In this document: in pieces, positions 1 to 64,000 of the stretch
Layout of the letters: each line of letters begins with the position of its first letter
Numbering within the stretch: the first letter of the stretch is position 1
Assembly (NCBI RefSeq): GCF_036208045.1
Contig: NZ_CP121472.1
Coordinates: 2,243,531 to 2,307,530 of the forward strand
Source of the DNA: Thiorhodovibrio winogradskyi
GTDB taxonomy: Bacteria; Pseudomonadota; Gammaproteobacteria; Chromatiales; Chromatiaceae
Length of the DNA: 64,000 bases
Direction of reading: 5' to 3'
The notes under the pieces: model-generated
What the model was told of the DNA's origin: nothing
Databases searched by the model: none
Seen by the model: the letters and a program-made list of their open reading frames with translations, nothing else
Position numbers and translations under genes: made by a program

Positions 1-325
1 CCAGGTGGCAACCCGCCGCATCATTGAAGGAAAAAAGACCCTCGCCGTCTTTTAGCGCGGCAACCGCCTGATCCAAGGTCGCGCGCTGATCCGGGGATGA
101 AGGAAGATGCTCGAAGCCGAGGATATTGGCCGCCGGGCCGTGGAGTTCGATCTGAACCTCTTTGCCCTCGAGTGCAAGGTTCAGCGCGGCAATGCCGTGA
201 AGGTGGGCGCCATGCTGGCGGTATTCAGCATGATGCTGATCGTGGTGCGCATGGTCCGCGAGCGTCCAGGGAGTCATGAGCGCCAGAATCAGCGCGGGAG
301 TTATCCGGGTTGGCTGCGCAGACAT
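1..325 (-). CDS. ZrgA-type DUF2796 zinc protein (partial)
   Basis: The reading frame starts at an ATG at 325 and runs off the left edge, giving about 108 residues. A signal peptide (residues 1-23, ending TPWTLA) is followed by a His-rich stretch (DHAHHDQHHAEYRQHGAHLH) and the DUF2796 core, including LNLALEGKEVQIELHGPAAN and GFEHLPSSPDQRATL. DUF2796 proteins such as Vibrio ZrgA are periplasmic zinc-uptake factors; the His cluster fits zinc binding. It lies 37 bp downstream of the TonB receptor on the same strand, so the two form an operon behind the Zur box near 2560. The C-terminus is outside the window. Confidence 0.82.
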   Translation of the reverse strand, partial: MSAQPTRITPALILALMTPWTLADHAHHDQHHAEYRQHGAHLHGIAALNLALEGKEVQIELHGPAANILGFEHLPSSPDQRATLDQAVAALKDGEGLFSFNDAAGCHL

Positions 326-362
326 GATCAGATTCTCTGGGTTGTTCGGTTGGTGAGCCAAT

Positions 363-2507
363 TTAACCACCAAAAGGCACACTCAGACTCAGGCGAATAT
401 CCCGCCCTGGGCTCAGCGCATAGCCTTTGTAGGTGTCGAGAAAATCGCGATACTCGGTATCGAACAGATTGCGTATCGCGAGATCAATGCGCGCATTCTG
501 GCGGTCAAAGCCGCGCAAGGCAAAGCCCAGGTCGAGATCAATGAGGGTGTAGGCATCGGTCGATGCGGTGCCAAAATCCATGTGGTCGAATTGCGCGAAG
601 GGCTCGCCTGGCGCGGCGTCCTTGGCGGCACTGTGGCGCATGCCCAATCTGATGTAGGGCTCGCGCAGCGGGCCGCGATCGGCGAAGCGGTAGGTCGCCT
701 CAAGGCGCAGGGAATCTGCCGGTAGCAGGGGCAGATCTTGGTTCGTCCGGTCATTGGTGCCGCGCACCAAGTCCAGTACCCCGGCAAATTCCAGATGGTC
801 GCTGGCCTGCCAGCGTGCCTCAAGCTCCAGACCGGTCAAGAGCGCATCGTCCTGCTGGAAGGCGAAGATTGGTAGGTCGTCCTCGGAACGACCAGTGTCT
901 TGCAGATAAATGTAGTCACTGATGTCGTTGCGATAGACAGTCGCGCTTCCACTTAAGTTGGGCAACTGCCAGCGCAGGCCGAGATCCATGTTGAGCGACT
1001 TTTCTGGCTCCAGATCCGGGTTGCCCTCCTGAATGGCCGCGACGCCGCCATGCACCCCGTCGGCATAGAGCTCGAACAAGGTTGGCGCGCGGAAGCCACG
1101 ACCGAGATTGGCGGCCAGCGCGAGTTCCTCGGTAAGCCGATAGACCGCGCCTAGGGAGCCGGTGAAGACCGCATAGTCGTGATTATCGCGCCCGGAGCCT
1201 GCCTCCAATTGGGCCACCGGCGCGCTGGTCTTGCTGGCGTCGCCGGTGACCGAATGCCAGTCATGGCGCAGCCCGGCTTGCAGGGTCAGGGCGCCGATGT
1301 CCTTGCTCTCGAAGGCAAAGAGCGCGAGATTGCGGACCTCTCCGCCCGGCGCTAGCACTGTGGTGCCGCGCGAGTATTGGGTCTTGCTGCTGTACTCGAT
1401 GCCAAGGGTGCCGCCGTCGAAGGGGCCAAGGTGCTCATGGATGGCCTCAAAGCGCGCGCTGTAGCGATCAAACTCCAGATGAATGGTGCCGTCGTAGCCA
1501 GCCGAGCGGGGAGTGCCAGCGCTGTTGGCGCGGCGCAGGTTGTTCTGCCAGGACAGGGTCGGTTTCAGCTGCCAGCCGTCGGCCAGCGGCATGTCGCCGG
1601 TGAGCTGAAGCTCATCGTTGCGCAGCCACAGCCCGATGCCTGTGCCATTGGGGAGTAGGAAATTGTTCTCGTCATTCCACTGGCTGTAGCGCAGCCCAAA
1701 TTCGCCGAGATCGGTCAGCATGCCAAGACCGAACTGGGCGTTGAGCTGGTCAAAGTCGGTGTAGGGCAGCTCGCCGGTGAATTTGGGGTCGCTTGGATTG
1801 CCGGATTCGGTGGCGGTCTTGGCGTTGGGGGTGTTCATGTTGCCGGCGGAACGACGCATCAGTCCGGCATCCAGGCTCAGAATGTCATTGCTGGCGCGCG
1901 CCTTGATCCCGGTATCCCATTGGGCCTTGTTGCTGTGGTAGACGAAGAGCGTATCGGCGCCGACCAGGGTCTCACCCGTCGCGGCAAACTCAAAGGCCGG
2001 GGCCTGCACATCAATGGCGCCGCCCAGCGCACCCGAGCCATAGAGCAGACTGGAGGCACCGCGTACCACTTCGATCCGCCCGGCCAGAAAGGGGTCGATA
2101 TTGGGCGGATGACGCTCGCCATATTGCTGGTAATCCACGCCAATCCCGTTTGACAGAATCTGGATCTGATTGCCGCTCAGACCCCTGATCACCGGCTTGC
2201 CGACCTGATTGCCGGCGTTGATGGATGCCACGCCGGGCAGGGCATCGAGTGTCTCGCCGAGGGTAAAGCGTTCGCGTTCGCGCAGTTCCTCGCCACTGAG
2301 CACCGAGACCTTGGCTGCCTGCAGCATGGGATCGCCGGGTACAGGGACACCGGCGGTCACCTCGATGGCATCGAGTTCGATGGTCATTGCCTCCTCCTCG
2401 GGTGCTTCACGCGCGACTGCCGTGCCGCCGAGAAGAGTCATCGGAAGAGTGATCATGAGTGTCGGAAGCAGGATCGTGCGCTGATGGTGTCGGGTTTTGG
2501 TGATCAT
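363..2507 (-). CDS. ZnuD-like TonB-dependent zinc receptor
   Basis: A 714-residue outer-membrane receptor. The signal peptide ends near residue 32 (GGTAVA), followed by a TonB-box region (ITVTA-like IELDAIEVTAG), a plug domain (residues about 60-175, with RIEVVRGASSLLYGSGALGG) and a beta-barrel ending in a hydrophobic C-terminus. The substrate is inferred as zinc: ZnuD-family receptors are commonly paired with DUF2796 proteins, which is the next gene, and a near-perfect Zur operator lies 47 bp upstream of the start. It would be energised by one of the two TonB2 systems in this window. The exact metal cannot be proven from sequence. Confidence 0.82.
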   Translation of the reverse strand: MITKTRHHQRTILLPTLMITLPMTLLGGTAVAREAPEEEAMTIELDAIEVTAGVPVPGDPMLQAAKVSVLSGEELRERERFTLGETLDALPGVASINAGNQVGKPVIRGLSGNQIQILSNGIGVDYQQYGERHPPNIDPFLAGRIEVVRGASSLLYGSGALGGAIDVQAPAFEFAATGETLVGADTLFVYHSNKAQWDTGIKARASNDILSLDAGLMRRSAGNMNTPNAKTATESGNPSDPKFTGELPYTDFDQLNAQFGLGMLTDLGEFGLRYSQWNDENNFLLPNGTGIGLWLRNDELQLTGDMPLADGWQLKPTLSWQNNLRRANSAGTPRSAGYDGTIHLEFDRYSARFEAIHEHLGPFDGGTLGIEYSSKTQYSRGTTVLAPGGEVRNLALFAFESKDIGALTLQAGLRHDWHSVTGDASKTSAPVAQLEAGSGRDNHDYAVFTGSLGAVYRLTEELALAANLGRGFRAPTLFELYADGVHGGVAAIQEGNPDLEPEKSLNMDLGLRWQLPNLSGSATVYRNDISDYIYLQDTGRSEDDLPIFAFQQDDALLTGLELEARWQASDHLEFAGVLDLVRGTNDRTNQDLPLLPADSLRLEATYRFADRGPLREPYIRLGMRHSAAKDAAPGEPFAQFDHMDFGTASTDAYTLIDLDLGFALRGFDRQNARIDLAIRNLFDTEYRDFLDTYKGYALSPGRDIRLSLSVPFGG

Positions 2508-2550
2508 GGGGCATTCTCAACTGTCAGCAGGGGGATCGTGATGAGTGCTC

Positions 2551-2573
2551 GAAATGTTATGACATAACATTTT
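2551..2573 (-). promoter_or_regulatory. Zur box upstream of the zinc receptor operon
   Basis: The core TGTTATGACATAACA (2555-2569) is a perfect inverted repeat around a central A and is flanked by GAAA on the left and TTTT on the right. It matches the known gammaproteobacterial Zur consensus, TGTTATANTATAACA in a GAAA...TTTC context. Position between the zinc receptor start and the rest of the intergenic region supports repression by zinc-loaded Zur. Confidence 0.85.
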
Positions 2574-2734
2574 GGAAAAGCAAGCTGACTTGAGAAAGCA
2601 AGACCGAGTGGCGTCAACAAAGCGAAAGACGATCACGAATCGGCACAAGGCTAGCTGCATGCCTACGCGGCTAGCAATCTGGCCCAGAACAAGGCGCTTG
2701 ATCTGGGCAGCTATGGATGATGCTTAAAGTTAGC

Positions 2735-2761
2735 GTATGATGAAATTAAAATTTATCATAC
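2735..2761. promoter_or_regulatory. 27-bp inverted repeat in the znuD-like/lbtU-like intergenic region
   Basis: Arms GTATGAT (2735-2741) and ATCATAC (2755-2761) are perfectly inverted, and the AT-rich centre is almost symmetric as well. It lies 188 bp before the LbtU-like gene. It could be an operator; it shares GAT...ATC ends with a classical 19-bp Fur box but the centre does not match. No T-run follows, so a terminator is unlikely. Confidence 0.4.
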
Positions 2762-2852
2762 AACCGGCGCTAGCGTCTGCTCCAGTTTTCTGCCAAACCC
2801 TGGTCCGAGGAAATAAGGTGGCTTGGGCGGCATCCTCCGGAAAAAAAATATT

Positions 2853-2865
2853 GCTAATCGTTCGC
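2853..2865 (+). promoter_or_regulatory. Degenerate Fur-like box before the LbtU-like porin gene
   Basis: GCTAATCGTTCGC differs at two positions from the GCGAATNATTCGC palindrome that recurs in this window. It sits 84 bp upstream of the porin start. A role in iron control is inferred from its similarity and from the gene's family. Confidence 0.4.
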
Positions 2866-2948
2866 GTTGCTGAAATACTATTAACGAGAACGCTTCTTAT
2901 TCTAGTTATTTATTCATAAACAGATTCCCAACGCAATGAGGTGGACAC

Positions 2949-4181
2949 ATGAAAGGTACACGTCTTCTTCCCGCTATCACCATGACCCTTGCCGGTCTGG
3001 CAACCCCGCCGGTTTTCGCCCAACTCACGCTTGAGCAACGCGTCGAGCAACTCGAGCGCGAAAACGCCCGTCAGGCCGCGCAGATCGCCGAACAAAACCA
3101 ACAACTTCAAGGCGCCCCGCAACGGGTCGGCAAGCTCGAGGACGCACTTGCGGCGGGCGAGGGGCGCGGCTGGTTTGAAGGGATAGAAATCGGCGGTGTG
3201 ATCGAGGTGGAGGCGTCCTACCTGGATCCTTACCAGGGTGATTCCGAGTCCGATCTGGTGCTGGCCACCTTCGAGTTGGGTATCGCCTCCCAGGTCAACG
3301 ACTGGGTGGGTATCGAGGCTTCATTGTTGTACGAGGAAGACGACACCGACCTGGAAGTCGACCTGGCCTTTATCAACATTTACAACCCGGACGTCTCGCC
3401 GGTGTTTTTCACCGCTGGTCAATTCTATGTGCCCTTCGGCGCTTATGAGACCAACCTGGTCTCGGATCCGCTGACGCTGGAGATCGGCGAGGCACGTGAA
3501 ACCGCCGCCCAGCTTGGCTTTATCCATGAGGGCTTCAGTGGCAGTCTCTACGCCTTCAATGGTGACAACAAGGTCGACGGCAAGAACCAGATCAAGAGTT
3601 GGGGTGCCAATCTGAGCTACGCGCTGGAAACAGACAGTTACAGAATCAGCGCCGGTGCCGGTTACATCAACGATCTTGGCGACTCCGACACCCTGCAGGA
3701 CAGTATCGCCGAGAATCGTCAGGCGATTTACGACCGACTGATCGAAGGCGAGGATCCCAGGGCGCGCTGGTTTAGCACCGATCCGAACGAACGCACCGGC
3801 GGATGGACGGCAAATCTGAGTCTGGGTGTTGGCGGCGTCAATGTCATCGCGGAATACCTGAGCGCCAGCGAGCGCTTTGAGTTTCCCAGCCTGGCATATC
3901 GGAACAAGGGCGCGGAACCCGCGGCCTGGAACATCGAAGCCGGCTACAGCTTTCCGGTTTTTGGTCGCGACACTGTTCTCGCTATCGCCTATCAAGGCAC
4001 CGAGGAAGCCGTCGCCCTAGAACTGCCGGAACGGAGTTGGTTGTTCGGATGGTCGGTTGAAGTGTTTGATAACACAGCGCTGTCCTTTGAATATCGCCAA
4101 GACAGCGACTATGGCGAGCATGATGGCGGCTCCGGCAAAAACGCCAGCGCCCTGGTTGCTCAGCTTGCTGTTGAATTCTGA
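2949..4181 (+). CDS. LbtU-family siderophore porin
   Basis: A 410-residue outer-membrane protein preceded by a good ribosome site (GAGGTGG). A signal peptide ends at about residue 25 (PPVFA). Residues about 27-60 form a short coiled coil (LEQRVEQLERENARQAAQIA), the trimerising arrangement seen in LbtU-type proteins, and the rest is an acidic beta-barrel ending in Phe (LAVEF). LbtU of Legionella is the legiobactin receptor and works without a TonB box; none is visible here. Its placement immediately before FeoB supports a role in iron entry. The ligand is unknown. Confidence 0.7.
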   Translation: MKGTRLLPAITMTLAGLATPPVFAQLTLEQRVEQLERENARQAAQIAEQNQQLQGAPQRVGKLEDALAAGEGRGWFEGIEIGGVIEVEASYLDPYQGDSESDLVLATFELGIASQVNDWVGIEASLLYEEDDTDLEVDLAFINIYNPDVSPVFFTAGQFYVPFGAYETNLVSDPLTLEIGEARETAAQLGFIHEGFSGSLYAFNGDNKVDGKNQIKSWGANLSYALETDSYRISAGAGYINDLGDSDTLQDSIAENRQAIYDRLIEGEDPRARWFSTDPNERTGGWTANLSLGVGGVNVIAEYLSASERFEFPSLAYRNKGAEPAAWNIEAGYSFPVFGRDTVLAIAYQGTEEAVALELPERSWLFGWSVEVFDNTALSFEYRQDSDYGEHDGGSGKNASALVAQLAVEF

Positions 4182-4338
4182 AGTCGCTCAGGCCCATCAA
4201 CGCATGAAAGTGCCGGACGCGCTTTTCGGCCCCGGAGTCCCGGCAGGAAAGTTTCTGCAGCGCCTGGATCGGTATCTCCTTGGTCTGGGCGATGCGATGG
4301 GATCCTCAAGCGAGCGCAATACAGCAACGAGAAACGAG

Positions 4339-6840
4339 ATGATGCGCGAATCCAAACACCTGCTGGTCGCCCTCGCTGGTCAGCAGAACGCCGGTAAGTC
4401 GACCCTATTCAATGCGCTGACCGGCGCTCGCCAGCATGTGGCGAATTATCCCGGGGTAACGGTCGACAAGAAATCCGGGCGCTATCGCGATCAGCAGGGT
4501 GATGTGGTGATTGTCGACCTGCCCGGCACCTACAGCCTGACCTCCTTCTCGCTGGAGGAGCGGGTGGCGCGCGAGTTCCTGCTGCAGGATGCACCGGACA
4601 TGGTGGTCAATGTGCTGGATGCCGCCAACCTGCGCCGCGCCCTGCACCTGACCCTGCAACTCATGGAATTGGAACGTCCGCTGGTGCTGGCGCTCAACAT
4701 GCTTGATGTCGCCACCGCCCAAGGGATCGCCATCGACCAGACCGCGCTCGGCGCGCGCCTTGGGGTGCCTGTGGTGGGCACCATCGGGCGCAAGGGGGAG
4801 GGACGCGAGGACCTGCGCGCCGCGATCCGCGCGGGCGTGCGGCCCGGTCGGGCGGGCCCCATTCCACTGAGCTACGATGCGCTCGAGGCCGAGCTTGGCG
4901 AGCTCGAACAACCCCTTGGCGCGGCGCCGGCATTGAGCGACTTGCCGCTGCGCTGGCTGGCGCTCAAGCTGCTGGAGGGCGACAGTCAGGCGCGCATTCT
5001 GTTGGTGGGGCGCCTGGGCGAGGCGGCGGCGCATGCCTTGCTCGAAGAGGCCCGCGCGCGCCGGGACAGGTTCGAGACCCAGGCCGGGATGAGCATTGGG
5101 GATCATATCGCCGCTTGTCGCGAGCGGGCTGTCACGGCCATTCTCGCTGGCGTGCTCAGCCGCGTCGAGGCCAGGCGCCCGGCGGTGACGGATCGCATTG
5201 ATCGCTTCGTGCTGAATCGCTTCATGGCGCCGGTGTTTCTGGTCTTTACCGTGTGGCTGATCTATCAGGTGTCCATCGTCTGGGGCTACGAGATCACCAC
5301 CTATACCTGGCCGTTGCTGGCCAAGCTGCGCGAATTGGCTGCCGGGGTGCTGCCGGCGGCGGGTTTTCTGGTCGATCCCTACAGTCGCTCGCTGGGGCTG
5401 TGGCTGGTGGACTCGGCCAATACCCTGCTGAACTATGTGCCGATTTTCCTGATTTTGTTCGCCGCCATCGCCATCATCGAGGATTCCGGCTACATGGCGC
5501 GGATCGCCTTCATTCTCGATAAGATTCTCAATCGCTTCGGGCTGCACGGGCAGAGTACCCTGCCGTTGATTCTGGGCGGCGTCTTCGCCGGTGGCTGCGC
5601 GGTGCCGGGGGTGATGGCGACCAAGGGCATTCCCGATCACCGCGCGCGCCTGGCGACCATTTTTGCCGTGCCCTTCATGAACTGCCTGGCCAAAGTGCCG
5701 CTCTACACCCTGCTGATCGGCATTTTCTTCGAGCAGGACAAGGCGCTGATGCTGTTCTATATCTCCACCATGACCATCATCTTCGCGTTGTTGGTGTCCA
5801 AGCTGCTCACCGTCACCTTGCTACGCGGCCAGGAGACCTCGCCCTTCGTGATGGAGCTGCCCCAATATCACCTGCCCACCCTGCGCGGCGTGCTTGGTCG
5901 CGCCTTCGAGCGCACCTGGCAGTACATCAAGAAGGTCGGCACCATTGTGCTGGCGGTGGCTGTGGTGGTCTTCGTGCTGCTGCAATTCCCCGGACTATCC
6001 AAGGAGCGGCTGGCCCACTTCGAGGCCGAGGGCCAGGCCGCGGCCGAGCAGTTCCAGCGCGCCCTGCGCGGCAATGCCTATGCCGAGGTGGCCAGCGGCG
6101 AGCATCTGGTGCCATTGCTCAATTATTTCGACGACTACAAACGCGCCAAGCTTGGCGCCAGTGGCGCGGCCGGTTCCGCAGCGGTCGCGACGCGCTTCGA
6201 GTCCATCAATCCGGACTTCTATCCCCTGGTCAAGCCGCCAGCGGGTGACCGCGATGCGCGCCAGGCATGGAAAGCGCTGCGGGATCTGGCCAAGGTGCGT
6301 CAGGGCTTGCGGCGCGAAATGCGCGAGGAGCGCATCGTCACTTCCCTGCTCGGCACCATCGGGCGCGGCATGGAGCCAGTGACTCAGTTCGCCGGCTTCG
6401 ACTGGAAGATCAATGTCGCCCTGCTCGCCTCCTTCGCCGCGCGCGAGAGCAGTGTCGCCACCCTGGGCGTGCTCTTTCAGCAGGATGACGACCAGAACGA
6501 GACCCTGGAAGAGCGCATGGGCAGCGAGACCCGCGCCGGGGGCGCGACCGCGCTGCTGGCGGTGTCCATGATTCTGTTCTTCGCCCTCTATCCGCCCTGT
6601 CTGGCCACCACCATCATGATCAAGGTGCAGACGGATTCCTACAAATGGATGTTGTTCTCCATCGTCTTCCCGACCCTGTTGGGGCTCTTGGTGTCTAGTA
6701 TGGTCTACAGTCTTGGCCAGGCTTTAGACGCCAGCGGTATCGAGGCGATGACGGCGGTCTATCTGAGCGCCCTGGCGGTGCTGATTCTGGTCGGGCTGAC
6801 CAGCGGCTCCAGGCGGCGCTTGGCGTGGGAGCAGCGATGA
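4339..6840 (+). CDS. feoB: Ferrous iron transporter FeoB
   Basis: About 833 residues. The N-terminal G domain carries G1 GQQNAGKST, G3 DLPG and G4 NMLD; the membrane part contains the conserved GGVFAGGCAVPG segment and two Gate regions. FeoB moves Fe2+ across the inner membrane, coupled to nucleotide hydrolysis. The frame is open back into the porin gene, but the family starts just before the G1 motif, so the ATG at 4339 is preferred; 4204 and 4297 are possible alternatives that would add an unusual N-terminus. A Cys-rich partner overlaps its stop; FeoA lies nearby on the opposite strand. Confidence 0.95.
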   Translation: MMRESKHLLVALAGQQNAGKSTLFNALTGARQHVANYPGVTVDKKSGRYRDQQGDVVIVDLPGTYSLTSFSLEERVAREFLLQDAPDMVVNVLDAANLRRALHLTLQLMELERPLVLALNMLDVATAQGIAIDQTALGARLGVPVVGTIGRKGEGREDLRAAIRAGVRPGRAGPIPLSYDALEAELGELEQPLGAAPALSDLPLRWLALKLLEGDSQARILLVGRLGEAAAHALLEEARARRDRFETQAGMSIGDHIAACRERAVTAILAGVLSRVEARRPAVTDRIDRFVLNRFMAPVFLVFTVWLIYQVSIVWGYEITTYTWPLLAKLRELAAGVLPAAGFLVDPYSRSLGLWLVDSANTLLNYVPIFLILFAAIAIIEDSGYMARIAFILDKILNRFGLHGQSTLPLILGGVFAGGCAVPGVMATKGIPDHRARLATIFAVPFMNCLAKVPLYTLLIGIFFEQDKALMLFYISTMTIIFALLVSKLLTVTLLRGQETSPFVMELPQYHLPTLRGVLGRAFERTWQYIKKVGTIVLAVAVVVFVLLQFPGLSKERLAHFEAEGQAAAEQFQRALRGNAYAEVASGEHLVPLLNYFDDYKRAKLGASGAAGSAAVATRFESINPDFYPLVKPPAGDRDARQAWKALRDLAKVRQGLRREMREERIVTSLLGTIGRGMEPVTQFAGFDWKINVALLASFAARESSVATLGVLFQQDDDQNETLEERMGSETRAGGATALLAVSMILFFALYPPCLATTIMIKVQTDSYKWMLFSIVFPTLLGLLVSSMVYSLGQALDASGIEAMTAVYLSALAVLILVGLTSGSRRRLAWEQR

Positions 6841-7076
6841 ACACAACCACTGAAGTGGCACAGACTGTCGCGCCCAAGATCACGGCGGGGCGTGGCGCGA
6901 GCAGCGGTTGGTTTGATCTGGCCATCACCGGCGTGGTCATCGCGCTGGCGCTCTTTTACCTGTATCGCAAGCTCTGGCGCCAGGGCGGGCGCTGCGACGG
7001 CTGCGGTCAGGCCGGAGGCTGCGCCATCAAACCGCCCGCCGCGGGTGCCAAAGGCAAGCTGGGCAAAAGAAGATGA
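6837..7076 (+). CDS. FeoB-associated Cys-rich membrane protein
   Basis: A 79-residue protein whose ATG overlaps the feoB stop (ATGA), so translation is coupled. It has one membrane helix (residues about 25-45, ending FYLYRKLW) followed by a cytoplasmic Cys-rich tail, GGRCDGCGQAGGCAIK. Small proteins of this build accompany FeoB in many bacteria and may help deliver or sense iron; their biochemistry is not settled. Confidence 0.8.
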   Translation: MNTTTEVAQTVAPKITAGRGASSGWFDLAITGVVIALALFYLYRKLWRQGGRCDGCGQAGGCAIKPPAAGAKGKLGKRR

Positions 7077-7222
7077 AGGACTCCAAGGCAGCTCGCGGGT
7101 TCAGGGTTTGAACGCGTCCGCTGAACCGATTCATTATTGCAATTAATAATGTTTCGCAATACGATATACATCTGATGTCTTTGGCTGTCAGATCCGGCTC
7201 ATGGGAGTCGAGGAGTTTTACC

Positions 7223-7873
7223 ATGTTCGAGGTTCGTCATCAGCTTCCTGGGCGCCTGCGCCTGCATTGTCCCGCCCTGCGTACCAAAGCGTGGCTTGCT
7301 GCTGCGCTTCGTGGGCACTTGCAAGCCTGCGACGGCGTGCGCTCGGTGCGCATCAATCCGGCCTGCGCCAGTGTGGTGATTGCGCACGATGCACGACATT
7401 TTAGTGCTGATCAACTGCAGCAGCGCTTGCGCGCGCTGTTATCGGCAACACCAGTCCAGGCGCGGACGACGACTGTGGTCTCTGTTGCGGGGCCACTTCT
7501 GGCGGTGTCCGGGCGCGGGTCTCGTGATGACGTGGGATCCAACAACAGCTTGCTGAATGGATCGCGGCGCGACTTACAAGGAAGCTGGTTGCGTTTGCCG
7601 AAGACTTTATCGGAGATTTGGGGCGAGGGGGGGCGTTCGCGGATGCTGGGTTGGTTGTGGCGAAAAGCCGACAATTCGGCGCCCAAGGGCGGCGCTGTCA
7701 CGATCCTTGAGTCGCCGTCGCCGGCTGTCGCCATGCTGTGCCGCATCAATTGGCGCATCAGTCACTGGATGCTGCGCCAGACCCTGAGATGCTGGTGGAA
7801 TGGGGAGCTCGGGTCCGACCAGGGGCGCGCGATGGTTTCACCGCGGCTGACGCCTTTGCCGCGTTCGCGCTGA
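7223..7873 (+). CDS. HMA-like (metal-binding fold) protein
   Basis: A 216-residue protein with a GAGGAG ribosome site. Residues 1-75 resemble the HMA-like N-terminus of CtpC-type P1B ATPases (HQLPGRLRLHCPAL, then SVRINPACASVVIAH) but lack the CxxC metal motif. The same N-terminal pattern opens the P-type ATPase at 24.4-26.6 kb. The remainder is low-similarity and Arg-rich, with CRINWRISHWMLRQTLRCWW near the end. It may be a stand-alone metal-handling accessory of the Feo group. The C-terminal half may have shifted frame, since I cannot recognise it. Confidence 0.6.
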   Translation: MFEVRHQLPGRLRLHCPALRTKAWLAAALRGHLQACDGVRSVRINPACASVVIAHDARHFSADQLQQRLRALLSATPVQARTTTVVSVAGPLLAVSGRGSRDDVGSNNSLLNGSRRDLQGSWLRLPKTLSEIWGEGGRSRMLGWLWRKADNSAPKGGAVTILESPSPAVAMLCRINWRISHWMLRQTLRCWWNGELGSDQGRAMVSPRLTPLPRSR

Positions 7874-7994
7874 GTCCGAGGCTCGCTTTGAGGATCAGTC
7901 TGGGGCGACCCAGGCTCGGGGTGAAAAGTGCAAAGTCATGAGGCTTGCGGCGCGCCTGGCAGGGCCGGAGGGGCTGCCGGGGGGAGGTGGGTTC

Positions 7995-8309
7995 TCAGTC
8001 GATATCGATGAGAACGGCTTCCGCTCGCCTTAAGGCGATCAGGGAGGATTCCAGCTTCAGTTCCAAGGGGTCGCCGAGGGGGGCGCTGCGGACCATGACG
8101 ACATTGGCTCGTGGGTGCAATCCCAGGTCAAGCAGTCGTTGGCGCACGGCACCTTGCGCCCGATGCCCGCGGATACGGACGTGTTCGCCAGCCAGAACTT
8201 CATTAAGCGTGCGCGCGCGCTGACCGCGGCCACCGCCTTCGCGGCCGCCCTTGCCCGCGCCGCGACCCTGCCCATGATGCCGAAGTGGGGACATGCTGCC
8301 TCTTTTCAT
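7995..8309 (-). CDS. feoA: FeoA-family protein with Gly/Arg-rich N-terminus
   Basis: A 104-residue protein. The last 70 residues form the FeoA SH3-like domain (TLNEVLAGEHVRIRGHRAQG, then RQRLLDLGLHPRANV and LIALRRAEAVLIDID). The first 30 residues are an unusual His/Gly/Arg-rich extension (HHGQGRGAGKGGREGGGRG). The start is fixed by a strong GAGGAAA site 6 bp upstream. FeoA is the cytoplasmic partner of FeoB; here it is on the other strand, separated from feoB by the HMA-like gene and divergent from the ABC operon. Confidence 0.85.
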   Translation of the reverse strand: MKRGSMSPLRHHGQGRGAGKGGREGGGRGQRARTLNEVLAGEHVRIRGHRAQGAVRQRLLDLGLHPRANVVMVRSAPLGDPLELKLESSLIALRRAEAVLIDID

Positions 8310-8379
8310 CTGTTTTCCTCAACGGGGGGAATTTGACATCAACTTGTGAGTCTAGGACATCCTCGAAAAAAAAGCAAAT

Positions 8380-8392
8380 AGGAATGATTGCC
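8380..8392. promoter_or_regulatory. Weak Fur-like half-palindrome between feoA and the ABC operon
   Basis: AGGAATGATTGCC keeps the AATGATT core of the recurring GCGAATNATTCGC motif, with mismatched ends. It lies between two divergent genes, 71-83 bp from each start. It is a candidate iron operator only. Confidence 0.3.
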
Positions 8393-8462
8393 AGTAAATT
8401 CGGATACGCTATCCTAGTAGTCATGTCCTGTTTCGCCAACGAAACCCGCTAGTGGAGCCTGC

Positions 8463-9362
8463 ATGTTTCCATCCTTCGAGCCCGTGATCGACATCGACGC
8501 CATCACCCACCGCTATGGCCGGCGAACCCTCTATGAAAATCTCAGCCTGAGGGTTTCAAAGGGTCGGGTGGTGGCGCTGCTGGGCAAGAACGGGGTGGGC
8601 AAGACCACTCTGATTCGGCTGCTGATGGGCTTTCTGCGCCCGAGCAGCGGTCGCTGCCGGGTGCTGGGCGAGGACTCGCACGCGCTGTCTCCGGCCACTC
8701 GCGCGCGCATCGGGCTGCTGTTCGAGGGACATCTGACCCACGACTACATGACCATCGCCGAGATCGAGCGCTATCACCGGGCCTTCTATCCCGGCTGGCG
8801 CGGGGTGCTGTATTTTGATCTGGTTGATCGCATGGGGCTGGCGCGCGATCACAAAATTGCCCGGATGTCCTGTGGGCAACGCTCGCAGGTGGTGCTGGGG
8901 CTGATCTTTGCCCAGAACCCCGAGTTGATGATTCTGGATGATTATTCCATGGGGCTGGACCCCGGCTACCGGCGGCTGTTTCTGGAGTATCTGGCCGCCT
9001 ATTTGGCCGAGGGCGGCAAGACGGTCTTTGTCACTTCCCATGTGATCCAGGACATGGATGACCTGGTTGATGAGGTGATATTTCTCCAGCGTGGTGGCGA
9101 GATTCTGCACCTGCCGCTGGCGGATTTTCGGCGCACATTTCGCTGCTTTGCCTTTTCCATGCCGGCCGGCGCCGAGCCGCCAGCGGCCGATGCGCTGATC
9201 CGCAACACGGATATCCTGACCCGACCGCCGCGCCTGTCCAGCTTCGCCGAGCGCGAGCGGATCGCCGAGCATCTCGCCAGTCAGCGCCCGGACATCCTGC
9301 TGGGCGAGGAACTCCCGATGACCCTGGAAGACGCCTTTATCGGACTGACCGGAAAATACTGA
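8463..9362 (+). CDS. ABC transporter ATP-binding protein
   Basis: A 299-residue ATPase. Walker A is GKNGVGKTT, the signature is MSCGQRSQ rather than LSGGQ, Walker B is LMILDDYSMGLD, and an H-loop His (TSHVIQD) is present. The usual catalytic Glu after Walker B is Asp here, which may slow hydrolysis or be normal in this subfamily. It starts an operon with a six-helix permease and a DUF4857 protein. The substrate is unknown; the iron neighbourhood and following DUF1007/NicO remnants suggest metal-related export or envelope work. Confidence 0.85.
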   Translation: MFPSFEPVIDIDAITHRYGRRTLYENLSLRVSKGRVVALLGKNGVGKTTLIRLLMGFLRPSSGRCRVLGEDSHALSPATRARIGLLFEGHLTHDYMTIAEIERYHRAFYPGWRGVLYFDLVDRMGLARDHKIARMSCGQRSQVVLGLIFAQNPELMILDDYSMGLDPGYRRLFLEYLAAYLAEGGKTVFVTSHVIQDMDDLVDEVIFLQRGGEILHLPLADFRRTFRCFAFSMPAGAEPPAADALIRNTDILTRPPRLSSFAERERIAEHLASQRPDILLGEELPMTLEDAFIGLTGKY

Positions 9363-9368
9363 GGTTAG

Positions 9369-10058
9369 ATGCGCATGTGGTTCGCGATCCTGTTGAAAGA
9401 ATGGCTCAAGCTGCGCTGGAGCCTCGCCGCCCTGCTGGCGGTGCATCTGGGCGTGCTGGGCTATGTGTTTCTGACCCTTCGCCATCAGTTTCAGATCGAA
9501 CACTCAGAGATGATCTGGTACTGGGCGTTCGAGCTGCGGCGGCTGCTTTACACCCCGCTGCAATATCTGCCGGCGTTCACCGGCGTCGCGCTAGCGCTGG
9601 CGCAGTTTGGCCCCGAGCGGCTGAACGGGCGCTTTCGCCTCTCACTGCATCTGCCGCTGCGCGGTGACTGGCTGGTGTGGAGCTGGGTGGCGGTCGGCGC
9701 CCTGTTCGGCGCCTTGTTGAGCAGTCTGACCGCGCTGGGGCTTTACCTGCTGATCGGCCAGTGGTTCCCGCGCGAGGCGGCATTCAGCGCGGTGCTCACC
9801 GCGCTGCCCTGGTTGTTGGGCGGTTGGGTGGCCTATTTTGGCGCCAACCTGGCCTTGCTGGAACCGGCCTGGCCACGGCGGCTGGCTTATCTGGGTGTCA
9901 GCCTGGCGTTTCTGGGCTTGCTGTATCAGGAGCGCGGCTATCAGGAATACGACCAGATTTTCCCGGCGCTGACGGGGCTGGCGCTGCTGTTCATCCCGGC
10001 GGTCATCCTGCCCGCCCATCGCTATCGGCATCAGGCCATGATCGGGGGGGCGTCATGA
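9369..10058 (+). CDS. ABC transporter permease (six helices)
   Basis: A 229-residue hydrophobic protein with about six membrane helices, including LRWSLAALLAVHLGVLGYVF near the N-terminus. It begins 6 bp after the ATPase gene and its stop overlaps the next start (ATGA), so the three genes are translated together. It has the shape of ABC-2-type permeases. A degenerate copy with an in-frame stop lies at 23.08 kb. Confidence 0.75.
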   Translation: MRMWFAILLKEWLKLRWSLAALLAVHLGVLGYVFLTLRHQFQIEHSEMIWYWAFELRRLLYTPLQYLPAFTGVALALAQFGPERLNGRFRLSLHLPLRGDWLVWSWVAVGALFGALLSSLTALGLYLLIGQWFPREAAFSAVLTALPWLLGGWVAYFGANLALLEPAWPRRLAYLGVSLAFLGLLYQERGYQEYDQIFPALTGLALLFIPAVILPAHRYRHQAMIGGAS

Positions 10059-11314
10059 CCGCCCGCATCGCTCGTTGGTCGCTGATCGCCTTGACAGTCG
10101 TGTTGCTCGCCATCTGGCTGCCGCAAGTGAAGAATCTGCTGTTCGAGTACCGTTTTGGCAAGACACAGCTCTTTTACAGCCCAGTCATCGAAAAGTTTAT
10201 CTATACTGAGTTGGTCGGCGCCGGGCATCAATTCGTCTATCGCGATCAGGATGGCCGGGACTACGACCGCGAAGCCTTCGAGCAGCTGATTCCCTTCATT
10301 TACTACAAGAATATGGAACTCTGGGGCAAATTGCCGCTGGAACTGGCCGGGCAGACCTTCGACAAGGCCGCCATCCGCGCCGAGCGCCTGGTGCTGGAGT
10401 TCGAACCACGGGATTTGCCGGAGCACAGCCCGCGTATCCCACTCTTCCCGCTGCTCGAATCCAATCCTGGGCGCTCCCGGCTGCGTTTTCCCGAGGATAT
10501 ACTGCGACCCGGCGCCGCACTGACCTTCATCAACAGTGACGCCAATCGCCGCGAGTCCGAGCTGACCGACAGCTTCACCCGCGCGCTCGCCAAAGCGGGT
10601 TTCGTCTTTCCGGTGCGCGCCACCTTTGCGCGGGTGTCCATTCTCAAGGCTTTCGACGCCGGGCATTTTCTGATCGATGACCAGGGCAAGCTGTTTCAGC
10701 TCAAACGCGTCGCTGGCGCGCCCTGGGTGCGCTCGGTCCCGCTATCGGAGGGATTTCGGGTGCGCGCGATCAAGATCAGCGAGAACCAGGGCAGCGACTT
10801 TCTGGGCTTCCTGCTCGCCGAGGACAGTCGGCTGTTTCTACTCGGTCAGGGTGATGATCCACTCACCCCGCTGGAGCTGCCCGGTTATGACCCGGAGCGC
10901 ATGGAACTGAAACTTCTGTTCAATCCGCTCTATCGCACCGCCATCTACTCTGACCGCCAGGAGATTCACGCCATCGCGATGGATCGCGCGTTCAAGCCCA
11001 TTGCCCGGTATCAGCGGCGCATGGCCATGGCCGCACCGCGCCTGGTTGATACCCTGTGGGACAGCCTGACCCCCGTCAACCTGCAATGGCGCACGCCCGA
11101 GTCACGCTATCCGCGCCTGACGCCGCAATGGCATGGTGAGAAGGCCGCCATCGGCATGAGCATGGCCTTGGTGTTGGCGCTCGCCTGGCTGCGCTGGCGA
11201 CGCGCGCCCTTGCTCGGCAATTGGGCTTCCCTGATATTGGTGGCCCTGACCGGATTCCTCGGCCTCATCGCACTCCTGTTGTTTCCGCCGGAAGCCGAAT
11301 CTGCGTCTTCTTGA
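10055..11314 (+). CDS. DUF4857-type membrane-anchored protein
   Basis: A 419-residue protein with an N-terminal helix (residues about 8-25), a large extracytoplasmic domain, and two helices at the C-terminus (residues about 365-410, WASLILVALTGFLGLIALLL). It fits DUF4857, a family often encoded with an ABC ATPase and permease; assignment is from memory of the family pattern. Function is not established. It is the last intact gene of the operon and its 3' third is duplicated at 23.4-23.85 kb. Confidence 0.62.
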   Translation: MTARIARWSLIALTVVLLAIWLPQVKNLLFEYRFGKTQLFYSPVIEKFIYTELVGAGHQFVYRDQDGRDYDREAFEQLIPFIYYKNMELWGKLPLELAGQTFDKAAIRAERLVLEFEPRDLPEHSPRIPLFPLLESNPGRSRLRFPEDILRPGAALTFINSDANRRESELTDSFTRALAKAGFVFPVRATFARVSILKAFDAGHFLIDDQGKLFQLKRVAGAPWVRSVPLSEGFRVRAIKISENQGSDFLGFLLAEDSRLFLLGQGDDPLTPLELPGYDPERMELKLLFNPLYRTAIYSDRQEIHAIAMDRAFKPIARYQRRMAMAAPRLVDTLWDSLTPVNLQWRTPESRYPRLTPQWHGEKAAIGMSMALVLALAWLRWRRAPLLGNWASLILVALTGFLGLIALLLFPPEAESASS

Positions 11315-11332
11315 CTTTTTTAATCGAACCAC

Positions 11333-11907
11333 ATGCCATCTTGCCCTTCATGCCTTGCGATGCCTTGCAATTTTCTATCCAGGCTTCATTGCGCAAAGAC
11401 CTTTTTTTCTGGTGTCATCCTGGTTGTCCTGCTCAGTCTGCCGGCCTTGGCCCATCCGCACGCCTGGATCGATTTGCGGGTCAGGGTGATGGCCAATGCG
11501 GCGGGTGAGGTGACGGGGCTTTACCAGGAATGGCTCTTCGATCCGTACTACAGCCAGATCGTGCTTGAGGATGTCGGTTCCGAGGCCAAGGCCGCCACCA
11601 AGGATGCCTGGCTCGCGGCCATCGCGACAAAAATATTGAAGAATCTCGCCGATTATCATTACTTCACCAGCGTCGAGCAGGGCGACGAGCCAGTTGTGGA
11701 TGTGACCCGGGTGCGTCCGAGATGAAAGCCGAACAGGATCGCCTGCGCTTGTGCTTCGAGTTGCTGCTGGATAAACCGCGATCCATGGCGATCGGTCGGT
11801 TCAGCTATGCGATTGCCGACCCAACCTTCTACATTGAAATTTTGCACGAAGATGGCGCCGATGCCTTTCCGCCTGCTTGCCGCGTTCAAGTGCAAGCGCC
11901 TGCTTGA
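11333..11907 (+). pseudogene. DUF1007 periplasmic protein, frameshifted and truncated
   Basis: The first frame (to 11725) gives a signal peptide and the DUF1007 hallmark AHPHAWIDLRVRVMANAAG, then YQEWLFDPYYSQIVLED and YHYFTSV. The family's second half (RFSYAIADPTFYIEILHED) continues in a different frame from 11722 to 11907. A 1-bp insertion or 2-bp deletion near 11720 explains this. The gene then runs into the 3' end of the convergent GGDEF/EAL gene. DUF1007 proteins normally precede NicO-family nickel/cobalt exporters; a wrecked nicO is found at 23.88 kb, so this locus has been split by rearrangement. Confidence 0.75.
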
Positions 11908-14837
11908 CTCCATGCCGGGTCGGACTTCCAGTGATTGGCCCAATCCGGCAGTCGTTCCGGGGACAACGCGGGAGCGATGCCGTAGCCCTGGGCCAGTTCG
12001 CATCCGAGACCTAACAATAGGCTACCATGCTCGACGCTTTCCACTCCCTCGGCGATCACCGTCAGATCAAATGCCTTGGCCAGTCCAGTGACACCTGAGA
12101 CAATCGCATGGTCTTCTGCGTCCCTGGACATATCGAGGACGAATGACTTATCAATTTTCAGCGTTTGCACCGGCAGCAACTTAAGGTAGGTCAGTGAAGA
12201 ATATCCGGTGCCGAAATCGTCGAGCGAAAACTGCACGCCAAGTGCGCGGCAGGCTTCGATCAACCGGGTGACATGGCATAGATCGCTAATCGCGGCCGTC
12301 TCGGTGATCTCAATCTCCAGGCGCGGATCATCAATCCGTCCCGCTTCTCGCAGGGCTTGTTCCAGCTTTTCGACAAAGTCAGTCCGTTGTAACTGACATG
12401 CAGACACATTCACACTGACTGCAAGCCTTAAGCCTTGCTGATCCCAAAGAGTCATCTGGCGCAGCGCTTCGCGAATCACCCAGTCGCCCAGTTCCAGCAT
12501 GACATCGCTGTCCTCGATCACAGGCAAAAATTCCCCTGGCGGGAGCAAGCCACGCTCTGGATGATGCCAGCGGATCAGCGCCTCGGCCCCGACCACTTCA
12601 GCAGTGCGCATGTTGACTTTTGGCTGATAATGCAGCACCAGTTCGTTGTCGGATAAGGCGCGTTCGACCCGCTTGATCATGCGCTGGGTCTCAATTTCCA
12701 CCGCATCCTGATCGCCGTTATAGAAAAAGAAGGTGTTTTTTCCCAACTGCTTTGCCTTGTACATGGCCTGATCCGCCTGACGCAGCAAGGTGTCCGTGTC
12801 GGTGGCATGCAGTGGAAACAAGGTGACCCCAATACTGGCTGTCACGACCAGTTGATTGCTGTCGATCAAAAACGGTTCGCTGACCATGGCCAGAATGCGT
12901 TGCAGAATCTGAATACACCCATCCTGATCTGCCAAATCCGCCAACAGGATGATGAACTCATCTCCTCCCAACCGAGCAACGGTGTCATTGGCACGCACCA
13001 CGGCACGAAACCTGTCGGCAAGCTTGATGAGCAGACAATCGCCGACACCATGCCCATGGTTGTCATTCACCGGCTTGAAGCCATCGACATCCAGGAAACA
13101 AACCGCCAACAGCATCTGTTCTCGTTGTGCCTTGGCAATGGCCTGTTGCAGCCGATCATTGAGCAGCACCCGATTCGGCAAGCCAGTCAGGGAGTCGTAA
13201 TGGGCAATCCGCTCAAGCTCGGCTTCATGCCGTTTGATGGTCGTGATATCGACAACGACGCCGACGAAGTGCACTGGATGCCCCTGGTCGTCAAGCACCA
13301 CTGAAATGGTCAATTGCTGGGGAAACAGCTCGCCCGATTTGCGCCTATTCCATAGCTCACCACGCCAAACACCCTCTTCAAGCAAGGTAAGCCACATGCC
13401 GCGGTAGAATTCAGGCCCGTGGTGACCCGACTTGAGCATGCGCGGCGTCTTTCCGATCAGTTCTGCACGCTGGTAGCCGGTAATGCGCTCATAGGAATCA
13501 TTGACCTCGATGATGACACTGTCGGTATTTGTAATCACAATGCCTTCATGGGTGTTCTCAAAAACGCTCGCCAGCAGCCGCAGGCGCACCTCGGCTTGCT
13601 TGCGAGTGGTGACATCCTGAAAGGTCACGGCAAACTGACCGGGTGATGGCCGAAAAGCGCGCACTTCAAAAACCTTTCCGATTTCTTCGCTGGGCGCTTC
13701 AAAGGTCACGGGAACCCCAGTGAGGGCAACCTGGCCGAAGCGTTCAATCCAAAGGGATTCGGTGTTCGGCAGAATCTCCAGCACGCGCCGCCCGACAATA
13801 TCCGCCGCACGCAGACCGGTCATGGACTCGAATGCGGGATTCACATCAAGAAAGCGGTAGTCGATCGGTCGTCCTTGCTCATCGGTGATGATCTGATGCA
13901 CGGAGAACCCGGTGATCATCTCATTGAACAGCGTCCGATAGTTTTCCTCGGCGAGACGGCGCTCGCTCTCGGCGAAGGCGATTTCGGCGCGCTTGCGTTC
14001 GGTTGTATCCTGGAGCGTTTCGATCGCACCGATGATCTCGCCGGCGACACCATGCAGGGGGGCTGCAGTGAAGAACAGCCAGCGCCCGCCGCCGGGAAAG
14101 TGCGGGAAAAAACTCTCAGCCTCGAATGCGCCCTCAACCACGGAGGATGCGGTGTAATTTCCATAGTAGCGCTCATATTCACCTTGGTTGGCCTGGCTGA
14201 GAATGAGATCCGCCATCACCGGGCGCGGAGCCGGATAGAAGGCTCGCCACTGTTCGCGCGTGCCAATCATTTCCGTAGCGGGAATACCCATTACAATCTC
14301 GCACGCCCGGTTCCAGTGCGTGACACGATGCTCGGTATCGATGACGAAGGTTGGTACCGGGTTGCCCTCGATAATCTCAGTCAGCAGTCGCTGACTTGTC
14401 GTGCGTTCCGCGTCGGTTCGACGGTGCTCGGTGATATCGACAAGGTGCTGAATCGCACCCGTGACCTTCCCGTCTGGGCTGTGCAGTGGCGCGGCGGTAA
14501 ACAACAGCCAGCGCCCGCCCCAAGGCAGTTGCGGAAAGAAGTCCTCGGCCTCAAAGGCGCCGGGAAATCGTGATCGGCGGTACTTGCCAGGGTAATAGGC
14601 GGCAATTTCCTCCTCGCTCGCCTGTGCGACAATCAAGTCCGAGAGCATGGGGCGCGCACTTGGGTAAAACGGCATCCATTGATCGGCGGTTCCAAGCAGG
14701 CGCACTGTCGGCATGCCTGTTAGATCGGCGCAGGCGGCGTTCCAGTGCACGACGCGATGGGTGCTATCGATGACGAAGGTCGCGATGGCTGAGGAGGCGA
14801 TCAGGCTCGCGGTATCAATCATGACTGAAAGTAGCAT
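11886..14837 (-). CDS. Multi-PAS GGDEF-EAL c-di-GMP protein
   Basis: A 983-residue protein without evident membrane helices. Four PAS-type sensor domains (roughly residues 10-130, 145-270, 295-410, 420-545) precede a GGDEF domain with intact ARLGGDEFI and an EAL domain with EALIRW, DDFGTGYSSL, KIDKSFV and AEGVE. Both halves could be active: diguanylate cyclase and phosphodiesterase. The first two PAS domains are internal repeats of each other (each with a WxxFYP and GGRWLxFTAAPLH segment). Its 3' end overlaps the broken DUF1007 gene. The signal sensed is unknown. Confidence 0.92.
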   Translation of the reverse strand: MLLSVMIDTASLIASSAIATFVIDSTHRVVHWNAACADLTGMPTVRLLGTADQWMPFYPSARPMLSDLIVAQASEEEIAAYYPGKYRRSRFPGAFEAEDFFPQLPWGGRWLLFTAAPLHSPDGKVTGAIQHLVDITEHRRTDAERTTSQRLLTEIIEGNPVPTFVIDTEHRVTHWNRACEIVMGIPATEMIGTREQWRAFYPAPRPVMADLILSQANQGEYERYYGNYTASSVVEGAFEAESFFPHFPGGGRWLFFTAAPLHGVAGEIIGAIETLQDTTERKRAEIAFAESERRLAEENYRTLFNEMITGFSVHQIITDEQGRPIDYRFLDVNPAFESMTGLRAADIVGRRVLEILPNTESLWIERFGQVALTGVPVTFEAPSEEIGKVFEVRAFRPSPGQFAVTFQDVTTRKQAEVRLRLLASVFENTHEGIVITNTDSVIIEVNDSYERITGYQRAELIGKTPRMLKSGHHGPEFYRGMWLTLLEEGVWRGELWNRRKSGELFPQQLTISVVLDDQGHPVHFVGVVVDITTIKRHEAELERIAHYDSLTGLPNRVLLNDRLQQAIAKAQREQMLLAVCFLDVDGFKPVNDNHGHGVGDCLLIKLADRFRAVVRANDTVARLGGDEFIILLADLADQDGCIQILQRILAMVSEPFLIDSNQLVVTASIGVTLFPLHATDTDTLLRQADQAMYKAKQLGKNTFFFYNGDQDAVEIETQRMIKRVERALSDNELVLHYQPKVNMRTAEVVGAEALIRWHHPERGLLPPGEFLPVIEDSDVMLELGDWVIREALRQMTLWDQQGLRLAVSVNVSACQLQRTDFVEKLEQALREAGRIDDPRLEIEITETAAISDLCHVTRLIEACRALGVQFSLDDFGTGYSSLTYLKLLPVQTLKIDKSFVLDMSRDAEDHAIVSGVTGLAKAFDLTVIAEGVESVEHGSLLLGLGCELAQGYGIAPALSPERLPDWANHWKSDPAWSQAGACT

Positions 14838-15333
14838 CAGCGCAGTGTCGCCAAGGGATTTGGTAGCAAAAAGAGGGCGGAGCAGGCAAGTAAGCTTTCC
14901 TGCTAACGCATATCGCTTGTTGAAACCACGAATAATGCAATTGTTGTTTCACAGCACAGAGCTAAAATTTCTTTGGCTTTGGATAGTATACGCTCTATGT
15001 CTGCTCTGATTTCGCTGTCTTGCATCTCATTTGGTAGTCAATGTGGATTTCTCCAGGATGTGGTATCGCTAACGCAGCCGCGAATTGTCGCGGCTATAGT
15101 CGCCCAATAACCACGCTCACCGGCAAGAAAACGCGCATGTCGCAAACTAAATGAAGCAATGTACTATAAACAGATCAAATCCCAGTTTTTCTCCAGGTCG
15201 CCGCATGTCTGGAAGCCTTGGAAAAAATTTGAAATTCTTGAAGATCACGCTCGCATTTGCGAGACTTCGGGTGGCGTTGGGCGGTTTCCGCGCCCCGCGC
15301 ATTCCCTGTTGCTTTTACCAAGGAGGTTGAACG
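14838..15333. other. Intergenic region with no gene
   Basis: Between two divergent genes. I see no coding frame. From about 15,265 the sequence is shared with the region before the second coiled-coil gene (27,405-27,484), so it marks the left part of duplicated segment A. A strong AAGGAGG site closes it at 15,320. Confidence 0.6.
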
Positions 15334-15885
15334 ATGGCCCTTGCCCAAGAAGACCTGAATCACATCAAGCAGGAAATTGGCCTTTATGTGAAGGAAAATA
15401 TTAGCGCCTGGCTGGCTGAGCAAAGCCTCGGCAAGCCGCCGGTGGTTTATGAGATTGAACTGCGCGAGCGGATGGTGCGGGTTGAGGATGAACTGAAAAA
15501 CCAGCGCGAGTTGATGCGCGAAGGCTTCAACCAGATGGACAAGCGCTTCGAGCTGATGCAGATCAGCATGGACAAGCGCTTTGAACAGGTCGAGAAACGC
15601 TTCGAGCAAATCGACAAGCGTTTGGAACAGGTCGACAAGCGCCTGGAGCTGATGCAAGCGGACATGGACAAGCGCTTCGAACAGGTCGATATACGCTTCG
15701 AGCAGGTCGATAAACGCTTCGAGCAGGTCGATAAACGCTTCGAGCAGGTTGACAAGCGCTTTGAGAGCGTGCAGCAAGACATCCGCGCGCTGCAACTGCG
15801 CATGGACCACTTCATGCGCTGGTCGTTTGGCGTCACCATGGGCACCGGCGGTCTGATTGTCGGCATCCTAAAACTCTGGCCCTGA
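15334..15885 (+). CDS. Tail-anchored coiled-coil protein with DKRFEQV repeats (copy A)
   Basis: A 183-residue protein. Residues 1-65 are a conserved head (HIKQEIGLYVKENISAWLAE). Residues about 68-150 are perfect or near-perfect heptads (DKRFEQV repeated), a long parallel coiled coil. A single helix follows at the C-terminus (WSFGVTMGTGGLIVGILKLW), which would place the coil in the cytoplasm as a tail-anchored protein. A paralogue with more repeats lies at 27.5 kb. The build recalls Bdr-like and DUF1640-like proteins; function is unknown. Confidence 0.8.
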   Translation: MALAQEDLNHIKQEIGLYVKENISAWLAEQSLGKPPVVYEIELRERMVRVEDELKNQRELMREGFNQMDKRFELMQISMDKRFEQVEKRFEQIDKRLEQVDKRLELMQADMDKRFEQVDIRFEQVDKRFEQVDKRFEQVDKRFESVQQDIRALQLRMDHFMRWSFGVTMGTGGLIVGILKLWP

Positions 15886-15910
15886 GCCGGCGTGGGCGAG
15901 GCGCTTCAGC

Positions 15911-15990
15911 CTAAAGTGAATTGACCGAAGAGCGGGTGTCACGGTGGTGCGCGCAAGTCATCAAGGAGGCCAGGATAATGCTCTGACCCT
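15911..15990 (+). pseudogene. Relic of flavodoxin 3' end
   Basis: The sequence starting GTGAATTGACCGAAGAGCGG reads LTEERVSRWCAQVIKEARIML and matches the last 22 residues of the intact flavodoxin gene at 26.76-27.28 kb, followed by the same downstream sequence. The rest of the gene is missing. Confidence 0.75.
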
Positions 15991-16019
15991 GAACCTCCGT
16001 GTCCTTTCGCAAGCGCGTA

Positions 16020-18170
16020 TCAACAGAGCTGGAGCTGAGCGACTGGTGTCGGCAGAGGTTTGTTGGGTGCGCCATCATCCACAATAAAATCCCGGGTGAA
16101 AGTCTCGAATTCCTGCGGTCGGGCATAAAGGTAGCCTTGGTGCAGATGACAGCCCTCGGCGAGCAGCCAGTGGGCTTGATCGAGCGTTTCGATGCCTTCG
16201 GCGACCACCTCGAAGCGCAAGCCCTCGGCCAGGGCGATAATGGCGCGCACCACCGCCTCGCCACTGCTGCCCTGGCCGAGTTCCTGGATAAAGGACTGGT
16301 CGATTTTCAGCGTATCGAGCGGAAAGCGCCCGAGATACCCTAGCGACGAATAGCCGGTGCCGAAATCGTCCAGCGCGATGGCCACGCCCAGCTCATGCAA
16401 GGCGTTGAGATTGTCGAGAACGCTGGCGGCTCGGGGCATGAGCGCGCGTTCGGTGATTTCCAATTCCAGGCTGGCGGGCGCGACGCCCGCGCGGGTCAGG
16501 CGCCGCGCGATCTCCTCGGCGAGTGGTTGGTGGTCGAGTTGGGCGGCGCTGATGTTGACTGCCAGGCGAAGATCCCCCCAGCCATGACTCATCAGGATGC
16601 GCAGGTCGGCGCAGGCGCGATCCAACACCCATTCGGTTAAGGGCACGATCAGGCCGCCATCCTCGGCGAGTGGAATAAAGCGCCCTGGCGCGACCAGCCC
16701 GTCGCGCGGATCGCGCCAGCGCACCAGCGCCTCGGCGCCGGCGAGAGTGCCGTCTCGGGCGTCGAGCTTGGGCTGATACCAGAGTTCCAGTTGCCCGTGG
16801 TCGATGGCCTGGCGCAGTCGCGCCTCCAGGGTCAGCCGATGCCGCTGGCGGTTATCGACTCTCGGCTCATAGACATGAATCCGTGTTCCGGAATACTCCT
16901 GCATGGCGGCGGCCTGGGCGCGGCGCGCCAGGGTATCGGCCTCCCGGCCGTGACGCGGCGCCTGGGCCAGGCCGACGCGCCCCGCGATGACCAGGTCGAC
17001 ACCGGCCACCGTCAAGGGGGTCTGCAAGAGCGCCACAAGCCGCTCGGCCAGGGCGAGACTGTCGGACGCGTTGCTGGCCGAGAGCATGGCGAAGGCGGAA
17101 TCGCTCAGGCGCGCGAGCAGAGGGCCCTGATGCAGGTGCCAATCCTGGGGGGCGAGCAGCGGTGGGCGCGGCGGCACGAAGGCCAACTCCGCGCTCAGGC
17201 GCGCGACCAGGTCGCGTAGCAGGGGTTCGGTGACCGCCTCGCCCCAACCGACGCCAACCCGGCGCAGCGCATCGACCTCCAGCGCCAGCACCCACTGTTC
17301 GCGCCGCGGGTCGGCATCGAGCAAGCGTTGCAAATACTCAACGAAAAACGCCCGGTTCGGCAGTCGGGTCTTGCTGTCGTAATAGGCCAGGCGCACCACG
17401 CGCCGCGCCGCGCGGCGCAGATCAGTGACATCCTGCACGGTTCCCAGCCAGTGCGCGTGCTTGCCGGCATGGTACTCGGCCGTTTGCGCCAGAATCAGCC
17501 CGCCCGTGGCCAGGCGATGCTCGAATTGCAGCGGGGCGCCCGGCGCTTGATCGAGGCGCGAGAACAGCTCACGGATGCTGTCTTGATCAGTGGGGTGAAT
17601 CAGGGCGAGGAGATCATGTGGCGCGCGGGGAGCGTCCGTGTCCGCCAGACCGAACAGGCCTCGGGCGGTGGTCGAGAGCACGAAATGGCGCGCCTCCGGC
17701 CAGTATTCCCAATGACCTAGCCGGGCACTGCGCTGCACCGCGCCGAGTTGACGTTCGCGGTTCTGCAAGGTCAGGGAGGTGTCATGGGCACGCAACAGGT
17801 AGCGCACCCGATAATGCAACAGGGCGGTGTGGACGGGTTTGGTCATGAAGTCGGTCGCGCCGGCGGCGTGGGCACGCTCAATCGACGCCGTGTCAGCGCC
17901 CGATGTCAGCATGATGATCGGTCGCTGACCCCAGTCGGGGTGTGCGCGCAAGGCCGCGCAGGTTTCAAAGCCGTCCCAGCCCGGCATGACCACGTCGAGC
18001 AGCACCAGATCGGGCATCAGCGATTGCAGGCAGGCGAGCGCCGCCTCGCCGCTCGCCGCCTCGGCGACCTCGATGTCGCCTTGCAAGCTGTTGCGAATGA
18101 TCATGCGCATGAACGGATCGTCATCGACCACCAGCACGCACCGGCGGGCTTTGGGGGGAGGTTGCAGCAT
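16020..18170 (-). CDS. Response regulator REC-PAS-GGDEF(degenerate)-EAL
   Basis: A 716-residue protein. The REC domain (residues 10-130) has the acidic pair VDDDP, phospho-acceptor LLDVVMPG and the TKP lysine. A PAS domain follows, then a GGDEF-fold domain whose signature is replaced (ARLSDSAFAML), so no cyclase activity is expected. The EAL domain is complete (EALVRW, EITE, DDFGTGYSSL, KIDQSFI, AEGIE), so it should be a c-di-GMP phosphodiesterase controlled by an unlinked histidine kinase. Only its first codons survive in copy B and scrambled pieces in copy C. Confidence 0.9.
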   Translation of the reverse strand: MLQPPPKARRCVLVVDDDPFMRMIIRNSLQGDIEVAEAASGEAALACLQSLMPDLVLLDVVMPGWDGFETCAALRAHPDWGQRPIIMLTSGADTASIERAHAAGATDFMTKPVHTALLHYRVRYLLRAHDTSLTLQNRERQLGAVQRSARLGHWEYWPEARHFVLSTTARGLFGLADTDAPRAPHDLLALIHPTDQDSIRELFSRLDQAPGAPLQFEHRLATGGLILAQTAEYHAGKHAHWLGTVQDVTDLRRAARRVVRLAYYDSKTRLPNRAFFVEYLQRLLDADPRREQWVLALEVDALRRVGVGWGEAVTEPLLRDLVARLSAELAFVPPRPPLLAPQDWHLHQGPLLARLSDSAFAMLSASNASDSLALAERLVALLQTPLTVAGVDLVIAGRVGLAQAPRHGREADTLARRAQAAAMQEYSGTRIHVYEPRVDNRQRHRLTLEARLRQAIDHGQLELWYQPKLDARDGTLAGAEALVRWRDPRDGLVAPGRFIPLAEDGGLIVPLTEWVLDRACADLRILMSHGWGDLRLAVNISAAQLDHQPLAEEIARRLTRAGVAPASLELEITERALMPRAASVLDNLNALHELGVAIALDDFGTGYSSLGYLGRFPLDTLKIDQSFIQELGQGSSGEAVVRAIIALAEGLRFEVVAEGIETLDQAHWLLAEGCHLHQGYLYARPQEFETFTRDFIVDDGAPNKPLPTPVAQLQLC

Positions 18171-18206
18171 GAAATCGGCGGTGGCGCATCGGGAACCCGG
18201 TGGCGA

Positions 18207-19076
18207 TTAGCAGTCCCTGCAAGAGGTCGTATCGAGGACGGGTGATTCAGCGGGCTTCGAGGAGGGTTGTCGCCCATGGCGCGCTTGGGGCAGATCGAGG
18301 GCCAGGGCGCGGCGGTGATCTGGCGTGGTCACCGCGATGTCGTGCACCTCGGGCATTGGAGCGGCGTTCCAAGTATCCGCGAACTCCGCCATCCCGGGGA
18401 TACGCCCGCGTCTGGTGGTGATCGCGTCGCGGCCATCGGCGACGCGAATCACCCATTGCCAATCGGCGGGCACCTCGGTTGCCTGGTCGCGGTTCGGGCG
18501 TCGCGGGGAGACTGGCTGGGTGCCTTGTCGGGAGCCTTGTCGGGAGAGGCCATGGGGCGCGGCCGTCAGCCGGGGCAGCACATCGGCGGCGGCGAGACGA
18601 TAGCCGCCCGCGTTGAGGCGCGAGGCCGTGTCCCGTGGTGACCAGTGCGCGGCATCCATGGTCCAGCGCAATTCAAGCGCGCAACCCTGGGCCGGGCAGC
18701 GACCGAGGGGAATGGTCAACTGATCGTCCTGCTGGAAGGCGGGCACGGCCATGCATTGCAGGGCCACTTGAATCGGACCGGTGGTGCCCGCTGGCAGGGT
18801 GGCGAAGACGGTGCCGCTGTCGCTCTGGGTGCCGAACAGGATCATGCGGCCGGTAACGCGACCTTGCCGCGGATTGACATCGAATTCGATCCAGCCACCT
18901 TCGGATCGCAGCTCCGGGGCGGCGGCCGCGGTCACCTGTGGCGCGGCCAGACCGAGGCCGATCCAGAAGGCAAGCAACAGGCCCGTGCCTGAGCAGCGGA
19001 TCGGCTTGGGGGAGAGGGTTCGATTCCGCGGATGGCGAGCGGGTCCGCGAGCAAAAAGGCGTGCGGTCTTCGACAT
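18207..19076 (-). CDS. Secreted Cys-containing protein of unknown function (copy A)
   Basis: A 289-residue protein with a long charged N-terminus, a signal helix (residues about 30-50, ending VTAAAA) and a mature domain with ELRSEGGWIEFDVNPRQGRV, GRCPAQGCALELRW and a terminal SCRDC. I do not recognise the family. Its paralogue in copy B (28.4 kb) is complete, so the gene is under some selection. A Fur-like palindrome 72 bp upstream suggests metal control; in copy B the same box is shared with divergent cytochrome c and azurin genes. Confidence 0.7.
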   Translation of the reverse strand: MSKTARLFARGPARHPRNRTLSPKPIRCSGTGLLLAFWIGLGLAAPQVTAAAAPELRSEGGWIEFDVNPRQGRVTGRMILFGTQSDSGTVFATLPAGTTGPIQVALQCMAVPAFQQDDQLTIPLGRCPAQGCALELRWTMDAAHWSPRDTASRLNAGGYRLAAADVLPRLTAAPHGLSRQGSRQGTQPVSPRRPNRDQATEVPADWQWVIRVADGRDAITTRRGRIPGMAEFADTWNAAPMPEVHDIAVTTPDHRRALALDLPQARHGRQPSSKPAESPVLDTTSCRDC

Positions 19077-19147
19077 GGTTTGACTCCTTGGCGTTGAGGC
19101 ATTGGCGGGTCAGCGTCGGGATAAGGCCAGCACGATAATACCAAAAT

Positions 19148-19160
19148 GCGAAGCATTCGC
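19148..19160. promoter_or_regulatory. Fur-like box GCGAAGCATTCGC (copy A)
   Basis: A palindrome identical to the one at 29,348 and one base from GCGAATNATTCGC. It lies upstream of the secreted-protein gene; the divergent cytochrome c gene it would also serve is deleted in this copy. Confidence 0.6.
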
Positions 19161-19201
19161 GTTAAGTATTTTTCGCGAATTTGACTTTGCCCGACTGTGG
19201 G

Positions 19202-19345
19202 ACCATTGGCTCAAGCTGTCCATGCGCCGCGACTGGGTGCGGGCGCGCGGCGATGACGTGCTTAGCATTGCCGTGGACGGAATGCCTGTGGAGCCGGAGA
19301 ACGAGGACGCACCGGCTGATGCTCTCGGCCGGGGTCATCGGACAG
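19202..19345 (+). pseudogene. Azurin relic (copy A)
   Basis: The frame reads HWLKLSMRRDWVRARGDDVL then SIAVDGMPVEPEN, which aligns with HLPKLSMGRNWVLVRGEDVL and GIAFDGMAAGSVN of the azurin gene in copy B. The cytochrome c gene, the azurin N-terminus and the Cys/His/Met copper-ligand loop are missing. The codon at the His46 ligand position is also Arg here. Confidence 0.65.
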
Positions 19346-19377
19346 TCGCTCGTTGGCGCGGAGGTAACGGACGCGGA

Positions 19378-19866
19378 TCAGGGGCGGGGCCTTGCCGCCT
19401 CCGCGCTCGCCGCCATCACCGCTTGGTATTGCTCGGGCTCGAGAATGGCGCGGAAATGATTCAGCGCTTGAATTCGGATATCGGTCGCCTCGCGCTTCAG
19501 CCGTGTCAGCTCAGCGAGCCGATCCACGACATCGCTGGGGCTTTCACCCCGCTCGATCACCGCCTGGTAAATGGCTTTCTCAAGCTGCCACGCCGCCTGC
19601 ACACGCGGATGAAGTTGGGGTGGATAAACCGCCCTGACTTCTCGGTGCAGACGGTCCATTTGCTCCGAGGTGATCCCGAACGCCGCCGGATCCTTGTGAA
19701 TCACTCGCATCGGGTGCGGGAGACTGACGAGTTCACTGACCAGGAAGCTTGGGCGACTGCTCTCCTGCCTTGGACTGGATTCAGACTCGGCCACACTGGC
19801 GCCCGCGGTCAGAATCAGAAGCGGGGTTAGGAATAGCGAGAGTCGGACGGGGAAGCGAAAGTGCAT
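19378..19866 (-). CDS. Spy/CpxP-like periplasmic protein (copy A)
   Basis: A 162-residue protein with a signal peptide (residues 1-25, ending AGASVA). The mature part is helical, with FGITSEQMDRLHREVRAVYP, HPRVQAAWQLEKAIYQAVIE and ILEPEQYQAVMAAS: the LTxxQ-like pattern of Spy/CpxP metal-stress chaperones and sensors. The ATG at 19866 begins at the signal peptide; an upstream in-frame extension is rejected. It is paralogous to the gene at 30.27 kb. Confidence 0.72.
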   Translation of the reverse strand: MHFRFPVRLSLFLTPLLILTAGASVAESESSPRQESSRPSFLVSELVSLPHPMRVIHKDPAAFGITSEQMDRLHREVRAVYPPQLHPRVQAAWQLEKAIYQAVIERGESPSDVVDRLAELTRLKREATDIRIQALNHFRAILEPEQYQAVMAASAEAARPRP

Positions 19867-20222
19867 GATGGTCAGTGCCTCGGTAAGCTTGGTTGGATGA
19901 AGACTGAGTCCGGATGTGATTGCCAACAATGAGAGCCAATCATGAGAGCCAGAGGTTCGAGCCAGGGGTTCGAGCCAAAGGTTAGAGTTTCAATAATCCG
20001 CGACGGGACACCATGAGTTCCCGATATCCGAACACAGCGCTCAGATGGTGCAGCAGGGCATGACCGCCCTGGTCGCGCCGAAAGGCGCGGGGGATTCCTA
20101 AACGAGCGCCGGAAGAGCAGTGGGCCGGGCGCGCGCGTCTCCGCCGCGGGTTCTGAGAAGGGGACGAGGTTCATCAAGGCACTCTGGCGGAAGGATGTGT
20201 TAAAGAAGGATGGGGTACAAAG

Positions 20223-20235
20223 GCGAATGATTCGT
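20223..20235. promoter_or_regulatory. Fur-like box GCGAATGATTCGT
   Basis: One mismatch from the palindrome. It is followed by GATAAAG, as at 57,031, marking the same point in the duplicated segment. It overlaps a GTG that could open the transglycosylase frame, which argues against that start. Confidence 0.55.
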
Positions 20236-20293
20236 GATAAAGTTTTTGTTGTCAAGACGGACGGTCGGGTCAAGCAACTTATGCAAGGCCGCG

Positions 20294-20935
20294 ATGCTCG
20301 GAGACGCCGAGGCCAAGTATCGGCTCGGTCAGGTGTTTGCCTTCGCCGAGGACATCCGCAACGACCCGGAGTTGGCCGCCGCCTGGTTCTATGATGCCGC
20401 CCAGTCCGATCACGCCAAGGCGCGAGAGGTGCTGGAAGTGCTGAGGATTGTCGCGCGGCCCAAGCGTCGTCCCTCCTGCGCCGATGGCCAGGGCAAGCGG
20501 GTCTCGCCCGGTCTGGCCGGGGGAGCGCGCGCCCACCGCCCGGCCCGGGCGCCTGCGGAGATCGTCCGGCTCGTGCATGGGCTGGCGCCCCACTACGGCC
20601 TTGACCCTGCCTTGGTGCTCGCGCTCATCGAGGCCGAATCCAGCTTCGATCCGGACGCCCGCTCGCACAAGAACGCCCAGGGACTGATGCAGCTCATCCC
20701 GGCCACCGCGACCCGCTTCGGCGTGCGAGACGTCTGGGATCCGGAGCAGAATCTGCGCGGCGGGATGGCCTATCTGCGCTGGCTGCTGAACCGCTTCAAC
20801 GGCGACCTAGAGCTGGCGTTGGCCGGCTACAATGCTGGCGAGGCCGCGGTGGAGCGCCACGGCGGTGTGCCGCCCTACAAAGAAACACGGGCCTATGTGG
20901 CGCGCATTTTTCGGCGCTTGAAGGGGCGGTATTGA
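20294..20935 (+). CDS. Sel1-repeat/lytic transglycosylase, N-terminally truncated
   Basis: A frame of 213 residues from the ATG at 20294 (a GTG at 20234 would add 20). It starts directly in a Sel1-like repeat (MLGDAEAKYRLGQVFAFAED) and continues to an SLT domain with catalytic Glu in ALIEAESSF, the GLMQLIPATA motif and AGYNAGEAAVERHGG. Lytic transglycosylases cleave peptidoglycan in the periplasm, yet no signal peptide is visible, so the 5' end was probably lost when this segment was joined here. It is absent from copies B to D. Confidence 0.75.
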   Translation: MLGDAEAKYRLGQVFAFAEDIRNDPELAAAWFYDAAQSDHAKAREVLEVLRIVARPKRRPSCADGQGKRVSPGLAGGARAHRPARAPAEIVRLVHGLAPHYGLDPALVLALIEAESSFDPDARSHKNAQGLMQLIPATATRFGVRDVWDPEQNLRGGMAYLRWLLNRFNGDLELALAGYNAGEAAVERHGGVPPYKETRAYVARIFRRLKGRY

Positions 20936-21101
20936 CCAATGGTCCGCGACGCCTTGGTCCGTCGTGCAAAGCGACTTGGCGTTGAGCGCTGGTCGAGAGC
21001 GCGTCGCTCCGAGGGCGACCGGGCCCGTGGCGTTCCACCTGAGCGGCGCCTTCACATCCAAGGCCCTATGTCAACACATGCGGGCGCGCAAGGCATGGCG
21101 A

Positions 21102-21374
21102 CTAGTGATCTTGACTTGGGTTGTTTCCGGGCGCCGATGGCGGCGGCCGCCGAGACCAAAGCTCACGGAATCCGCCCTCGCAGGAGAACTCGCGCAACAA
21201 GGCCCAGCGCCGGCCGCGCCGCGAGGGTGGCCCGGATAGAAAGGCGTCCCATAGCCAAGCGCAGAGGCGCGCGCGCAGCCGGCACGCCGGTTCCGCGCAC
21301 TGGTCCGGCTGGGGTGAAGGGGGAGTGGCGGCCTTGGTGTCCCGTGGTCGTGGCAGGTTATTGAGGTGTTTCAT
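21102..21374 (-). CDS. 90-aa Cys/Arg/Trp-rich small protein (copy A)
   Basis: The start overlaps the 3' end of the GGDEF gene by 17 bp and has a GGAGT site, so it is probably translationally coupled. The core is RLRARLCAWLWDAFLSGPPS followed by RRGRRWALLREFSC. Four copies of this core exist in the window, and this frame is the best conserved of the alternatives. Residues 1-30 are Pro/Arg-rich. I do not recognise it; the amphipathic Trp/Leu/Arg core could bind membranes. A non-coding origin cannot be excluded. Confidence 0.45.
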   Translation of the reverse strand: MKHLNNLPRPRDTKAATPPSPQPDQCAEPACRLRARLCAWLWDAFLSGPPSRRGRRWALLREFSCEGGFRELWSRRPPPSAPGNNPSQDH

Positions 21375-22488
21375 TGGATACACTCCGCTGCATGGATGCT
21401 TGATGGGTAATGGCCGCCGCAGCCGCGGCCGCCTGGATGAGCGGATGGGACTGGCTCTCTGTCTGGCGTTCCGCCGGGAGCTCCGCCCGGCCAGCCGCCT
21501 GTTCAGCCGCCGGTTCATCGCGCGTCCCCTCGCCAGGGTTTAGGTCTTCCCAGGCCATCACCGCGTCGCGACCGTTGCGCTTGACCCAATAAAGCGCCTC
21601 GTCGGCGCGTCTGAGGATCTCCTGGCCGGAACTGGCCCCGGCCCCCTGGCGTTCGGCGCCAGTGGCCAACTCCCGATCACTGGCGATGGTGTAGCCCATG
21701 CTGGCGGTGATGCGCAGGCCGCGCCCGTCGTCGAGGAGGATCTCGGTGTCATGCAGTCGCTCGCGCAAGCGCCGCAGAAAGGCGCCGGTGTCGGCCTTGG
21801 TCGTGGCCGGGAGGATGAGCGCGAATTCCTCGCCGCCGAGGCGCGCCGCGAGGTCGGTTTCGCGCGCATGCTCGCGTAGCAGGGCGCCGAGTCGGGCGAG
21901 CACGCGGTCGCCACCGAGATGGCCATGGGTGTCGTTGACCTTCTTGAAGAAGTCGATGTCCAGGATGACCACGGCGAAGGGGGTGCCATGGCGCCGGGAG
22001 TAGGCCAGGCTGGCGTCCAAGCGCTCCCAGAAATGGCGCGAGTTGTAGAGTCCGGTCAGGCGGTCGGTGATGGCTTCGCGGCGCAGGGATTCGTTCAGGC
22101 TGAGAATGCGCTCGGACTGACGATGAACCATTTCCTCGCGCGTGCGGATGCCGGCGCGCATGCGCTCAATGTCCCGTTTGAGGCGGTTCAGCTCGTTCTC
22201 GTCATCCGGGTCGTGGGGCTCGGGGGCGATCTTGATTGGCACGCGAAAATTGCCCTGCTTGAGCCCGGTCAACACGGATTGAATCTCGCGGATGTCGCGT
22301 TCGGCGATCCAAGGCATGAAAAACGGCAACAATGCATAGATGGCGACCAGGTTCAGCAGGGTGAAGATGCCCAGGAACTCGAGATGAACAATATGCAATC
22401 CGAACAGCAGCGGCCCGAAGGCGGCGTAGCCGAGCAGCAGAATGACGAACACCGACAGGCGCACGCGGTTGATCAGGCGAAGCTGCAT
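21358..22488 (-). CDS. Membrane diguanylate cyclase (GGEEF, copy A)
   Basis: A 376-residue protein. Two membrane helices (residues about 10-30 and 38-58), a HAMP-like linker (LTGLKQGNFRVPI) and a coiled segment lead to a GGDEF domain with DRLTGLYNSRHFWERLD, active-site ARLGGEEFAL and an RETD inhibitory site five residues before it. It should make c-di-GMP with product feedback. The C-terminal 60 residues are low-complexity. Copies B and C keep only its C-terminal and N-terminal halves respectively, so this is the one functional copy. Confidence 0.88.
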   Translation of the reverse strand: MQLRLINRVRLSVFVILLLGYAAFGPLLFGLHIVHLEFLGIFTLLNLVAIYALLPFFMPWIAERDIREIQSVLTGLKQGNFRVPIKIAPEPHDPDDENELNRLKRDIERMRAGIRTREEMVHRQSERILSLNESLRREAITDRLTGLYNSRHFWERLDASLAYSRRHGTPFAVVILDIDFFKKVNDTHGHLGGDRVLARLGALLREHARETDLAARLGGEEFALILPATTKADTGAFLRRLRERLHDTEILLDDGRGLRITASMGYTIASDRELATGAERQGAGASSGQEILRRADEALYWVKRNGRDAVMAWEDLNPGEGTRDEPAAEQAAGRAELPAERQTESQSHPLIQAAAAAAAITHQASMQRSVSNETPQ

Positions 22489-22530
22489 GGTGTCTTGATG
22501 TGGCCGGGGTGACAGGCATGGTTGACGCGG

Positions 22531-22728
22531 TCAGGGGTGCAGGCCCAGGGTGAGGGCGGGCCATTGACTGGTCAGGGATTCCGCTGGTGGCAACCACAGC
22601 AGGCCGGCTAGCATCAGCCCAACAATGACGACCGAGGTGAGCATGGAAGGGCCTTGATGCGTACGCGGGAGTTGCTTGATTCCGAGGCATCTTGGGGGCT
22701 TACGGCTGGTGGTGGGCAGGGTTGGCAT
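22531..22728 (-). CDS. Small membrane protein upstream of GGDEF gene (copy A)
   Basis: A 65-residue protein with a GGAGT ribosome site. The N-terminal half is Pro/Arg-rich and the second half holds one helix (MLTSVVIVGLMLAGLLWLPP). It precedes the GGDEF gene by 42 bp and lies behind a Fur-like box. An intact paralogue is in copy C; copies B and D are broken. Function unknown. Confidence 0.5.
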   Translation of the reverse strand: MPTLPTTSRKPPRCLGIKQLPRTHQGPSMLTSVVIVGLMLAGLLWLPPAESLTSQWPALTLGLHP

Positions 22729-22813
22729 CGCTTGGACTCCAGTGGCGGGGTAAAAAACGGTGACATGTCGGCAAGGCGGCTTGACAGCCATGATTTGGCA
22801 CAGTACTATAAAA

Positions 22814-22826
22814 GCGAATGATTCGC
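22814..22826. promoter_or_regulatory. Fur-like box GCGAATGATTCGC (perfect)
   Basis: A perfect 6-1-6 palindrome between the divergent small membrane protein and the 117-aa gene relic. It fits the TGNGAATNATTCNCA form of Fur boxes known in several proteobacteria. Confidence 0.65.
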
Positions 22827-22881
22827 AAAACGTATTTTGTTGGTTATGCTGTCATGACCCTTGGTCACGGGAGATTTCGCC

Positions 22882-23060
22882 ATGCCCGCTGCCGATCCGC
22901 AAATCACCGCCAACCCCTTTTCCACGCATGCCCTGGCCGCACGCCGGCGCAAGATCGAAAAGCACCCGATCCAAGGTGGCGGCAGACAACCTCTGGCTTG
23001 AGAACTCGGCGCCGCCGGGGCACGCGATTTCACAGCCAGCGTGAGTTGTTGAAGTCCTTA
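22882..23060 (+). pseudogene. Relic of the 117-aa gene (copy A)
   Basis: It begins with a good AGGAGATT-like site and MPAADPQITANPFSTHALAA, as in the intact gene at 50,618. A 1-base deletion after the Ala codons shifts the frame and it stops at 23001. The LWLE segment remains in the old frame. Confidence 0.6.
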
Positions 23061-23080
23061 ACCGCAATCTGCAAGGGAGA

Positions 23081-23401
23081 CTCTACACCCCGCTGCAATA
23101 CCTGCCGGCGTTAACCGGCGTCGCGCTGGTGCTGGTGCTGGTGCTGGTGCTGGCGCTGGCGCTGGCGCAGTTTGGTCCCGAGCGGCTGAAAGGGCGCTTT
23201 CGCCTCTCGCTTCATCTGCCGCTGCGCGGTGACTGGCTGGTGTGAAGTTGGGTGGTGGTCGGTGCCCTGTTCGGCGCCTTGTTGAGCAGTCTGACCGCAC
23301 TGGGGCTTTACCTGCTGATCGGCCAGTGGTTCCCGCGCGAGGCGGCATTCAGCGCGGTGCTGACGGCGCTGCCCTGGTTGCTGGGCGGTTGGGTGGCCTA
23401 T
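23081..23401 (+). pseudogene. ABC permease relic
   Basis: It matches the permease at 9.54-9.84 kb (LYTPLQYLPALTGVAL, then RFRLSLHLPLRGDWLV) with a Trp-to-stop change, TGG to TGA. A hexanucleotide run (GCTGGT/GCTGGC, seven units at 23125-23166) has expanded where the intact gene has two units. Confidence 0.8.
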
Positions 23402-23854
23402 ACTCACCCCGCTGGAGCTGCCCGGTTATGACCCGGAGCGCATGGAGCTGAAACTTCTGTTTAATCCGCTCGATCCACCGCCATATGCTCCGACCGCCAG
23501 GAGATTCACGCTATCGCGATGGATCGCGAGTTAAGATCCATTGCTCGGTATCAGCGGCGCATAGCCATGGCCGCACCGCGTTTGGTTGATACCCTGTGGG
23601 ACAGCCTGATCCCCGTCAGCCTGCATTGGCGCACGCCCGAGTCGCGCTATCCGCGCCTGACGCCGCAATGGCATGATGAGAATGCCGCCATCGGCATGGG
23701 CATCGCCTTGGTCTTGGCGCTCGCCTGGCCGCGCTGGCGCCGCGCGCACTTGCTCGGCAATTGGGCGTCCCTGATACTGGTGGCCCTGACCGGATTCCTC
23801 GGCCTCATCGAACTCCTTTTGTTTCCGCCGGAAGCCGAATCTGCGTCTTCTTGA
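23402..23854 (+). pseudogene. DUF4857 gene relic (3' third)
   Basis: After a deletion joining the permease to the middle of the DUF4857 gene, the sequence follows 10,860-11,314 closely, through LVDTLWDSL and the last two helices to the same stop (PEAESASS). A small deletion near 23,470 breaks the frame. Confidence 0.8.
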
Positions 23855-23879
23855 CTTTTGGAGCCGAACCACATGCCCT

Positions 23880-24420
23880 GAATGCCCGGCATTGGATGTT
23901 AAAGCAACAACGCCAACTGCAGCGGCAACTGTCGAAGCGCTTGCGTCAATTGCAGGCCGCACCCAGTGATACGACAGCGAGTGTCTTGGTCAGTTTCTTT
24001 TACGGCGTGTTGCATGCCACCAGATCCGGGCATGGCAAAGTCGTTATTTGAACCTACTTGCTCACGCATCGACAAGGTGCCCGCGAGATGGCGGTGGGCA
24101 TCCGTCCCTGCACCGGCGCGGTGATGGTGCTGGGTGTGGCCAATTTGTTGAATCTTTGGTTGGCGGGAATATTTGCTGTGCTGTCCATGTCGATTGGAAC
24201 GGCCATCACGGTCTTGATGTTGGCCATCCTGGCGATCCAGACTAATCACCTGCTGGCGCGCCTGCCGTACCAGCAGCGCCCTTACTGGCGCCTCCTGGGC
24301 CCAATAGGCGCCATTGTTGGCGGCTTGATGAACCTCGCGGGCGGCTTGTTGCTGTTGCAAGACAGTGCCAAGGCACCATCCCATCCGCTGTTATCCGCTC
24401 AGACATCCCAGGTCGAAGAT
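23880..24420 (+). pseudogene. NicO-family nickel/cobalt exporter relic
   Basis: The first part, RQLQRQLSKRLRQLQ then SFFYGVLHATRSGHGKVVI, is the start of a NicO/RcnA-family exporter; its next helices are deleted and the frame resumes as REMAVGIRPCTGAVMVLGVA with a second conserved helix (GIFAVLSMSIGTAITVLML). An in-frame stop follows VVI. The family exports Ni2+ or Co2+ and normally sits beside DUF1007, whose broken copy is at 11.3 kb. Confidence 0.75.
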
Positions 24421-26582
24421 GGATCAACCCGCAGCAAGCGCGAGGAATTGGCCAGAATGCCCAGCGTGTGCAGGATGTGGATCAGCCCGCCCATGGTCGG
24501 GCTGAGCCGTCCGAGGGCGCCGAAGCCGATGCCGATCAGATCGGTGCCCACCGCCAGCGCGTAGTTCTGATCGGCGGTGCGCAGGGTGATACGGCTGAGC
24601 TGGCGCAGGGCGAACAGCTTGCCGATGTCGCTGTCGGCCAGTGCGATGTCGGCCACCTCGACGGCGACTTCCGAGCCGCCGGCGCCCATGGCGATGCCAA
24701 CATCGGCCTCCGATAGCGCCAGGGCGTCGTTGACGCCGTCGCCGATCATCACGATGGCGCCGCCGGACTCGGCGCGCAACTGGCGCACCACGGTGGCCTT
24801 GTCCTCGGGCAGCAAGTCGGCGTGACAGGCATCCAGCCCCAGTTCGCGGCTCAACCCCTCGGCGACGCCGCGCTCGTCGCCCGAGATCAGAACCAGGTGT
24901 TCGACCCCAGCGGCCCGCAGCCGGGCGATGGTCTCGCGTGTGCCGGAGCGCAATTGGTGGCGAATGCCGATCACGCCCTGGAGGACGCCATCGAGCGCCA
25001 GATAGACCAGCGTCAGTCCGCGCGCGCGCAGCCGATCCGCTGCCGCCGCCAAGGGCCGGGAGTCGATACCGGCCTCGGCCAGCAGCCGGGCGTTGCCGAG
25101 CAGCACTTGGCGGCCATCGACTTCGGCCTTGACACCGTGACCGAGCAGATGCTCGCTCTTGCTGTGTTCTTGCAGTTCGATCTCCAGTGCTTGGGCATGG
25201 GCGACGATGGCATGGGCGAGCGCGTGCGGATTGTGCCATTCAGCCGAACCTGCCCAATGCAGCAGGGCGCGCGGATCATCGGCTACCACCTCGGCCACTT
25301 CCGGCGCGCCGGTGGTCAGGGTGCCGGTTTTGTCAAAACACCAGATCGACGCCTGGCCGACCTGCTCCAGCGCGGCGCCGCCCTTGATCAGCATCTGGCG
25401 CCGGGCGGCGGTGTAAATGGCGGCGCTGACTGCGGTCGATGCGGCGAGCACCGTCGAGCAGGGACAGGACATGATGAGCATCACGGTAAAGGCGCGCGTC
25501 AGACTTCGGGTGAGCACGAAAGTGCCCAAGGTCATCAAGCTGCCCAGACGCAGCAGGCGCGTGGCCAGCAGGTCAGCGCGCTCTTGCAGCGGGGCTTTGT
25601 CGTCCAGCGCCTGATCCACCAAGGCGGCGATGCGGGCCAGATAGGTGTGCTCGCCGACCGATGCTGCACGCACCCGCAGCACCCCCTGTTCCAAATAGCT
25701 GCCGGCATACACCATGTCGTCGCGGTTCTTGAGCACCGGCTCGGCACGGCCGGTGATCACCGCCTCGCTGACCTCGGCTTGACCGTCTTCGACTCGCCCA
25801 TCGACCGGGATCTTCTCGCCGGTGCGCACCACCACCAACATGCCGGGTAGGATCTCGGCGACCGGCACCCTCAGCTCGCTGCCATCGACCAGCACCCAGG
25901 CATCCTTGATGGAGAGCGCCAGCATGTCGCGGATGGCGCGGCGTGAGCGTTCGGCTACGAATCGCTCTAGCAGCCGCCCGCCGGTGAGCACATAGATGAT
26001 CTCGAAGGCGGTGGCCGCCTCGCCAAAGCCGATCGCCAGCAACAGCGAAAAGGCCAGGAATTGATGCAGGGTGAAGCGCTTCTCGACCGTGGTTTCGTAC
26101 CAGGCATCGCGCAGCAGCGGCACGGCGGCGATGAGTGCCACGCCGCCAGTCAAACTCATCGCGCCGCCGGCCAGCGGGCGCTTGAGCAGATGCTCGCGCA
26201 CCAGGATGACACACAGATAGCCGGTCAGCAGGGCAAAGCCGAGCAGGCGCCACAGCCAGGAGCGGCGGCCAACTGCGGCTTGCCGGGTTGAACCGACGCC
26301 TTGGCGACAGGCGCGGCAAGCGATGCGGCGCGGGCTTGGGTGCGCGGCTGGAATGGGCGTGCCCAAGAGGGCGTGCAGGGAGGCTTCGATCTCCTCGCGC
26401 CGGAGACGATCCGGCTGCCAGGTGACGATCAGGGCGCCGCAGGCAGGATTGATCCGCACTCGCACACCGCCGTCGAGTGTTAGCAAACCGGCGTTGAGTC
26501 GTTCGCCGAGTAAGGGATTGTGCCGCAGGATTGAAATGCGCAGCCGCAGGCGACCGGGAAGAGAGTGTTGCACACGGATCAT
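24399..26582 (-). CDS. P1B-type metal ATPase, CtpC-like
   Basis: A 727-residue pump. The N-terminal HMA-like domain lacks CxxC (HSLPGRLRLRISILRHN, RINPACGALIVTW). Membrane motif CPC is in MSCPCSTVLAAS, the phosphorylation site in FDKTGTLTTG, and the hinge in GDGVNDALALSEADVGIAMG. The usual SEHP motif reads NPHALA. The C-terminal membrane pair ends NSSRLLRV, as in CtpC-type Mn/Fe-group ATPases rather than copper pumps. Direction is probably export of a divalent metal. Its first 20 codons recur as a relic at about 48,530. Confidence 0.88.
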   Translation of the reverse strand: MIRVQHSLPGRLRLRISILRHNPLLGERLNAGLLTLDGGVRVRINPACGALIVTWQPDRLRREEIEASLHALLGTPIPAAHPSPRRIACRACRQGVGSTRQAAVGRRSWLWRLLGFALLTGYLCVILVREHLLKRPLAGGAMSLTGGVALIAAVPLLRDAWYETTVEKRFTLHQFLAFSLLLAIGFGEAATAFEIIYVLTGGRLLERFVAERSRRAIRDMLALSIKDAWVLVDGSELRVPVAEILPGMLVVVRTGEKIPVDGRVEDGQAEVSEAVITGRAEPVLKNRDDMVYAGSYLEQGVLRVRAASVGEHTYLARIAALVDQALDDKAPLQERADLLATRLLRLGSLMTLGTFVLTRSLTRAFTVMLIMSCPCSTVLAASTAVSAAIYTAARRQMLIKGGAALEQVGQASIWCFDKTGTLTTGAPEVAEVVADDPRALLHWAGSAEWHNPHALAHAIVAHAQALEIELQEHSKSEHLLGHGVKAEVDGRQVLLGNARLLAEAGIDSRPLAAAADRLRARGLTLVYLALDGVLQGVIGIRHQLRSGTRETIARLRAAGVEHLVLISGDERGVAEGLSRELGLDACHADLLPEDKATVVRQLRAESGGAIVMIGDGVNDALALSEADVGIAMGAGGSEVAVEVADIALADSDIGKLFALRQLSRITLRTADQNYALAVGTDLIGIGFGALGRLSPTMGGLIHILHTLGILANSSRLLRVDPSSTWDV

Positions 26583-26757
26583 GAAAAAGAGGCTCTCAAT
26601 AACACGGATTCAGCACAGCAAAAAGCGAAGCCGCATCAAAAAATTACAAATAACAACAATTCTTATTTATAATCCTTTTCGGCGGCTCGCGCAAATCGGT
26701 GATCGCAAGCCATGCGGTCAAACGTGGGCCTTTGGTTATCTCGTGACGGGAATCCTT
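26583..26757 (+). promoter_or_regulatory. Divergent promoter region of P1B ATPase and flavodoxin
   Basis: An AT-rich block at 26,640-26,690 contains AATAACAACAATTCTTATT, a partly symmetric 19-mer that could be a Fur-type site; flavodoxins are classically Fur-repressed. The assignment is weak. Confidence 0.3.
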
Positions 26758-27282
26758 ATGAATATCGGCATCTTTTACGGCTCGACAGGAGGCAACACTG
26801 AAAACGTGGCACGTCTGATTCGCAGGCAGCTTGGTGGCAAGGAAATCACGCTGATCAATGTCGCCTCGCTGCAAGATGCACAATCCATGCAGGATTACGA
26901 TCTGCTGGTCTGGGGTTGCCCGACCTACGGCGATGGCGAATTGCAGGACGACTGGGATCTGCTGGAGCCACGACTGGATGACGTCGACCTGCGTGGCAAG
27001 CTCGTGGCCATTTTCGGACTCGGCGACCAAGAGGGCTATGCGCACAAATTTGTGGATGCCATCGGCATTCTGCACGAACGGGCGCTCGATTGCGGCGCGG
27101 ATACCATTGGTCATTGGTCGGATGAGGGCTACGACTACGAGGCCTCGCGTGCCCTGATTGCTGAGAGTCTGTTGTGCGGGCTGGCCATTGATGAAGACAA
27201 CCAAAGCGAATTGACCGAGGAGCGGGTGTCGCGGTGGTGCGCGCAAGTGCTCGAGGAAACCAGGGTCATGCTCGGACCCTAA
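26758..27282 (+). CDS. Flavodoxin (long chain)
   Basis: A 174-residue FMN protein. The phosphate loop is GSTGGNTENVARLI near residue 8; FMN-flanking loops follow around WGCPTYGDGELQDDW and GLGDQEGYAHKF. The size fits long-chain flavodoxin. It replaces ferredoxin as a low-potential electron carrier when iron is short, consistent with the neighbourhood. An upstream-extended frame is rejected because homology starts at MNIGIFYGS. Its 3' end occurs as relics at 15.9, 28.3 and 48.6 kb. Confidence 0.92.
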   Translation: MNIGIFYGSTGGNTENVARLIRRQLGGKEITLINVASLQDAQSMQDYDLLVWGCPTYGDGELQDDWDLLEPRLDDVDLRGKLVAIFGLGDQEGYAHKFVDAIGILHERALDCGADTIGHWSDEGYDYEASRALIAESLLCGLAIDEDNQSELTEERVSRWCAQVLEETRVMLGP

Positions 27283-27484
27283 ACCGCCGGAACCTCTCGC
27301 ACGCGTGCATCAAGCGAGTTTCCCACCAAGGCGGGCAGGATTATGATTCCTGTCAGGGATTGCCCGGGCGATGGTGACGGCGAACCGCAACACGCCCATA
27401 TTCGAGAGACTTCGGATGACGTTGGCGCTGGGCGGTTTCCGCGCCCCGCGCACTCCCTGTTGCTTTCACCAAGGAGGTTGAAGT

Positions 27485-28243
27485 ATGTCCCTTGCTCAAG
27501 AAGATCTGAATCATATCAAGCAGGAAATTGGCCTTTATGTGAAGGAAAATATCAGCGCCTGGTTGGCTGAGCAAAGCCTCGGCAAGCCGCCGGTGGTTTA
27601 TGAGATTGAACTGCGCGAGCGGATGGTGCGGGTTGATGATGAACTGAAAAACCAGCGCGAGTTGATGCGCGAAGGCTTCAACCAGATGGACAAGCGCTTC
27701 GAGCTGATGCATGCGAACATGGACAAGCGCTTTGAGCTGATGCAGTCAAGCATGGACAAGCGCTTTGAACAGGTCGAGAAACGCTTCGAGCAGGTTGACA
27801 AGCGCTTCGAGCAGATCGACAAACGCTTCGAACAGATCGACAAGCGCCTTGAGCTGATGCAAGCGGATATGGATAAACGCTTCGAGCAGGTTGACAAGCG
27901 CCTTGAGCTGATGCAAGCGGATATGGATAAACGCTTCGAGCAGGTTGACAAGCGCCTTGAGCTGATGCAAGCGGATATGGATAAACGCTTCGAGCAGGTT
28001 GACAAGCGCCTTGAGCTGATGCAAGCGGATATGGATAAACGCTTCGAGCAGGTTGACAAACGCCTTGAGCTGATGAAAGCAGACATGGATAAACGCTTCG
28101 AGCAGGTTGACAAGCGCTTTGAGGGCGTGCAGCAAGACATCCGCGCTTTGCAACTGCGCATGGATCACTTCATGCGCTGGTCGTTTGGTGTCACCATGGG
28201 CACCGGCGGTCTGATTGTTGGCATCCTAAAACTCTGGCCCTGA
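27485..28243 (+). CDS. Tail-anchored coiled-coil protein with expanded repeats (copy B)
   Basis: A 252-residue paralogue of the 15.3-kb gene with the same head, the same C-terminal helix (FGVTMGTGGLIVGILKLW) and the same AAGGAGG start region. The extra length comes from five near-identical 54-bp repeats encoding DKRLELMQADMDKRFEQV, an 18-residue (7+11) coiled-coil unit, on top of the heptads. The near-identity of repeats at DNA level shows recent expansion, so length probably varies among strains. Confidence 0.8.
   Translation: MSLAQEDLNHIKQEIGLYVKENISAWLAEQSLGKPPVVYEIELRERMVRVDDELKNQRELMREGFNQMDKRFELMHANMDKRFELMQSSMDKRFEQVEKRFEQVDKRFEQIDKRFEQIDKRLELMQADMDKRFEQVDKRLELMQADMDKRFEQVDKRLELMQADMDKRFEQVDKRLELMQADMDKRFEQVDKRLELMKADMDKRFEQVDKRFEGVQQDIRALQLRMDHFMRWSFGVTMGTGGLIVGILKLWP
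27839..28108 (+). repeat. 54-bp coding tandem repeat, five units
   Basis: Units start at 27839, 27893, 27947, 28001 and 28055 with GACAAGCGCC or GACAAACGCC. The first four are nearly identical in bases, the fifth has a few changes. The period is a multiple of three, so the frame is kept. Confidence 0.9.
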
Positions 28244-28263
28244 GCCGGCGTGGGCGAGGCGCT

Positions 28264-28390
28264 TCAACCAAAGTGAATTGACCGAGGAGCGCCTGTCACG
28301 GTGGTGTGCGCAAGTGCTCAAGGAAGCCAGAGATGATCGACCACCAGCACGCGCTGGCTAGTTCTGGGTGGAGGTTGCAGCATGAAATCG
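28264..28390. pseudogene. Fused relics: flavodoxin 3' end and REC-EAL 5' end
   Basis: 28,268-28,335 repeats the flavodoxin tail (LTEERLSRWCAQVLKEARD). At about 28,336 it jumps to the antisense start of the REC-EAL gene, matching 18,122-18,190 (CCACCAGCACGC, then GGAGGTTGCAGCATGAAATC). Almost all of the regulator gene is deleted in this copy. Confidence 0.75.
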
Positions 28391-28419
28391 GCGCGGGCGC
28401 ATCGGGGACTTGGTAGCGA

Positions 28420-29277
28420 TCAGCAGTCCGTGCAAGAGGTCGGATTGACGATGGGCAATTCAGCGGGCTTCGAGGAGGGGAGTCGGCCATGGTTCGCTTG
28501 GGGCAGTTCGAGTGCCAGAGCCCGGCGGTGATCCGGCGTGGTCACCGGGATGTGTTGCACCTTGGGCTTTGGAGCGGCGTTCCAGGTATCCACAAACTCC
28601 GCCATCCCGGGGATGCTCCCGCGTCTGGTGGTTATCGTGTTGCGGCCGTCGGCGATGCGAACCACCCATTGCCAATCGGCCGGGACGTCGGTTGCTTGGT
28701 CGAGGCTAGGGCCTGGTTGGGAGCCTGGTTGGGAGCCTGGTTGGGAACGGCGATGCGGCGCGGCCGTCAGCCGGGGCAGCACATCGGCGGCGGCGAGATG
28801 ATAGCCGCCAGCGTTGAGTCGGGAAACCCTGACCTTCGGCGACCAGCGCGCGGCATCCATGGTCCAGCGCAATTCAAGCGCACAACCCTGGGCCGGGCAG
28901 CGACCGAGTGGAATGGTCAACTGGTCGTCCTGCTGTAAGGCGGCCACGGCCATGCATTGCAAGGCTACTTGAACCTGGCCGATGGTGCCGGGTGGCAGGG
29001 TGGCGAAAACGGTGCCGCTGTCGCTGTGGGTGCCGAACAGAATCATGCGGCCTTGAACGCGAGCTTGCCGCGGATCGACATCGAATTCGAGCCAGCCACC
29101 GTCGGATTTCAACTCAGGGGCGGCGACCGCGGGCGCCAGCGGCGCGACCAGACCGAGGCACAACCAGAGCGCAAGGACAAGGCCTGTACCCGCCCCGCGG
29201 ACAGGCATGCGGGGCAGGGGTCGATCCCGGCGATGGCGAGCGGGAGTGCGAGCAAAGAGATGCGCGATCTTCGACAT
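28420..29277 (-). CDS. Secreted Cys-containing protein of unknown function (copy B)
   Basis: A 285-residue paralogue of the 18.2-kb protein. It has a signal helix ending APAVAA, then LKSDGGWLEFDVDPRQARVQ, LQCMAVAALQQDDQLTIPLG, GRCPAQGCALELRW, a PGSQPGSQPGS linker and a terminal SCTDC. Differences between copies are scattered and mostly conservative, so both frames are likely expressed. It diverges from the cytochrome c/azurin pair around one Fur-like box, which suggests co-regulation. Family unknown to me. Confidence 0.72.
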   Translation of the reverse strand: MSKIAHLFARTPARHRRDRPLPRMPVRGAGTGLVLALWLCLGLVAPLAPAVAAPELKSDGGWLEFDVDPRQARVQGRMILFGTHSDSGTVFATLPPGTIGQVQVALQCMAVAALQQDDQLTIPLGRCPAQGCALELRWTMDAARWSPKVRVSRLNAGGYHLAAADVLPRLTAAPHRRSQPGSQPGSQPGPSLDQATDVPADWQWVVRIADGRNTITTRRGSIPGMAEFVDTWNAAPKPKVQHIPVTTPDHRRALALELPQANHGRLPSSKPAELPIVNPTSCTDC

Positions 29278-29347
29278 GGTTCGACTCCTTGGCGATGAGG
29301 CAATGACGGTCAGCGACTTGACAAGTCCAGCACCATAATAACAAAAT

Positions 29348-29360
29348 GCGAAGCATTCGC
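29348..29360. promoter_or_regulatory. Fur-like box GCGAAGCATTCGC (copy B)
   Basis: Lies 70 bp before the secreted-protein start on one side and 50 bp before cytochrome c on the other. It is identical with its copy-A counterpart over AAAATGCGAAGCATTCGCGT. Confidence 0.62.
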
Positions 29361-29410
29361 GTTAATGATTTTGCGCGGATTCTGCTTAACCTGACTGTGG
29401 GAAATGTCGC

Positions 29411-29734
29411 ATGAAGACTTCTGTTGTTCGTCTCCATTGGATCTTGGTTGGTGGCCTGGCCTTGGCGGCGGGCGGGCCAGCGCAGGCCGATCTTGAACTC
29501 GCCCAACAAAGTGGCTGTACCATCTGCCACGGCGTCGATCAGGGCATTGTCGGCCCGTCTTACAAGGAGGTGGCCGCCAAGTACAAAAGTGATCCCAGTG
29601 TCGTCGCTACCCTGGTTGCCAAGGTCAAGGCTGGCGGCGCGGGGAACTGGGGCGAGGTGCCCATGCCGCCAAATTCCCCCCAAGTGAGCGATGAGAACAT
29701 CCGCAAACTGGTGGAATGGGTGCTCAGTCTATGA
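29411..29734 (+). CDS. Small class I cytochrome c
   Basis: A 107-residue periplasmic protein. The signal peptide ends AQA at about residue 26. The heme site is CTICH near residue 36, and the Met ligand lies in VPMPPN near residue 84, as in cytochromes c551/c552. Its stop overlaps the azurin start (ATGA), so the two are coupled and may exchange electrons or act in one redox chain. It is deleted in copy A. Confidence 0.9.
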   Translation: MKTSVVRLHWILVGGLALAAGGPAQADLELAQQSGCTICHGVDQGIVGPSYKEVAAKYKSDPSVVATLVAKVKAGGAGNWGEVPMPPNSPQVSDENIRKLVEWVLSL

Positions 29735-30216
29735 GCCATTGGGTTGGGTTTGTGCCGAGGCGTGGCGCGCCGGTGCGGCGCACCCTCGCCATGGCGCTCG
29801 CCGCGGGGATCAGCCTGGATCTCAATGCGACGTGCCAGTTTGTCATGGATGTCGATGATTCCATGAGGTTTCCGGTGGGTGAACTGCACGCCAGCGCCGA
29901 GTGCTCCACGATTGAACTGACCCTGCGCCATCACGGCCATCTTCCCAAGCTCTCCATGGGTCGGAACTGGGTGCTGGTGCGCGGCGAGGATGTGCTCGGC
30001 ATTGCTTTTGACGGGATGGCGGCGGGCTCTGTCAATGACTATCTTCGTCCCGGAGACCATCGGGTTGTGGCACACACGGCCATGATCGGCCCTGGAGAGC
30101 AGGCTCGAGTAGAGTTTTCGCCACGCGATCTCACCCCTGGAGAAGATTATCGTTACTTTTGCAGCTTTCCCGGGCATTGGGCGGTGATGACCGGGCGTTT
30201 CATTCTCCATCCTTGA
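29731..30216 (+). CDS. Azurin-family protein lacking ligand His46
   Basis: A 161-residue protein with a signal peptide (about 33 residues, ending DLNA) and a full azurin fold: disulfide Cys pair (CQFVMD and AECSTIEL), FDGMAAG, YLRPGDHRVVAHTAMIG and the ligand loop YFCSFPGHWAVM with Cys112, His117 and Met121 (azurin numbering). The segment that in azurin is MGHNWVL reads MGRNWVL, so the first histidine copper ligand is Arg. The codon is CGG, two changes from a His codon. It may bind no copper, another metal, or act without metal. Coupled to cytochrome c. Confidence 0.85.
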   Translation: MSHWVGFVPRRGAPVRRTLAMALAAGISLDLNATCQFVMDVDDSMRFPVGELHASAECSTIELTLRHHGHLPKLSMGRNWVLVRGEDVLGIAFDGMAAGSVNDYLRPGDHRVVAHTAMIGPGEQARVEFSPRDLTPGEDYRYFCSFPGHWAVMTGRFILHP

Positions 30217-30267
30217 TTTTGCGCGTGAGTTTCCGCCGCGCAGTGGTACTGCTTGGGTTCCTAATGG

Positions 30268-30744
30268 TCATGGATGGGGCTTTATCGCTTCCGCGCTTGC
30301 CGCCATCACCGCTTGGAACTGCTCGGGCTCAAGAATGGCGCGGAAACGATTCAGAGCTTGGATACGGATATCAGTGGCCTCGCGCTTCAAGCGCGTCAGT
30401 TCGTCGAGCTGATCCGCGACCGCACTGGCATTTTTGCCCCGCTCAATCACTGCCTGGTAAATGGCTTTTTCAAGCTGCCACGCCGCCTGCACACGCGGAT
30501 GAAGTTGGGGTGGATAAACCTCCCTAACTTCTCGGTGCAGACGATCCATTTGTTCCGGCCTGATTCCAAACCGATCCGGGGCGTCGACGATAATCCGCAT
30601 CGGGTGGGGTAGAACGACCAGCTCACCGACAAGGAAGCCTGGGCGACTGAGGGTGTGATCAGGACTGATGACAGGCTCGGCCTGACCAGGACCGCTGGTT
30701 AGCATCAGGGACAGCGAGATCAGAAATGTGAATCGGATGTGCAT
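30268..30744 (-). CDS. Spy/CpxP-like periplasmic protein (copy B)
   Basis: A 158-residue paralogue of the 19.4-kb gene. The signal peptide ends GPGQA. The helical core contains FGIRPEQMDRLHREVREVYP and ILEPEQFQAVMAAS. It converges on the azurin gene with a 51-bp gap. Spy/CpxP-fold proteins act as periplasmic chaperones or metal-stress sensors. Confidence 0.72.
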   Translation of the reverse strand: MHIRFTFLISLSLMLTSGPGQAEPVISPDHTLSRPGFLVGELVVLPHPMRIIVDAPDRFGIRPEQMDRLHREVREVYPPQLHPRVQAAWQLEKAIYQAVIERGKNASAVADQLDELTRLKREATDIRIQALNRFRAILEPEQFQAVMAASAEAIKPHP

Positions 30745-31087
30745 GCTTTAAGTGCCTCGGAAGCTTGGTCTGCTGAAGAGTGAAGTAACAGTTAAAAATT
30801 CGTGATACAGCCTTAGTCGTCAAGAAAGCTGTCAGAGGCACCTATGATTCTATACATATAGCGCATGATTGCGATGCGATGCGATTCGGTGCAGGCGGCA
30901 TGGCAGTGCAACAAGCGAATCGCTGGATGCAGGTGACAACCTGTTTTGATTTGTGAAATGCCATGTCATGACGCCACATGATGATTTGCGTGAAAAATAC
31001 AAAACAGAATACGATCAATTTGCGATAATATGAAGGTAGCAGTCAAAATGCCTTCTGTCAACAAGTGCGTGCTCACAAACATCCTGA
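30745..31087. other. Intergenic region, remnant of segment
   Basis: No gene. A half Fur-like site (AAATTCGTGATAC near 30,800) matches the end of the box at 20,223. GCGCATGATTGCG at 30,861 is a poor match to the palindrome. The right part (CAACAAGTGCGTGCTCAC onward) is shared with copies A and D. Confidence 0.5.
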
Positions 31088-31357
31088 CTACAGATCTTGG
31101 TCTGGTTGGTTTCTGGACGGTGATGGCGGCCTTTGCCGAGATCGAATGACGCAGTCGTCTTTTTTACAGGAGAGTTCCCGCAACAAAGCCCAGCGCCAGT
31201 AGCGCCGCGAAGGCGGTCCGGACAGAAAGCCGTCCCACAGCCAGGCACACAGCCGCTCCCGCAGCCTGCATGCTGGTTGCGCGGACTGGGGTGGGGGTGC
31301 CTGGGGACTGCCGGACTCGGCGTCATCCAGCCGTATGTGGTTATGACTGTGTTTCAT
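31088..31357 (-). CDS. 90-aa-type small protein (copy B)
   Basis: An 89-residue frame with core RLRERLCAWLWDGFLSGPPS and RRYWRWALLRELSC, starting MKHSHNHIRLDD. A GGAGAG site lies 12 bp upstream (5 bp from an in-frame GTG at 31366). Its start overlaps the end of the GGDEF remnant, as in copy A. Function unknown. Confidence 0.42.
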   Translation of the reverse strand: MKHSHNHIRLDDAESGSPQAPPPQSAQPACRLRERLCAWLWDGFLSGPPSRRYWRWALLRELSCKKDDCVIRSRQRPPSPSRNQPDQDL

Positions 31358-31875
31358 GCGGTGCACTTCTCTCCGGGGAAAGTCTGATGACTGTTCGTGG
31401 TCACTCCCAGGGTGGCCTTGATGAGCGAATGGGCCGGCTTTGTTGACTGGTGTTTTGGCTTGGCTTTCTGGCCGGTCATCAAGGATCTCCTCGCCAGGTT
31501 CAGGTCATCCCAGGCCATCACCGCGTCGCGACCGTTGCGCTTGACCCAATAAAGCGCCTCGTCGGCGCGTCTGAGGATCTCCTGGCTGGAACTGGGCCCG
31601 GCGCCCTGGCGTTCGGCGCCAGTGGCCAACTCCCGATCATTGGCGATGGTGTAGCCCATGCTGGCGGTGATGCGCAGGCCGCGCCCGTCGTCGAGGAGGA
31701 TCTCGGTGTCATGCAGTCGCTCGCGCAAGCGCCGCAGAAAGGCGCCGGTGTCGGCCTTGGTCGTGGCCGGGAGGATGAGCGCGAATTCCTCGCCGCCGAG
31801 GCGCGCCGCGAGGTCGGTTTCGCGCGCATGCTCGCGTAGCAGGGCGCCGAGTCGGGCGAGCACGCGGTCGCCACC
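31354..31875 (-). pseudogene. GGDEF gene relic, C-terminal half (copy B)
   Basis: It retains RETDLAARLGGEEFALI to the C-terminus but the membrane helices and the first half of the GGDEF domain are gone; the frame is fused to small-membrane-protein sequence at about 31,876 (GGGTGG). The deletion removes the substrate-binding DxLTGL region, so it should be inactive. Confidence 0.78.
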
Positions 31876-32020
31876 CACAGCAGGCCGGCTAGCATCAGCC
31901 CAACAATGACGACCGAGGTGAGCATGGAAGGGCCTTGACGCGTGCGTGAGAGTTGCTTGATTCCGGGCATCTTGGGGGTTTGCGGCTGGTGGTGGGCAGG
32001 GTTGGCATCGCTTGGACTCC
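31876..32020 (-). pseudogene. Small membrane protein relic (copy B)
   Basis: It starts MPTLPTTSRKPPRC as in copy A but a single T deletion shifts the frame. The helix LTSVVIVGLMLAGLLW is preserved in another frame and runs into the GGDEF relic. Confidence 0.6.
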
Positions 32021-32094
32021 AGTGGCGGGGTAAAAAAACGGTGACATGTCGGCAAGGCGGCTTGACAGCCATGATTTGGCACAGTACTCTAAAC

Positions 32095-32107
32095 GCGAAT
32101 GATTCGT
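32095..32107. promoter_or_regulatory. Fur-like box GCGAATGATTCGT (copy B)
   Basis: One mismatch from the palindrome, at the same place as the copy-A box. It is the nearest candidate operator upstream of the CbiX-like/heme cluster, 261 bp before its first gene. Confidence 0.6.
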
Positions 32108-32162
32108 AAAAAGCATTTTGTTGGTTATGCTGTCATGACCCTTGGTCACAGGAGATTTCGCC

Positions 32163-32340
32163 ATGCCCGCTGCCGATCCGCAAACCACCGCCAACCCCTT
32201 TTCCACGCACGCCCTGGCCGCAAGCCGGCACAAGATCGAGCAGCACCCGATCCAAGGTGGCGGCAGACACCCTCTGGCTTGAGAACTCGGCGCCGCCGGG
32301 GCACGCGATTTCACAGCCAGGGTGCGTTGTTGAAGTCATT
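32163..32340 (+). pseudogene. Relic of the 117-aa gene (copy B)
   Basis: It opens with MPAADPQTTANPFSTHALAA and ends after 39 codons by the same frameshift as copy A. It lies directly before the CbiX-like gene. Confidence 0.6.
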
Positions 32341-32367
32341 AACCGCAATTTGCAAGGGAGACATTCG

Positions 32368-33336
32368 ATGATCCAATGGCGTGGTTATTCTCGATCAGCG
32401 CCGGCGCCGGTACTGGCACTGGCACTGGCACTGGCACTGGCACTGATATGCGCCTTGCTGCTGGGTGGCGCGACTGGTTGTTCCAATGAAGCATCCAGCG
32501 CCACCCTGGGCGTTGAACCGACGGATAAGGTCGGCGTGCTGCTGGTCAGTCATGGGTCGCGCTCCAAGCGCTGGCGCCAGATGCTCCTTGATGTCGAGCA
32601 GGCGGTGCGCGAACCCTTGCTGGACATGCCGGAGGTGGAGGCGGTGCGCAGCGCCTTCATGGAAGAAAGCGAGCCCTCGATCACCACCCAGCTCAAAGCC
32701 TTCGACCGCGAGGACTTCGATGCCATCATCCTGGTGCCGGTGTTCCTCACGGTGAGTTCGCACTCGGTGAATGACATCCCGACCATCGTCGGCATGCAGT
32801 CCAACCCCGAAACCCTTGAGCGTCTGACCAAGGAAAAGATCGCCATCTACCGACCCCAGGCGCGCGTCACCCTGGTGCCGACGCTGGATTTCACCACCCT
32901 GCTCAAGGATAACGTCACCGCGCGCGCCGAACGGCTGATCGAACAACCCGAGGACACTGGTGTGGTGCTGGTGGCCTATGGCGATGCCCGCTACAACCAG
33001 CAGTGGGAAGAACTGATGAGCGAACTTGGCCGGGCGCTCAAGGCCAAGCTTGGGATTGAGACGGTCGCCTACGCTTGGTGCGGACATTTGGTTGACTACT
33101 CGCCCGAGCCAACCCAGCGCGCCATCGAGCAGGTCTTGGAGCTGGAACCCCGGGCCGCAGTGCTGCCGCTGCTGGTGGCCTATGATCCCATGTTCCAGGA
33201 CGACGTCATCGGCGCGGCCGTGGAGCAAAGTCCGCGCTCCGACGACATCCTTTACCGGCCCGACGCCATTCTGCCGGACGAGAATCTGCATCGGTGGATC
33301 CTCGACATCGTCCAGCAAACACTGGTGGAGTCCTAA
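32368..33336 (+). CDS. Exported CbiX-like tetrapyrrole chelatase
   Basis: A 322-residue protein preceded by AAGGGAG. The N-terminus is a hydrophobic Leu-Ala run (residues about 12-33) ending GGATGCSN, a lipoprotein-like site, so it is exported. Two CbiX/SirB-type domains follow: the first has LLVSHGSRSKRW with the catalytic His at about residue 62, plus FMEESEPSI and VPVFLTVSSHSVNDIP; the second (VVLVAYGDARYNQQW) has lost that His. Cytoplasmic CbiX inserts Co2+ or Fe2+ into sirohydrochlorin; an exported one next to a heme receptor suggests metal removal from, or insertion into, a tetrapyrrole in the periplasm. Confidence 0.85.
   Translation: MIQWRGYSRSAPAPVLALALALALALICALLLGGATGCSNEASSATLGVEPTDKVGVLLVSHGSRSKRWRQMLLDVEQAVREPLLDMPEVEAVRSAFMEESEPSITTQLKAFDREDFDAIILVPVFLTVSSHSVNDIPTIVGMQSNPETLERLTKEKIAIYRPQARVTLVPTLDFTTLLKDNVTARAERLIEQPEDTGVVLVAYGDARYNQQWEELMSELGRALKAKLGIETVAYAWCGHLVDYSPEPTQRAIEQVLELEPRAAVLPLLVAYDPMFQDDVIGAAVEQSPRSDDILYRPDAILPDENLHRWILDIVQQTLVES
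32413..32442 (+). repeat. CTGGCA hexanucleotide run in the signal segment
   Basis: Five perfect CTGGCA units encode alternating Leu-Ala in the hydrophobic core of the chelatase signal sequence. Changes in unit number would keep the frame but alter helix length. Confidence 0.85.
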
Positions 33337-33363
33337 ACGGGCGCATTGCAGCGCCATACCCAA

Positions 33364-34803
33364 ATGTCAACGGCGATGATCAGCAAGCATCGGGTGATCA
33401 GGTTATGGCGGCGCTGGCTCGCCACGATGGTCCTTGCTGCCGCGCTCATTGGATTCGGGTTGCAAACCACCGAACGCGGCGAGGACCCGCGGCCACCTAA
33501 ATATCTGGCCGATCCCGCGCATCAAGTGCCCTGTCTGCTCGACGCAAGCGAGGGTGCTGGGTGCGACATTGGATTCACCGCCGCGCATGGCCTGACCGAG
33601 GATCCGACCTGGCGTGGCGAGGGCCATGGGCTGCTGGGGCGGTCGCCGCCAGCACCGGCCCCCTTCGGGTTGGCTGTGGACGCGCGCAATGATCCGGTGC
33701 TCTCGGACGCGGCGGGCGCGGCCCTGCTGCGCCGAGCGCGCACCCAGGAACCCGATGCGCATCGCTTGGATCTGCGTCCAGGCGCGGAGCACAGTGTTGT
33801 CGAACGTCGCGATGCGCGGGGACGCTATCGCGGCCTGTATCTGGACAATGTCGAGCTTGAGAGCCGCGTCCGCGGGTTCGCCGGCCCAATCGAGCTTGGC
33901 GTGTATGTTGATGAGCAGGGGCGTATCCGCAAGCTGGTGCATCTGGATTCCCGCGAGACGCCGAGCTACCTGCGCCAGCTCGCAGACGCCGGCTTTTATG
34001 CACGCTTCAGCAGATTGCCCGTGGATCGGGCCGAGCATCGCGTCGACGCGGTCAGCGGCGCGACCCTGACCTCCCGCGCCCTCGCCGCGGGGCTGACCGA
34101 GTTGGTCGCCGTCGCCGAGGATCCGCTTGGCGACTATCTGGAGGCATCGCCCCGCGGCTTCGCGGTCGTGGCGCGGCTGTCGAACGCGTGGATCGGCCAT
34201 GCACTGCTGTTGCTTGGACTCTTTGTGCTGGCTTGGCAAGGACGCGGGGCACTCAGTGGCGCCGACTGGCGGCTGCACGGGCTACTGGCGATCGGTGTGC
34301 TCGGGCTGCTGCTCAACGACGCCTTCACCTATGTGACGCTGATGCAGCCTTTGTTCGGCGTCACTCTGTCGGCCTTTGCCACCCTTTACCTGGTTCTGGT
34401 GCTGCTGGGCGCGATCTGGGATGACAACACTTATTGTCGGCGCATCTGCCCCTTCGGCCAGGCACAGCGGTGGGTCGCGCGCTGGGATCGCGGCTCACGC
34501 CTGAACCGCTGGCCGTTGTCGAACCGACGCATGCGCCAACTGCGCCGACTGCTGACGCTGGTCTTGATTGTGGGGATTCTCGCCGGTTTCGAGCACTGGC
34601 GTGGATTCGAGTTGTTTCCCGATCTGTTTGGCTTCGATGCCGGTTCGCCGTGGTTTTTGCTGGCGCTCTTTCTGGTGCTGCGGGTGGGTGCCTGGATCCC
34701 CATGCTGTGGTGTCGCCTGCTGTGCCCGACCGGCGAGGCGCTGGATACGCTTGCAAGCCTGATGCGGCCAGGCCGTGATAAAAACATATCGTGTAATAAA
34801 TAG
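33364..34803 (+). CDS. FMN-binding, CxxxCP membrane protein (NosR/PceC-like)
   Basis: A 479-residue protein (ATG 33364, or 33376). An N-terminal helix is followed by a periplasmic FMN-binding domain whose flavinylation site DAVSGAT (Thr at about residue 234) fits ApbE-type covalent FMN attachment. About five helices follow, with two CxxxCP motifs (CRRICPFGQ and CRLLCPTGE) typical of NosR, NapH and PceC. No ferredoxin domain follows. Such proteins carry electrons across or along the inner membrane to periplasmic partners. Its position between chelatase and heme receptor suggests it supplies electrons for heme processing. Confidence 0.82.
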   Translation: MSTAMISKHRVIRLWRRWLATMVLAAALIGFGLQTTERGEDPRPPKYLADPAHQVPCLLDASEGAGCDIGFTAAHGLTEDPTWRGEGHGLLGRSPPAPAPFGLAVDARNDPVLSDAAGAALLRRARTQEPDAHRLDLRPGAEHSVVERRDARGRYRGLYLDNVELESRVRGFAGPIELGVYVDEQGRIRKLVHLDSRETPSYLRQLADAGFYARFSRLPVDRAEHRVDAVSGATLTSRALAAGLTELVAVAEDPLGDYLEASPRGFAVVARLSNAWIGHALLLLGLFVLAWQGRGALSGADWRLHGLLAIGVLGLLLNDAFTYVTLMQPLFGVTLSAFATLYLVLVLLGAIWDDNTYCRRICPFGQAQRWVARWDRGSRLNRWPLSNRRMRQLRRLLTLVLIVGILAGFEHWRGFELFPDLFGFDAGSPWFLLALFLVLRVGAWIPMLWCRLLCPTGEALDTLASLMRPGRDKNISCNK

Positions 34804-34940
34804 CAGCAGTCGAGCCAGCGCCATCATGCGGAATGTTCCCTTGGCTGCCTTGGTTTTCTCTCGTTGTGGCATTGGCCCGATGCAACCGCCAGCGCCTCGG
34901 AGTTGGCTGGTTGCTTGGGCGTTTTTTTGGAGATTTAGCC

Positions 34941-37046
34941 ATGATCCGTGTCAATCAACCTGGGGCTTTTGACCAATCACGCATGCTTGGCCAGATTCGG
35001 CGTTGTGAGATACCGCGCTGGTTTGTCGGCCTCGCTCTTGGTATCTGGTTAAGCGTGCCACTCGGCCCGGCCCGGGCGGAGACTGATTCCCAAGCCATCT
35101 TGCCAACCCTCACCGTCACCGCCACCAAAAGCGAGCGCGCCCTCGCATCCCTGCCAGAATCGGTGAGCGTGGTGCCGCGCGAGCAGTTCGAGCGGTTTCA
35201 GCCCGATGACCTTGGCGGAGTGCTCAAGGGTCTGCCCAATGTCGCAATCGGGGGTGGGCCACGTGGTATCGGCCAGCAGATCGCGGTGCGCGGCCTGAGC
35301 GACGAGCGTTTGTTGTTCTTGCTCGATGGGGCGCGTCAAGACTTTAGTCGCGCTCATAACGCGCGCCTGTTCATCGACCCCGAGCTGCTGCGCCAGGTCG
35401 ATGTGGTGCGCGGCCCGGCCTCGGCGCTCTGGGGTAGCGGCGCGCTCGGCGGCGTGATCGCGCTGGAAACCTTGGACGGCGCCGAGCTGTTGGCCCCCGG
35501 CCAGTCGCTGGGCGGGCGCGTCAAAACCGGTTATCAGGATGGCGACGGACAATGGCTGGGCAGCACGATGCTGTATGGCGCCAACGATCAGGGATGGGAC
35601 GGACTGCTCAGCCTGAGCGGTCGCCAGGCTGGCGATATGCGCCTTGGTGACGGGGCGGATTTAGCGCATTCCGGTTTTCGCGAGCTGTCCGGTCTGGGCA
35701 AGGTCAATTGGCGTCCGGATGGGCGCAACGGTTTCGGGATCAGCGTGCTGGCCGGCGAGATCGATGGCGAGGTGCCCTCGAACCCGCAGACCGAGGCCAC
35801 GGACGACAATCTGGTCGATCGCACCACCCGCCAGTCACATATCGCGCTGCGCTACGAGCGCGAGCAGCCGCTCAATACCTGGCTGCAGCCGTCGCTGCTG
35901 CTGTATCGCAATCACACCGACATTGACGAGCGGCGGCTGTTTGACGGGCGCCACGACCAGACTGACTTCGAGACCCTGGGCCTGGATCTGCGCAATCGCG
36001 CGCTGCTGGGTGGCGACGGACCCTGGTCGCATGTCCTGACCATGGGGTTGGACGCCTACCGCAATCGCGCCGAGGCGACACGCGATGGAGAGGCGCGCGA
36101 CAGCTACCCGGATGGACGCACCCAGGTGGTGGGTTTGTACTTACAGGATGAAATATCGCTCGGCGAGCGCTGGACGCTGATTCCGGGGTTGCGCTGGGAC
36201 AACTATCGCAGCGAAGCCGATGCCGCCGATATCGCCGATAACCAAGACAGCGCATTCTGGGTGAAATTCGGTGTCAATGTCGCACTGACCGATTGGTTGT
36301 CTTTGCAAGCCCTGTACAACGAAGCCTTCCGCGCGCCCTCGATCAGCGAGCTGTTCGTCTCGGGAGTGCACTTCACCTGCGGACCGGGCTGCGCCAATCT
36401 GTTCGTGCCCAATCCGAACCTCAAGCCCGAAAAAGCGCACAACACTGAGTTGGGCCTGCGCCTGCATCGCGACGGCTTGCTGACCCCGGCGGATCGCGGC
36501 GATCTGCGCGTGGCGGTGTTTCGCAACGATGTCGATGACTTCATCGACCAGATCGTTGACTTCAGCATGCACCCGGTACCAGGCAATCCAGGGCGCGGCG
36601 GCGTGACTGGTTTCGTCAATGTCGGCTCGGCCCGCCTCCAAGGCTTTGAAGTCGAGGCAAGCTATCAAGCCCCGCGCTGGTTCGCGAACGCGAACTATGG
36701 TCAAACGCGCGGCGAGGATCGCCACAGCGGCGAGCCTCTGTCGGCGATCGAGCCCGATCAATTGACGCTGCAGGCCGGACTGCGTTTTCCAATGCGCGAC
36801 ATCGATCTGGGCGCACGCGCCCGACTGGTGGCCGCCCAGAATCGGGTGCCGGAAGGCGGCACGCCCTCGGACGCCTACCAGCTCTATGATCTGTGGCTGA
36901 GCTGGAACCCGGCGTCGGGTCGCGGCCAGGGTCCCAGCCTGAATCTCGCCGTGGATAATCTACTCGATGCCGACTATCAGCCCTATCTCTCCGCGCTGCC
37001 AGGCCCGGGGCGCAATATCAAACTGACGCTGGCGTATCGGTTTTGA
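34941..37046 (+). CDS. TonB-dependent heme receptor, HmuR-like
   Basis: About 701 residues from the ATG after TTGGAGA. The signal peptide ends PARA, the TonB box is in LPTLTVTATKSE, the plug contains VDVVRGPASALWGSGALGG, and the barrel ends in Phe (LAYRF). The heme-receptor signature is complete: FRAP (EAFRAPSISELF, about residue 460), then a His in GVHF (about residue 476), then NPNL (VPNPNLKPEK). In HemR/HmuR these boxes and that His are needed for heme transfer. The upstream frame extension into the previous gene's end is rejected. Confidence 0.9.
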   Translation: MIRVNQPGAFDQSRMLGQIRRCEIPRWFVGLALGIWLSVPLGPARAETDSQAILPTLTVTATKSERALASLPESVSVVPREQFERFQPDDLGGVLKGLPNVAIGGGPRGIGQQIAVRGLSDERLLFLLDGARQDFSRAHNARLFIDPELLRQVDVVRGPASALWGSGALGGVIALETLDGAELLAPGQSLGGRVKTGYQDGDGQWLGSTMLYGANDQGWDGLLSLSGRQAGDMRLGDGADLAHSGFRELSGLGKVNWRPDGRNGFGISVLAGEIDGEVPSNPQTEATDDNLVDRTTRQSHIALRYEREQPLNTWLQPSLLLYRNHTDIDERRLFDGRHDQTDFETLGLDLRNRALLGGDGPWSHVLTMGLDAYRNRAEATRDGEARDSYPDGRTQVVGLYLQDEISLGERWTLIPGLRWDNYRSEADAADIADNQDSAFWVKFGVNVALTDWLSLQALYNEAFRAPSISELFVSGVHFTCGPGCANLFVPNPNLKPEKAHNTELGLRLHRDGLLTPADRGDLRVAVFRNDVDDFIDQIVDFSMHPVPGNPGRGGVTGFVNVGSARLQGFEVEASYQAPRWFANANYGQTRGEDRHSGEPLSAIEPDQLTLQAGLRFPMRDIDLGARARLVAAQNRVPEGGTPSDAYQLYDLWLSWNPASGRGQGPSLNLAVDNLLDADYQPYLSALPGPGRNIKLTLAYRF

Positions 37047-37120
37047 TGTCCATCGATGACCAGTCCCCGCGTGACTGACGTCATCCGTGAGTTATTTTCA
37101 AGGTCTTGGGTTGAACGTGC

Positions 37121-38122
37121 ATGCGCTATTTTGAATCCATGCTCAATGAGTACCGAACCGTGTTCCTTCAGGATGCCGCGTTTCACGCCGTGGATGGTGC
37201 CGGCCTCCTGACGCCGGGACCACGCCACGAACGCATCGGGGTGGCGGCTACCGGCTACCTGGAGCATTTGATGTTCGATAACGGCCTGTTGGCGGGGCGC
37301 TGCGATTATCGGCTCGAACGCGCGCATCAGGCGACTTTTTGCCATTTGGAGACCTTTCTCGGCGCCAGCCCGCTCGTGGAGGGCGAATTCGATCTGGCGA
37401 TTCCGGATTTGCATTTCCTCGAGCGCATCCGCGCGGATCGAATCTGGGTGCGCGCCGGTCGGGTCGATGCCATGCATTATGCGCAACCAGCGCGGCAGTT
37501 CATGCGTGGTGTTTCCATCGATGTCAGCGACTCCTTGCTCGGCCACTGGCGTGAGCAAGCGCCGCAAGCCTTGAGTCAGGCGTTGCGGGCTGTCCTGGAA
37601 GATTCCAGGCCGACTTTGAAACCCTTTTCGGGCCGGTGGAATGATCTTCGGGCGCTCGCCTTGCGGTTTCTCGCGGTCGACACTTCAACACTCTGCGGTC
37701 GTCTTCAGTTCGAATCCCTGGCGCTCGATTTGCTCGCCCGCCTTCTCGGTGCCGAAGGCGACATCCGCTTGACCCGCACGGAGCGCCGCGAACGCCGTCT
37801 GCACACGGCACTGGATGACGCGCGCGCCATTTTGGACAGCGACCTGACAGCTTCGCCCACCATCGCCGAGCTGGCCCGCCGGGTGGGGCTGAACGAATGC
37901 TACTTGAAGGCCGGCTTTCGTCAGCGATTCGGCCACACCATTGGCGCCTATGTGCGCCTCCGGCGCATGGAGCAGGCCCGCGAACTGCTGGAACGCGGAG
38001 GCTATGGCGTCCAGGAAGCGGCCCTGGCCGTGGGTTTTTCCAATCTCGGCTGGTTCTCCTCGATCTTCAAGAGCCAGTTCGGCTGCCTGCCCTCGACGCT
38101 GGTTCGCCCTCGTCGGCGCTGA
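37121..38122 (+). CDS. AraC-family regulator, PchR-like
   Basis: A 333-residue protein with a C-terminal pair of helix-turn-helix motifs (SPTIAELARRVGLNECYLKA, and YGVQEAALAVGFSNLGWFSS) and an N-terminal ligand domain of the size seen in PchR/YbtA regulators, which respond to siderophore. It lies between the heme receptor and the methyltransferase/ABC operon, which it probably activates. No ligand can be named. Confidence 0.85.
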   Translation: MRYFESMLNEYRTVFLQDAAFHAVDGAGLLTPGPRHERIGVAATGYLEHLMFDNGLLAGRCDYRLERAHQATFCHLETFLGASPLVEGEFDLAIPDLHFLERIRADRIWVRAGRVDAMHYAQPARQFMRGVSIDVSDSLLGHWREQAPQALSQALRAVLEDSRPTLKPFSGRWNDLRALALRFLAVDTSTLCGRLQFESLALDLLARLLGAEGDIRLTRTERRERRLHTALDDARAILDSDLTASPTIAELARRVGLNECYLKAGFRQRFGHTIGAYVRLRRMEQARELLERGGYGVQEAALAVGFSNLGWFSSIFKSQFGCLPSTLVRPRRR

Positions 38123-38217
38123 TGGCCCATCGCGGCGTCGGATTTGACACCCGCGTCCCTTTCTCCCGATCCGAACAAGGCTATTCCCGTCACGACGAGA
38201 CAGCCAGGCTACATAAC

Positions 38218-38230
38218 GCGAATAATCCGC
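38218..38230 (+). promoter_or_regulatory. Fur-like box GCGAATAATCCGC
   Basis: One mismatch from the palindrome, 70 bp upstream of the methyltransferase start and after the AraC gene. It would make this operon both Fur-repressed and AraC-activated. Confidence 0.6.
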
Positions 38231-38299
38231 ATATGTATTGCGATTCCAGTGGCGTGACCGACTGGACGCGACCAGGGTTCCGCGAACGGGAGTAACGCG

Positions 38300-39114
38300 A
38301 TGATCGAATTAACGGGCGTTCCGGAGACGCTGCTCTGGACGCTGCACAACCGGGCCAGCGAGGCCCTGTGCCCCGACGGTTTCATCCGCGACGAGGAGGC
38401 CGCGCGCCTCTACCGGGCGATCGATTATGACTATGAGCGCAGCTTCGGGCGTCCGGATGGCTCGCACGCGACCCGTTCGGCGATGTTCGACGAAGTCGTC
38501 TCAAAGTGGATGCAGACGCACCCAGGTGGCACGGTGGTCGAACTCGGCTGCGGGCTAGAGACCCAGTTCCAACGAATCGACAATGGGCAGGTGCGTTGGC
38601 TGTGCGTCGACGTCCCAGAAGCCATCGCAGTGCGCAAGCTTTTCCTCGCGCCGACTGAGCGTTGTCGCTACATTGCAAAAGCGCGCTAGACCTCGCGTGG
38701 ATGGATGAGGTTGAGACGTCCGAGGCCGTCTTCGTCACGGCTCAGGGGTTGTTCATGTATTTCGAGGAAAGCGAGGTCCGTCAGCTCCTGACCGCGATAG
38801 TGGAGCGATTTCCAGGTGTTGAGCTGATGTTCGACGCCATCCCGCGCTGGTTCTCACGCAAAACAATGCAAGGGCTCTGGAAAACCAAGCATTATCGTGT
38901 ACCAGATATGACATGGAGTGTGAATCGCGATGAGATCGAGCCGCTACTGCGCGGTTGGAGTCCTCGGATCGCATCCGTTCGGTGGCAGCCTTACCGCCGG
39001 TTTCGTGGTTTTCCTTGGGCGCTCTTTCCGCTGATAGCCAAGGTCCCTGAGCTGCGCAAAGGGGTTCCCAGCATTGTGCAGGTCGTTAGCGCCCGGAGCG
39101 AGACGGGCGCCTAA
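38300..39114 (+). pseudogene. Class I SAM methyltransferase (LCMT-like), frameshifted
   Basis: The first frame holds the SAM-binding motif VVELGCGLETQFQRI and ends at 38689 after CRYIAKAR. The homologous continuation, SALDLAWMDEVETSEAVFVT, QGLFMYF and so on, is in another frame through 39114. One missing A in the run at about 38,678 (AAAA) accounts for it: with five A residues the frame would read YIAKSALDLAW. It could be a real mutation, a sequencing error in a homopolymer, or slippage. LCMT-like methyltransferases occur beside siderophore or metallophore transporters. Confidence 0.8.
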
Positions 39115-39145
39115 GTCTCGCAATTCGTTGTTTAAGGAAACCGTA

Positions 39146-39196
39146 ATGAAACATCAAAACCTCCTGTTGTCCCTGAACTGGAGGTTGCAACCTTGA
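39146..39196 (+). CDS. 16-aa leader peptide before the ABC operon
   Basis: A short frame (MKHQNLLLSLNWRLQP) with a strong AAGGAAA site 7 bp upstream. Its TGA overlaps the TTG start of the ABC gene (TTGA), so it may couple or tune translation of the transporter. It is too short for homology-based support. Confidence 0.35.
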   Translation: MKHQNLLLSLNWRLQP

Positions 39197-41010
39197 TCCC
39201 CGCCGACCAATCCCCGACCGCCGAGGCCCCGCCGGTGCAAGGCCGGGCCGCGCTCTGGTCGATCATGAACCCGGTGCGCGGCCAAATCCGCTTCGCCATG
39301 CTCCTGGCCATCGGCTCCGCGGTGCTTGGGCTGGGGGCCATGGGCGGTCTGGCTTTCACCGTGCACAGGTTGCTGGAAGCACCCGGCGTCTGGCCCTGGC
39401 CGACGATGGCGGCGGTGCTGGCCTGCACCGCCGCCGCCTATTCTCTGCGCCTGATCGCATTCGATCAGTCCCATTACGCCGCCTTCCGGCTGGAGACCAT
39501 CCTGCGCACGCAGCTCGCCGAGCATCTGGGATCGGTCTCCATGGGCCACGTCCAGGCCATGGGCGCCGGCGCCTTGAGCAAGGTGATGTACGATGACATC
39601 AAGGCCCTTCATGTGTTCGTGGCGGACAGCACGCCCCTCTACGCTCGCGCCTACGCGACCCCGGTGGCGACCTTTTTCGTACTGCTGTGGCTGGACTGGC
39701 GCCTGGCCCTGGGCGCCACGGCGGTGCTGGTGTTTGGCTTCGGCGTCCTGAGCCTGGCGCTGCGCGACCAGGCCGAGATGACGCGGCGCTACAACGCGGC
39801 GCGCGAAGGGGTCAGCGCGGCCATCATCGAATATGTCCAGGCCATGCCGGTGGTGCGCACCTTCGACAGCGGCCAGGCCACCTTCGGCCGCTACCAGCGC
39901 GCCCTGGAAGCTTACCTGGACATGGTCATGCGCTGGTATCGCGACGCCGGCTTCGCGGCCCGCTTCTCCATGGCGACGCTCAATCCGATGCCGACCCTGG
40001 CGGTGCTGCTGTGGCTGGGGGTCTGGTTTAGCTGGCACGACAGTCTCGCCTTCAGCCATTGGCTGGCGGTGCTGTTGGTCGGCACCGGCATGGCCGAGTC
40101 CATGCTGCCGATGATGATGCTCAAACACATGGTGGACAAGGTCAAGCTGAGCGTCGCCCGCATCCAGCAGGTCATGGCGCTGCCGATCCAGTCCGCGCCG
40201 GCGCCGGGCCGCGCGCAGATCCCAACCGATGCGAGCGTGCGCTTCGAGGGAGTCGGCTTTCGCTATGGCGAGGGCGACGCCGAGGCCTTGCGGGACGTCA
40301 GCTTCAGTGTGTCGCCCGGCGCCGTCACCGCCTTGGTGGGCCCGTCTGGGGCCGGCAAGAGCACCGTCGCCAAGCTCATCCCGCGCTTTTGGGATGTCAC
40401 CGCCGGGCGCATCCTGGTCGGGGGCGCCGACGTGCGGGAGATGACGGCCGATACCCTCATGGGCCAGGTGGCCTTCGTGTTTCAGGATACCTTCCTGTTC
40501 TCCGGCAGCATCGCCGACAACATCCGCCTGGGCTTGCCCGAGACCGCCATGGACGCCGTGGAGGCGGCGGCGCGTGCGGCCCAGGCCCATGATTTCATCA
40601 CCGCCCTGCCGCGCGGCTATGACACCCCGGTCGGGGAACGCGGGCTGTTTCTGTCAGGCGGGCAGCGCCAGCGCATCACCATCGCCCGCGCTATTCTGCA
40701 GGACCACCCGATCCTGGTACTGGACGAGGCCACTGCCCATGCCGACCCGGAGAACGAGGCGGCCCTGGTGGCGGCCCTATCGGCCCTGATTCGCGGCAAG
40801 ACGGTGATCGTGGTGGCCCACCGCCTGGCCACGATCCGCGACGCCGACCAGATTCTGGTCTTCGACCGGGGCCGGCTCACCGAAGCGGGTCGCCACCAGG
40901 CACTGGTGACGGCTGGCGGCGCCTACGCCCGTCTTTGGCGGGGCTACGAGCGCGCCCAGCATTGGGCGTTGGGCGAGCAAGTTGCCGCGACCGCGGGAGT
41001 AACTCCATGA
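39193..41010 (+). CDS. ABC exporter-fold transporter, IrtA/YbtP-like
   Basis: A 605-residue membrane-ATPase fusion starting at TTG behind GGAGG. Six helices are followed by a nucleotide-binding domain with GPSGAGKST, LSGGQRQRI and LVLDEATAHADPENE. Its stop overlaps the ATG of a second half-transporter, so the two form a heterodimer. IrtAB and YbtPQ have this exporter fold but import Fe-siderophores; the AraC gene, Fur-like box and methyltransferase agree with that. Substrate not determined. Confidence 0.88.
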   Translation: MIPADQSPTAEAPPVQGRAALWSIMNPVRGQIRFAMLLAIGSAVLGLGAMGGLAFTVHRLLEAPGVWPWPTMAAVLACTAAAYSLRLIAFDQSHYAAFRLETILRTQLAEHLGSVSMGHVQAMGAGALSKVMYDDIKALHVFVADSTPLYARAYATPVATFFVLLWLDWRLALGATAVLVFGFGVLSLALRDQAEMTRRYNAAREGVSAAIIEYVQAMPVVRTFDSGQATFGRYQRALEAYLDMVMRWYRDAGFAARFSMATLNPMPTLAVLLWLGVWFSWHDSLAFSHWLAVLLVGTGMAESMLPMMMLKHMVDKVKLSVARIQQVMALPIQSAPAPGRAQIPTDASVRFEGVGFRYGEGDAEALRDVSFSVSPGAVTALVGPSGAGKSTVAKLIPRFWDVTAGRILVGGADVREMTADTLMGQVAFVFQDTFLFSGSIADNIRLGLPETAMDAVEAAARAAQAHDFITALPRGYDTPVGERGLFLSGGQRQRITIARAILQDHPILVLDEATAHADPENEAALVAALSALIRGKTVIVVAHRLATIRDADQILVFDRGRLTEAGRHQALVTAGGAYARLWRGYERAQHWALGEQVAATAGVTP

Positions 41011-42815
41011 GCAGCGCGCACGAGAGTCCCCGCCCCATCACCCCCTGGCGCGAGACCTACCGGCAGCTCTTGACCAGCGTCGGCGACCATGCCCCGGCCC
41101 TGCGCGCCAGCCTGATTGGCCTGGCGCTGGCTGCCGCCTTGCAGGGATTGGCCTTGGCCTGCATCGCGCCCCTATTCGTCGCCGTGCTGAGCCGGCCGAA
41201 CCCCCAGGCCGCTCTGGCTTGGCTGATCGCCATGTCCGGGCTGATGGCCGCCGCCACCGCCCTGCGCTGGCAAGCCCAGGGCTTCGACTACACCGGCCGC
41301 ATGGCCGCCGCCACCCACGCTCTGCGCACCCGCCTGGGAGAGCAGTTGCGGCGCATGCCGCTGGAGGCGATTCAAGGCAAGCGGGCCGGGGAACTTCATG
41401 CCACCCTGCTCGGTCATGTGGACGAGAACCTCCATTACAGCCTGACCATCCTCAACCTTATTTTCATCGCCCTGATCACACCGCTGACCACCGCGCTGGC
41501 CTTGCTGGCGGTTGACTGGCGCCTGACTCTGGCCCTGCTGCTGCTGTTTCCCGCCATCCTGCCCCTCTACCATTGGCGCCGCCCGGCCTTCGGCCGCGGC
41601 ATGCGTCAGTTGGCGCAGGCCCATGAGCGCATCGGCGCCGACCTCGTCGAGTACGCCCAGGGCCTGCCGGTGCTGCGCGCCGCCCGCTGCACCGGCCAAG
41701 GGGCCGAGCGCTTGCGCGCTGGCTTCATCCATCTGGAGCGAATACAAACTGACAACCACCGCCAGGGCGCCCGTCCGAGCCTGGTGGTCGCCAGCGTGGT
41801 GGAGTTGGGTCTGCTGCTGATCCTGGCCCTGGGCGTGACCTGGGTGGTCGGCGGCCGCCTGGATCTGGCCGTGCTGGCGGCGGTGTTCGTCATCGTTGCC
41901 CGCTACGCCGAGCCGCTGGCCACCTTCGTGCTCTACACCGCCATTCTGGAACTGATCGAAACCGCCCTGGAGCGCATCGCGGCCCTGCTGGCGGTACCGC
42001 CCCTGCCCCAAGCGGTGCCCGCCGCGCGGCCGGCCAGCTACGAGGTCGCCTTCGAAGGGGTCGGTTTCCGCTACGCCGAGGCCACCGAGCCGGCGCTGCG
42101 GGCCTTCACCGCCAGCCTGCCGGCCCGCCGCCTCACCGCCCTGGTCGGACCATCTGGCTCCGGCAAGACCACCGTGACCCGCCTGCTGCTGCGCCATGCC
42201 GATCCCCAGGAAGGTCGCGTCACCATCGGCGGCGTCGACCTCCGCCGGATCCCGCCGGAGGCGCTCAACGCCATGGTCTCGGTGGTGTTCCAGGACGTCT
42301 ACCTGTTCGACGACACGGTGCTGGCCAACATCCGCATGGCGCGCCCAGAGGCCGCGGACGAGGAGGTTGAGGCGGCCGCCCGCGCCGCCCAGTGTCTCGA
42401 CTTCATCGAACGTCTGCCCCAGGGCTGGCACACCCGACTGGGAGATATCGGCGGACGCCTGTCCGGCGGTGAGCGCCAGCGCATTTCCATCGCCCGCGCG
42501 CTACTCAAGGATGCCCCCATTGTCGTCCTCGACGAACCCACCGCGGCTCTCGACAGCGAGAGCGAGTTGGCGGTGCAGCGGGCCATCGATACTCTGGTGC
42601 GCGACAAGACCGTGATCGTTATCGCTCACCGGCTCTCGACCATCGTCGCCGCGGATCAGATCCTGGTGCTGGACGGCGGGCGCCTAGTCGAACGCGGTCG
42701 TCACACCGAGCTGCTCGCCGCCGGCGGCCGCTATCGCGCCATGTGGAATGCCCAGCAGGCGGTCAAAACCTGGCGGCTGGGATGCGCGGCAAGCACCGCC
42801 TCCGCCCCGAGCTAA
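41007..42815 (+). CDS. ABC exporter-fold transporter, IrtB/YbtQ-like
   Basis: A 602-residue partner of the preceding gene, ATGA overlap. Six helices, then GPSGSGKTT, LSGGERQRISIARALL and VVLDEPTAALDSE, a complete catalytic site. Both halves look catalytically competent. An in-frame upstream extension inside the previous gene is rejected. Confidence 0.88.
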   Translation: MSSAHESPRPITPWRETYRQLLTSVGDHAPALRASLIGLALAAALQGLALACIAPLFVAVLSRPNPQAALAWLIAMSGLMAAATALRWQAQGFDYTGRMAAATHALRTRLGEQLRRMPLEAIQGKRAGELHATLLGHVDENLHYSLTILNLIFIALITPLTTALALLAVDWRLTLALLLLFPAILPLYHWRRPAFGRGMRQLAQAHERIGADLVEYAQGLPVLRAARCTGQGAERLRAGFIHLERIQTDNHRQGARPSLVVASVVELGLLLILALGVTWVVGGRLDLAVLAAVFVIVARYAEPLATFVLYTAILELIETALERIAALLAVPPLPQAVPAARPASYEVAFEGVGFRYAEATEPALRAFTASLPARRLTALVGPSGSGKTTVTRLLLRHADPQEGRVTIGGVDLRRIPPEALNAMVSVVFQDVYLFDDTVLANIRMARPEAADEEVEAAARAAQCLDFIERLPQGWHTRLGDIGGRLSGGERQRISIARALLKDAPIVVLDEPTAALDSESELAVQRAIDTLVRDKTVIVIAHRLSTIVAADQILVLDGGRLVERGRHTELLAAGGRYRAMWNAQQAVKTWRLGCAASTASAPS

Positions 42816-42852
42816 GAGGGACTGCTTATGGACATCATAATTTTCATATAAG

Positions 42853-42884
42853 ACGCAGCTAGCGAATTTGACGTTTCGCTGCGT
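42853..42884. terminator. Hairpin between ABC and TonB2 operons
   Basis: ACGCAGC at the left and GCTGCGT at the right pair, with GCGAA/TTCGC extending the stem around a TTTGACG loop. No T-run follows, so it is either a Rho-assisted end or an RNA-stabilising hairpin. Confidence 0.3.
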
Positions 42885-42912
42885 TAGGTCGTGTTCCGCA
42901 ACGCAGCCTTTA

Positions 42913-42927
42913 TGTTATGGACTATCA
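42913..42927 (+). promoter_or_regulatory. Degenerate Zur-like box before TonB2 operon 1
   Basis: TGTTATGGACTATCA keeps the full left half of TGTTATNNNATAACA and four of six bases on the right. It lies 53 bp from the DUF3450 start; the second TonB2 operon has the intact palindrome at the equivalent place. Confidence 0.35.
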
Positions 42928-42980
42928 GATGTCTTTTATCTTGCGAATAGATCTTGTTTGTGTTTTTATTCAGGAATCTT

Positions 42981-43826
42981 ATGTTATCTTCTGTTACCCC
43001 ATGGTTTGATCGCTTCGCACTCGCGCTGTTCGTCTGCTCCTTGGTGATCGCCGGCTCCCAGGCCAGCGCCGAGACTCCGGCGCGTGCCGAGACGCTTCAG
43101 GCTGTTGAGCTTGAAACCCTAAACGAGGAAATCGCCTCGCAGCAGACCATCAAACAGCTGGACGCGGAAACCCGCCAGATGCGTGACGAGTACTGGACGC
43201 TGCTGGCGCGCCAGCAATAACTGGCGCGGCGCGAGCAGGCCTTGACGGCGGATCTCGAGCGCCAGGCCGAGACCCTGGAGAGGCTCGAGCGGCAATTGCG
43301 TCGCGTGCCGCCGGATGCGGATCTCGACGCCTTTCTCCGCCAACTGGTGGAGGCTTTGGAGGCCTTCGTGCGCGCCGATCTGCCCTTCCGGCGCGCGGCG
43401 CGGCTCAAGCGCGTCGAGCAACTCGGCCGGCTGCTGGAACGCCCGGATGCGACGCCGGCCGAACGGTTACGCCAGATCCTGCTCGCCTACCAGCACGAAT
43501 TGAACGACGGGCGCAACATCGAGGCCTATGACGGCGAGCTGATTGGGACTGTGGCCGCAGACGGGAATGCCGATCACGCCGATGCCGCCGAGGAAAAGGA
43601 CAATCAAGAGCAAGCGGACGAGCGACCCTGGGTCACTTACTTGCGTTACGGTCGTGTGGCCTTGGTTTACCAGCACCTGGATGGCGCGCGCGGCGGTTGG
43701 TGGAATCGGGAAGCGGGAGGCTGGCGGCCGTTGCAGCCGGCGCTCAACCGGGAGGTGCGCCGTGCGATTCGCATCGCCCGCAAGCAGATGCCGCCCGATC
43801 TGGTGCTGGCGCCGCTGCGCAAATAG
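42981..43826 (+). pseudogene. DUF3450 protein with premature stop (TonB2 operon 1)
   Basis: The protein starts MLSSVTPWFDRFALALF with a signal peptide ending ASA, then ELETLNEEIASQQTIKQLDA. A TAA at 43218 interrupts an otherwise continuous 281-codon frame; the paralogue in operon 2 has Gln (CAA) there, so a single C-to-T change explains it. Downstream, DLDAFLRQLVEALEAFVRAD and YLRYGRVALVYQHLDG are intact. DUF3450 proteins are periplasmic coiled-coil partners of TonB2 systems. Function may be lost or covered by operon 2. Confidence 0.82.
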
Positions 43827-43862
43827 AACCGGCCGTCGCTGTTGCTTTTGGATCCGTCGTTG

Positions 43863-45266
43863 ATGTTGAACCCATTCATGAAACCCATGCCCCGCTTGTC
43901 GCGCCCTGTTTGCCACGCCCTGCTGGCGCTGCTGCTGACCCTGACGTTTTCGCCCGCCGCACCCGCCGAGACGCCGGAGCTTGCGCGCTTGATCGAACAG
44001 GCCAAGCAGGCGCAAGCGGCGGCACGCGAGCACCAGGCCGCGCGCGAAGCCGACTTCGAGCGGCAGTGGGAGGCCATCGCCGCGGAATACCAACCGTTCA
44101 AGGACGCCGTGGAGGCCCAGCAAGAACAAGTCGATGCCCTGGAGGCGCGCCAGCAGGCGCTCGCCGCCCAGGTCGCCCAAGCGCGCAAGGCTTTGACGGA
44201 TCGCCTGGGCCCCTACGCCGGCCTATTCGAAGTGGCGCGCCAGCAGGCCGCCGAGCTTGAGCGCCAGTTGCGCGACTCACTGATCGACACCGAACAGCCG
44301 CGCCGCACTGAGGGCCTCGCCCGGCTCGCCGAGGGCGAGCAGCTGCCGGAACCCGAGCAACTGAACGGTTTGCTGGTCACGCTGCTGGAAGCCCTTCAAG
44401 CCCAAAGCGAGGTCAAGACCTTCACCGCGCCGGTGATCCAGGCGAGCGGCGGCGAGGCGCGGGTCGCGGTCACGCGCATTGGTTCCTTTGTCGCCCTGCA
44501 TGCCGGGCGCTATCTCGACTACCGCGTGGAGGACAACTCACTCCGGGAACTCGGGCGCCAACCCGGTGGCCGCTACCGCCAGGCCGCCCGGGCGGTCGAG
44601 GAGGCCGCGCCCGGGCAAGTGATCACCGGCGCCATCGATCCGTCGCGCGGAGCCATCCTCGGCCTGCTGGTGCAGACGCCCAACCTGATGGAACGCTTGC
44701 GCCAGGGCGGTCTGGTCGGTTATCTGATCCTTGGGCTGGCGGCGGTGGGCGGGTTGTTGGCGGTGGTGCGCATCCTGCACCTGCGCCTGACCCTGGCGCG
44801 CGTTCGCCGTCAGTTGGAGCGCGCTGACCGGCTCCAGCCCAACAATCCGCTCGGGCGGGTACTTCTCGCGCTCCAGGAGATTAAGCCCGGCAGCGATCTG
44901 GAGCTGATGGAACACCGGCTCGATCAAGCCATTCTGGAGGAAACCCCGCGCCTCAATCGAGGTCTGACGCTGCTGAAACTGCTCGCCGCCATCGCCCCAC
45001 TGATGGGGCTGCTTGGCACTGTGGTGGGGATGATTCTCACCTTCCAGGCCATCAGTCTCTATGGCGCCGGGGATCCCAAGCTGATGGCCGGCGGCATCTC
45101 CCAAGCCCTGGTCACCACGGTGCTGGGGCTGATCACCGCCATCCCGCTGCTGCTGCTGCATAGCTTCGCCAACGGCAGCCGGCGGCGCATCGAGGAGATC
45201 CTGGAAGAACAAGCCGTCGCCCTGGTGGCGCGACAACTGGAGGGCGGCCAGGCCGGGGACGCATGA
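43863..45266 (+). CDS. ttpC: TtpC-like ExbB with periplasmic coiled coil (operon 1)
   Basis: A 467-residue protein. Signal peptide (ending APA), then about 230 residues of Gln/Ala/Glu-rich coiled coil and a small domain, a membrane helix (GYLILGLAAVGGLLAVVRIL) and a MotA/TolQ/ExbB domain with IAPLMGLLGTVVGMILTFQA and ITAIPLLLLHSFAN. This is the layout of Vibrio TtpC, needed for TonB2 energisation. It overlaps exbB2 by ATGA. Confidence 0.88.
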   Translation: MLNPFMKPMPRLSRPVCHALLALLLTLTFSPAAPAETPELARLIEQAKQAQAAAREHQAAREADFERQWEAIAAEYQPFKDAVEAQQEQVDALEARQQALAAQVAQARKALTDRLGPYAGLFEVARQQAAELERQLRDSLIDTEQPRRTEGLARLAEGEQLPEPEQLNGLLVTLLEALQAQSEVKTFTAPVIQASGGEARVAVTRIGSFVALHAGRYLDYRVEDNSLRELGRQPGGRYRQAARAVEEAAPGQVITGAIDPSRGAILGLLVQTPNLMERLRQGGLVGYLILGLAAVGGLLAVVRILHLRLTLARVRRQLERADRLQPNNPLGRVLLALQEIKPGSDLELMEHRLDQAILEETPRLNRGLTLLKLLAAIAPLMGLLGTVVGMILTFQAISLYGAGDPKLMAGGISQALVTTVLGLITAIPLLLLHSFANGSRRRIEEILEEQAVALVARQLEGGQAGDA

Positions 45267-45877
45267 ACGCGGTGCTGGAACAGCTTCATCCGCGGTTGCT
45301 GGGCATCAGCGATTTGCAGGATTTTCTTGAACTCGGCGGGCCGGTGTTGCTGCTGGTGTTGGGAGCCGGTTTGCTGCTGTGGTTTCTGGTATTTGAGCAC
45401 TTGCTGTATCTGGCCTGGGGCCAAAAGCAGGATCTGCGCGAGATCGAGCATCAGTGGCGGGCGCGCGCCGAGCACCAGAGTTGGCATGCGCGGCGAGTGC
45501 GTCAAGGCTTAATCAGCGAGCTGCGTCAGCGCGCCTGGCGCCACTTTCATCTGATCAAGACCCTGATCGCCCTGGCCCCCCTGCTGGGCCTGCTCGGCAC
45601 CGTGACCGGCATGCTCGAAGTCTTCGACGTGCTGGCGCTGACAGGTTCCGCCAACCCCCGCGCCTTGGCGGCCGGGATTTCGCGCGCGACCATTCCCACC
45701 ATGGCGGGCATGGTGATGGCGCTGTCGGGGCTCTATGCCGCCGCCCTGCTGGAGAGCTGGATCAAGCGCCGGCTGCGCCGGATCGACAACCAATTCTCCT
45801 TGACGGCAGACCCTCCGGAGCAGACCTCAAACAACAACCCCGATCTAGCCCCCAAGGTGATCCATGCGACGCCGTAG
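45263..45877 (+). CDS. exbB2: ExbB2 proton-channel protein (operon 1)
   Basis: A 204-residue MotA/TolQ/ExbB protein with three helices: residues about 25-48, then LIALAPLLGLLGTVTGMLEV and TIPTMAGMVMALSGLYAAAL. It forms the proton channel with ExbD2 that drives TonB2. The 3' end overlaps exbD2 by 14 bp. Confidence 0.92.
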   Translation: MNAVLEQLHPRLLGISDLQDFLELGGPVLLLVLGAGLLLWFLVFEHLLYLAWGQKQDLREIEHQWRARAEHQSWHARRVRQGLISELRQRAWRHFHLIKTLIALAPLLGLLGTVTGMLEVFDVLALTGSANPRALAAGISRATIPTMAGMVMALSGLYAAALLESWIKRRLRRIDNQFSLTADPPEQTSNNNPDLAPKVIHATP

Positions 45878-46265
45878 ACACCTCGACACCGACGACAGCA
45901 GCATCGACCTCACCCCCATGTTGGATGTGGTGTTCATCATGCTGATCTTTTTTATCGTCACCGCCACCTTCGTCAAGGAAAGCGGTGTCGAGTTCGCGCG
46001 CCCGGTGGCGGCCACCGCCGAGGATCGTGACACCTCGACTCTGTTCATCGGCATCGATGCCCAACAACGCATCTGGATTGACCGCCGCCAGGTTGAGCTG
46101 GCGGCGGTGCGAGCGCTGGTGGAACAAGCCGCCAAAGAGCATCCCCACGGCGGGGCGGTGATTCAAGCCGATGTCTCGGTCGATACCGGATTGCTGGTTC
46201 AGGTGCTCGATCACCTGCGCCTGGCCGGCATCGACAAGGTGGCGGTGGCGGCTGAGCGCCCCTAG
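45864..46265 (+). CDS. exbD2: ExbD2 (operon 1)
   Basis: A 133-residue protein with the ExbD signature IDLTPMLDVVFIMLIFFIVT; the Asp in PMLDVVF is the proton-carrying residue. A periplasmic domain follows (VIQADVSVDTGLLVQVLDHL). Nearly identical to its paralogue in operon 2. Confidence 0.94.
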   Translation: MRRRRHLDTDDSSIDLTPMLDVVFIMLIFFIVTATFVKESGVEFARPVAATAEDRDTSTLFIGIDAQQRIWIDRRQVELAAVRALVEQAAKEHPHGGAVIQADVSVDTGLLVQVLDHLRLAGIDKVAVAAERP

Positions 46266-46283
46266 CCCGAGCTGCGCGCGTCC

Positions 46284-46994
46284 ATGCATCCGCTGCTGCG
46301 AACCCTCGGCGCCCTGCCACTCGCCTTGGCCGCCATCCTGACGCTGGTGTGGCTGATGCAGACCCTGATCAGCCCACGCACCCAGGACACGCAACAGCCG
46401 CCGTTCGCGCCCAAGCTCGTCTATGTGATGGAGCCCGCGACGCGCGCCACCGAAGTGCCCCAAGCCGTCACCGAACCCCCGCCGCCAGCGGAGCCGCGAC
46501 CCGAGCCCCCCGAGCCGCCCGAACCACTGGAACCCGAACCCCTGCCCGAGCCGCTCGAACTGCCCTTGGACCCCCGACCCTTGGATCTGCCGGCGGTGGA
46601 ACAGCCACCCGAGCCCAAGCCCAAGCCGCGCGCGCAACCCGCGATCCAGCCCCAGCCGGCCAGCCCGCCGAGGCCCAGGCCTCAGCCGGCTGCCACACCC
46701 AGGCCGCCCGCGCCCAAGCCCGCCGCGCCCGCCACCTTCAACCGGCGCCCCATCGCCGCGCCGCGGCCCAGTTATCCCGCCACCGCCAAGCGCCGGCGAA
46801 TCGAGGGTACTGTGACGGTGCGGTTCACCGTCACCCGCCAGGGTCTGGTGCGCGACCCGCAAGTGATCGCGGCCCATCCGTCCGGTGTCTTCGAACAGGC
46901 GGCGCTGGAGGCCATCCGACGCTGGCGCTTCCGCCCACAAGCGGCGGATTTTCCTGGCGTGACCCAAAAGATCCGCTTCAGTCTCCGCAACTAG
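46284..46994 (+). CDS. tonB2: TonB2 (operon 1)
   Basis: A 236-residue protein: one N-terminal helix (LAAILTLVWLMQTLI), a long Pro/Glu then Pro/Lys-rich rod (residues about 60-155) and a TonB C-terminal domain with PSYPATAKRRRIEGTVTVRF and ALEAIRRWRF. It transmits proton-motive force to outer-membrane receptors such as those in this window. Confidence 0.93.
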   Translation: MHPLLRTLGALPLALAAILTLVWLMQTLISPRTQDTQQPPFAPKLVYVMEPATRATEVPQAVTEPPPPAEPRPEPPEPPEPLEPEPLPEPLELPLDPRPLDLPAVEQPPEPKPKPRAQPAIQPQPASPPRPRPQPAATPRPPAPKPAAPATFNRRPIAAPRPSYPATAKRRRIEGTVTVRFTVTRQGLVRDPQVIAAHPSGVFEQAALEAIRRWRFRPQAADFPGVTQKIRFSLRN

Positions 46995-47025
46995 TTTCAC
47001 CGAGGTGCCCGACGAGGCCAGGACG

Positions 47026-48282
47026 ATGAACCATTCGCGAATGTCCCCACAGCGATTTCTCCCGCTGATTGTGCTGCTGCTCGCGGCCAGCGTCGAGGCC
47101 GCGCCGGTGATCGGCGCCGCGCTCCAGGCGCCCTTGCAACAGGTCATCCGCCATCTTGAGCAGAACCGCCCCGCGGCGGCCATCGACGCCTTGCGGGACT
47201 TGCAGCAACGCCAGCCTCTGAGCCATTACGAGCAGGCCAGCCTGCAACGGTTTCTTGGTCAGGCCTATTTCCAGGGCGAGCAGCCGGAATTGGCCATTCA
47301 AGCATTTGAGCAGTCGCTCGCTTCCGAGGCGCTGACGCGCGCTGAACAACAGGACATTCGCTACCTGCTAGGCCAGCTCTACCTCAAGCAAGACCGTCCC
47401 CGACTGGCCATCGAGCAACTGCGCGGCCTTGATCCGGGCGACTATCCTCGCGCCGCCTCCTACCTTTGGCGGGCGCAGACCGCCACCGGTGCCCATGACG
47501 AGGCCATCGCGACGGCGCAGCGGCTGTTGCAGGGCAAATCCCGCCCCGCGCCGGATGACATCAACCATCTGTTGGCGCTGTATCGCCAAGCCGAGCGCCC
47601 GGAGCCGGCCAGGGCGCTTGCCCGCGAAGCGGTGGGCTGGTACCCCGCCGAGCGCCGCTACTGGCAGGAACTGGCCCGGCTGCAGCTGCAACTGGGCGAA
47701 AAGCGCGCGGCTGCGGCAACCCTGCAAACGATGGAACGCCTGGGCCTGGCGCTGACGGCACAGGAACGCGACCGCCTGATCAGACTCTACCTGCACCTCG
47801 ACGCGCCGCTCAAGGCCGCCGAGTTGCTGGAACAAGGGCTGGCCGATGGAGACCCGCGGAACAACGCCCAGCATCGAGCACGTCTCGCCGCGGCCTGGCT
47901 GCAAGCACGCGCCTGGCAGCAGGCGGAGCGGGAATTGGAAGCGCTTGTCGCCGAACAACCGCGGACCGACCCCGACCGACTCGCGGACCTGGCCTATTGC
48001 CACTACCAGCAAGGGCACTGGAACCAGGCCATCGCCAACTATCGCCAGGCCTTGGCCGCCGGTCGGCCAGCCGACCCGGGAAGGGCCTGGCTCCTGCTCG
48101 GCATCGCCGCCATCAAGGCGAAGGATGGTGATACCGCACAAGCCGCCTTGCAAGAGGCCGAGGCTTATCCGCGGCAACATCAGCAGGCGAATCAGTGGCT
48201 TTCGTTCCTGCGCTTGCAGCCCGACCTGAATAGGGAGTCGGCAGTTGACGCGTCTGATGGGCGGCTCGCTGGACGTGGATAG
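47026..48282 (+). CDS. Periplasmic TPR protein of TonB2 operon 1
   Basis: A 418-residue protein with signal peptide (ending SVEA) and about ten TPR-like helical repeats, for example QPELAIQAFEQSLAS and HYQQGHWNQAIANYRQALAA. TPR proteins end TonB2 operons in Vibrio and relatives. The last 15 or so residues (from about codon 404, AVDASDGRLAGRG) come from fused foreign sequence: at about 48,240 the DNA becomes a histidine-kinase fragment in another frame. Confidence 0.85.
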   Translation: MNHSRMSPQRFLPLIVLLLAASVEAAPVIGAALQAPLQQVIRHLEQNRPAAAIDALRDLQQRQPLSHYEQASLQRFLGQAYFQGEQPELAIQAFEQSLASEALTRAEQQDIRYLLGQLYLKQDRPRLAIEQLRGLDPGDYPRAASYLWRAQTATGAHDEAIATAQRLLQGKSRPAPDDINHLLALYRQAERPEPARALAREAVGWYPAERRYWQELARLQLQLGEKRAAAATLQTMERLGLALTAQERDRLIRLYLHLDAPLKAAELLEQGLADGDPRNNAQHRARLAAAWLQARAWQQAERELEALVAEQPRTDPDRLADLAYCHYQQGHWNQAIANYRQALAAGRPADPGRAWLLLGIAAIKAKDGDTAQAALQEAEAYPRQHQQANQWLSFLRLQPDLNRESAVDASDGRLAGRG

Positions 48283-48580
48283 CGAGCCGGGTCTGGGCAG
48301 CTGCTTCGAGACGCGGCTGCCGTTGCCGGCGACCGCGACACCAGAACGCCATCTAACGATGCTTTGCGTGACCAGGCTCAGGCCCGATGCGAGCGCGCCC
48401 GCGCCGGCGAACCGGATGCGCTTCAGGATGCCGCCCCCCTGGCCGGCGCGTTGGAATACATCCGTCAAAGCGACATCAAATGGGCACTGAGTTGTTCACC
48501 CATCAGCGGATTTTGCCCCAGGGTTGCAATGGGCAGCCGCAGGCGGCCGGGAAGAGAGTGCTGAACACTGATCATGAAAA
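48240..48580. pseudogene. Scrap region: histidine-kinase and P1B-ATPase remnants
   Basis: 48,245-48,345 reads LMGGSLDVDSEPGLGSCFET then RLPLP, the G2 box end of a histidine-kinase ATPase domain not present elsewhere in the window. 48,350-48,480 has an unplaced coding-like stretch (ALEYIRQSDIKWALS). 48,525-48,580 (GGGCAGCCGCAGGCGGCCGG) matches the antisense start of the P1B ATPase gene near 26,535-26,590. Confidence 0.6.
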
Positions 48581-48582
48581 AG

Positions 48583-49085
48583 AGGAAGCCAGGACCATGC
48601 TCGGATCCTAAACTGCCGGGTCATCTCGCAAGCGCGCATCAATACGGCTGGAGTCGTGCGACTGGTGTCGGCACGGGTTTTCTGGGTGCGCCGTCCTCCA
48701 CAATCCAATCTCGCGCGAAAATCTCGAATTCCAGTGGTCGGGCATAAAGGTATCCTTGGTGCGGTTGACAGCCCACGGCCAGGGCGATGATGGCGCGCAC
48801 CACCGCATCGCCATTGCCGCCCTGGCCGAGTTCCTGGACGAAGGAGCGGTCAATTTTCAGCGTATCGAGCGGAAAGCGCCTGAGATGAGATTCCCAAGCA
48901 ACGAATAGCCGGTGCGGAAATCGTCCAGCGCGATGGCCACGCCCAGTTCATGCAAGGCGTTGAGATTGTCGAGAACGCTGGCGGCTCTGGACATCGTCCA
49001 GCAGCGCCAGATCTGGCATCAGCGATTGCAAGGAGGCGAGCGCCGCCTCGCCACTCGCCGCTTCCGCGATCTGGACATTGACAGC
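48583..49085 (-). pseudogene. Flavodoxin tail and scrambled REC-EAL relic (copy C)
   Basis: A flavodoxin tail piece (GAGGAAGCCAGGACCATGCT) is followed from about 48,650 by the 3' part of the REC-EAL gene with deletions of the catalytic AEGIE region, then at about 48,995 by a piece of its REC domain. The order of pieces shows at least two internal deletions. Confidence 0.7.
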
Positions 49086-49312
49086 CTTTGCCGCGATTGA
49101 ATGACGCAGTCGTGTTTGTGACAGGATAGTTCCCTCAACAAGGTCCAGCGCCGGCTGCGCCGCGAAGGCGGTCCGGACAGAAAGGCGTCCCACAGCCAGG
49201 CACACAGCCGCTCCCGCAGCCTGCATGCTGGTTGCGCGGACTGGGGTGGGGGTGCCTGATGGCTGCTGGACTTGGCGTCATAAGGCCGTCTGCGGTTATT
49301 ACTGTGTTTCAT
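49019..49312 (-). CDS. 90-aa-type small protein (copy C)
   Basis: A 97-residue frame beginning MKHSNNRRRPYDAKSS with core RLRERLCAWLWDAFLSGPPS and RRSRRWTLLRELSC. The last 25 residues come from the adjoining REC relic, so the natural C-terminus has been lost. Confidence 0.35.
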   Translation of the reverse strand: MKHSNNRRRPYDAKSSSHQAPPPQSAQPACRLRERLCAWLWDAFLSGPPSRRSRRWTLLRELSCHKHDCVIQSRQRLSMSRSRKRRVARRRSPPCNR

Positions 49313-49329
49313 GCGGTGCACTTCTCTCC

Positions 49330-50109
49330 AGGAAAGTCTGATGACTGTTCGGGGTCACTCCCGAGGTGGCCTTGGTGAGCGAATGGGACGGCTTTGCTGA
49401 CTTGTGTTTTGGCTTGGCTTTCTGACCGGTCATCAAGGATCTCCTCGCCAGGTTCAGGTCATCCCAGGCCATCACCGCGTCGCGGCCGTTGCGCTTGACC
49501 CAATAAAGCGCCTCGTCGGCGCGTCTGAGGATCTCCTGGCTGGAACTGGGCCTCGGCCCCTTCTTTGAAGAAGTCGATGTCCAGGATGACCACGGCGAAG
49601 GCGGCGCCATGGCGCCGGGAGTAGGCCAGGCTGGCATCCATGCGCTCCCAGAAATAGCGCGAGTTGTAGAGTCCGGTCAGGCGGTCTGTGATGGCTTCGC
49701 GGCGCATGGATTCATTCAGGGCGAGAATGCGCTCGGACTGACGATAAACCATTTCCTCGCGCGTGCGGATGCCGGCGCGCATGCGCTCAATGTCCCGTTT
49801 GAGGCGGTTCAGCTCGTTCTCGTCATCCGGGTCGTGGGGCTCGGGCGCGATCTTGATTGGCACGCGAAAATTGCCCTGCTTGAGCCCGGTCAACACGGAT
49901 TGAATCTCGCGGATGTCGCGTTCGGCCATCCAAGGCATGAAAAAGGGCAGCAAGGCATGGATGGCGACCAGGTTCAGCAGGGTGAAGATGCCCAGAAATT
50001 CGAGATGCACGACATTCAAGCCGAACAGCAGCGGCCCGAAGGCGGCGTAGCCGAGCAGCAGAATGACGAACACTGCCAGGCGTTCGCGGTTTATCAGACG
50101 CAGTTGCAT
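49330..50109 (-). pseudogene. GGDEF gene relic, N-terminal half (copy C)
   Basis: Membrane helices, HAMP-like linker and DRLTGLYNSRYFWERMD are preserved, up to DIDFFKE at about 49,565. A deletion and frameshift then remove the GGEEF site; the old C-terminal tail resumes out of frame. Not a functional cyclase. Confidence 0.8.
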
Positions 50110-50151
50110 CGCAATTCTAGGCGAACGAGCGACGGGCGTGGTTGTTGAAGC

Positions 50152-50397
50152 TCAGCGATGCACGCCTGGGGTGATCACGGGCCATTGCCTGGAAAGGGAT
50201 TCTGCCGGTGGCAACCACAGCAAGCCGGCCAGTACCAGCCCGACAATCACGACCGAGGTGAGCATGGAATGGCCGTGCCGCCCGCGAATCGCTGGTGAGC
50301 GCAAGCGCGGGCCATGAGGCGCGCGCGGGAGTTGATTGATCCTGGGGCATCTTGAGTGCTTGCGGTTGGTGGTGGGCATGGTCAGCAGGGTTGGCAT
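50152..50397 (-). CDS. Small membrane protein (copy C)
   Basis: An 81-residue protein with GGGAGT site; Pro/Arg-rich first half, helix MLTSVVIVGLVLAGLLWLPP near the end. It is longer than the copy-A form by an Arg-rich insert (PHGPRLRSPAIRGRHGHS). It lies divergent to the 117-aa gene across the Fur-like box. Confidence 0.5.
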   Translation of the reverse strand: MPTLLTMPTTNRKHSRCPRINQLPRAPHGPRLRSPAIRGRHGHSMLTSVVIVGLVLAGLLWLPPAESLSRQWPVITPGVHR

Positions 50398-50483
50398 CGC
50401 TTGGACTCCCGTGGTGGTTTAAAACAAGGTGAAATTTTCGGCTAGACGGCTTGACAGACGCGAACTGGCACAGTAACCTAAAC

Positions 50484-50496
50484 ACGAATCATTCGC
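50484..50496. promoter_or_regulatory. Fur-like box ACGAATCATTCGC (copy C)
   Basis: One mismatch from the palindrome. It lies before the 117-aa and HemS-like genes and, in the other direction, before the small membrane gene. Confidence 0.6.
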
Positions 50497-50617
50497 AAGA
50501 ACTATTTTGTTGGCTGATTGCGGCTGTCGCCACGCCCCGTCCCCCACGCCCCGTCCGCCATGGGCTTGACGCCAGTCGGTTGCGCTGCATTGATCCTTGA
50601 TCACAGGAGATTTCGCC

Positions 50618-50971
50618 ATGCCCGCTGATGATCCGAAAACCACCGCCAATCCCTTTTCCACGCACGCCCTGGCCGCAACGCCGGCGCAAGATCGGGAAGC
50701 GCCCGACCCCAGCACGGCGGTAGACGCCCTCTGGCTAGAGGATGTCACGCGCGCGCAAACCGCCGATTCGCTAAGACAAAGAGCCGCGACCTTGCTTCAA
50801 GGCTATCTGCGCGCCCCTTCTCGCCAACTGGCCGAACAGTTGGGCGCCTGCTTCGCGAGTCTTGCCTGGCATCCCGAGGTGTGCCGCGATCCGCGCTGCC
50901 ATTGCGCCTATCGCGGCCTGGTACGCCATTGGTTCTGGCTGGCGGGTTCGGGTGGTTGCCAGCCAGGTTGA
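50618..50971 (+). CDS. 117-aa protein preceding a HemS-like gene
   Basis: A 117-residue soluble protein with a CAGGAGA site. The N-terminus MPADDPKTTANPFSTHALAA is shared with the relics of copies A and B; the rest has a helical segment (LRQRAATLLQGYLRAPSRQL) and a Cys/His/Trp-rich end (DPRCHCAYRGLVRHWFWLAG). I do not recognise the family. It is 112 bp before the HemS-like gene and shares its Fur-like box, so a heme-related role is a reasonable guess. Confidence 0.6.
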   Translation: MPADDPKTTANPFSTHALAATPAQDREAPDPSTAVDALWLEDVTRAQTADSLRQRAATLLQGYLRAPSRQLAEQLGACFASLAWHPEVCRDPRCHCAYRGLVRHWFWLAGSGGCQPG

Positions 50972-51083
50972 GGCAAGGAGCGCCCCGGTCAATTTGCTTT
51001 CATCCCAACGGCTTTCAGTCGATAGGCCTTCATTCTCCTTCAATCTCTTTCATTCCATGGACATGATCAGAGAGGCTCACAGC

Positions 51084-51953
51084 ATGTTCGCACGACCCTA
51101 TGGCGCCTTCGGGGGATCAATCGGCACCCGCGTTGGGCAATCGGTGACCGCACCAGCCCCGCCCCAGATTGACTTGTCCCCTTCCTTCGACTCCCAACGC
51201 TGGGCGCGTGCCAGCGCCTTGCTGGCCGATCTTGGCTGCCTAGGGCCGCTGTGGATGGAGGTGGGCAACACGGCGCTCAGGCTGGCGATGCCGGCGCCGG
51301 TGCCGTTACGCCTCGCGCCAAATGGTGCCGCGCGCGCGACGATTGGCGATGGCGGCTCCTTGTACTGGCTACCCCGGCAATGGATGTGGCTGTGGGGGGT
51401 GCCAGGCGGGCAGACGCTTAGCATCGAGGACGCGGCAGGGGAGACCCTGCTAAAGCTCGTCCCGCGACGGCCGACACCAGGCTTTGCTTTCGCCCATGCG
51501 GCCCTGCTGAAGGCTTACGGTGGCGGGCCGCGCATCTGGCTGGATATGGCGCCCAACACCGGCTGCCAGCCGCTGCGTGATGCTGGCGCGCATCCGGTGT
51601 GGAGCCTGCTCGCCCAGACGGGCGCCGCCGGCACGCAGGACGCGAGCGTCGCCGATCTGGCGGAACTAAGCGGCATGCTCGCGCTCGACCCCAACCGTCC
51701 GCGGGCCATGGGGGAGGCCATCGCCGTGGACCCCAGTCTGGTCGCGGGTCTACTCGATATCTGCACCGACCAGTACCAGGCGATTTGGTGCGCGATGGGC
51801 AATGCGGGCGTGCTCGTGACGCGAAACCTGCAGCTCGCGCACGCCCAGTCTCACGGCGGTAGGCGTTGGCTGCGCGGGCGGGATGTGGCCATCAGCCTGG
51901 ATCCCGAGGGACTGGATTCCGCCTGGGTGGTAGAACGCGATGGCGTTCACTAG
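51084..51953 (+). CDS. HemS/ChuS-like heme-handling protein
   Basis: A 289-residue soluble protein with GAGAGG 9 bp upstream of the chosen ATG (51063 is possible). Two regions look like the HemS fold: SLYWLPRQWMWLWG with LSIEDAAGETLLKLV, and AMGNAGVLVTRNLQ with ISLDPEGLDSAWVVERDG, matching the order and spacing of FVGNPG...LDP...AWVV in HemS/ChuS. It ends right after AWVVERDGVH, so the final strand of HemS (SLELFDxxG) is missing. HemS proteins bind or degrade heme in the cytoplasm. The similarity is from memory and moderate. Confidence 0.52.
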   Translation: MFARPYGAFGGSIGTRVGQSVTAPAPPQIDLSPSFDSQRWARASALLADLGCLGPLWMEVGNTALRLAMPAPVPLRLAPNGAARATIGDGGSLYWLPRQWMWLWGVPGGQTLSIEDAAGETLLKLVPRRPTPGFAFAHAALLKAYGGGPRIWLDMAPNTGCQPLRDAGAHPVWSLLAQTGAAGTQDASVADLAELSGMLALDPNRPRAMGEAIAVDPSLVAGLLDICTDQYQAIWCAMGNAGVLVTRNLQLAHAQSHGGRRWLRGRDVAISLDPEGLDSAWVVERDGVH

Positions 51954-51976
51954 TTACGGCACTGAGGAATATGAAC

Positions 51977-51991
51977 TGTTATGCTATAACA
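51977..51991 (+). promoter_or_regulatory. Zur-type box before TonB2 operon 2
   Basis: TGTTATGCTATAACA is a perfect inverted repeat of TGTTAT/ATAACA around GCT, the same arms as the Zur box of the zinc receptor operon. It lies 37 bp before the DUF3450 start, where it would block transcription when zinc is plentiful. Confidence 0.72.
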
Positions 51992-52028
51992 ACTTCCTTT
52001 GTGTTTATTTGCCGTATTTAGGGACTCC

Positions 52029-52832
52029 ATGTTGTATCCGTCAAAGCTGTCGATCCACCATCTTGCCGGCGGTCTCCCGCTATTACTCTGGTTGTTGACT
52101 GGACCGTCGGTCAGCGCCGAGACAGGGGCGGCAGAGAGGCTTCAGACCGTTGAACTCGATGCGCTCAATGAGGAAATTGCCTCGCAACAGACCATCAATC
52201 GGCTGGATAACGAAACTCGCCGCATGACGGATGAGTACTGGGCGCTGCTGGCGCGCCAGGCACAACTGACCCGGCGCGAGGCAGCGCTGGAGGCGGAACT
52301 CCGAGGCCAGGTCGAGACGCTTCAGACGCTGCGACAACAGTTGCCTCGGGTTCCACCGGATGCGGATCTCGATGCCTTTCTGCAGCAACTGGTGGAGGCG
52401 CTCGATGCCTTCATTCGCGCCGATCTGCCGTTTCAGCGCGAAGACCGGCTCAAGCGGGTCGCGCGGCTTGCTCGACTGCTCGAACAGCCCGAGACGAGCC
52501 CGGCCGAGCGGTTGCGCCAGATTCTGTTCGCCTATCAGCAGGAGTTGGAATACGGGCGCACCATCGAGTCCTATGATGGCCAATTGACCGACCAGTCCGA
52601 CCAGTCCGACCAGTCCGACGACGGCGAGCAGCCTTGGGTGAGCTACCTGCGTTACGGTCGGGTGGCGCTGGTCTACCAGCATCTGGATGGCCAGCGTGGC
52701 GCTTGGTGGGATCGGGAATCGGGTCGCTGGCAGCCGCTGGAGCCGGCGCTCAACCGCGAGGTGCGCCGCGCCATTCGCATCGCCCGCAAGCAGTTGCCGC
52801 CCGATTTGGTGCTGGCGCCGCTGCGCAAATAG
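52029..52832 (+). CDS. DUF3450 protein, intact (TonB2 operon 2)
   Basis: A 267-residue periplasmic protein: signal peptide ending SVSA, coiled coil (residues about 30-110), then DLDAFLQQLVEALDAFIRAD and YLRYGRVALVYQHLDGQRG. Gln occupies the position that is a stop in operon 1. A 9-bp repeat (GACCAGTCC, three units from 52590) gives DQSDQSDQSD. First gene of the operon, directly behind the Zur-type box. Confidence 0.88.
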   Translation: MLYPSKLSIHHLAGGLPLLLWLLTGPSVSAETGAAERLQTVELDALNEEIASQQTINRLDNETRRMTDEYWALLARQAQLTRREAALEAELRGQVETLQTLRQQLPRVPPDADLDAFLQQLVEALDAFIRADLPFQREDRLKRVARLARLLEQPETSPAERLRQILFAYQQELEYGRTIESYDGQLTDQSDQSDQSDDGEQPWVSYLRYGRVALVYQHLDGQRGAWWDRESGRWQPLEPALNREVRRAIRIARKQLPPDLVLAPLRK

Positions 52833-52840
52833 GAGGCGCC

Positions 52841-54238
52841 ATGTTGCCTGTGCTCCCGCTGTTCCGCCCAGCTAGCCTGGCGCTTGTGCTGACCCTGGCC
52901 ATCCCGCTCGCGCCTGCTTCCGCCTCGCCCGCGCTTGATCAGATGCCCGTGCTTGACCAGGTGATCGAACAGGCCAGGCAGGCGCAAGCGGCGGCGCGTC
53001 AACGCCAAGCCGAGCGCGAGGCTGAGTTCGAGCAGCAATGGCGCGCTATCGAGGCGAGGTACCGACCGCTCAAGGATGCGGTGGACGCACGGCAACATGC
53101 CGTCGATGCTCTGGAAGCACGCCGGCAAGCCCTAGCGGAGGAGGTCGCGCGGGCGCGCCAGGCGCTCACCGACCGGCTTGGTCCCTACGCGGGTCTGTTC
53201 GAGGTGGCGCGCCAGCAGGCCGCCGAGTTCGAGCGCCAGTTGCGGGATTCTCTGATCAATATCGAGCAGCCGGGACGCACTGAGGGTCTCACGCGAATCG
53301 CCGAGGATGAAGGCTTGCTGGAACCCGAGCAACTCAACGGCCTGCTGGTCACCCTGCTGGAGGCCCTCAAGGCCCAGGGCGAGATCAGCACCTTCATCGC
53401 CCCGGTAATCCAGGCAGCCGGTGGTCAAGCGGCGCTGGAGGTAACACGCATCGGTCCCTTCGTCACACTGCATGACGGTCACTATCTCGATTATCGGTTC
53501 GAAGACAATGCCTTGCAGCAACTGGGGCGCCAGCCCGGTCGCCGCTATCGCCAGGCAGCCCGGGGCGTCGAGGAGGCAAAACCCGGTCAAGCCGTCACCG
53601 GCGCCATCGATCCCTCGCGCGGGGCCGTCCTTGGCTTGCTGGTGCAGACGCCGGACCTGATAGAGCGTTTGCGCCAGGGTGGCCTAGTCGGTTATCTGAT
53701 CCTCGGGCTGGCGGCGGTGGGCGCGCTGCTGGCGTTGCTGCGTATTGTGCAACTGCGTCTGACGCTCGCACGGGTGCGACGCCAATTGCAGGCGCCTGAA
53801 TCGCTTAAGCCCAACAATCCGCTCGGGCGGGTGCTGCTCGCGCTGCAGGACATTCAGCCCGGCCGCGATCTGGAGCTAATGGAGCACCGGCTCGACCAAG
53901 CTATCCTGGAGGAGACGCCGCGGCTCAATCGTGGCCTGCCGCTGCTGAAATTGCTCGCCGCCATCGCCCCGCTGATGGGTTTGCTCGGCACCGTGGTGGG
54001 GATGATTCTGACCTTCCAGGCCATCAGCCTCTATGGCGCCGGCGATCCCAAACTGATGGCGGGCGGCATCTCCCAGGCGCTGGTCACCACAGTGCTAGGC
54101 TTGATCACCGCCATCCCGCTGCTGCTGTTGCACAGCGTCGCCAACGGCAGTCGCGCGCGGATCGAGGACATCCTGGAACAACAAGCCGTCGCCCTGGTGG
54201 CGAGGCGCCTGGAGGGAGGCACAACGAGCGGATCATGA
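52841..54238 (+). CDS. ttpC: TtpC-like ExbB with periplasmic coiled coil (operon 2)
   Basis: A 465-residue paralogue of the operon-1 protein, with AGGAGG upstream, signal peptide ending ASA, coiled coil rich in ARQAQAAARQRQAEREAEF-type repeats, one helix and the MotA/TolQ/ExbB domain (LMGLLGTVVGMILTFQAISL). Overlaps exbB2 by ATGA. Confidence 0.88.
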   Translation: MLPVLPLFRPASLALVLTLAIPLAPASASPALDQMPVLDQVIEQARQAQAAARQRQAEREAEFEQQWRAIEARYRPLKDAVDARQHAVDALEARRQALAEEVARARQALTDRLGPYAGLFEVARQQAAEFERQLRDSLINIEQPGRTEGLTRIAEDEGLLEPEQLNGLLVTLLEALKAQGEISTFIAPVIQAAGGQAALEVTRIGPFVTLHDGHYLDYRFEDNALQQLGRQPGRRYRQAARGVEEAKPGQAVTGAIDPSRGAVLGLLVQTPDLIERLRQGGLVGYLILGLAAVGALLALLRIVQLRLTLARVRRQLQAPESLKPNNPLGRVLLALQDIQPGRDLELMEHRLDQAILEETPRLNRGLPLLKLLAAIAPLMGLLGTVVGMILTFQAISLYGAGDPKLMAGGISQALVTTVLGLITAIPLLLLHSVANGSRARIEDILEQQAVALVARRLEGGTTSGS

Positions 54239-54801
54239 AAGCGGTTCTCGAACAGCTACAGCTACAACTGCTCGGTCTCGGCGACCTGCATGGCTTTCTC
54301 GAATTGGGCGGACCGGTGTTGGTGCTGGTGTTGGGCGCCGGCCTGCTCCTTTGGTTTCTGGTGTTCGAGCACCTGCTGTACCTGGCTTTTGGACAAAAGC
54401 ATGGCCTGCGCCAGATCGAACGCCAATGGCGTGCGCGCGTCGAGCACCACAGTTGGCATGCGCGGCGCGTGCGCCAAGGGCTGATCAGCGCACTGCGCCA
54501 GCACGCATGGCGCCATTTTCATTTGATCAAGACCCTGATCGCCCTGGCACCCTTGCTGGGCCTGCTCGGCACCGTCACCGGCATGCTGGAAGTCTTCGAT
54601 GTGCTGGCGCTGACCGGCGCCGCCAACCCGCGCGCCCTGGCTGCGGGGATTTCGCGCGCGACCATTCCCACCATGGCGGGCATGGTGATGGCCCTGTCAG
54701 GCCTCTACGCGGCGGCGCTGCTGGAGAGCTGGATCAAACGCCGGCTGCGCCGGATTGACAATCAACTGGCCTTAACGGACAACCCCAATGCGACGCCCTA
54801 G
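54235..54801 (+). CDS. exbB2: ExbB2 proton-channel protein (operon 2)
   Basis: A 188-residue MotA/TolQ/ExbB protein with three helices; near-identical core to operon 1 (LIALAPLLGLLGTVTGMLEV, TIPTMAGMVMALSGLYAAAL) but a shorter C-terminus (ALTDNPNATP). Overlaps exbD2 by 14 bp. Confidence 0.92.
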   Translation: MKAVLEQLQLQLLGLGDLHGFLELGGPVLVLVLGAGLLLWFLVFEHLLYLAFGQKHGLRQIERQWRARVEHHSWHARRVRQGLISALRQHAWRHFHLIKTLIALAPLLGLLGTVTGMLEVFDVLALTGAANPRALAAGISRATIPTMAGMVMALSGLYAAALLESWIKRRLRRIDNQLALTDNPNATP

Positions 54802-55189
54802 ACACCGGGAGCAGGAAGAGAGCGCCATTGACTTGACACCCATGCTCGATGTGGTGTTCATCATGCTGATCTTTTTCATTGTCACCGCCACTTTCGTGAA
54901 GGAAAGCGGGGTCGAGTTCGCCCGTCCGGTGGCGGCCACCGCCGTGGAGCGCGATACCTTGACTCTCTTTGTCGGCATTGACGCGCAACAGCGGATCTGG
55001 ATCGACCGCCGGCAGGTCGAGCTGGCGGCGGTGCGGCCGCTGGTGGAAAAATTGCGTGCCGAGTACCCCCAGGGCGGCGCGGTGATCCAGGCCGATGCCT
55101 CGGTCGATACCGGGTTGTTGGTCAAGGTGCTTGATCGCATTCGCCTGGCCGGCATTGACCGGGTGGCGGTGGCGGCCGAGAGCCCCTAG
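54788..55189 (+). CDS. exbD2: ExbD2 (operon 2)
   Basis: A 133-residue ExbD protein with IDLTPMLDVVFIMLIFFIVT and the essential Asp. It differs from operon 1 mainly in the periplasmic domain (LVEKLRAEYPQGGAVIQADA). Confidence 0.94.
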   Translation: MRRPRHREQEESAIDLTPMLDVVFIMLIFFIVTATFVKESGVEFARPVAATAVERDTLTLFVGIDAQQRIWIDRRQVELAAVRPLVEKLRAEYPQGGAVIQADASVDTGLLVKVLDRIRLAGIDRVAVAAESP

Positions 55190-55206
55190 CGCCAGCCTTA
55201 TCATCA

Positions 55207-55944
55207 ATGCGTCAGATGCTGCGAACGCTCGGGGCCTTGCTGCTGGCCTTGGCGGTTATCCTGACCCTGGTGTGGCTCATGCAGACCCTGATAAGCGCGC
55301 GTGGCAATAATAGGGATCAGGAGCCGCCGGCACCGAGCGTCGTCTATCTGATCGAGGCGGCGACGACCAAGGCCCAAGAGCAGCCCATGGTCGAAGCGCC
55401 GGCGCCACCGCGAACCGAGCCTGAGCCGCCGGCGCCGCCCGAACCACCGCAGCCAGAACCCCTACCAGAGAGGCTGGAACTGCCCTTGGATCCGCGACCC
55501 TTGGATCTGCCAGCGGTGGAACAGCCGCCCAAGCCCAAGCCGAAGGCAAAACCCCAGCAGAGGTCCGAGCCGCGAGCGCAACCTGCGGCCCGACAGCCGT
55601 CCGTCAGCCAGCCTCGGGTCGCGAGCCAGCTGACCGCCAATGCCAAAGCCGCCGCGCCAAAACCCTCCGCACCGGCCAAATTCGACCGGCGCGCGACCTT
55701 CGCGCCGCGACCGAGATACCCCGCCAACGCCAAACGCCGGCGGATCGAAGGCTCGGTGACGGTGAAGTTCACGGTCACCCGCGCGGGGCGCGTGCGCAAT
55801 CCGCAAGTGGTTGCGGCCCAGCCGCCGGGAGTCTTCGAACGCGCGGCACTGGCGGCCATCGAGCGCTGGCGCTTTAAGCCCCAACCGGCTGATTTCCCTG
55901 GCGTGACGCAAAACATCCGCTTTAGTCTACGCAATGATGGTTGA
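55207..55944 (+). CDS. tonB2: TonB2 (operon 2)
   Basis: A 245-residue TonB2: N-terminal helix (LAVILTLVWLMQTLI), Pro-rich rod with PKPKPKAKPQQ, C-terminal domain with PRYPANAKRRRIEGSVTVKF and AIERWRFKPQ. The rod differs more between paralogues than the C-terminal domain, which may affect which receptors each reaches. Confidence 0.93.
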   Translation: MRQMLRTLGALLLALAVILTLVWLMQTLISARGNNRDQEPPAPSVVYLIEAATTKAQEQPMVEAPAPPRTEPEPPAPPEPPQPEPLPERLELPLDPRPLDLPAVEQPPKPKPKAKPQQRSEPRAQPAARQPSVSQPRVASQLTANAKAAAPKPSAPAKFDRRATFAPRPRYPANAKRRRIEGSVTVKFTVTRAGRVRNPQVVAAQPPGVFERAALAAIERWRFKPQPADFPGVTQNIRFSLRNDG

Positions 55945-55963
55945 TGAGCAGCGAGGTCGCACC

Positions 55964-57058
55964 ATGACCAAATCCCAAGGTTTCAGCCAGAGGTGGCTAC
56001 TGGTCATTGCCTTGCCCGTGCTGGCAGTCAGCGCCCAGGCCGCGCCGGTGATCGGCAGCGCGCTCAAGGCGCCCTTGCAACAGGTTCTCGAACAGCTCGA
56101 CCAGAACCAGCCCGCGGTGGCCGTTCAAGCCCTGCTGCGCCTGCTTGAGCGCGACAACCTGAGTCGTTATGAGCAGGCCACGCTGAAGCGGTTTCTCGCT
56201 CACGCCTACCTCAAGGGCGATCAGCCGGAGCTCGCCATAGAAGCCTTCGAGCAGGCGCTTGACTCCCAGGTACTAACCACCAAGGAGCAGCGGGATCTTA
56301 ACTACCAGGTCGGCCAGCTCTACCTCGGGCAAGACCGGCCACGCCGGGCCATAGAGCAACTGCGCGATCTCGATCCGGCCGAGTATCCCCAGGCGGCCCT
56401 CTACCTTGGGCGGGCGCAAAGTCGGGTTGGCGCCCATGAAGAGGCTATCGAAACGGCGGAACGGCGGCTGACGGACGGATCCCAACCCACACGGGATGAC
56501 ATCAATCACTTGTTGGCGCTCTATCGCCAGGCGGGGCGCCCGGAGCCGGCCAAGGCCTTGGCCCGCCAGGCGCTGGCTTGGTATCCCGCCGAGCGCCTCT
56601 ATTGGCGGGAGCTGGCCCGGCTGCGATTGCAACTCGGCGAGACGCGCGCGGCCGCCGCGACCCTCCAGGCGATGGAACGTCTGGGCCTGCTTGATACACC
56701 GCGCGCGCGCGATCGCTTGATTGAACTCTACCGGCACCTTGATGCGCCCACCAAGGCCGCCGAGCTGCTGGAACAGACACTGGACGATGCTCACCGGGAG
56801 ACGAAGGACGCCACCCGCGAACGTCTCGCCGCCGCCTGGCTGCAAGCCCGTGCCTGGGACAAGGCGGCAGCGGAATTGAGCGCGCTTGTCGCCGACCAGG
56901 CGCGACCCGACCCGGAGTTGCTCGCGGACTTGGCCTATTGCCATTACCAGCAAGGTCAGTGGACGCACACCATGGACACCTATAAGGCCTGCGCGGCCAT
57001 GCTTGTCCGGGTTGGGAAGATGCTAAAAATGCGAATGAGTCGTGATAAAGACCTTTAG
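55964..57058 (+). CDS. Periplasmic TPR protein of TonB2 operon 2, C-terminally replaced
   Basis: A 364-residue paralogue of the operon-1 TPR protein, signal peptide ending AQA. It follows its paralogue through AYCHYQQGQW at about residue 336, then changes to unrelated residues (LVRVGKMLKMRMSRDKDL) read from duplicated segment D, including its Fur-like box. The last repeat or two (about 70 residues) are lost. Confidence 0.8.
   Translation: MTKSQGFSQRWLLVIALPVLAVSAQAAPVIGSALKAPLQQVLEQLDQNQPAVAVQALLRLLERDNLSRYEQATLKRFLAHAYLKGDQPELAIEAFEQALDSQVLTTKEQRDLNYQVGQLYLGQDRPRRAIEQLRDLDPAEYPQAALYLGRAQSRVGAHEEAIETAERRLTDGSQPTRDDINHLLALYRQAGRPEPAKALARQALAWYPAERLYWRELARLRLQLGETRAAAATLQAMERLGLLDTPRARDRLIELYRHLDAPTKAAELLEQTLDDAHRETKDATRERLAAAWLQARAWDKAAAELSALVADQARPDPELLADLAYCHYQQGQWTHTMDTYKACAAMLVRVGKMLKMRMSRDKDL
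57031..57043. promoter_or_regulatory. Fur-like box GCGAATGAGTCGT (copy D)
   Basis: Two mismatches from the palindrome; followed by GATAAAG like the box at 20,223. It lies inside the fused TPR frame, so it is probably a passenger of the rearrangement. Confidence 0.4.
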
Positions 57059-57447
57059 TCAACAACAAAGGGCTCACACGGCGGAGTGACTATAGATCTC
57101 GGCTTGGTTGGTTTCCGTGCGGCGATGGCGGTGGCTGCCGCGACCAAATTAGGTAGAATCCTCCTTCACATGAGAACTCCCGCAACAAGGCCCAGCGCCG
57201 GCTGCGCCGCGAGGGCGGTCCGGACAGAAAGGCATCCCATAGCCAAGAGCAGAGTCTTGCGCGCAGTCTGTGAACTGGTTCCGCGCTGGAATGGGCCTGT
57301 CGGGGAGGGAGCCTGGTGGCTCCCGGCAGACCCGCGCGAGGCGCGCTCCACCGGTGAACGCAAATCTGGGCCATGAGGTGTGCGCGGGAGTCCATTCATC
57401 CCGGCGAATTTTGGATGTTGATGGCGGGCGGTGGACAGGGTTGGCAT
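57059..57447 (-). pseudogene. Copy D remnants: small membrane gene and 90-aa gene
   Basis: On the minus strand from 57447, MPTLSTARHQHPK with a GGGAGC site matches the start of the small membrane gene; its helix, the whole GGDEF gene and the start of the 90-aa gene are deleted. The 90-aa core (RLRARLCSWLWDAFLSGPPS, RRSRRWALLREFSC) survives at about 57,150-57,260 in a frame open to 57,090. Confidence 0.6.
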
Positions 57448-57534
57448 CGCTCAGGCTCCCGTGGCAATGTGCAAAAAAACAGATGGAACTGGGTCAAGCG
57501 TCGTGACAGTCGCAAAATGGCATATTATATAAAC

Positions 57535-57547
57535 GCGAACTATTCGC
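57535..57547. promoter_or_regulatory. Fur-like box GCGAACTATTCGC (copy D)
   Basis: One mismatch from the palindrome, at the place that precedes the small membrane gene in other copies. It marks the right edge of copy D; no intact gene follows on the plus strand. Confidence 0.5.
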
Positions 57548-57965
57548 AAAAAAATATTTCATCAATTCAAACTTTGTCATCTAGCGCCCGATTATTGGAC
57601 CGCTTATCAGTAGATGCGCCATCTTGGCGCGTCATGAAACGGCTGGGAGCCGCTTCTTCACTAGATGAAACTCCCAAATTTGGAATTGCTGCAATTATTT
57701 TGTTGCTTTGCTTCTGGCATCGGCAAGCCTACCCCCTGGGCCTGAACGCCAGCCTGCCGCGCTGCCATGACCGAGCTGGAGGGTGGCCGGGTCTTAAAGA
57801 AACCTCAATGACTGCGAACCACTGACTGTTGGTGTTGATCGCGACCACACCGGGCAGGTATCGAGTGACACGCTTATGCCGAAGAGCCGGAACTTTTCTT
57901 GCGGTTATTGAATTTGGCGGATTATGCTAGCCGAATGTCATGAAACCAGGGGCATAATCCTTCAC
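57548..57965. other. Intergenic region with no recognisable gene
   Basis: About 420 bp at lower GC. Frames are short and show no recognisable motif. It may contain remains of a deleted gene at the duplication edge. Confidence 0.5.
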
Positions 57966-58382
57966 ATGGAATCTCTACCCTTGAGATGGGTTCCGCGCTT
58001 TCTGCGGACAGCGCGCTGTCCAAAGTGCGAGTCCAATAACGTGCGCCCATCACGGGTGCTGAATCCTGAGCAGGATCGGCAGTTGGGCGATGGCTTGTTT
58101 GTGCGTTGGCTCCGTTGTCGGGAGTGTGGATATCGATTCCGTGCACGCGATGCTTTTTTGGTGCAGTTGTGGTTGTCGGGCGCTATCGCGGTGATCTCAA
58201 CCCTGGCGACCTTGTTTTGGGTTTACTCCTCTCAGCCGGGTTTGTTGCCACCGACCCAGTTTGAACCGAACCTCACGACCATGCCAGTGGCACCAGAGTT
58301 GTTTGCTCCCGAGGAGCCAGACGCCGAAATGGACAAGGAATCGGAACCTGCGGACATGGCGAGCGACTCTGAAGTTCACTGA
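57966..58382 (+). CDS. Zinc-ribbon membrane protein of unknown function
   Basis: A 138-residue protein. A two-knuckle zinc ribbon (CPKCESNN and CRECGYRF, residues about 18-58) precedes one helix (AIAVISTLATLFWVYSS) and an acidic Pro-rich tail. The chosen ATG fits the conserved MESLPLRWVPRFLRT-like start; an upstream extension is less likely. The ribbon probably lies on the cytoplasmic side. Function unknown. Confidence 0.7.
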   Translation: MESLPLRWVPRFLRTARCPKCESNNVRPSRVLNPEQDRQLGDGLFVRWLRCRECGYRFRARDAFLVQLWLSGAIAVISTLATLFWVYSSQPGLLPPTQFEPNLTTMPVAPELFAPEEPDAEMDKESEPADMASDSEVH

Positions 58383-58682
58383 CTTCCCACGCCGCCGATC
58401 AAGGCTTCTGCCCGCTACCGATAGCGGAGACCACTGGCCTAGGCCTCTGGTCGAACTGCTGATTATCACGGTAGTACTAGACAAAATCCATTCTTTGACA
58501 TAGCCTTATAAGGCAATACTTAAGCGGTTTATCAAATGACGGCCAGCTTTGGCTGCCTGGGTTTCTCGTCGACCGGGTGAGCTTTGGCTCCAATGCCCGG
58601 TTCTCCGCTGTCCACCGAATCGCTGTCTACCGGTTTGAGTCTAAAAGCGCCAGTTAAGGTCATCTTTGGGAGGAACTTGTCC
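58383..58682 (+). promoter_or_regulatory. Intergenic region with a possible promoter
   Basis: TTGACA at 58,495-58,500 is followed 17 bp later by ACTTAA, a weak sigma-70-type match; a perfect 12-bp palindrome GCCTTATAAGGC (58,503-58,514) lies in the spacer and may be an operator for the downstream envelope genes. Confidence 0.3.
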
Positions 58683-59561
58683 ATGTCTGTAACAGCTATC
58701 CGCGTTTCTGCACAACCGCGCGCGCACCGCGCTGTTGTCACTGACCGGCGCGCAACGCGCCTGCTGGTCTGGTTGTTGTGCCTCGCTCTTGTGCCGCTCT
58801 TAGCGCCCTTGACCCTAAAGGCGGATGAGGCGCGCGGGCGCGCCTTGGCCGAGCGGGTCTACAACCGCCCGGATGGCCGCGATATGACCACGCGAGGTAC
58901 CATGGTGCTGAGGGACCGCGGCGGCTCGCCACGCACGCGCGGACTCATTGTGTATCGGCTTGACAAGGGGAGTGGTCAAGTCTCGACCCTGATCCGTTTT
59001 ACCGATCCGCCCGACATCGCCGATACTGGCCTGCTCACCATCGATGGTGCCGGGGGCGACACCGAACAATGGGTTTATCTGCCGGAACTCAAGAACTCGC
59101 GTCGTATCTCGGCGGATCGCAAGGGCGGGCGCTTTGTCGGCTCGGACTTCTTTTATGAAGACCTGCGTGATCGCAAGGTCTCACTCGACCGCCATACCTG
59201 GTTGCGCACCGAGGCCGTTCAGGGCGTGCAGGCAGAAGTGGTGGAAAGCGTCCCTGTCAGCCCGTCCAATTCCGTTTACGGCAAACGGATCAGTTGGATT
59301 CATCCCGAGGCCCTTGTGCCGATGCGCGTCGATTACTTCAAGCCCGGTGCAAGCAAGCCTTTCAAGCGCCTGACAGTGCAGCGCCTGCAACGCATCCAGG
59401 GCTACTGGACGGTCACCGCAAGCATGATGATGGACCTCGAGCAAAACCACGAGACCCGTCTGAGTAATGAGGTCACCAAGTACGACCGCAACCTGCCAGC
59501 CTCGCTCTTCACCAAACGCGCGCTTGAAGACCCTAACCTCGAATCGGCCTCCAGGCCCTGA
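58683..59561 (+). CDS. LolA-like outer membrane lipoprotein-sorting protein
   Basis: A 292-residue exported protein with GGGAGGA upstream of the chosen ATG. A signal helix (LLVWLLCLALVPLLAPLTL) ends near KADEA. The mature part has the LolA/LptA-like lipid-binding fold of the MucB/LolA-type COG2834 group (GTMVLRDRGGSPRTRGLIVY, WVYLPELKNSRRISADRKGG, FVGSDFFYEDL). It precedes a DUF1302-like outer-membrane protein; such pairs often accompany RND-type lipid exporters. Confidence 0.78.
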   Translation: MSVTAIRVSAQPRAHRAVVTDRRATRLLVWLLCLALVPLLAPLTLKADEARGRALAERVYNRPDGRDMTTRGTMVLRDRGGSPRTRGLIVYRLDKGSGQVSTLIRFTDPPDIADTGLLTIDGAGGDTEQWVYLPELKNSRRISADRKGGRFVGSDFFYEDLRDRKVSLDRHTWLRTEAVQGVQAEVVESVPVSPSNSVYGKRISWIHPEALVPMRVDYFKPGASKPFKRLTVQRLQRIQGYWTVTASMMMDLEQNHETRLSNEVTKYDRNLPASLFTKRALEDPNLESASRP

Positions 59562-59610
59562 GGTTCCGCCTGCAATCGCTCCTATCTTCAAGCCAACGGG
59601 AGGCTGAATC

Positions 59611-61095
59611 GTGAACCAAAGGATGCGGCGCATCGCGCTTTTGGCAGGGCTAGCCGTGGCGCTCGGCAGTGGTCCGTCCGTGGCGGTGGAGGAGGGGGAT
59701 GTCATCCTCCTCGACCCCACCTTCGAGCAAGAGGATGCCGGGCCAGCAACCCAGCCAGCAACAGGGCCAGCAACAGGGCCAGCAACGGGGCTTTCGACCG
59801 AGCCATCACCAGAGCCGGCCACGGCGGACAGCAGCGATTTCGCGCTCGGGCTGGATCGTCTGTGGTTGGAAACCGCCGCCTTCACTCGCTCCAGCAGCCA
59901 GGCCGCCGGCACTGGCTATGGGCAAACCAAGGCATCGGCCAGTTGGCGCCCGGATGACACCTGGGAATGGGCGGCGGCCCTGCGTGTGGATGGCAGTCTG
60001 CAAACCGGCGCGCGCCATGTACAAGACACGCGCCTGGACTATGGCGACTCCTTTGTTCGCTATCGCGATATGGAGCGTCGCGTAACGCTTGGAGCTCAGA
60101 CAGTGCCCTGGGGCCGGGTTGACGAGGTGGCGCCCACTGATCGGCTGTCGGTACAGGATATTTCCCGTTTCATTCTCGATGAGATTGGCGAGCGCCGCCG
60201 CGCGGTCCCCATGTTACGCTGGGAAGAATTTACTGATACGACCAAGCTTGATGTGATTCTGATTCCCGAATTCCGTGCCGCCGAGTTGCCCGATCAGGAC
60301 AGCGTTTGGTATCCGATTGATCAGGAACGTGGCATGGTGTTGGGCATGCCATCTGACCCGATGCTGAAAGCGCTGCTGGGCGTGGGCAGCGTCGGCGATA
60401 ATGCCCACTCCGGCGGCGCCGGCGGGGGCCTGCGCTTTAGTCAGAGCCTCAGTGGATTGGATTACGCACTCACCGCGCAGCGCACGCGTCTTTCGCTGCC
60501 TTACTTTCAACTCGACCCCAGTGTGCGCGCGGCCCTGCTCGCTGGCGCCAGCCCGGAGGTCGCCGTGGCCATGGGTGAGCCGGGCCACCACACCTTCGAA
60601 GGCCAGCACCCCTATACCAATGTCGTGGGTGGCGATCTTGGCCTGGTGGTGGGGGGCGCGACTGCACGCGTGGAAGCTGCTTGGCTGAGCGACGTGCCTG
60701 TCACCACCGAGGATCTGCGGATGGAAACTGTCAGGGGCATCGATTGGGTTGCAGGTATCGAGTTTTACCCCGGAGATGCCGATACCCGCATTAACCTGCA
60801 ACTCACGGGCCACCATCTGCTTAATCCGCCCAAGGTCCTCGATGAAGTCGATATCGTTAGCCTGAGCGGACAGGTCGAGGCCGAATGGACTCAGGGCCGC
60901 TGGAGCACCCGCCTGCGCATGGCCGCTGATCTCAATCACCAAAACCTGTATTTTAATCCAGAAATCGTCTGGCTTGGCGGTCGCTCCCAGGAATTTTACG
61001 GCGGACTCCACTATTTTGAGGGCGAAGATGGCACCTTCGGCGGCTTTTTCTCCGACAATACCAACCTTGCCGTCGGCTGGAGGATGAGTTACTAA
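59611..61095 (+). CDS. DUF1302-like outer-membrane protein
   Basis: A 494-residue beta-rich protein starting at GTG behind GGGAGG. The signal peptide ends SVAVE; a PATGPATGPATG linker follows, from 12-bp repeats. The body shows alternating barrel strands with WGRVDEVAPTDRLSVQDISR and ends in aromatic Tyr (WRMSY). The pattern recalls DUF1302 proteins, which pair with LolA-like or DUF1329 proteins. Substrate unknown. Confidence 0.6.
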   Translation: MNQRMRRIALLAGLAVALGSGPSVAVEEGDVILLDPTFEQEDAGPATQPATGPATGPATGLSTEPSPEPATADSSDFALGLDRLWLETAAFTRSSSQAAGTGYGQTKASASWRPDDTWEWAAALRVDGSLQTGARHVQDTRLDYGDSFVRYRDMERRVTLGAQTVPWGRVDEVAPTDRLSVQDISRFILDEIGERRRAVPMLRWEEFTDTTKLDVILIPEFRAAELPDQDSVWYPIDQERGMVLGMPSDPMLKALLGVGSVGDNAHSGGAGGGLRFSQSLSGLDYALTAQRTRLSLPYFQLDPSVRAALLAGASPEVAVAMGEPGHHTFEGQHPYTNVVGGDLGLVVGGATARVEAAWLSDVPVTTEDLRMETVRGIDWVAGIEFYPGDADTRINLQLTGHHLLNPPKVLDEVDIVSLSGQVEAEWTQGRWSTRLRMAADLNHQNLYFNPEIVWLGGRSQEFYGGLHYFEGEDGTFGGFFSDNTNLAVGWRMSY

Positions 61096-61173
61096 CGGCC
61101 AAATTCAGCCCAGCCATCTCACCAACAGACCCAAGTTGCCCCGCGCCCCAGGACGCGTTAAGTTACCTCTGTC

Positions 61174-62100
61174 ATGCCAACCAAAGCTGCCAGCCCGCCA
61201 TCTGACGTACCAGGCCGAATCGTGCCCATCCTCGCTGGAGGCGGTACCCGCTTGCCCGCGCATGTCGGCGTGCTCAAGGCGCTCGATGAACTCAACATTG
61301 GCTTCGACCACATCGTCGGCGTCTCTGGCGGCAGCATTGTCGCCGGTCTGCGTGCCGCTGGCTGGAGCCCCGCGGCCATGAAACAACTGGCGCTGGATGT
61401 CGACTTTCGTCAGTTCCGCGAATTCAATCTCTACCAACTTGTCTTTCGCGGTGGGTTGTCCTCTGGTGACCATTTCGAGACCTGGATGAATGACAAGCTT
61501 GATGGCAAATGCTTCCAGGATCTCACCATCGACCTGCATGTGGTCGCCACCGATGTGCGCAACGGCGCGCCCGTGGTCTTCGACCGCCACCACAGCCCCA
61601 ATCTCCCCGTCGCCCGCGCAATCCGCTACTCCATGGGTATCCCGCTGCTCTTTGCCTACAAAGAGTACGAAAAGCACCTGATGGTCGATGGCTGCATCCT
61701 CTCCGAGGACGCCCTGCGCTGCGACTGGGCGCGCGACGGCACCCCCTGCTGCTGCTTTCGCCTGCGCGCCGCCGAGCGCGTCGGACAGCACGAGGGCAGG
61801 CGCTGGGTGTCCCTGCCAGACTATCTCCAGCTGTTGATTCGCGCCTTCATGACCACCATCTCGCGCGAATATGTGCAAGACTCCTTCTGGTCCACCACCG
61901 TGGTCATTGACACAGGCCACATTTCTCCGCTTGAATTCCGCCTGTCGCCGACTGAAAAACTCGGCTTGTTCGACATCGGCTACAGCACCACCTTGGCCGT
62001 GCTGCCAACAAAAATGACCAACTGGCATGCCAACACCAGCGTCCTGCCTCCAGCACCCAAGTCATTGGAGCCATTGCCAGTCTTGACGGGCTGCGAGTAA
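61174..62100 (+). CDS. Patatin-like phospholipase
   Basis: A 308-residue protein with the patatin elements: oxyanion-hole GGGTRLPAHVGVL, nucleophile elbow GVSGGS (Ser at about residue 53) and catalytic Asp in LMVDGCILS (about residue 171). No signal peptide, so it probably acts on membrane lipids from the cytoplasm. The first Gly-rich loop reads AGGGTR rather than the common GGGxxG. Confidence 0.85.
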   Translation: MPTKAASPPSDVPGRIVPILAGGGTRLPAHVGVLKALDELNIGFDHIVGVSGGSIVAGLRAAGWSPAAMKQLALDVDFRQFREFNLYQLVFRGGLSSGDHFETWMNDKLDGKCFQDLTIDLHVVATDVRNGAPVVFDRHHSPNLPVARAIRYSMGIPLLFAYKEYEKHLMVDGCILSEDALRCDWARDGTPCCCFRLRAAERVGQHEGRRWVSLPDYLQLLIRAFMTTISREYVQDSFWSTTVVIDTGHISPLEFRLSPTEKLGLFDIGYSTTLAVLPTKMTNWHANTSVLPPAPKSLEPLPVLTGCE

Positions 62101-62252
62101 TCTCGCGCCTGCAAGGCTCAGGCGAAGATTTCGCGCCATTTGCGGAAAAGATTGGTTAAACTGCCAACAGGCTCAATTATCAAGCGGATAAGCGCTCACC
62201 GCCCGGCGCAAAAGACCTCTTCCGCGACAAGCATCATCCATAGGGGGCTTGA

Positions 62253-62996
62253 ATGTCCGATACCGACCTAGTCACGCCCTACCGCGAGTACTTTCAGATT
62301 CTGTTCGCCACCACCGAGGAACTGCGCCAGCGTGCCTATGCACTGCGCTACCAGGTGTACTGCAGTGAACTCGGCTGGGAGGATCCAGCGAATTTCCCCA
62401 ACGGTCTGGAAAAAGATGAGTTCGACGATGCCTCCCTGCATTGCATCCTTGTGCATCGACCTTCCGGGACAGACGCCGGCACCGTGCGCCTGGTCACCAC
62501 CCAGCCAACGAGCCCAGAGCCCTGCCTGCCTCTGCTCGCGCACTACGACCGCCAGCTGTTCGACTCCGAGCAAAGTCCCTTAAAGATCCCCAAGGGCACC
62601 TATGGTGAAATCTCCCGTCTCGCGCTCACCGAGCGTTTCCGCCGACGCCCTGGAGAGCGCGACACGCCTGATGGCGGCCCGGATGTCTTTCAATGGTCAC
62701 AGACCGAGCGCCGTCGTTTTCCCCACATCGCCCTGGGGCTCTACCTGGCCGCCGCCACGGTCGGCCTGTCCCAAGGCTTGAATGCCGTATACGCCATGAT
62801 GGAACCACGCCTTGCCCGCCATCTGCACTTTGGTGGCATCTTCTTCAACCAGGTTGGCCAGGCGATTGAATTCCGCGGCCAGCGTGCCCCTTTCTACCTC
62901 TCCCGCGCCATGCTGTTCCAACACCTGGGCTCACCCCTGCGCGCCCTGCTCGACGCCATCGCGGAGGATTTGGGAGTGGAGTTAGCGGAGCGTTAA
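62253..62996 (+). CDS. PEP-CTERM/exosortase-associated acyltransferase
   Basis: A 247-residue N-acyltransferase-fold protein (TIGR03694-like) with YALRYQVYCSELGWEDPANF, EKDEFDDASLHCILVH, GTVRLV and YGEISRLALTERFRRR. This family resembles acyl-homoserine-lactone synthases and occurs in genomes with PEP-CTERM protein sorting. The product is unknown. Confidence 0.85.
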   Translation: MSDTDLVTPYREYFQILFATTEELRQRAYALRYQVYCSELGWEDPANFPNGLEKDEFDDASLHCILVHRPSGTDAGTVRLVTTQPTSPEPCLPLLAHYDRQLFDSEQSPLKIPKGTYGEISRLALTERFRRRPGERDTPDGGPDVFQWSQTERRRFPHIALGLYLAAATVGLSQGLNAVYAMMEPRLARHLHFGGIFFNQVGQAIEFRGQRAPFYLSRAMLFQHLGSPLRALLDAIAEDLGVELAER

Positions 62997-63163
62997 GGCT
63001 GCTGGGGCGAATGTATTTGTCCACATTCCAAGGTTTGATGGTGGCTAAGTCGAGACCTGATGAAGGAGCAGTGCTGGGCAGCCAGGGTGGATTAAGTGCA
63101 GAGGTTCGACTAAGCGCCAGCGATTCTGATAGGAGCGCTGCGCGACCAAGCCGTGGCCGCCGA

Positions 63164-63847
63164 TCAAACCATGGCGAGTCGCCATACTTGCTCGCGCAGC
63201 GCGCTCAGACCACGGCGCTGGAACTGCGGCGATTCGGCAATGATGTCGTAGTCGGCCAACTCTTCGGTGGTCAGCAGGCCATCGCACAACTCCCGCACCT
63301 GCGTTGCTGGCACCGAAAAAGGCGGGCCACGCATCTCTTGTTGCAGGTACTCGATGGTGACCAGCAGTCCATCAAGCCGTGCTCCCGGTGCGGGGGCTAA
63401 GAGGTTAGCCAAATGCCGGATATAATCCGGTCGCAACTCAGGCGGCATGGCGATGAGCGCGGCGCGATCGTAGACCGCCGTGACCGCCGACCTTGCAACG
63501 CTGGTCAGATGCGACCGGCGCAAAGCAAAAAAATCGCCACACAAGAGGGTCAATTCATCAGCCGACCAGCGCTGAAAAGGCCCAAGCTCAGTGATCTTGG
63601 GGCTGAGTCCGTGCTCGTCAAAGAACTCCTGCAAGGCTCGCTTGCTCAACTCGATGCCAATGACCCTGTAGCCCTCGCCCACCAGCCATAGCAGGTCGAG
63701 CGTCTTGCCGCATAGAGGGACCAGCGCGGTCGTTCCAGGCGAGAGGTTTAGCCGCGGCCAAAACTCGCGCAAATGGGTGTTAATCTCTGGCTCATGCCAG
63801 CCGATCTCGCCACGCTCCCAGCGGGCATGCCAAAATTCCGGGGTCAT
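63164..63847 (-). CDS. tpm: Thiopurine S-methyltransferase family protein
   Basis: A 227-residue SAM-dependent methyltransferase: FWHARWERGEIGWHEPEIN at the N-terminus, SAM motif VPLCGKTLDLLWLVGEGYRV, then GIELSKRALQEFF and YDRAALIAMPPELR. Bacterial Tpm proteins methylate thiopurines and oxyanions of selenium or tellurium; the native substrate is not certain. Confidence 0.93.
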   Translation of the reverse strand: MTPEFWHARWERGEIGWHEPEINTHLREFWPRLNLSPGTTALVPLCGKTLDLLWLVGEGYRVIGIELSKRALQEFFDEHGLSPKITELGPFQRWSADELTLLCGDFFALRRSHLTSVARSAVTAVYDRAALIAMPPELRPDYIRHLANLLAPAPGARLDGLLVTIEYLQQEMRGPPFSVPATQVRELCDGLLTTEELADYDIIAESPQFQRRGLSALREQVWRLAMV

Positions 63848-64000
63848 CTCTGGGGGCTCCTGTTACCGTGATGTGCGCCATAGCTTAAACAATGGGGGAT
63901 ATGGCGGCGGCAATTTCTACCAGTCAAGTGTGCTGCAGCCATGGCAATAATTGACACCTTATGATGATTAATCCGCAAAAAAGATGAGCGCAGAACCCCA
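63848..64000. other. Right edge, no gene seen
   Basis: About 150 bp upstream of the methyltransferase gene. No coding frame is recognisable. Confidence 0.5.

Follow-up and report, generated by a model that had tools for sequence, protein, structure and literature searches.

What becomes of an azurin that has lost His46? Azurin is the textbook case of copper tuning by a protein, and one of its nearly invariant ligands for the metal is His46. The question is raised by a gene of Thiorhodovibrio winogradskyi that lies within a stretch of 64,000 nucleotides, here called the window, in which all unprefixed positions are counted. At 29731-30216 on the forward strand the window encodes an azurin-family protein that reads MGRNWVL where azurins read MGHNWVL, so that Arg (codon CGG) occupies the place of the equatorial His46 ligand of the blue (type 1) copper site.

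The identity of the gene as an azurin-family member with Arg in place of this copper ligand is confirmed. The ORF scores 141.8 bits against the TIGR02695 azurin profile (cut-off 105.1; profile positions 1-124 of 125) and 39.6 bits against Pfam Copper-bind. Its AlphaFold model (pLDDT 96.8, pTM 0.90) matches 1cuo with a Z of 24.3 and an rmsd of 1.1 over 129 residues, and solved azurins are 39-45% identical to it in sequence. The first-pass annotation, made from the same DNA, had described the loss of one ligand from an otherwise preserved site, and this description holds: CSFPGHWAVM (C112, H117, M121), both disulfide cysteines (ATC...AEC; C3, C26), DGMAAG, Gly45 and Asn47 are all intact, and the start of the protein resembles a signal peptide. 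When the window protein is compared with aligned azurins, no other conserved histidine stands in for His46; the usual azurin histidines are His35 and His83, and the His36 and His38 of the window protein are unusual and might be able to reach the site. A sequencing error was considered and ruled out, as it had been before. The CGG codon is two base changes from a His codon and is thus not a single-base misread, Arg recurs in a partial second copy of the gene described below, and the genome is a single contig.

The constancy of position 46 was assessed from 70 loci drawn from 84,980 species genomes, mostly by means of exact peptide seeds that include FPGHWAVM, with further azurins found in the same family (12 of its 210 genomes) and in the class (16 of 369, counting the window). 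Distant relatives from Verrucomicrobia and Planctomycetota were dropped, leaving an alignment of the window protein with 68 canonical azurins. His46 is present in all 68, and Arg in the window protein alone. The corresponding count for His117 is inflated because the seeds contain FPGHWAVM, whereas position 46 lies outside the seeds and its count is therefore unbiased. At least 90% of the 68 azurins agree in 28 columns, and the window protein differs at only one of these, His46. A profile search of the 369 class genomes gave azurin-like matches in 16, with His46 in all except the window (L115 reads MGHD). Plasmids yielded 11 azurin-like matches, and a degenerate DNA pattern for MG[R/H/Q]N applied to 398 genomes was too loose, its matches being near the control level. 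The MGHN tetrapeptide is reported to be almost perfectly conserved in Proteobacteria (PMC8779525). The nearest relative of the window protein, 57% identical and from the same family, has His46, and the change is therefore specific to the window lineage. His in close relatives had been named beforehand as an observation that would speak against the original claim; it is indeed present in the sister protein and in almost every family member, which makes the change lineage-specific and leaves the change itself in place.

Exceptions to His46 were otherwise confined to two paralogs encoded by a related genome, G021, whose three azurins comprise one canonical protein and two (L084 and L085) with Gln46 and either Thr or Ser at position 117. 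Both of these retain Cys112, Met121 and Gly45. Their genes are located at L086:7847-8341 and L087:8516-8962, each near a metal P-type ATPase, and a comparable third piece, broken and with two stops, is present in G020. In the tree, L084 and L085 form one branch (99/96), and the window protein pairs with a canonical His46 azurin, L073 (90/87), on an end branch of 0.96 versus 0.14 for L073. A single clade of the window protein with L084 and L085 was not rejected (p-AU 0.25), although two separate losses of His46, one in the window and one in G021, look likelier than one.

A large old duplication in the window bears on the age of the change. Copies A and B (15272-23775 and 23153-32327, with block identities of about 85 to 98%) cover a gene for a periplasmic protein, its promoter, an azurin piece and a Metal_resist-like gene. 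A second large duplicated block, at 43086-48042 and 52131-56983, has its two parts about 8.95 kb apart and 73-84% identical. At 19077-19308 on the forward strand, copy A has a promoter almost identical to the one preceding the cytochrome-azurin pair, followed by an azurin remnant of 35 codons (SMRRDWV); the cytochrome gene is deleted. The remnant, at about 19204-19308, reads HWLKLSMRRDWVRARGDDVLSIAVDGM. It lacks Gly45 and Asn47, both of which are kept in the intact copy, and it too has Arg at position 46 (codon CGC), as the first-pass annotation had noticed. Over the 35 comparable codons, remnant and intact copy differ by a dS of about 0.95, with a dN/dS of 0.30. Because the Arg is common to both, the change is old and predates the duplication, unless Arg arose twice, and the earlier view that this is not a fresh mutation is upheld. 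Copy A could, as it decayed, have acquired a His-to-Arg change of its own, since one transition suffices; this is the less simple reading.

The start codon of the azurin gene overlaps the TGA of the gene upstream (ATGA at 29731-29734), which bears out the coupling reported earlier between azurin and a cytochrome c. The latter is a small class I protein (c551/c8-like; 29411-29734, forward strand; PF00034, with weak c550/c551 matches) and the sole close homolog in its own genome. A Fur-like box region, AAAATGCGAAGCATTCGCGTTAATGATTTT (29335-29390), lies between this pair and a divergent gene for a conserved periplasmic protein (28420-29277, reverse strand). Within an otherwise diverged stretch, the box AAAATGCGAANCATTC is common to the promoters of copies A and B and of G080. 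Its presence in a homologous promoter of another genus favours the earlier suggestion of a Fur-like box before the gene; as a Fur box it scores at about the 98th percentile (top 2%) of random stretches, only moderately above chance. In G080 (L151:5947-6192) the same box and the start of cytochrome c are followed by a truncation that joins them to a response regulator GGDEF-EAL gene, and this shortened cytochrome c suggests repeated deletion at the locus. The divergent periplasmic protein has homologs in 10 of the 210 family genomes and matches nothing in Pfam or NCBIfam; an AlphaFold model made with two sequences (pLDDT 46.5) was unusable. Elsewhere its gene is found together with those for cytochrome c, the ATPase and azurin, and in several genera it is oriented divergently to the cytochrome c gene.

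Several other genes lie nearby. A P1B-type metal ATPase with an N-terminal HMA_2 domain (24399-26582, reverse strand; domain profiles) has homologs that in other genomes accompany azurin or a ligand-less azurin. Its HMA_2 domain starts MIRVQHSLPGRLRLR, and the enzyme may resemble the ferrosome FezB ATPases. It is followed by a long-chain flavodoxin (26758-27282, forward; TIGR01752, 193 bits) and by a coiled-coil protein of 54-base repeats (MDKRFEQVDKRLELMQAD) at 27485-28243, a shorter relative of which lies at about 15.3-15.8 kb. Beyond the azurin gene are a Metal_resist-like periplasmic protein (30268-30744, reverse; profile below cut-off), which also appears in other azurin neighbourhoods, a CbiX-like protein (32353-33336, forward; domain profile), a membrane protein with FMN-binding and Fer4_5-like regions (33346-34803, forward; Fer4_5 below cut-off) and a TonB-dependent heme-type receptor (34833-37046, forward; TIGR01785, 511 bits). 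The host, a purple sulfur bacterium, is phototrophic: it carries genes of the reaction-centre L/M type and a single HiPIP gene.

Such surroundings had been thought unusual for azurin. Within the family they are not, as in most genomes azurins adjoin TonB receptors, ExbD, PepSY, FecCD, Fur, flavodoxin or a metal P-type ATPase. At loci homologous to that of the window, cytochrome c occurs without an intact azurin in G105, G107 and G020, azurin occurs without cytochrome c in G054 and G021, and both are present in the window and in G120, an either-or pattern that suits interchangeable carriers. Two genomes of the same genus, G182 and G183, have neither azurin nor the divergent periplasmic protein nor a close ATPase homolog, and the azurin gene is therefore dispensable there.

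The explanation that we place first, and hold tentatively, is that the window protein is a maintained azurin derivative whose type 1 copper site has been altered specifically at His46, and that its operon encodes electron carriers that respond to iron. Its ancestor would have been an iron-free periplasmic electron carrier that served with, or instead of, cytochrome c under iron limitation, much as flavodoxin stands in for ferredoxin. The present protein would retain the docking face of azurin together with the sulfurs of Cys112 and Met121, and would have ceased to form a normal blue copper centre. The guanidinium group of Arg46 would most likely fill the pocket and form a pair with the thiolate of Cys112, leaving the protein without metal or with no more than loosely bound Cu(I), in the role of a partner-binding or metal-handling protein and not of a standard one-electron shuttle. 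On the evidence of its sequence, the protein has probably ceased to function as an ordinary blue-copper protein. Support for an altered-site derivative comes from the departure at His46 alone among the 28 conserved positions, and from the G021 paralogs, which have lost both His46 and His117 yet retain Cys112, Met121 and Gly45. The old, shared Arg, a dN/dS of about 0.14 (see below) and the confident azurin-fold model add to this, as do the occurrence of azurin or cytochrome c at homologous loci, the iron-gene neighbours and the phototrophic host. Counted against it are the long end branch, the Fur box score and the absence of the gene from G182 and G183.

Laboratory azurin H46 mutants still bind copper, and the loss of one ligand is therefore no proof that copper has been lost. 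Copper might be held by Cys112, His117 and Met121, assisted by the Gly45 carbonyl, water or a small anion, in a working three-ligand site of shifted potential, with the protein still shuttling electrons between a partner and the cytochrome c system. We regard this as possible but somewhat unlikely. It would account for the retention of all three ligands together with Gly45, Asn47 and the other conserved residues, and for the coupling to a cytochrome c gene. It sits less well with the presence of His46 in every other canonical azurin (68/68) and with the nature of Arg, a bulky cation that should repel copper; moreover, the additional loss of His117 in two family members suggests a route that leads away from type 1 copper.

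Doubtful, too, is the proposal that the family as a whole is in the course of losing azurin at this locus and that the window copy is inactive, in late-stage decay and on its way out. Azurin remnants in copy A and in G020, the shortened cytochrome in G080 and the restriction of azurin to 12 of the 210 family genomes all fit such a process, and the end branch of the window protein (0.96) could reflect relaxed constraint. However, 27 of the 28 conserved positions are retained even though Arg46 predates the duplication; an old Arg46 with the other 27 positions held since then speaks against simple decay. The overlapping operon is intact, with a signal peptide-like start and the promoter box in place, and dN/dS is well below 1 (about 0.14 between the window protein and L073, with dS near saturation). 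This low ratio, combined with the retention of the 27 positions after the old change to Arg, speaks for maintenance, and the sequence comparisons thus argue for a selectively maintained derivative and not a decaying gene.

That the site holds a different ion, such as Fe(II) or Zn, and has a ferroxidase-like role in iron uptake like Brucella FtrB is very improbable, for although the iron-gene setting, the oxidation of Fe2+ in vitro by FtrB, itself a cupredoxin without HHC ligands (PMC11966278), and the solved laboratory azurin 4hz1 with Fe(II) at its site lend it some appeal, the sequence is squarely that of an azurin, no FtrB-type acidic iron site was recognised in the window protein, and among the neighbours scanned at 24-37 kb neither an FTR1-type permease beside the gene nor an ftrABC(D) operon with such a permease was recognised.

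If the window protein is indeed a maintained derivative with an altered site, then a natural, long-maintained His46Arg azurin, taken with relatives that lack both histidines, would show what selection keeps once the copper site has been given up. It would also supply natural cases to set beside the azurin sites engineered over decades. In purple sulfur bacteria azurin recurs at iron-related loci, which suggests a possible iron-sparing electron-carrier switch. A broader conjecture, which we consider improbable as it stands, is that these bacteria evolved metal-free azurins. The His ligands would have been replaced repeatedly (by Arg, or by Gln together with Thr or Ser) at iron-related loci, with the Cys112-Met121 pair and the docking face kept, to give a thiol-based or partner-regulating periplasmic protein, in effect either a pseudo-electron-carrier by which the pool of cytochrome c is tuned or a carrier of soft metal or sulfane sulfur.

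Among known systems, FtrB of the FtrABCD iron uptake pathway resembles the window protein in combining a cupredoxin fold that has no full His-His-Cys site with an iron setting (PMC11966278). It differs in belonging to another family, in the absence of all HHC residues and in its acidic iron site, whereas the window protein keeps the Cys, one His and the Met. The G021 paralogs L084 and L085 come from the same bacterial family as the window protein and share with it the loss of His46, the retention of Cys112 and Met121 and a position near a metal P-type ATPase; unlike it, they have Gln46, have also lost His117 and occupy their own branch in the best tree. Azurin itself (TIGR02695; Pseudomonas aeruginosa 4azu, Methylomonas J azurin iso-2 1cuo) shares with the window protein the fold, the disulfide cysteines, Cys112, His117, Met121, Gly45, Asn47 and the docking loop, and differs from it in having His46 where the window protein has Arg.
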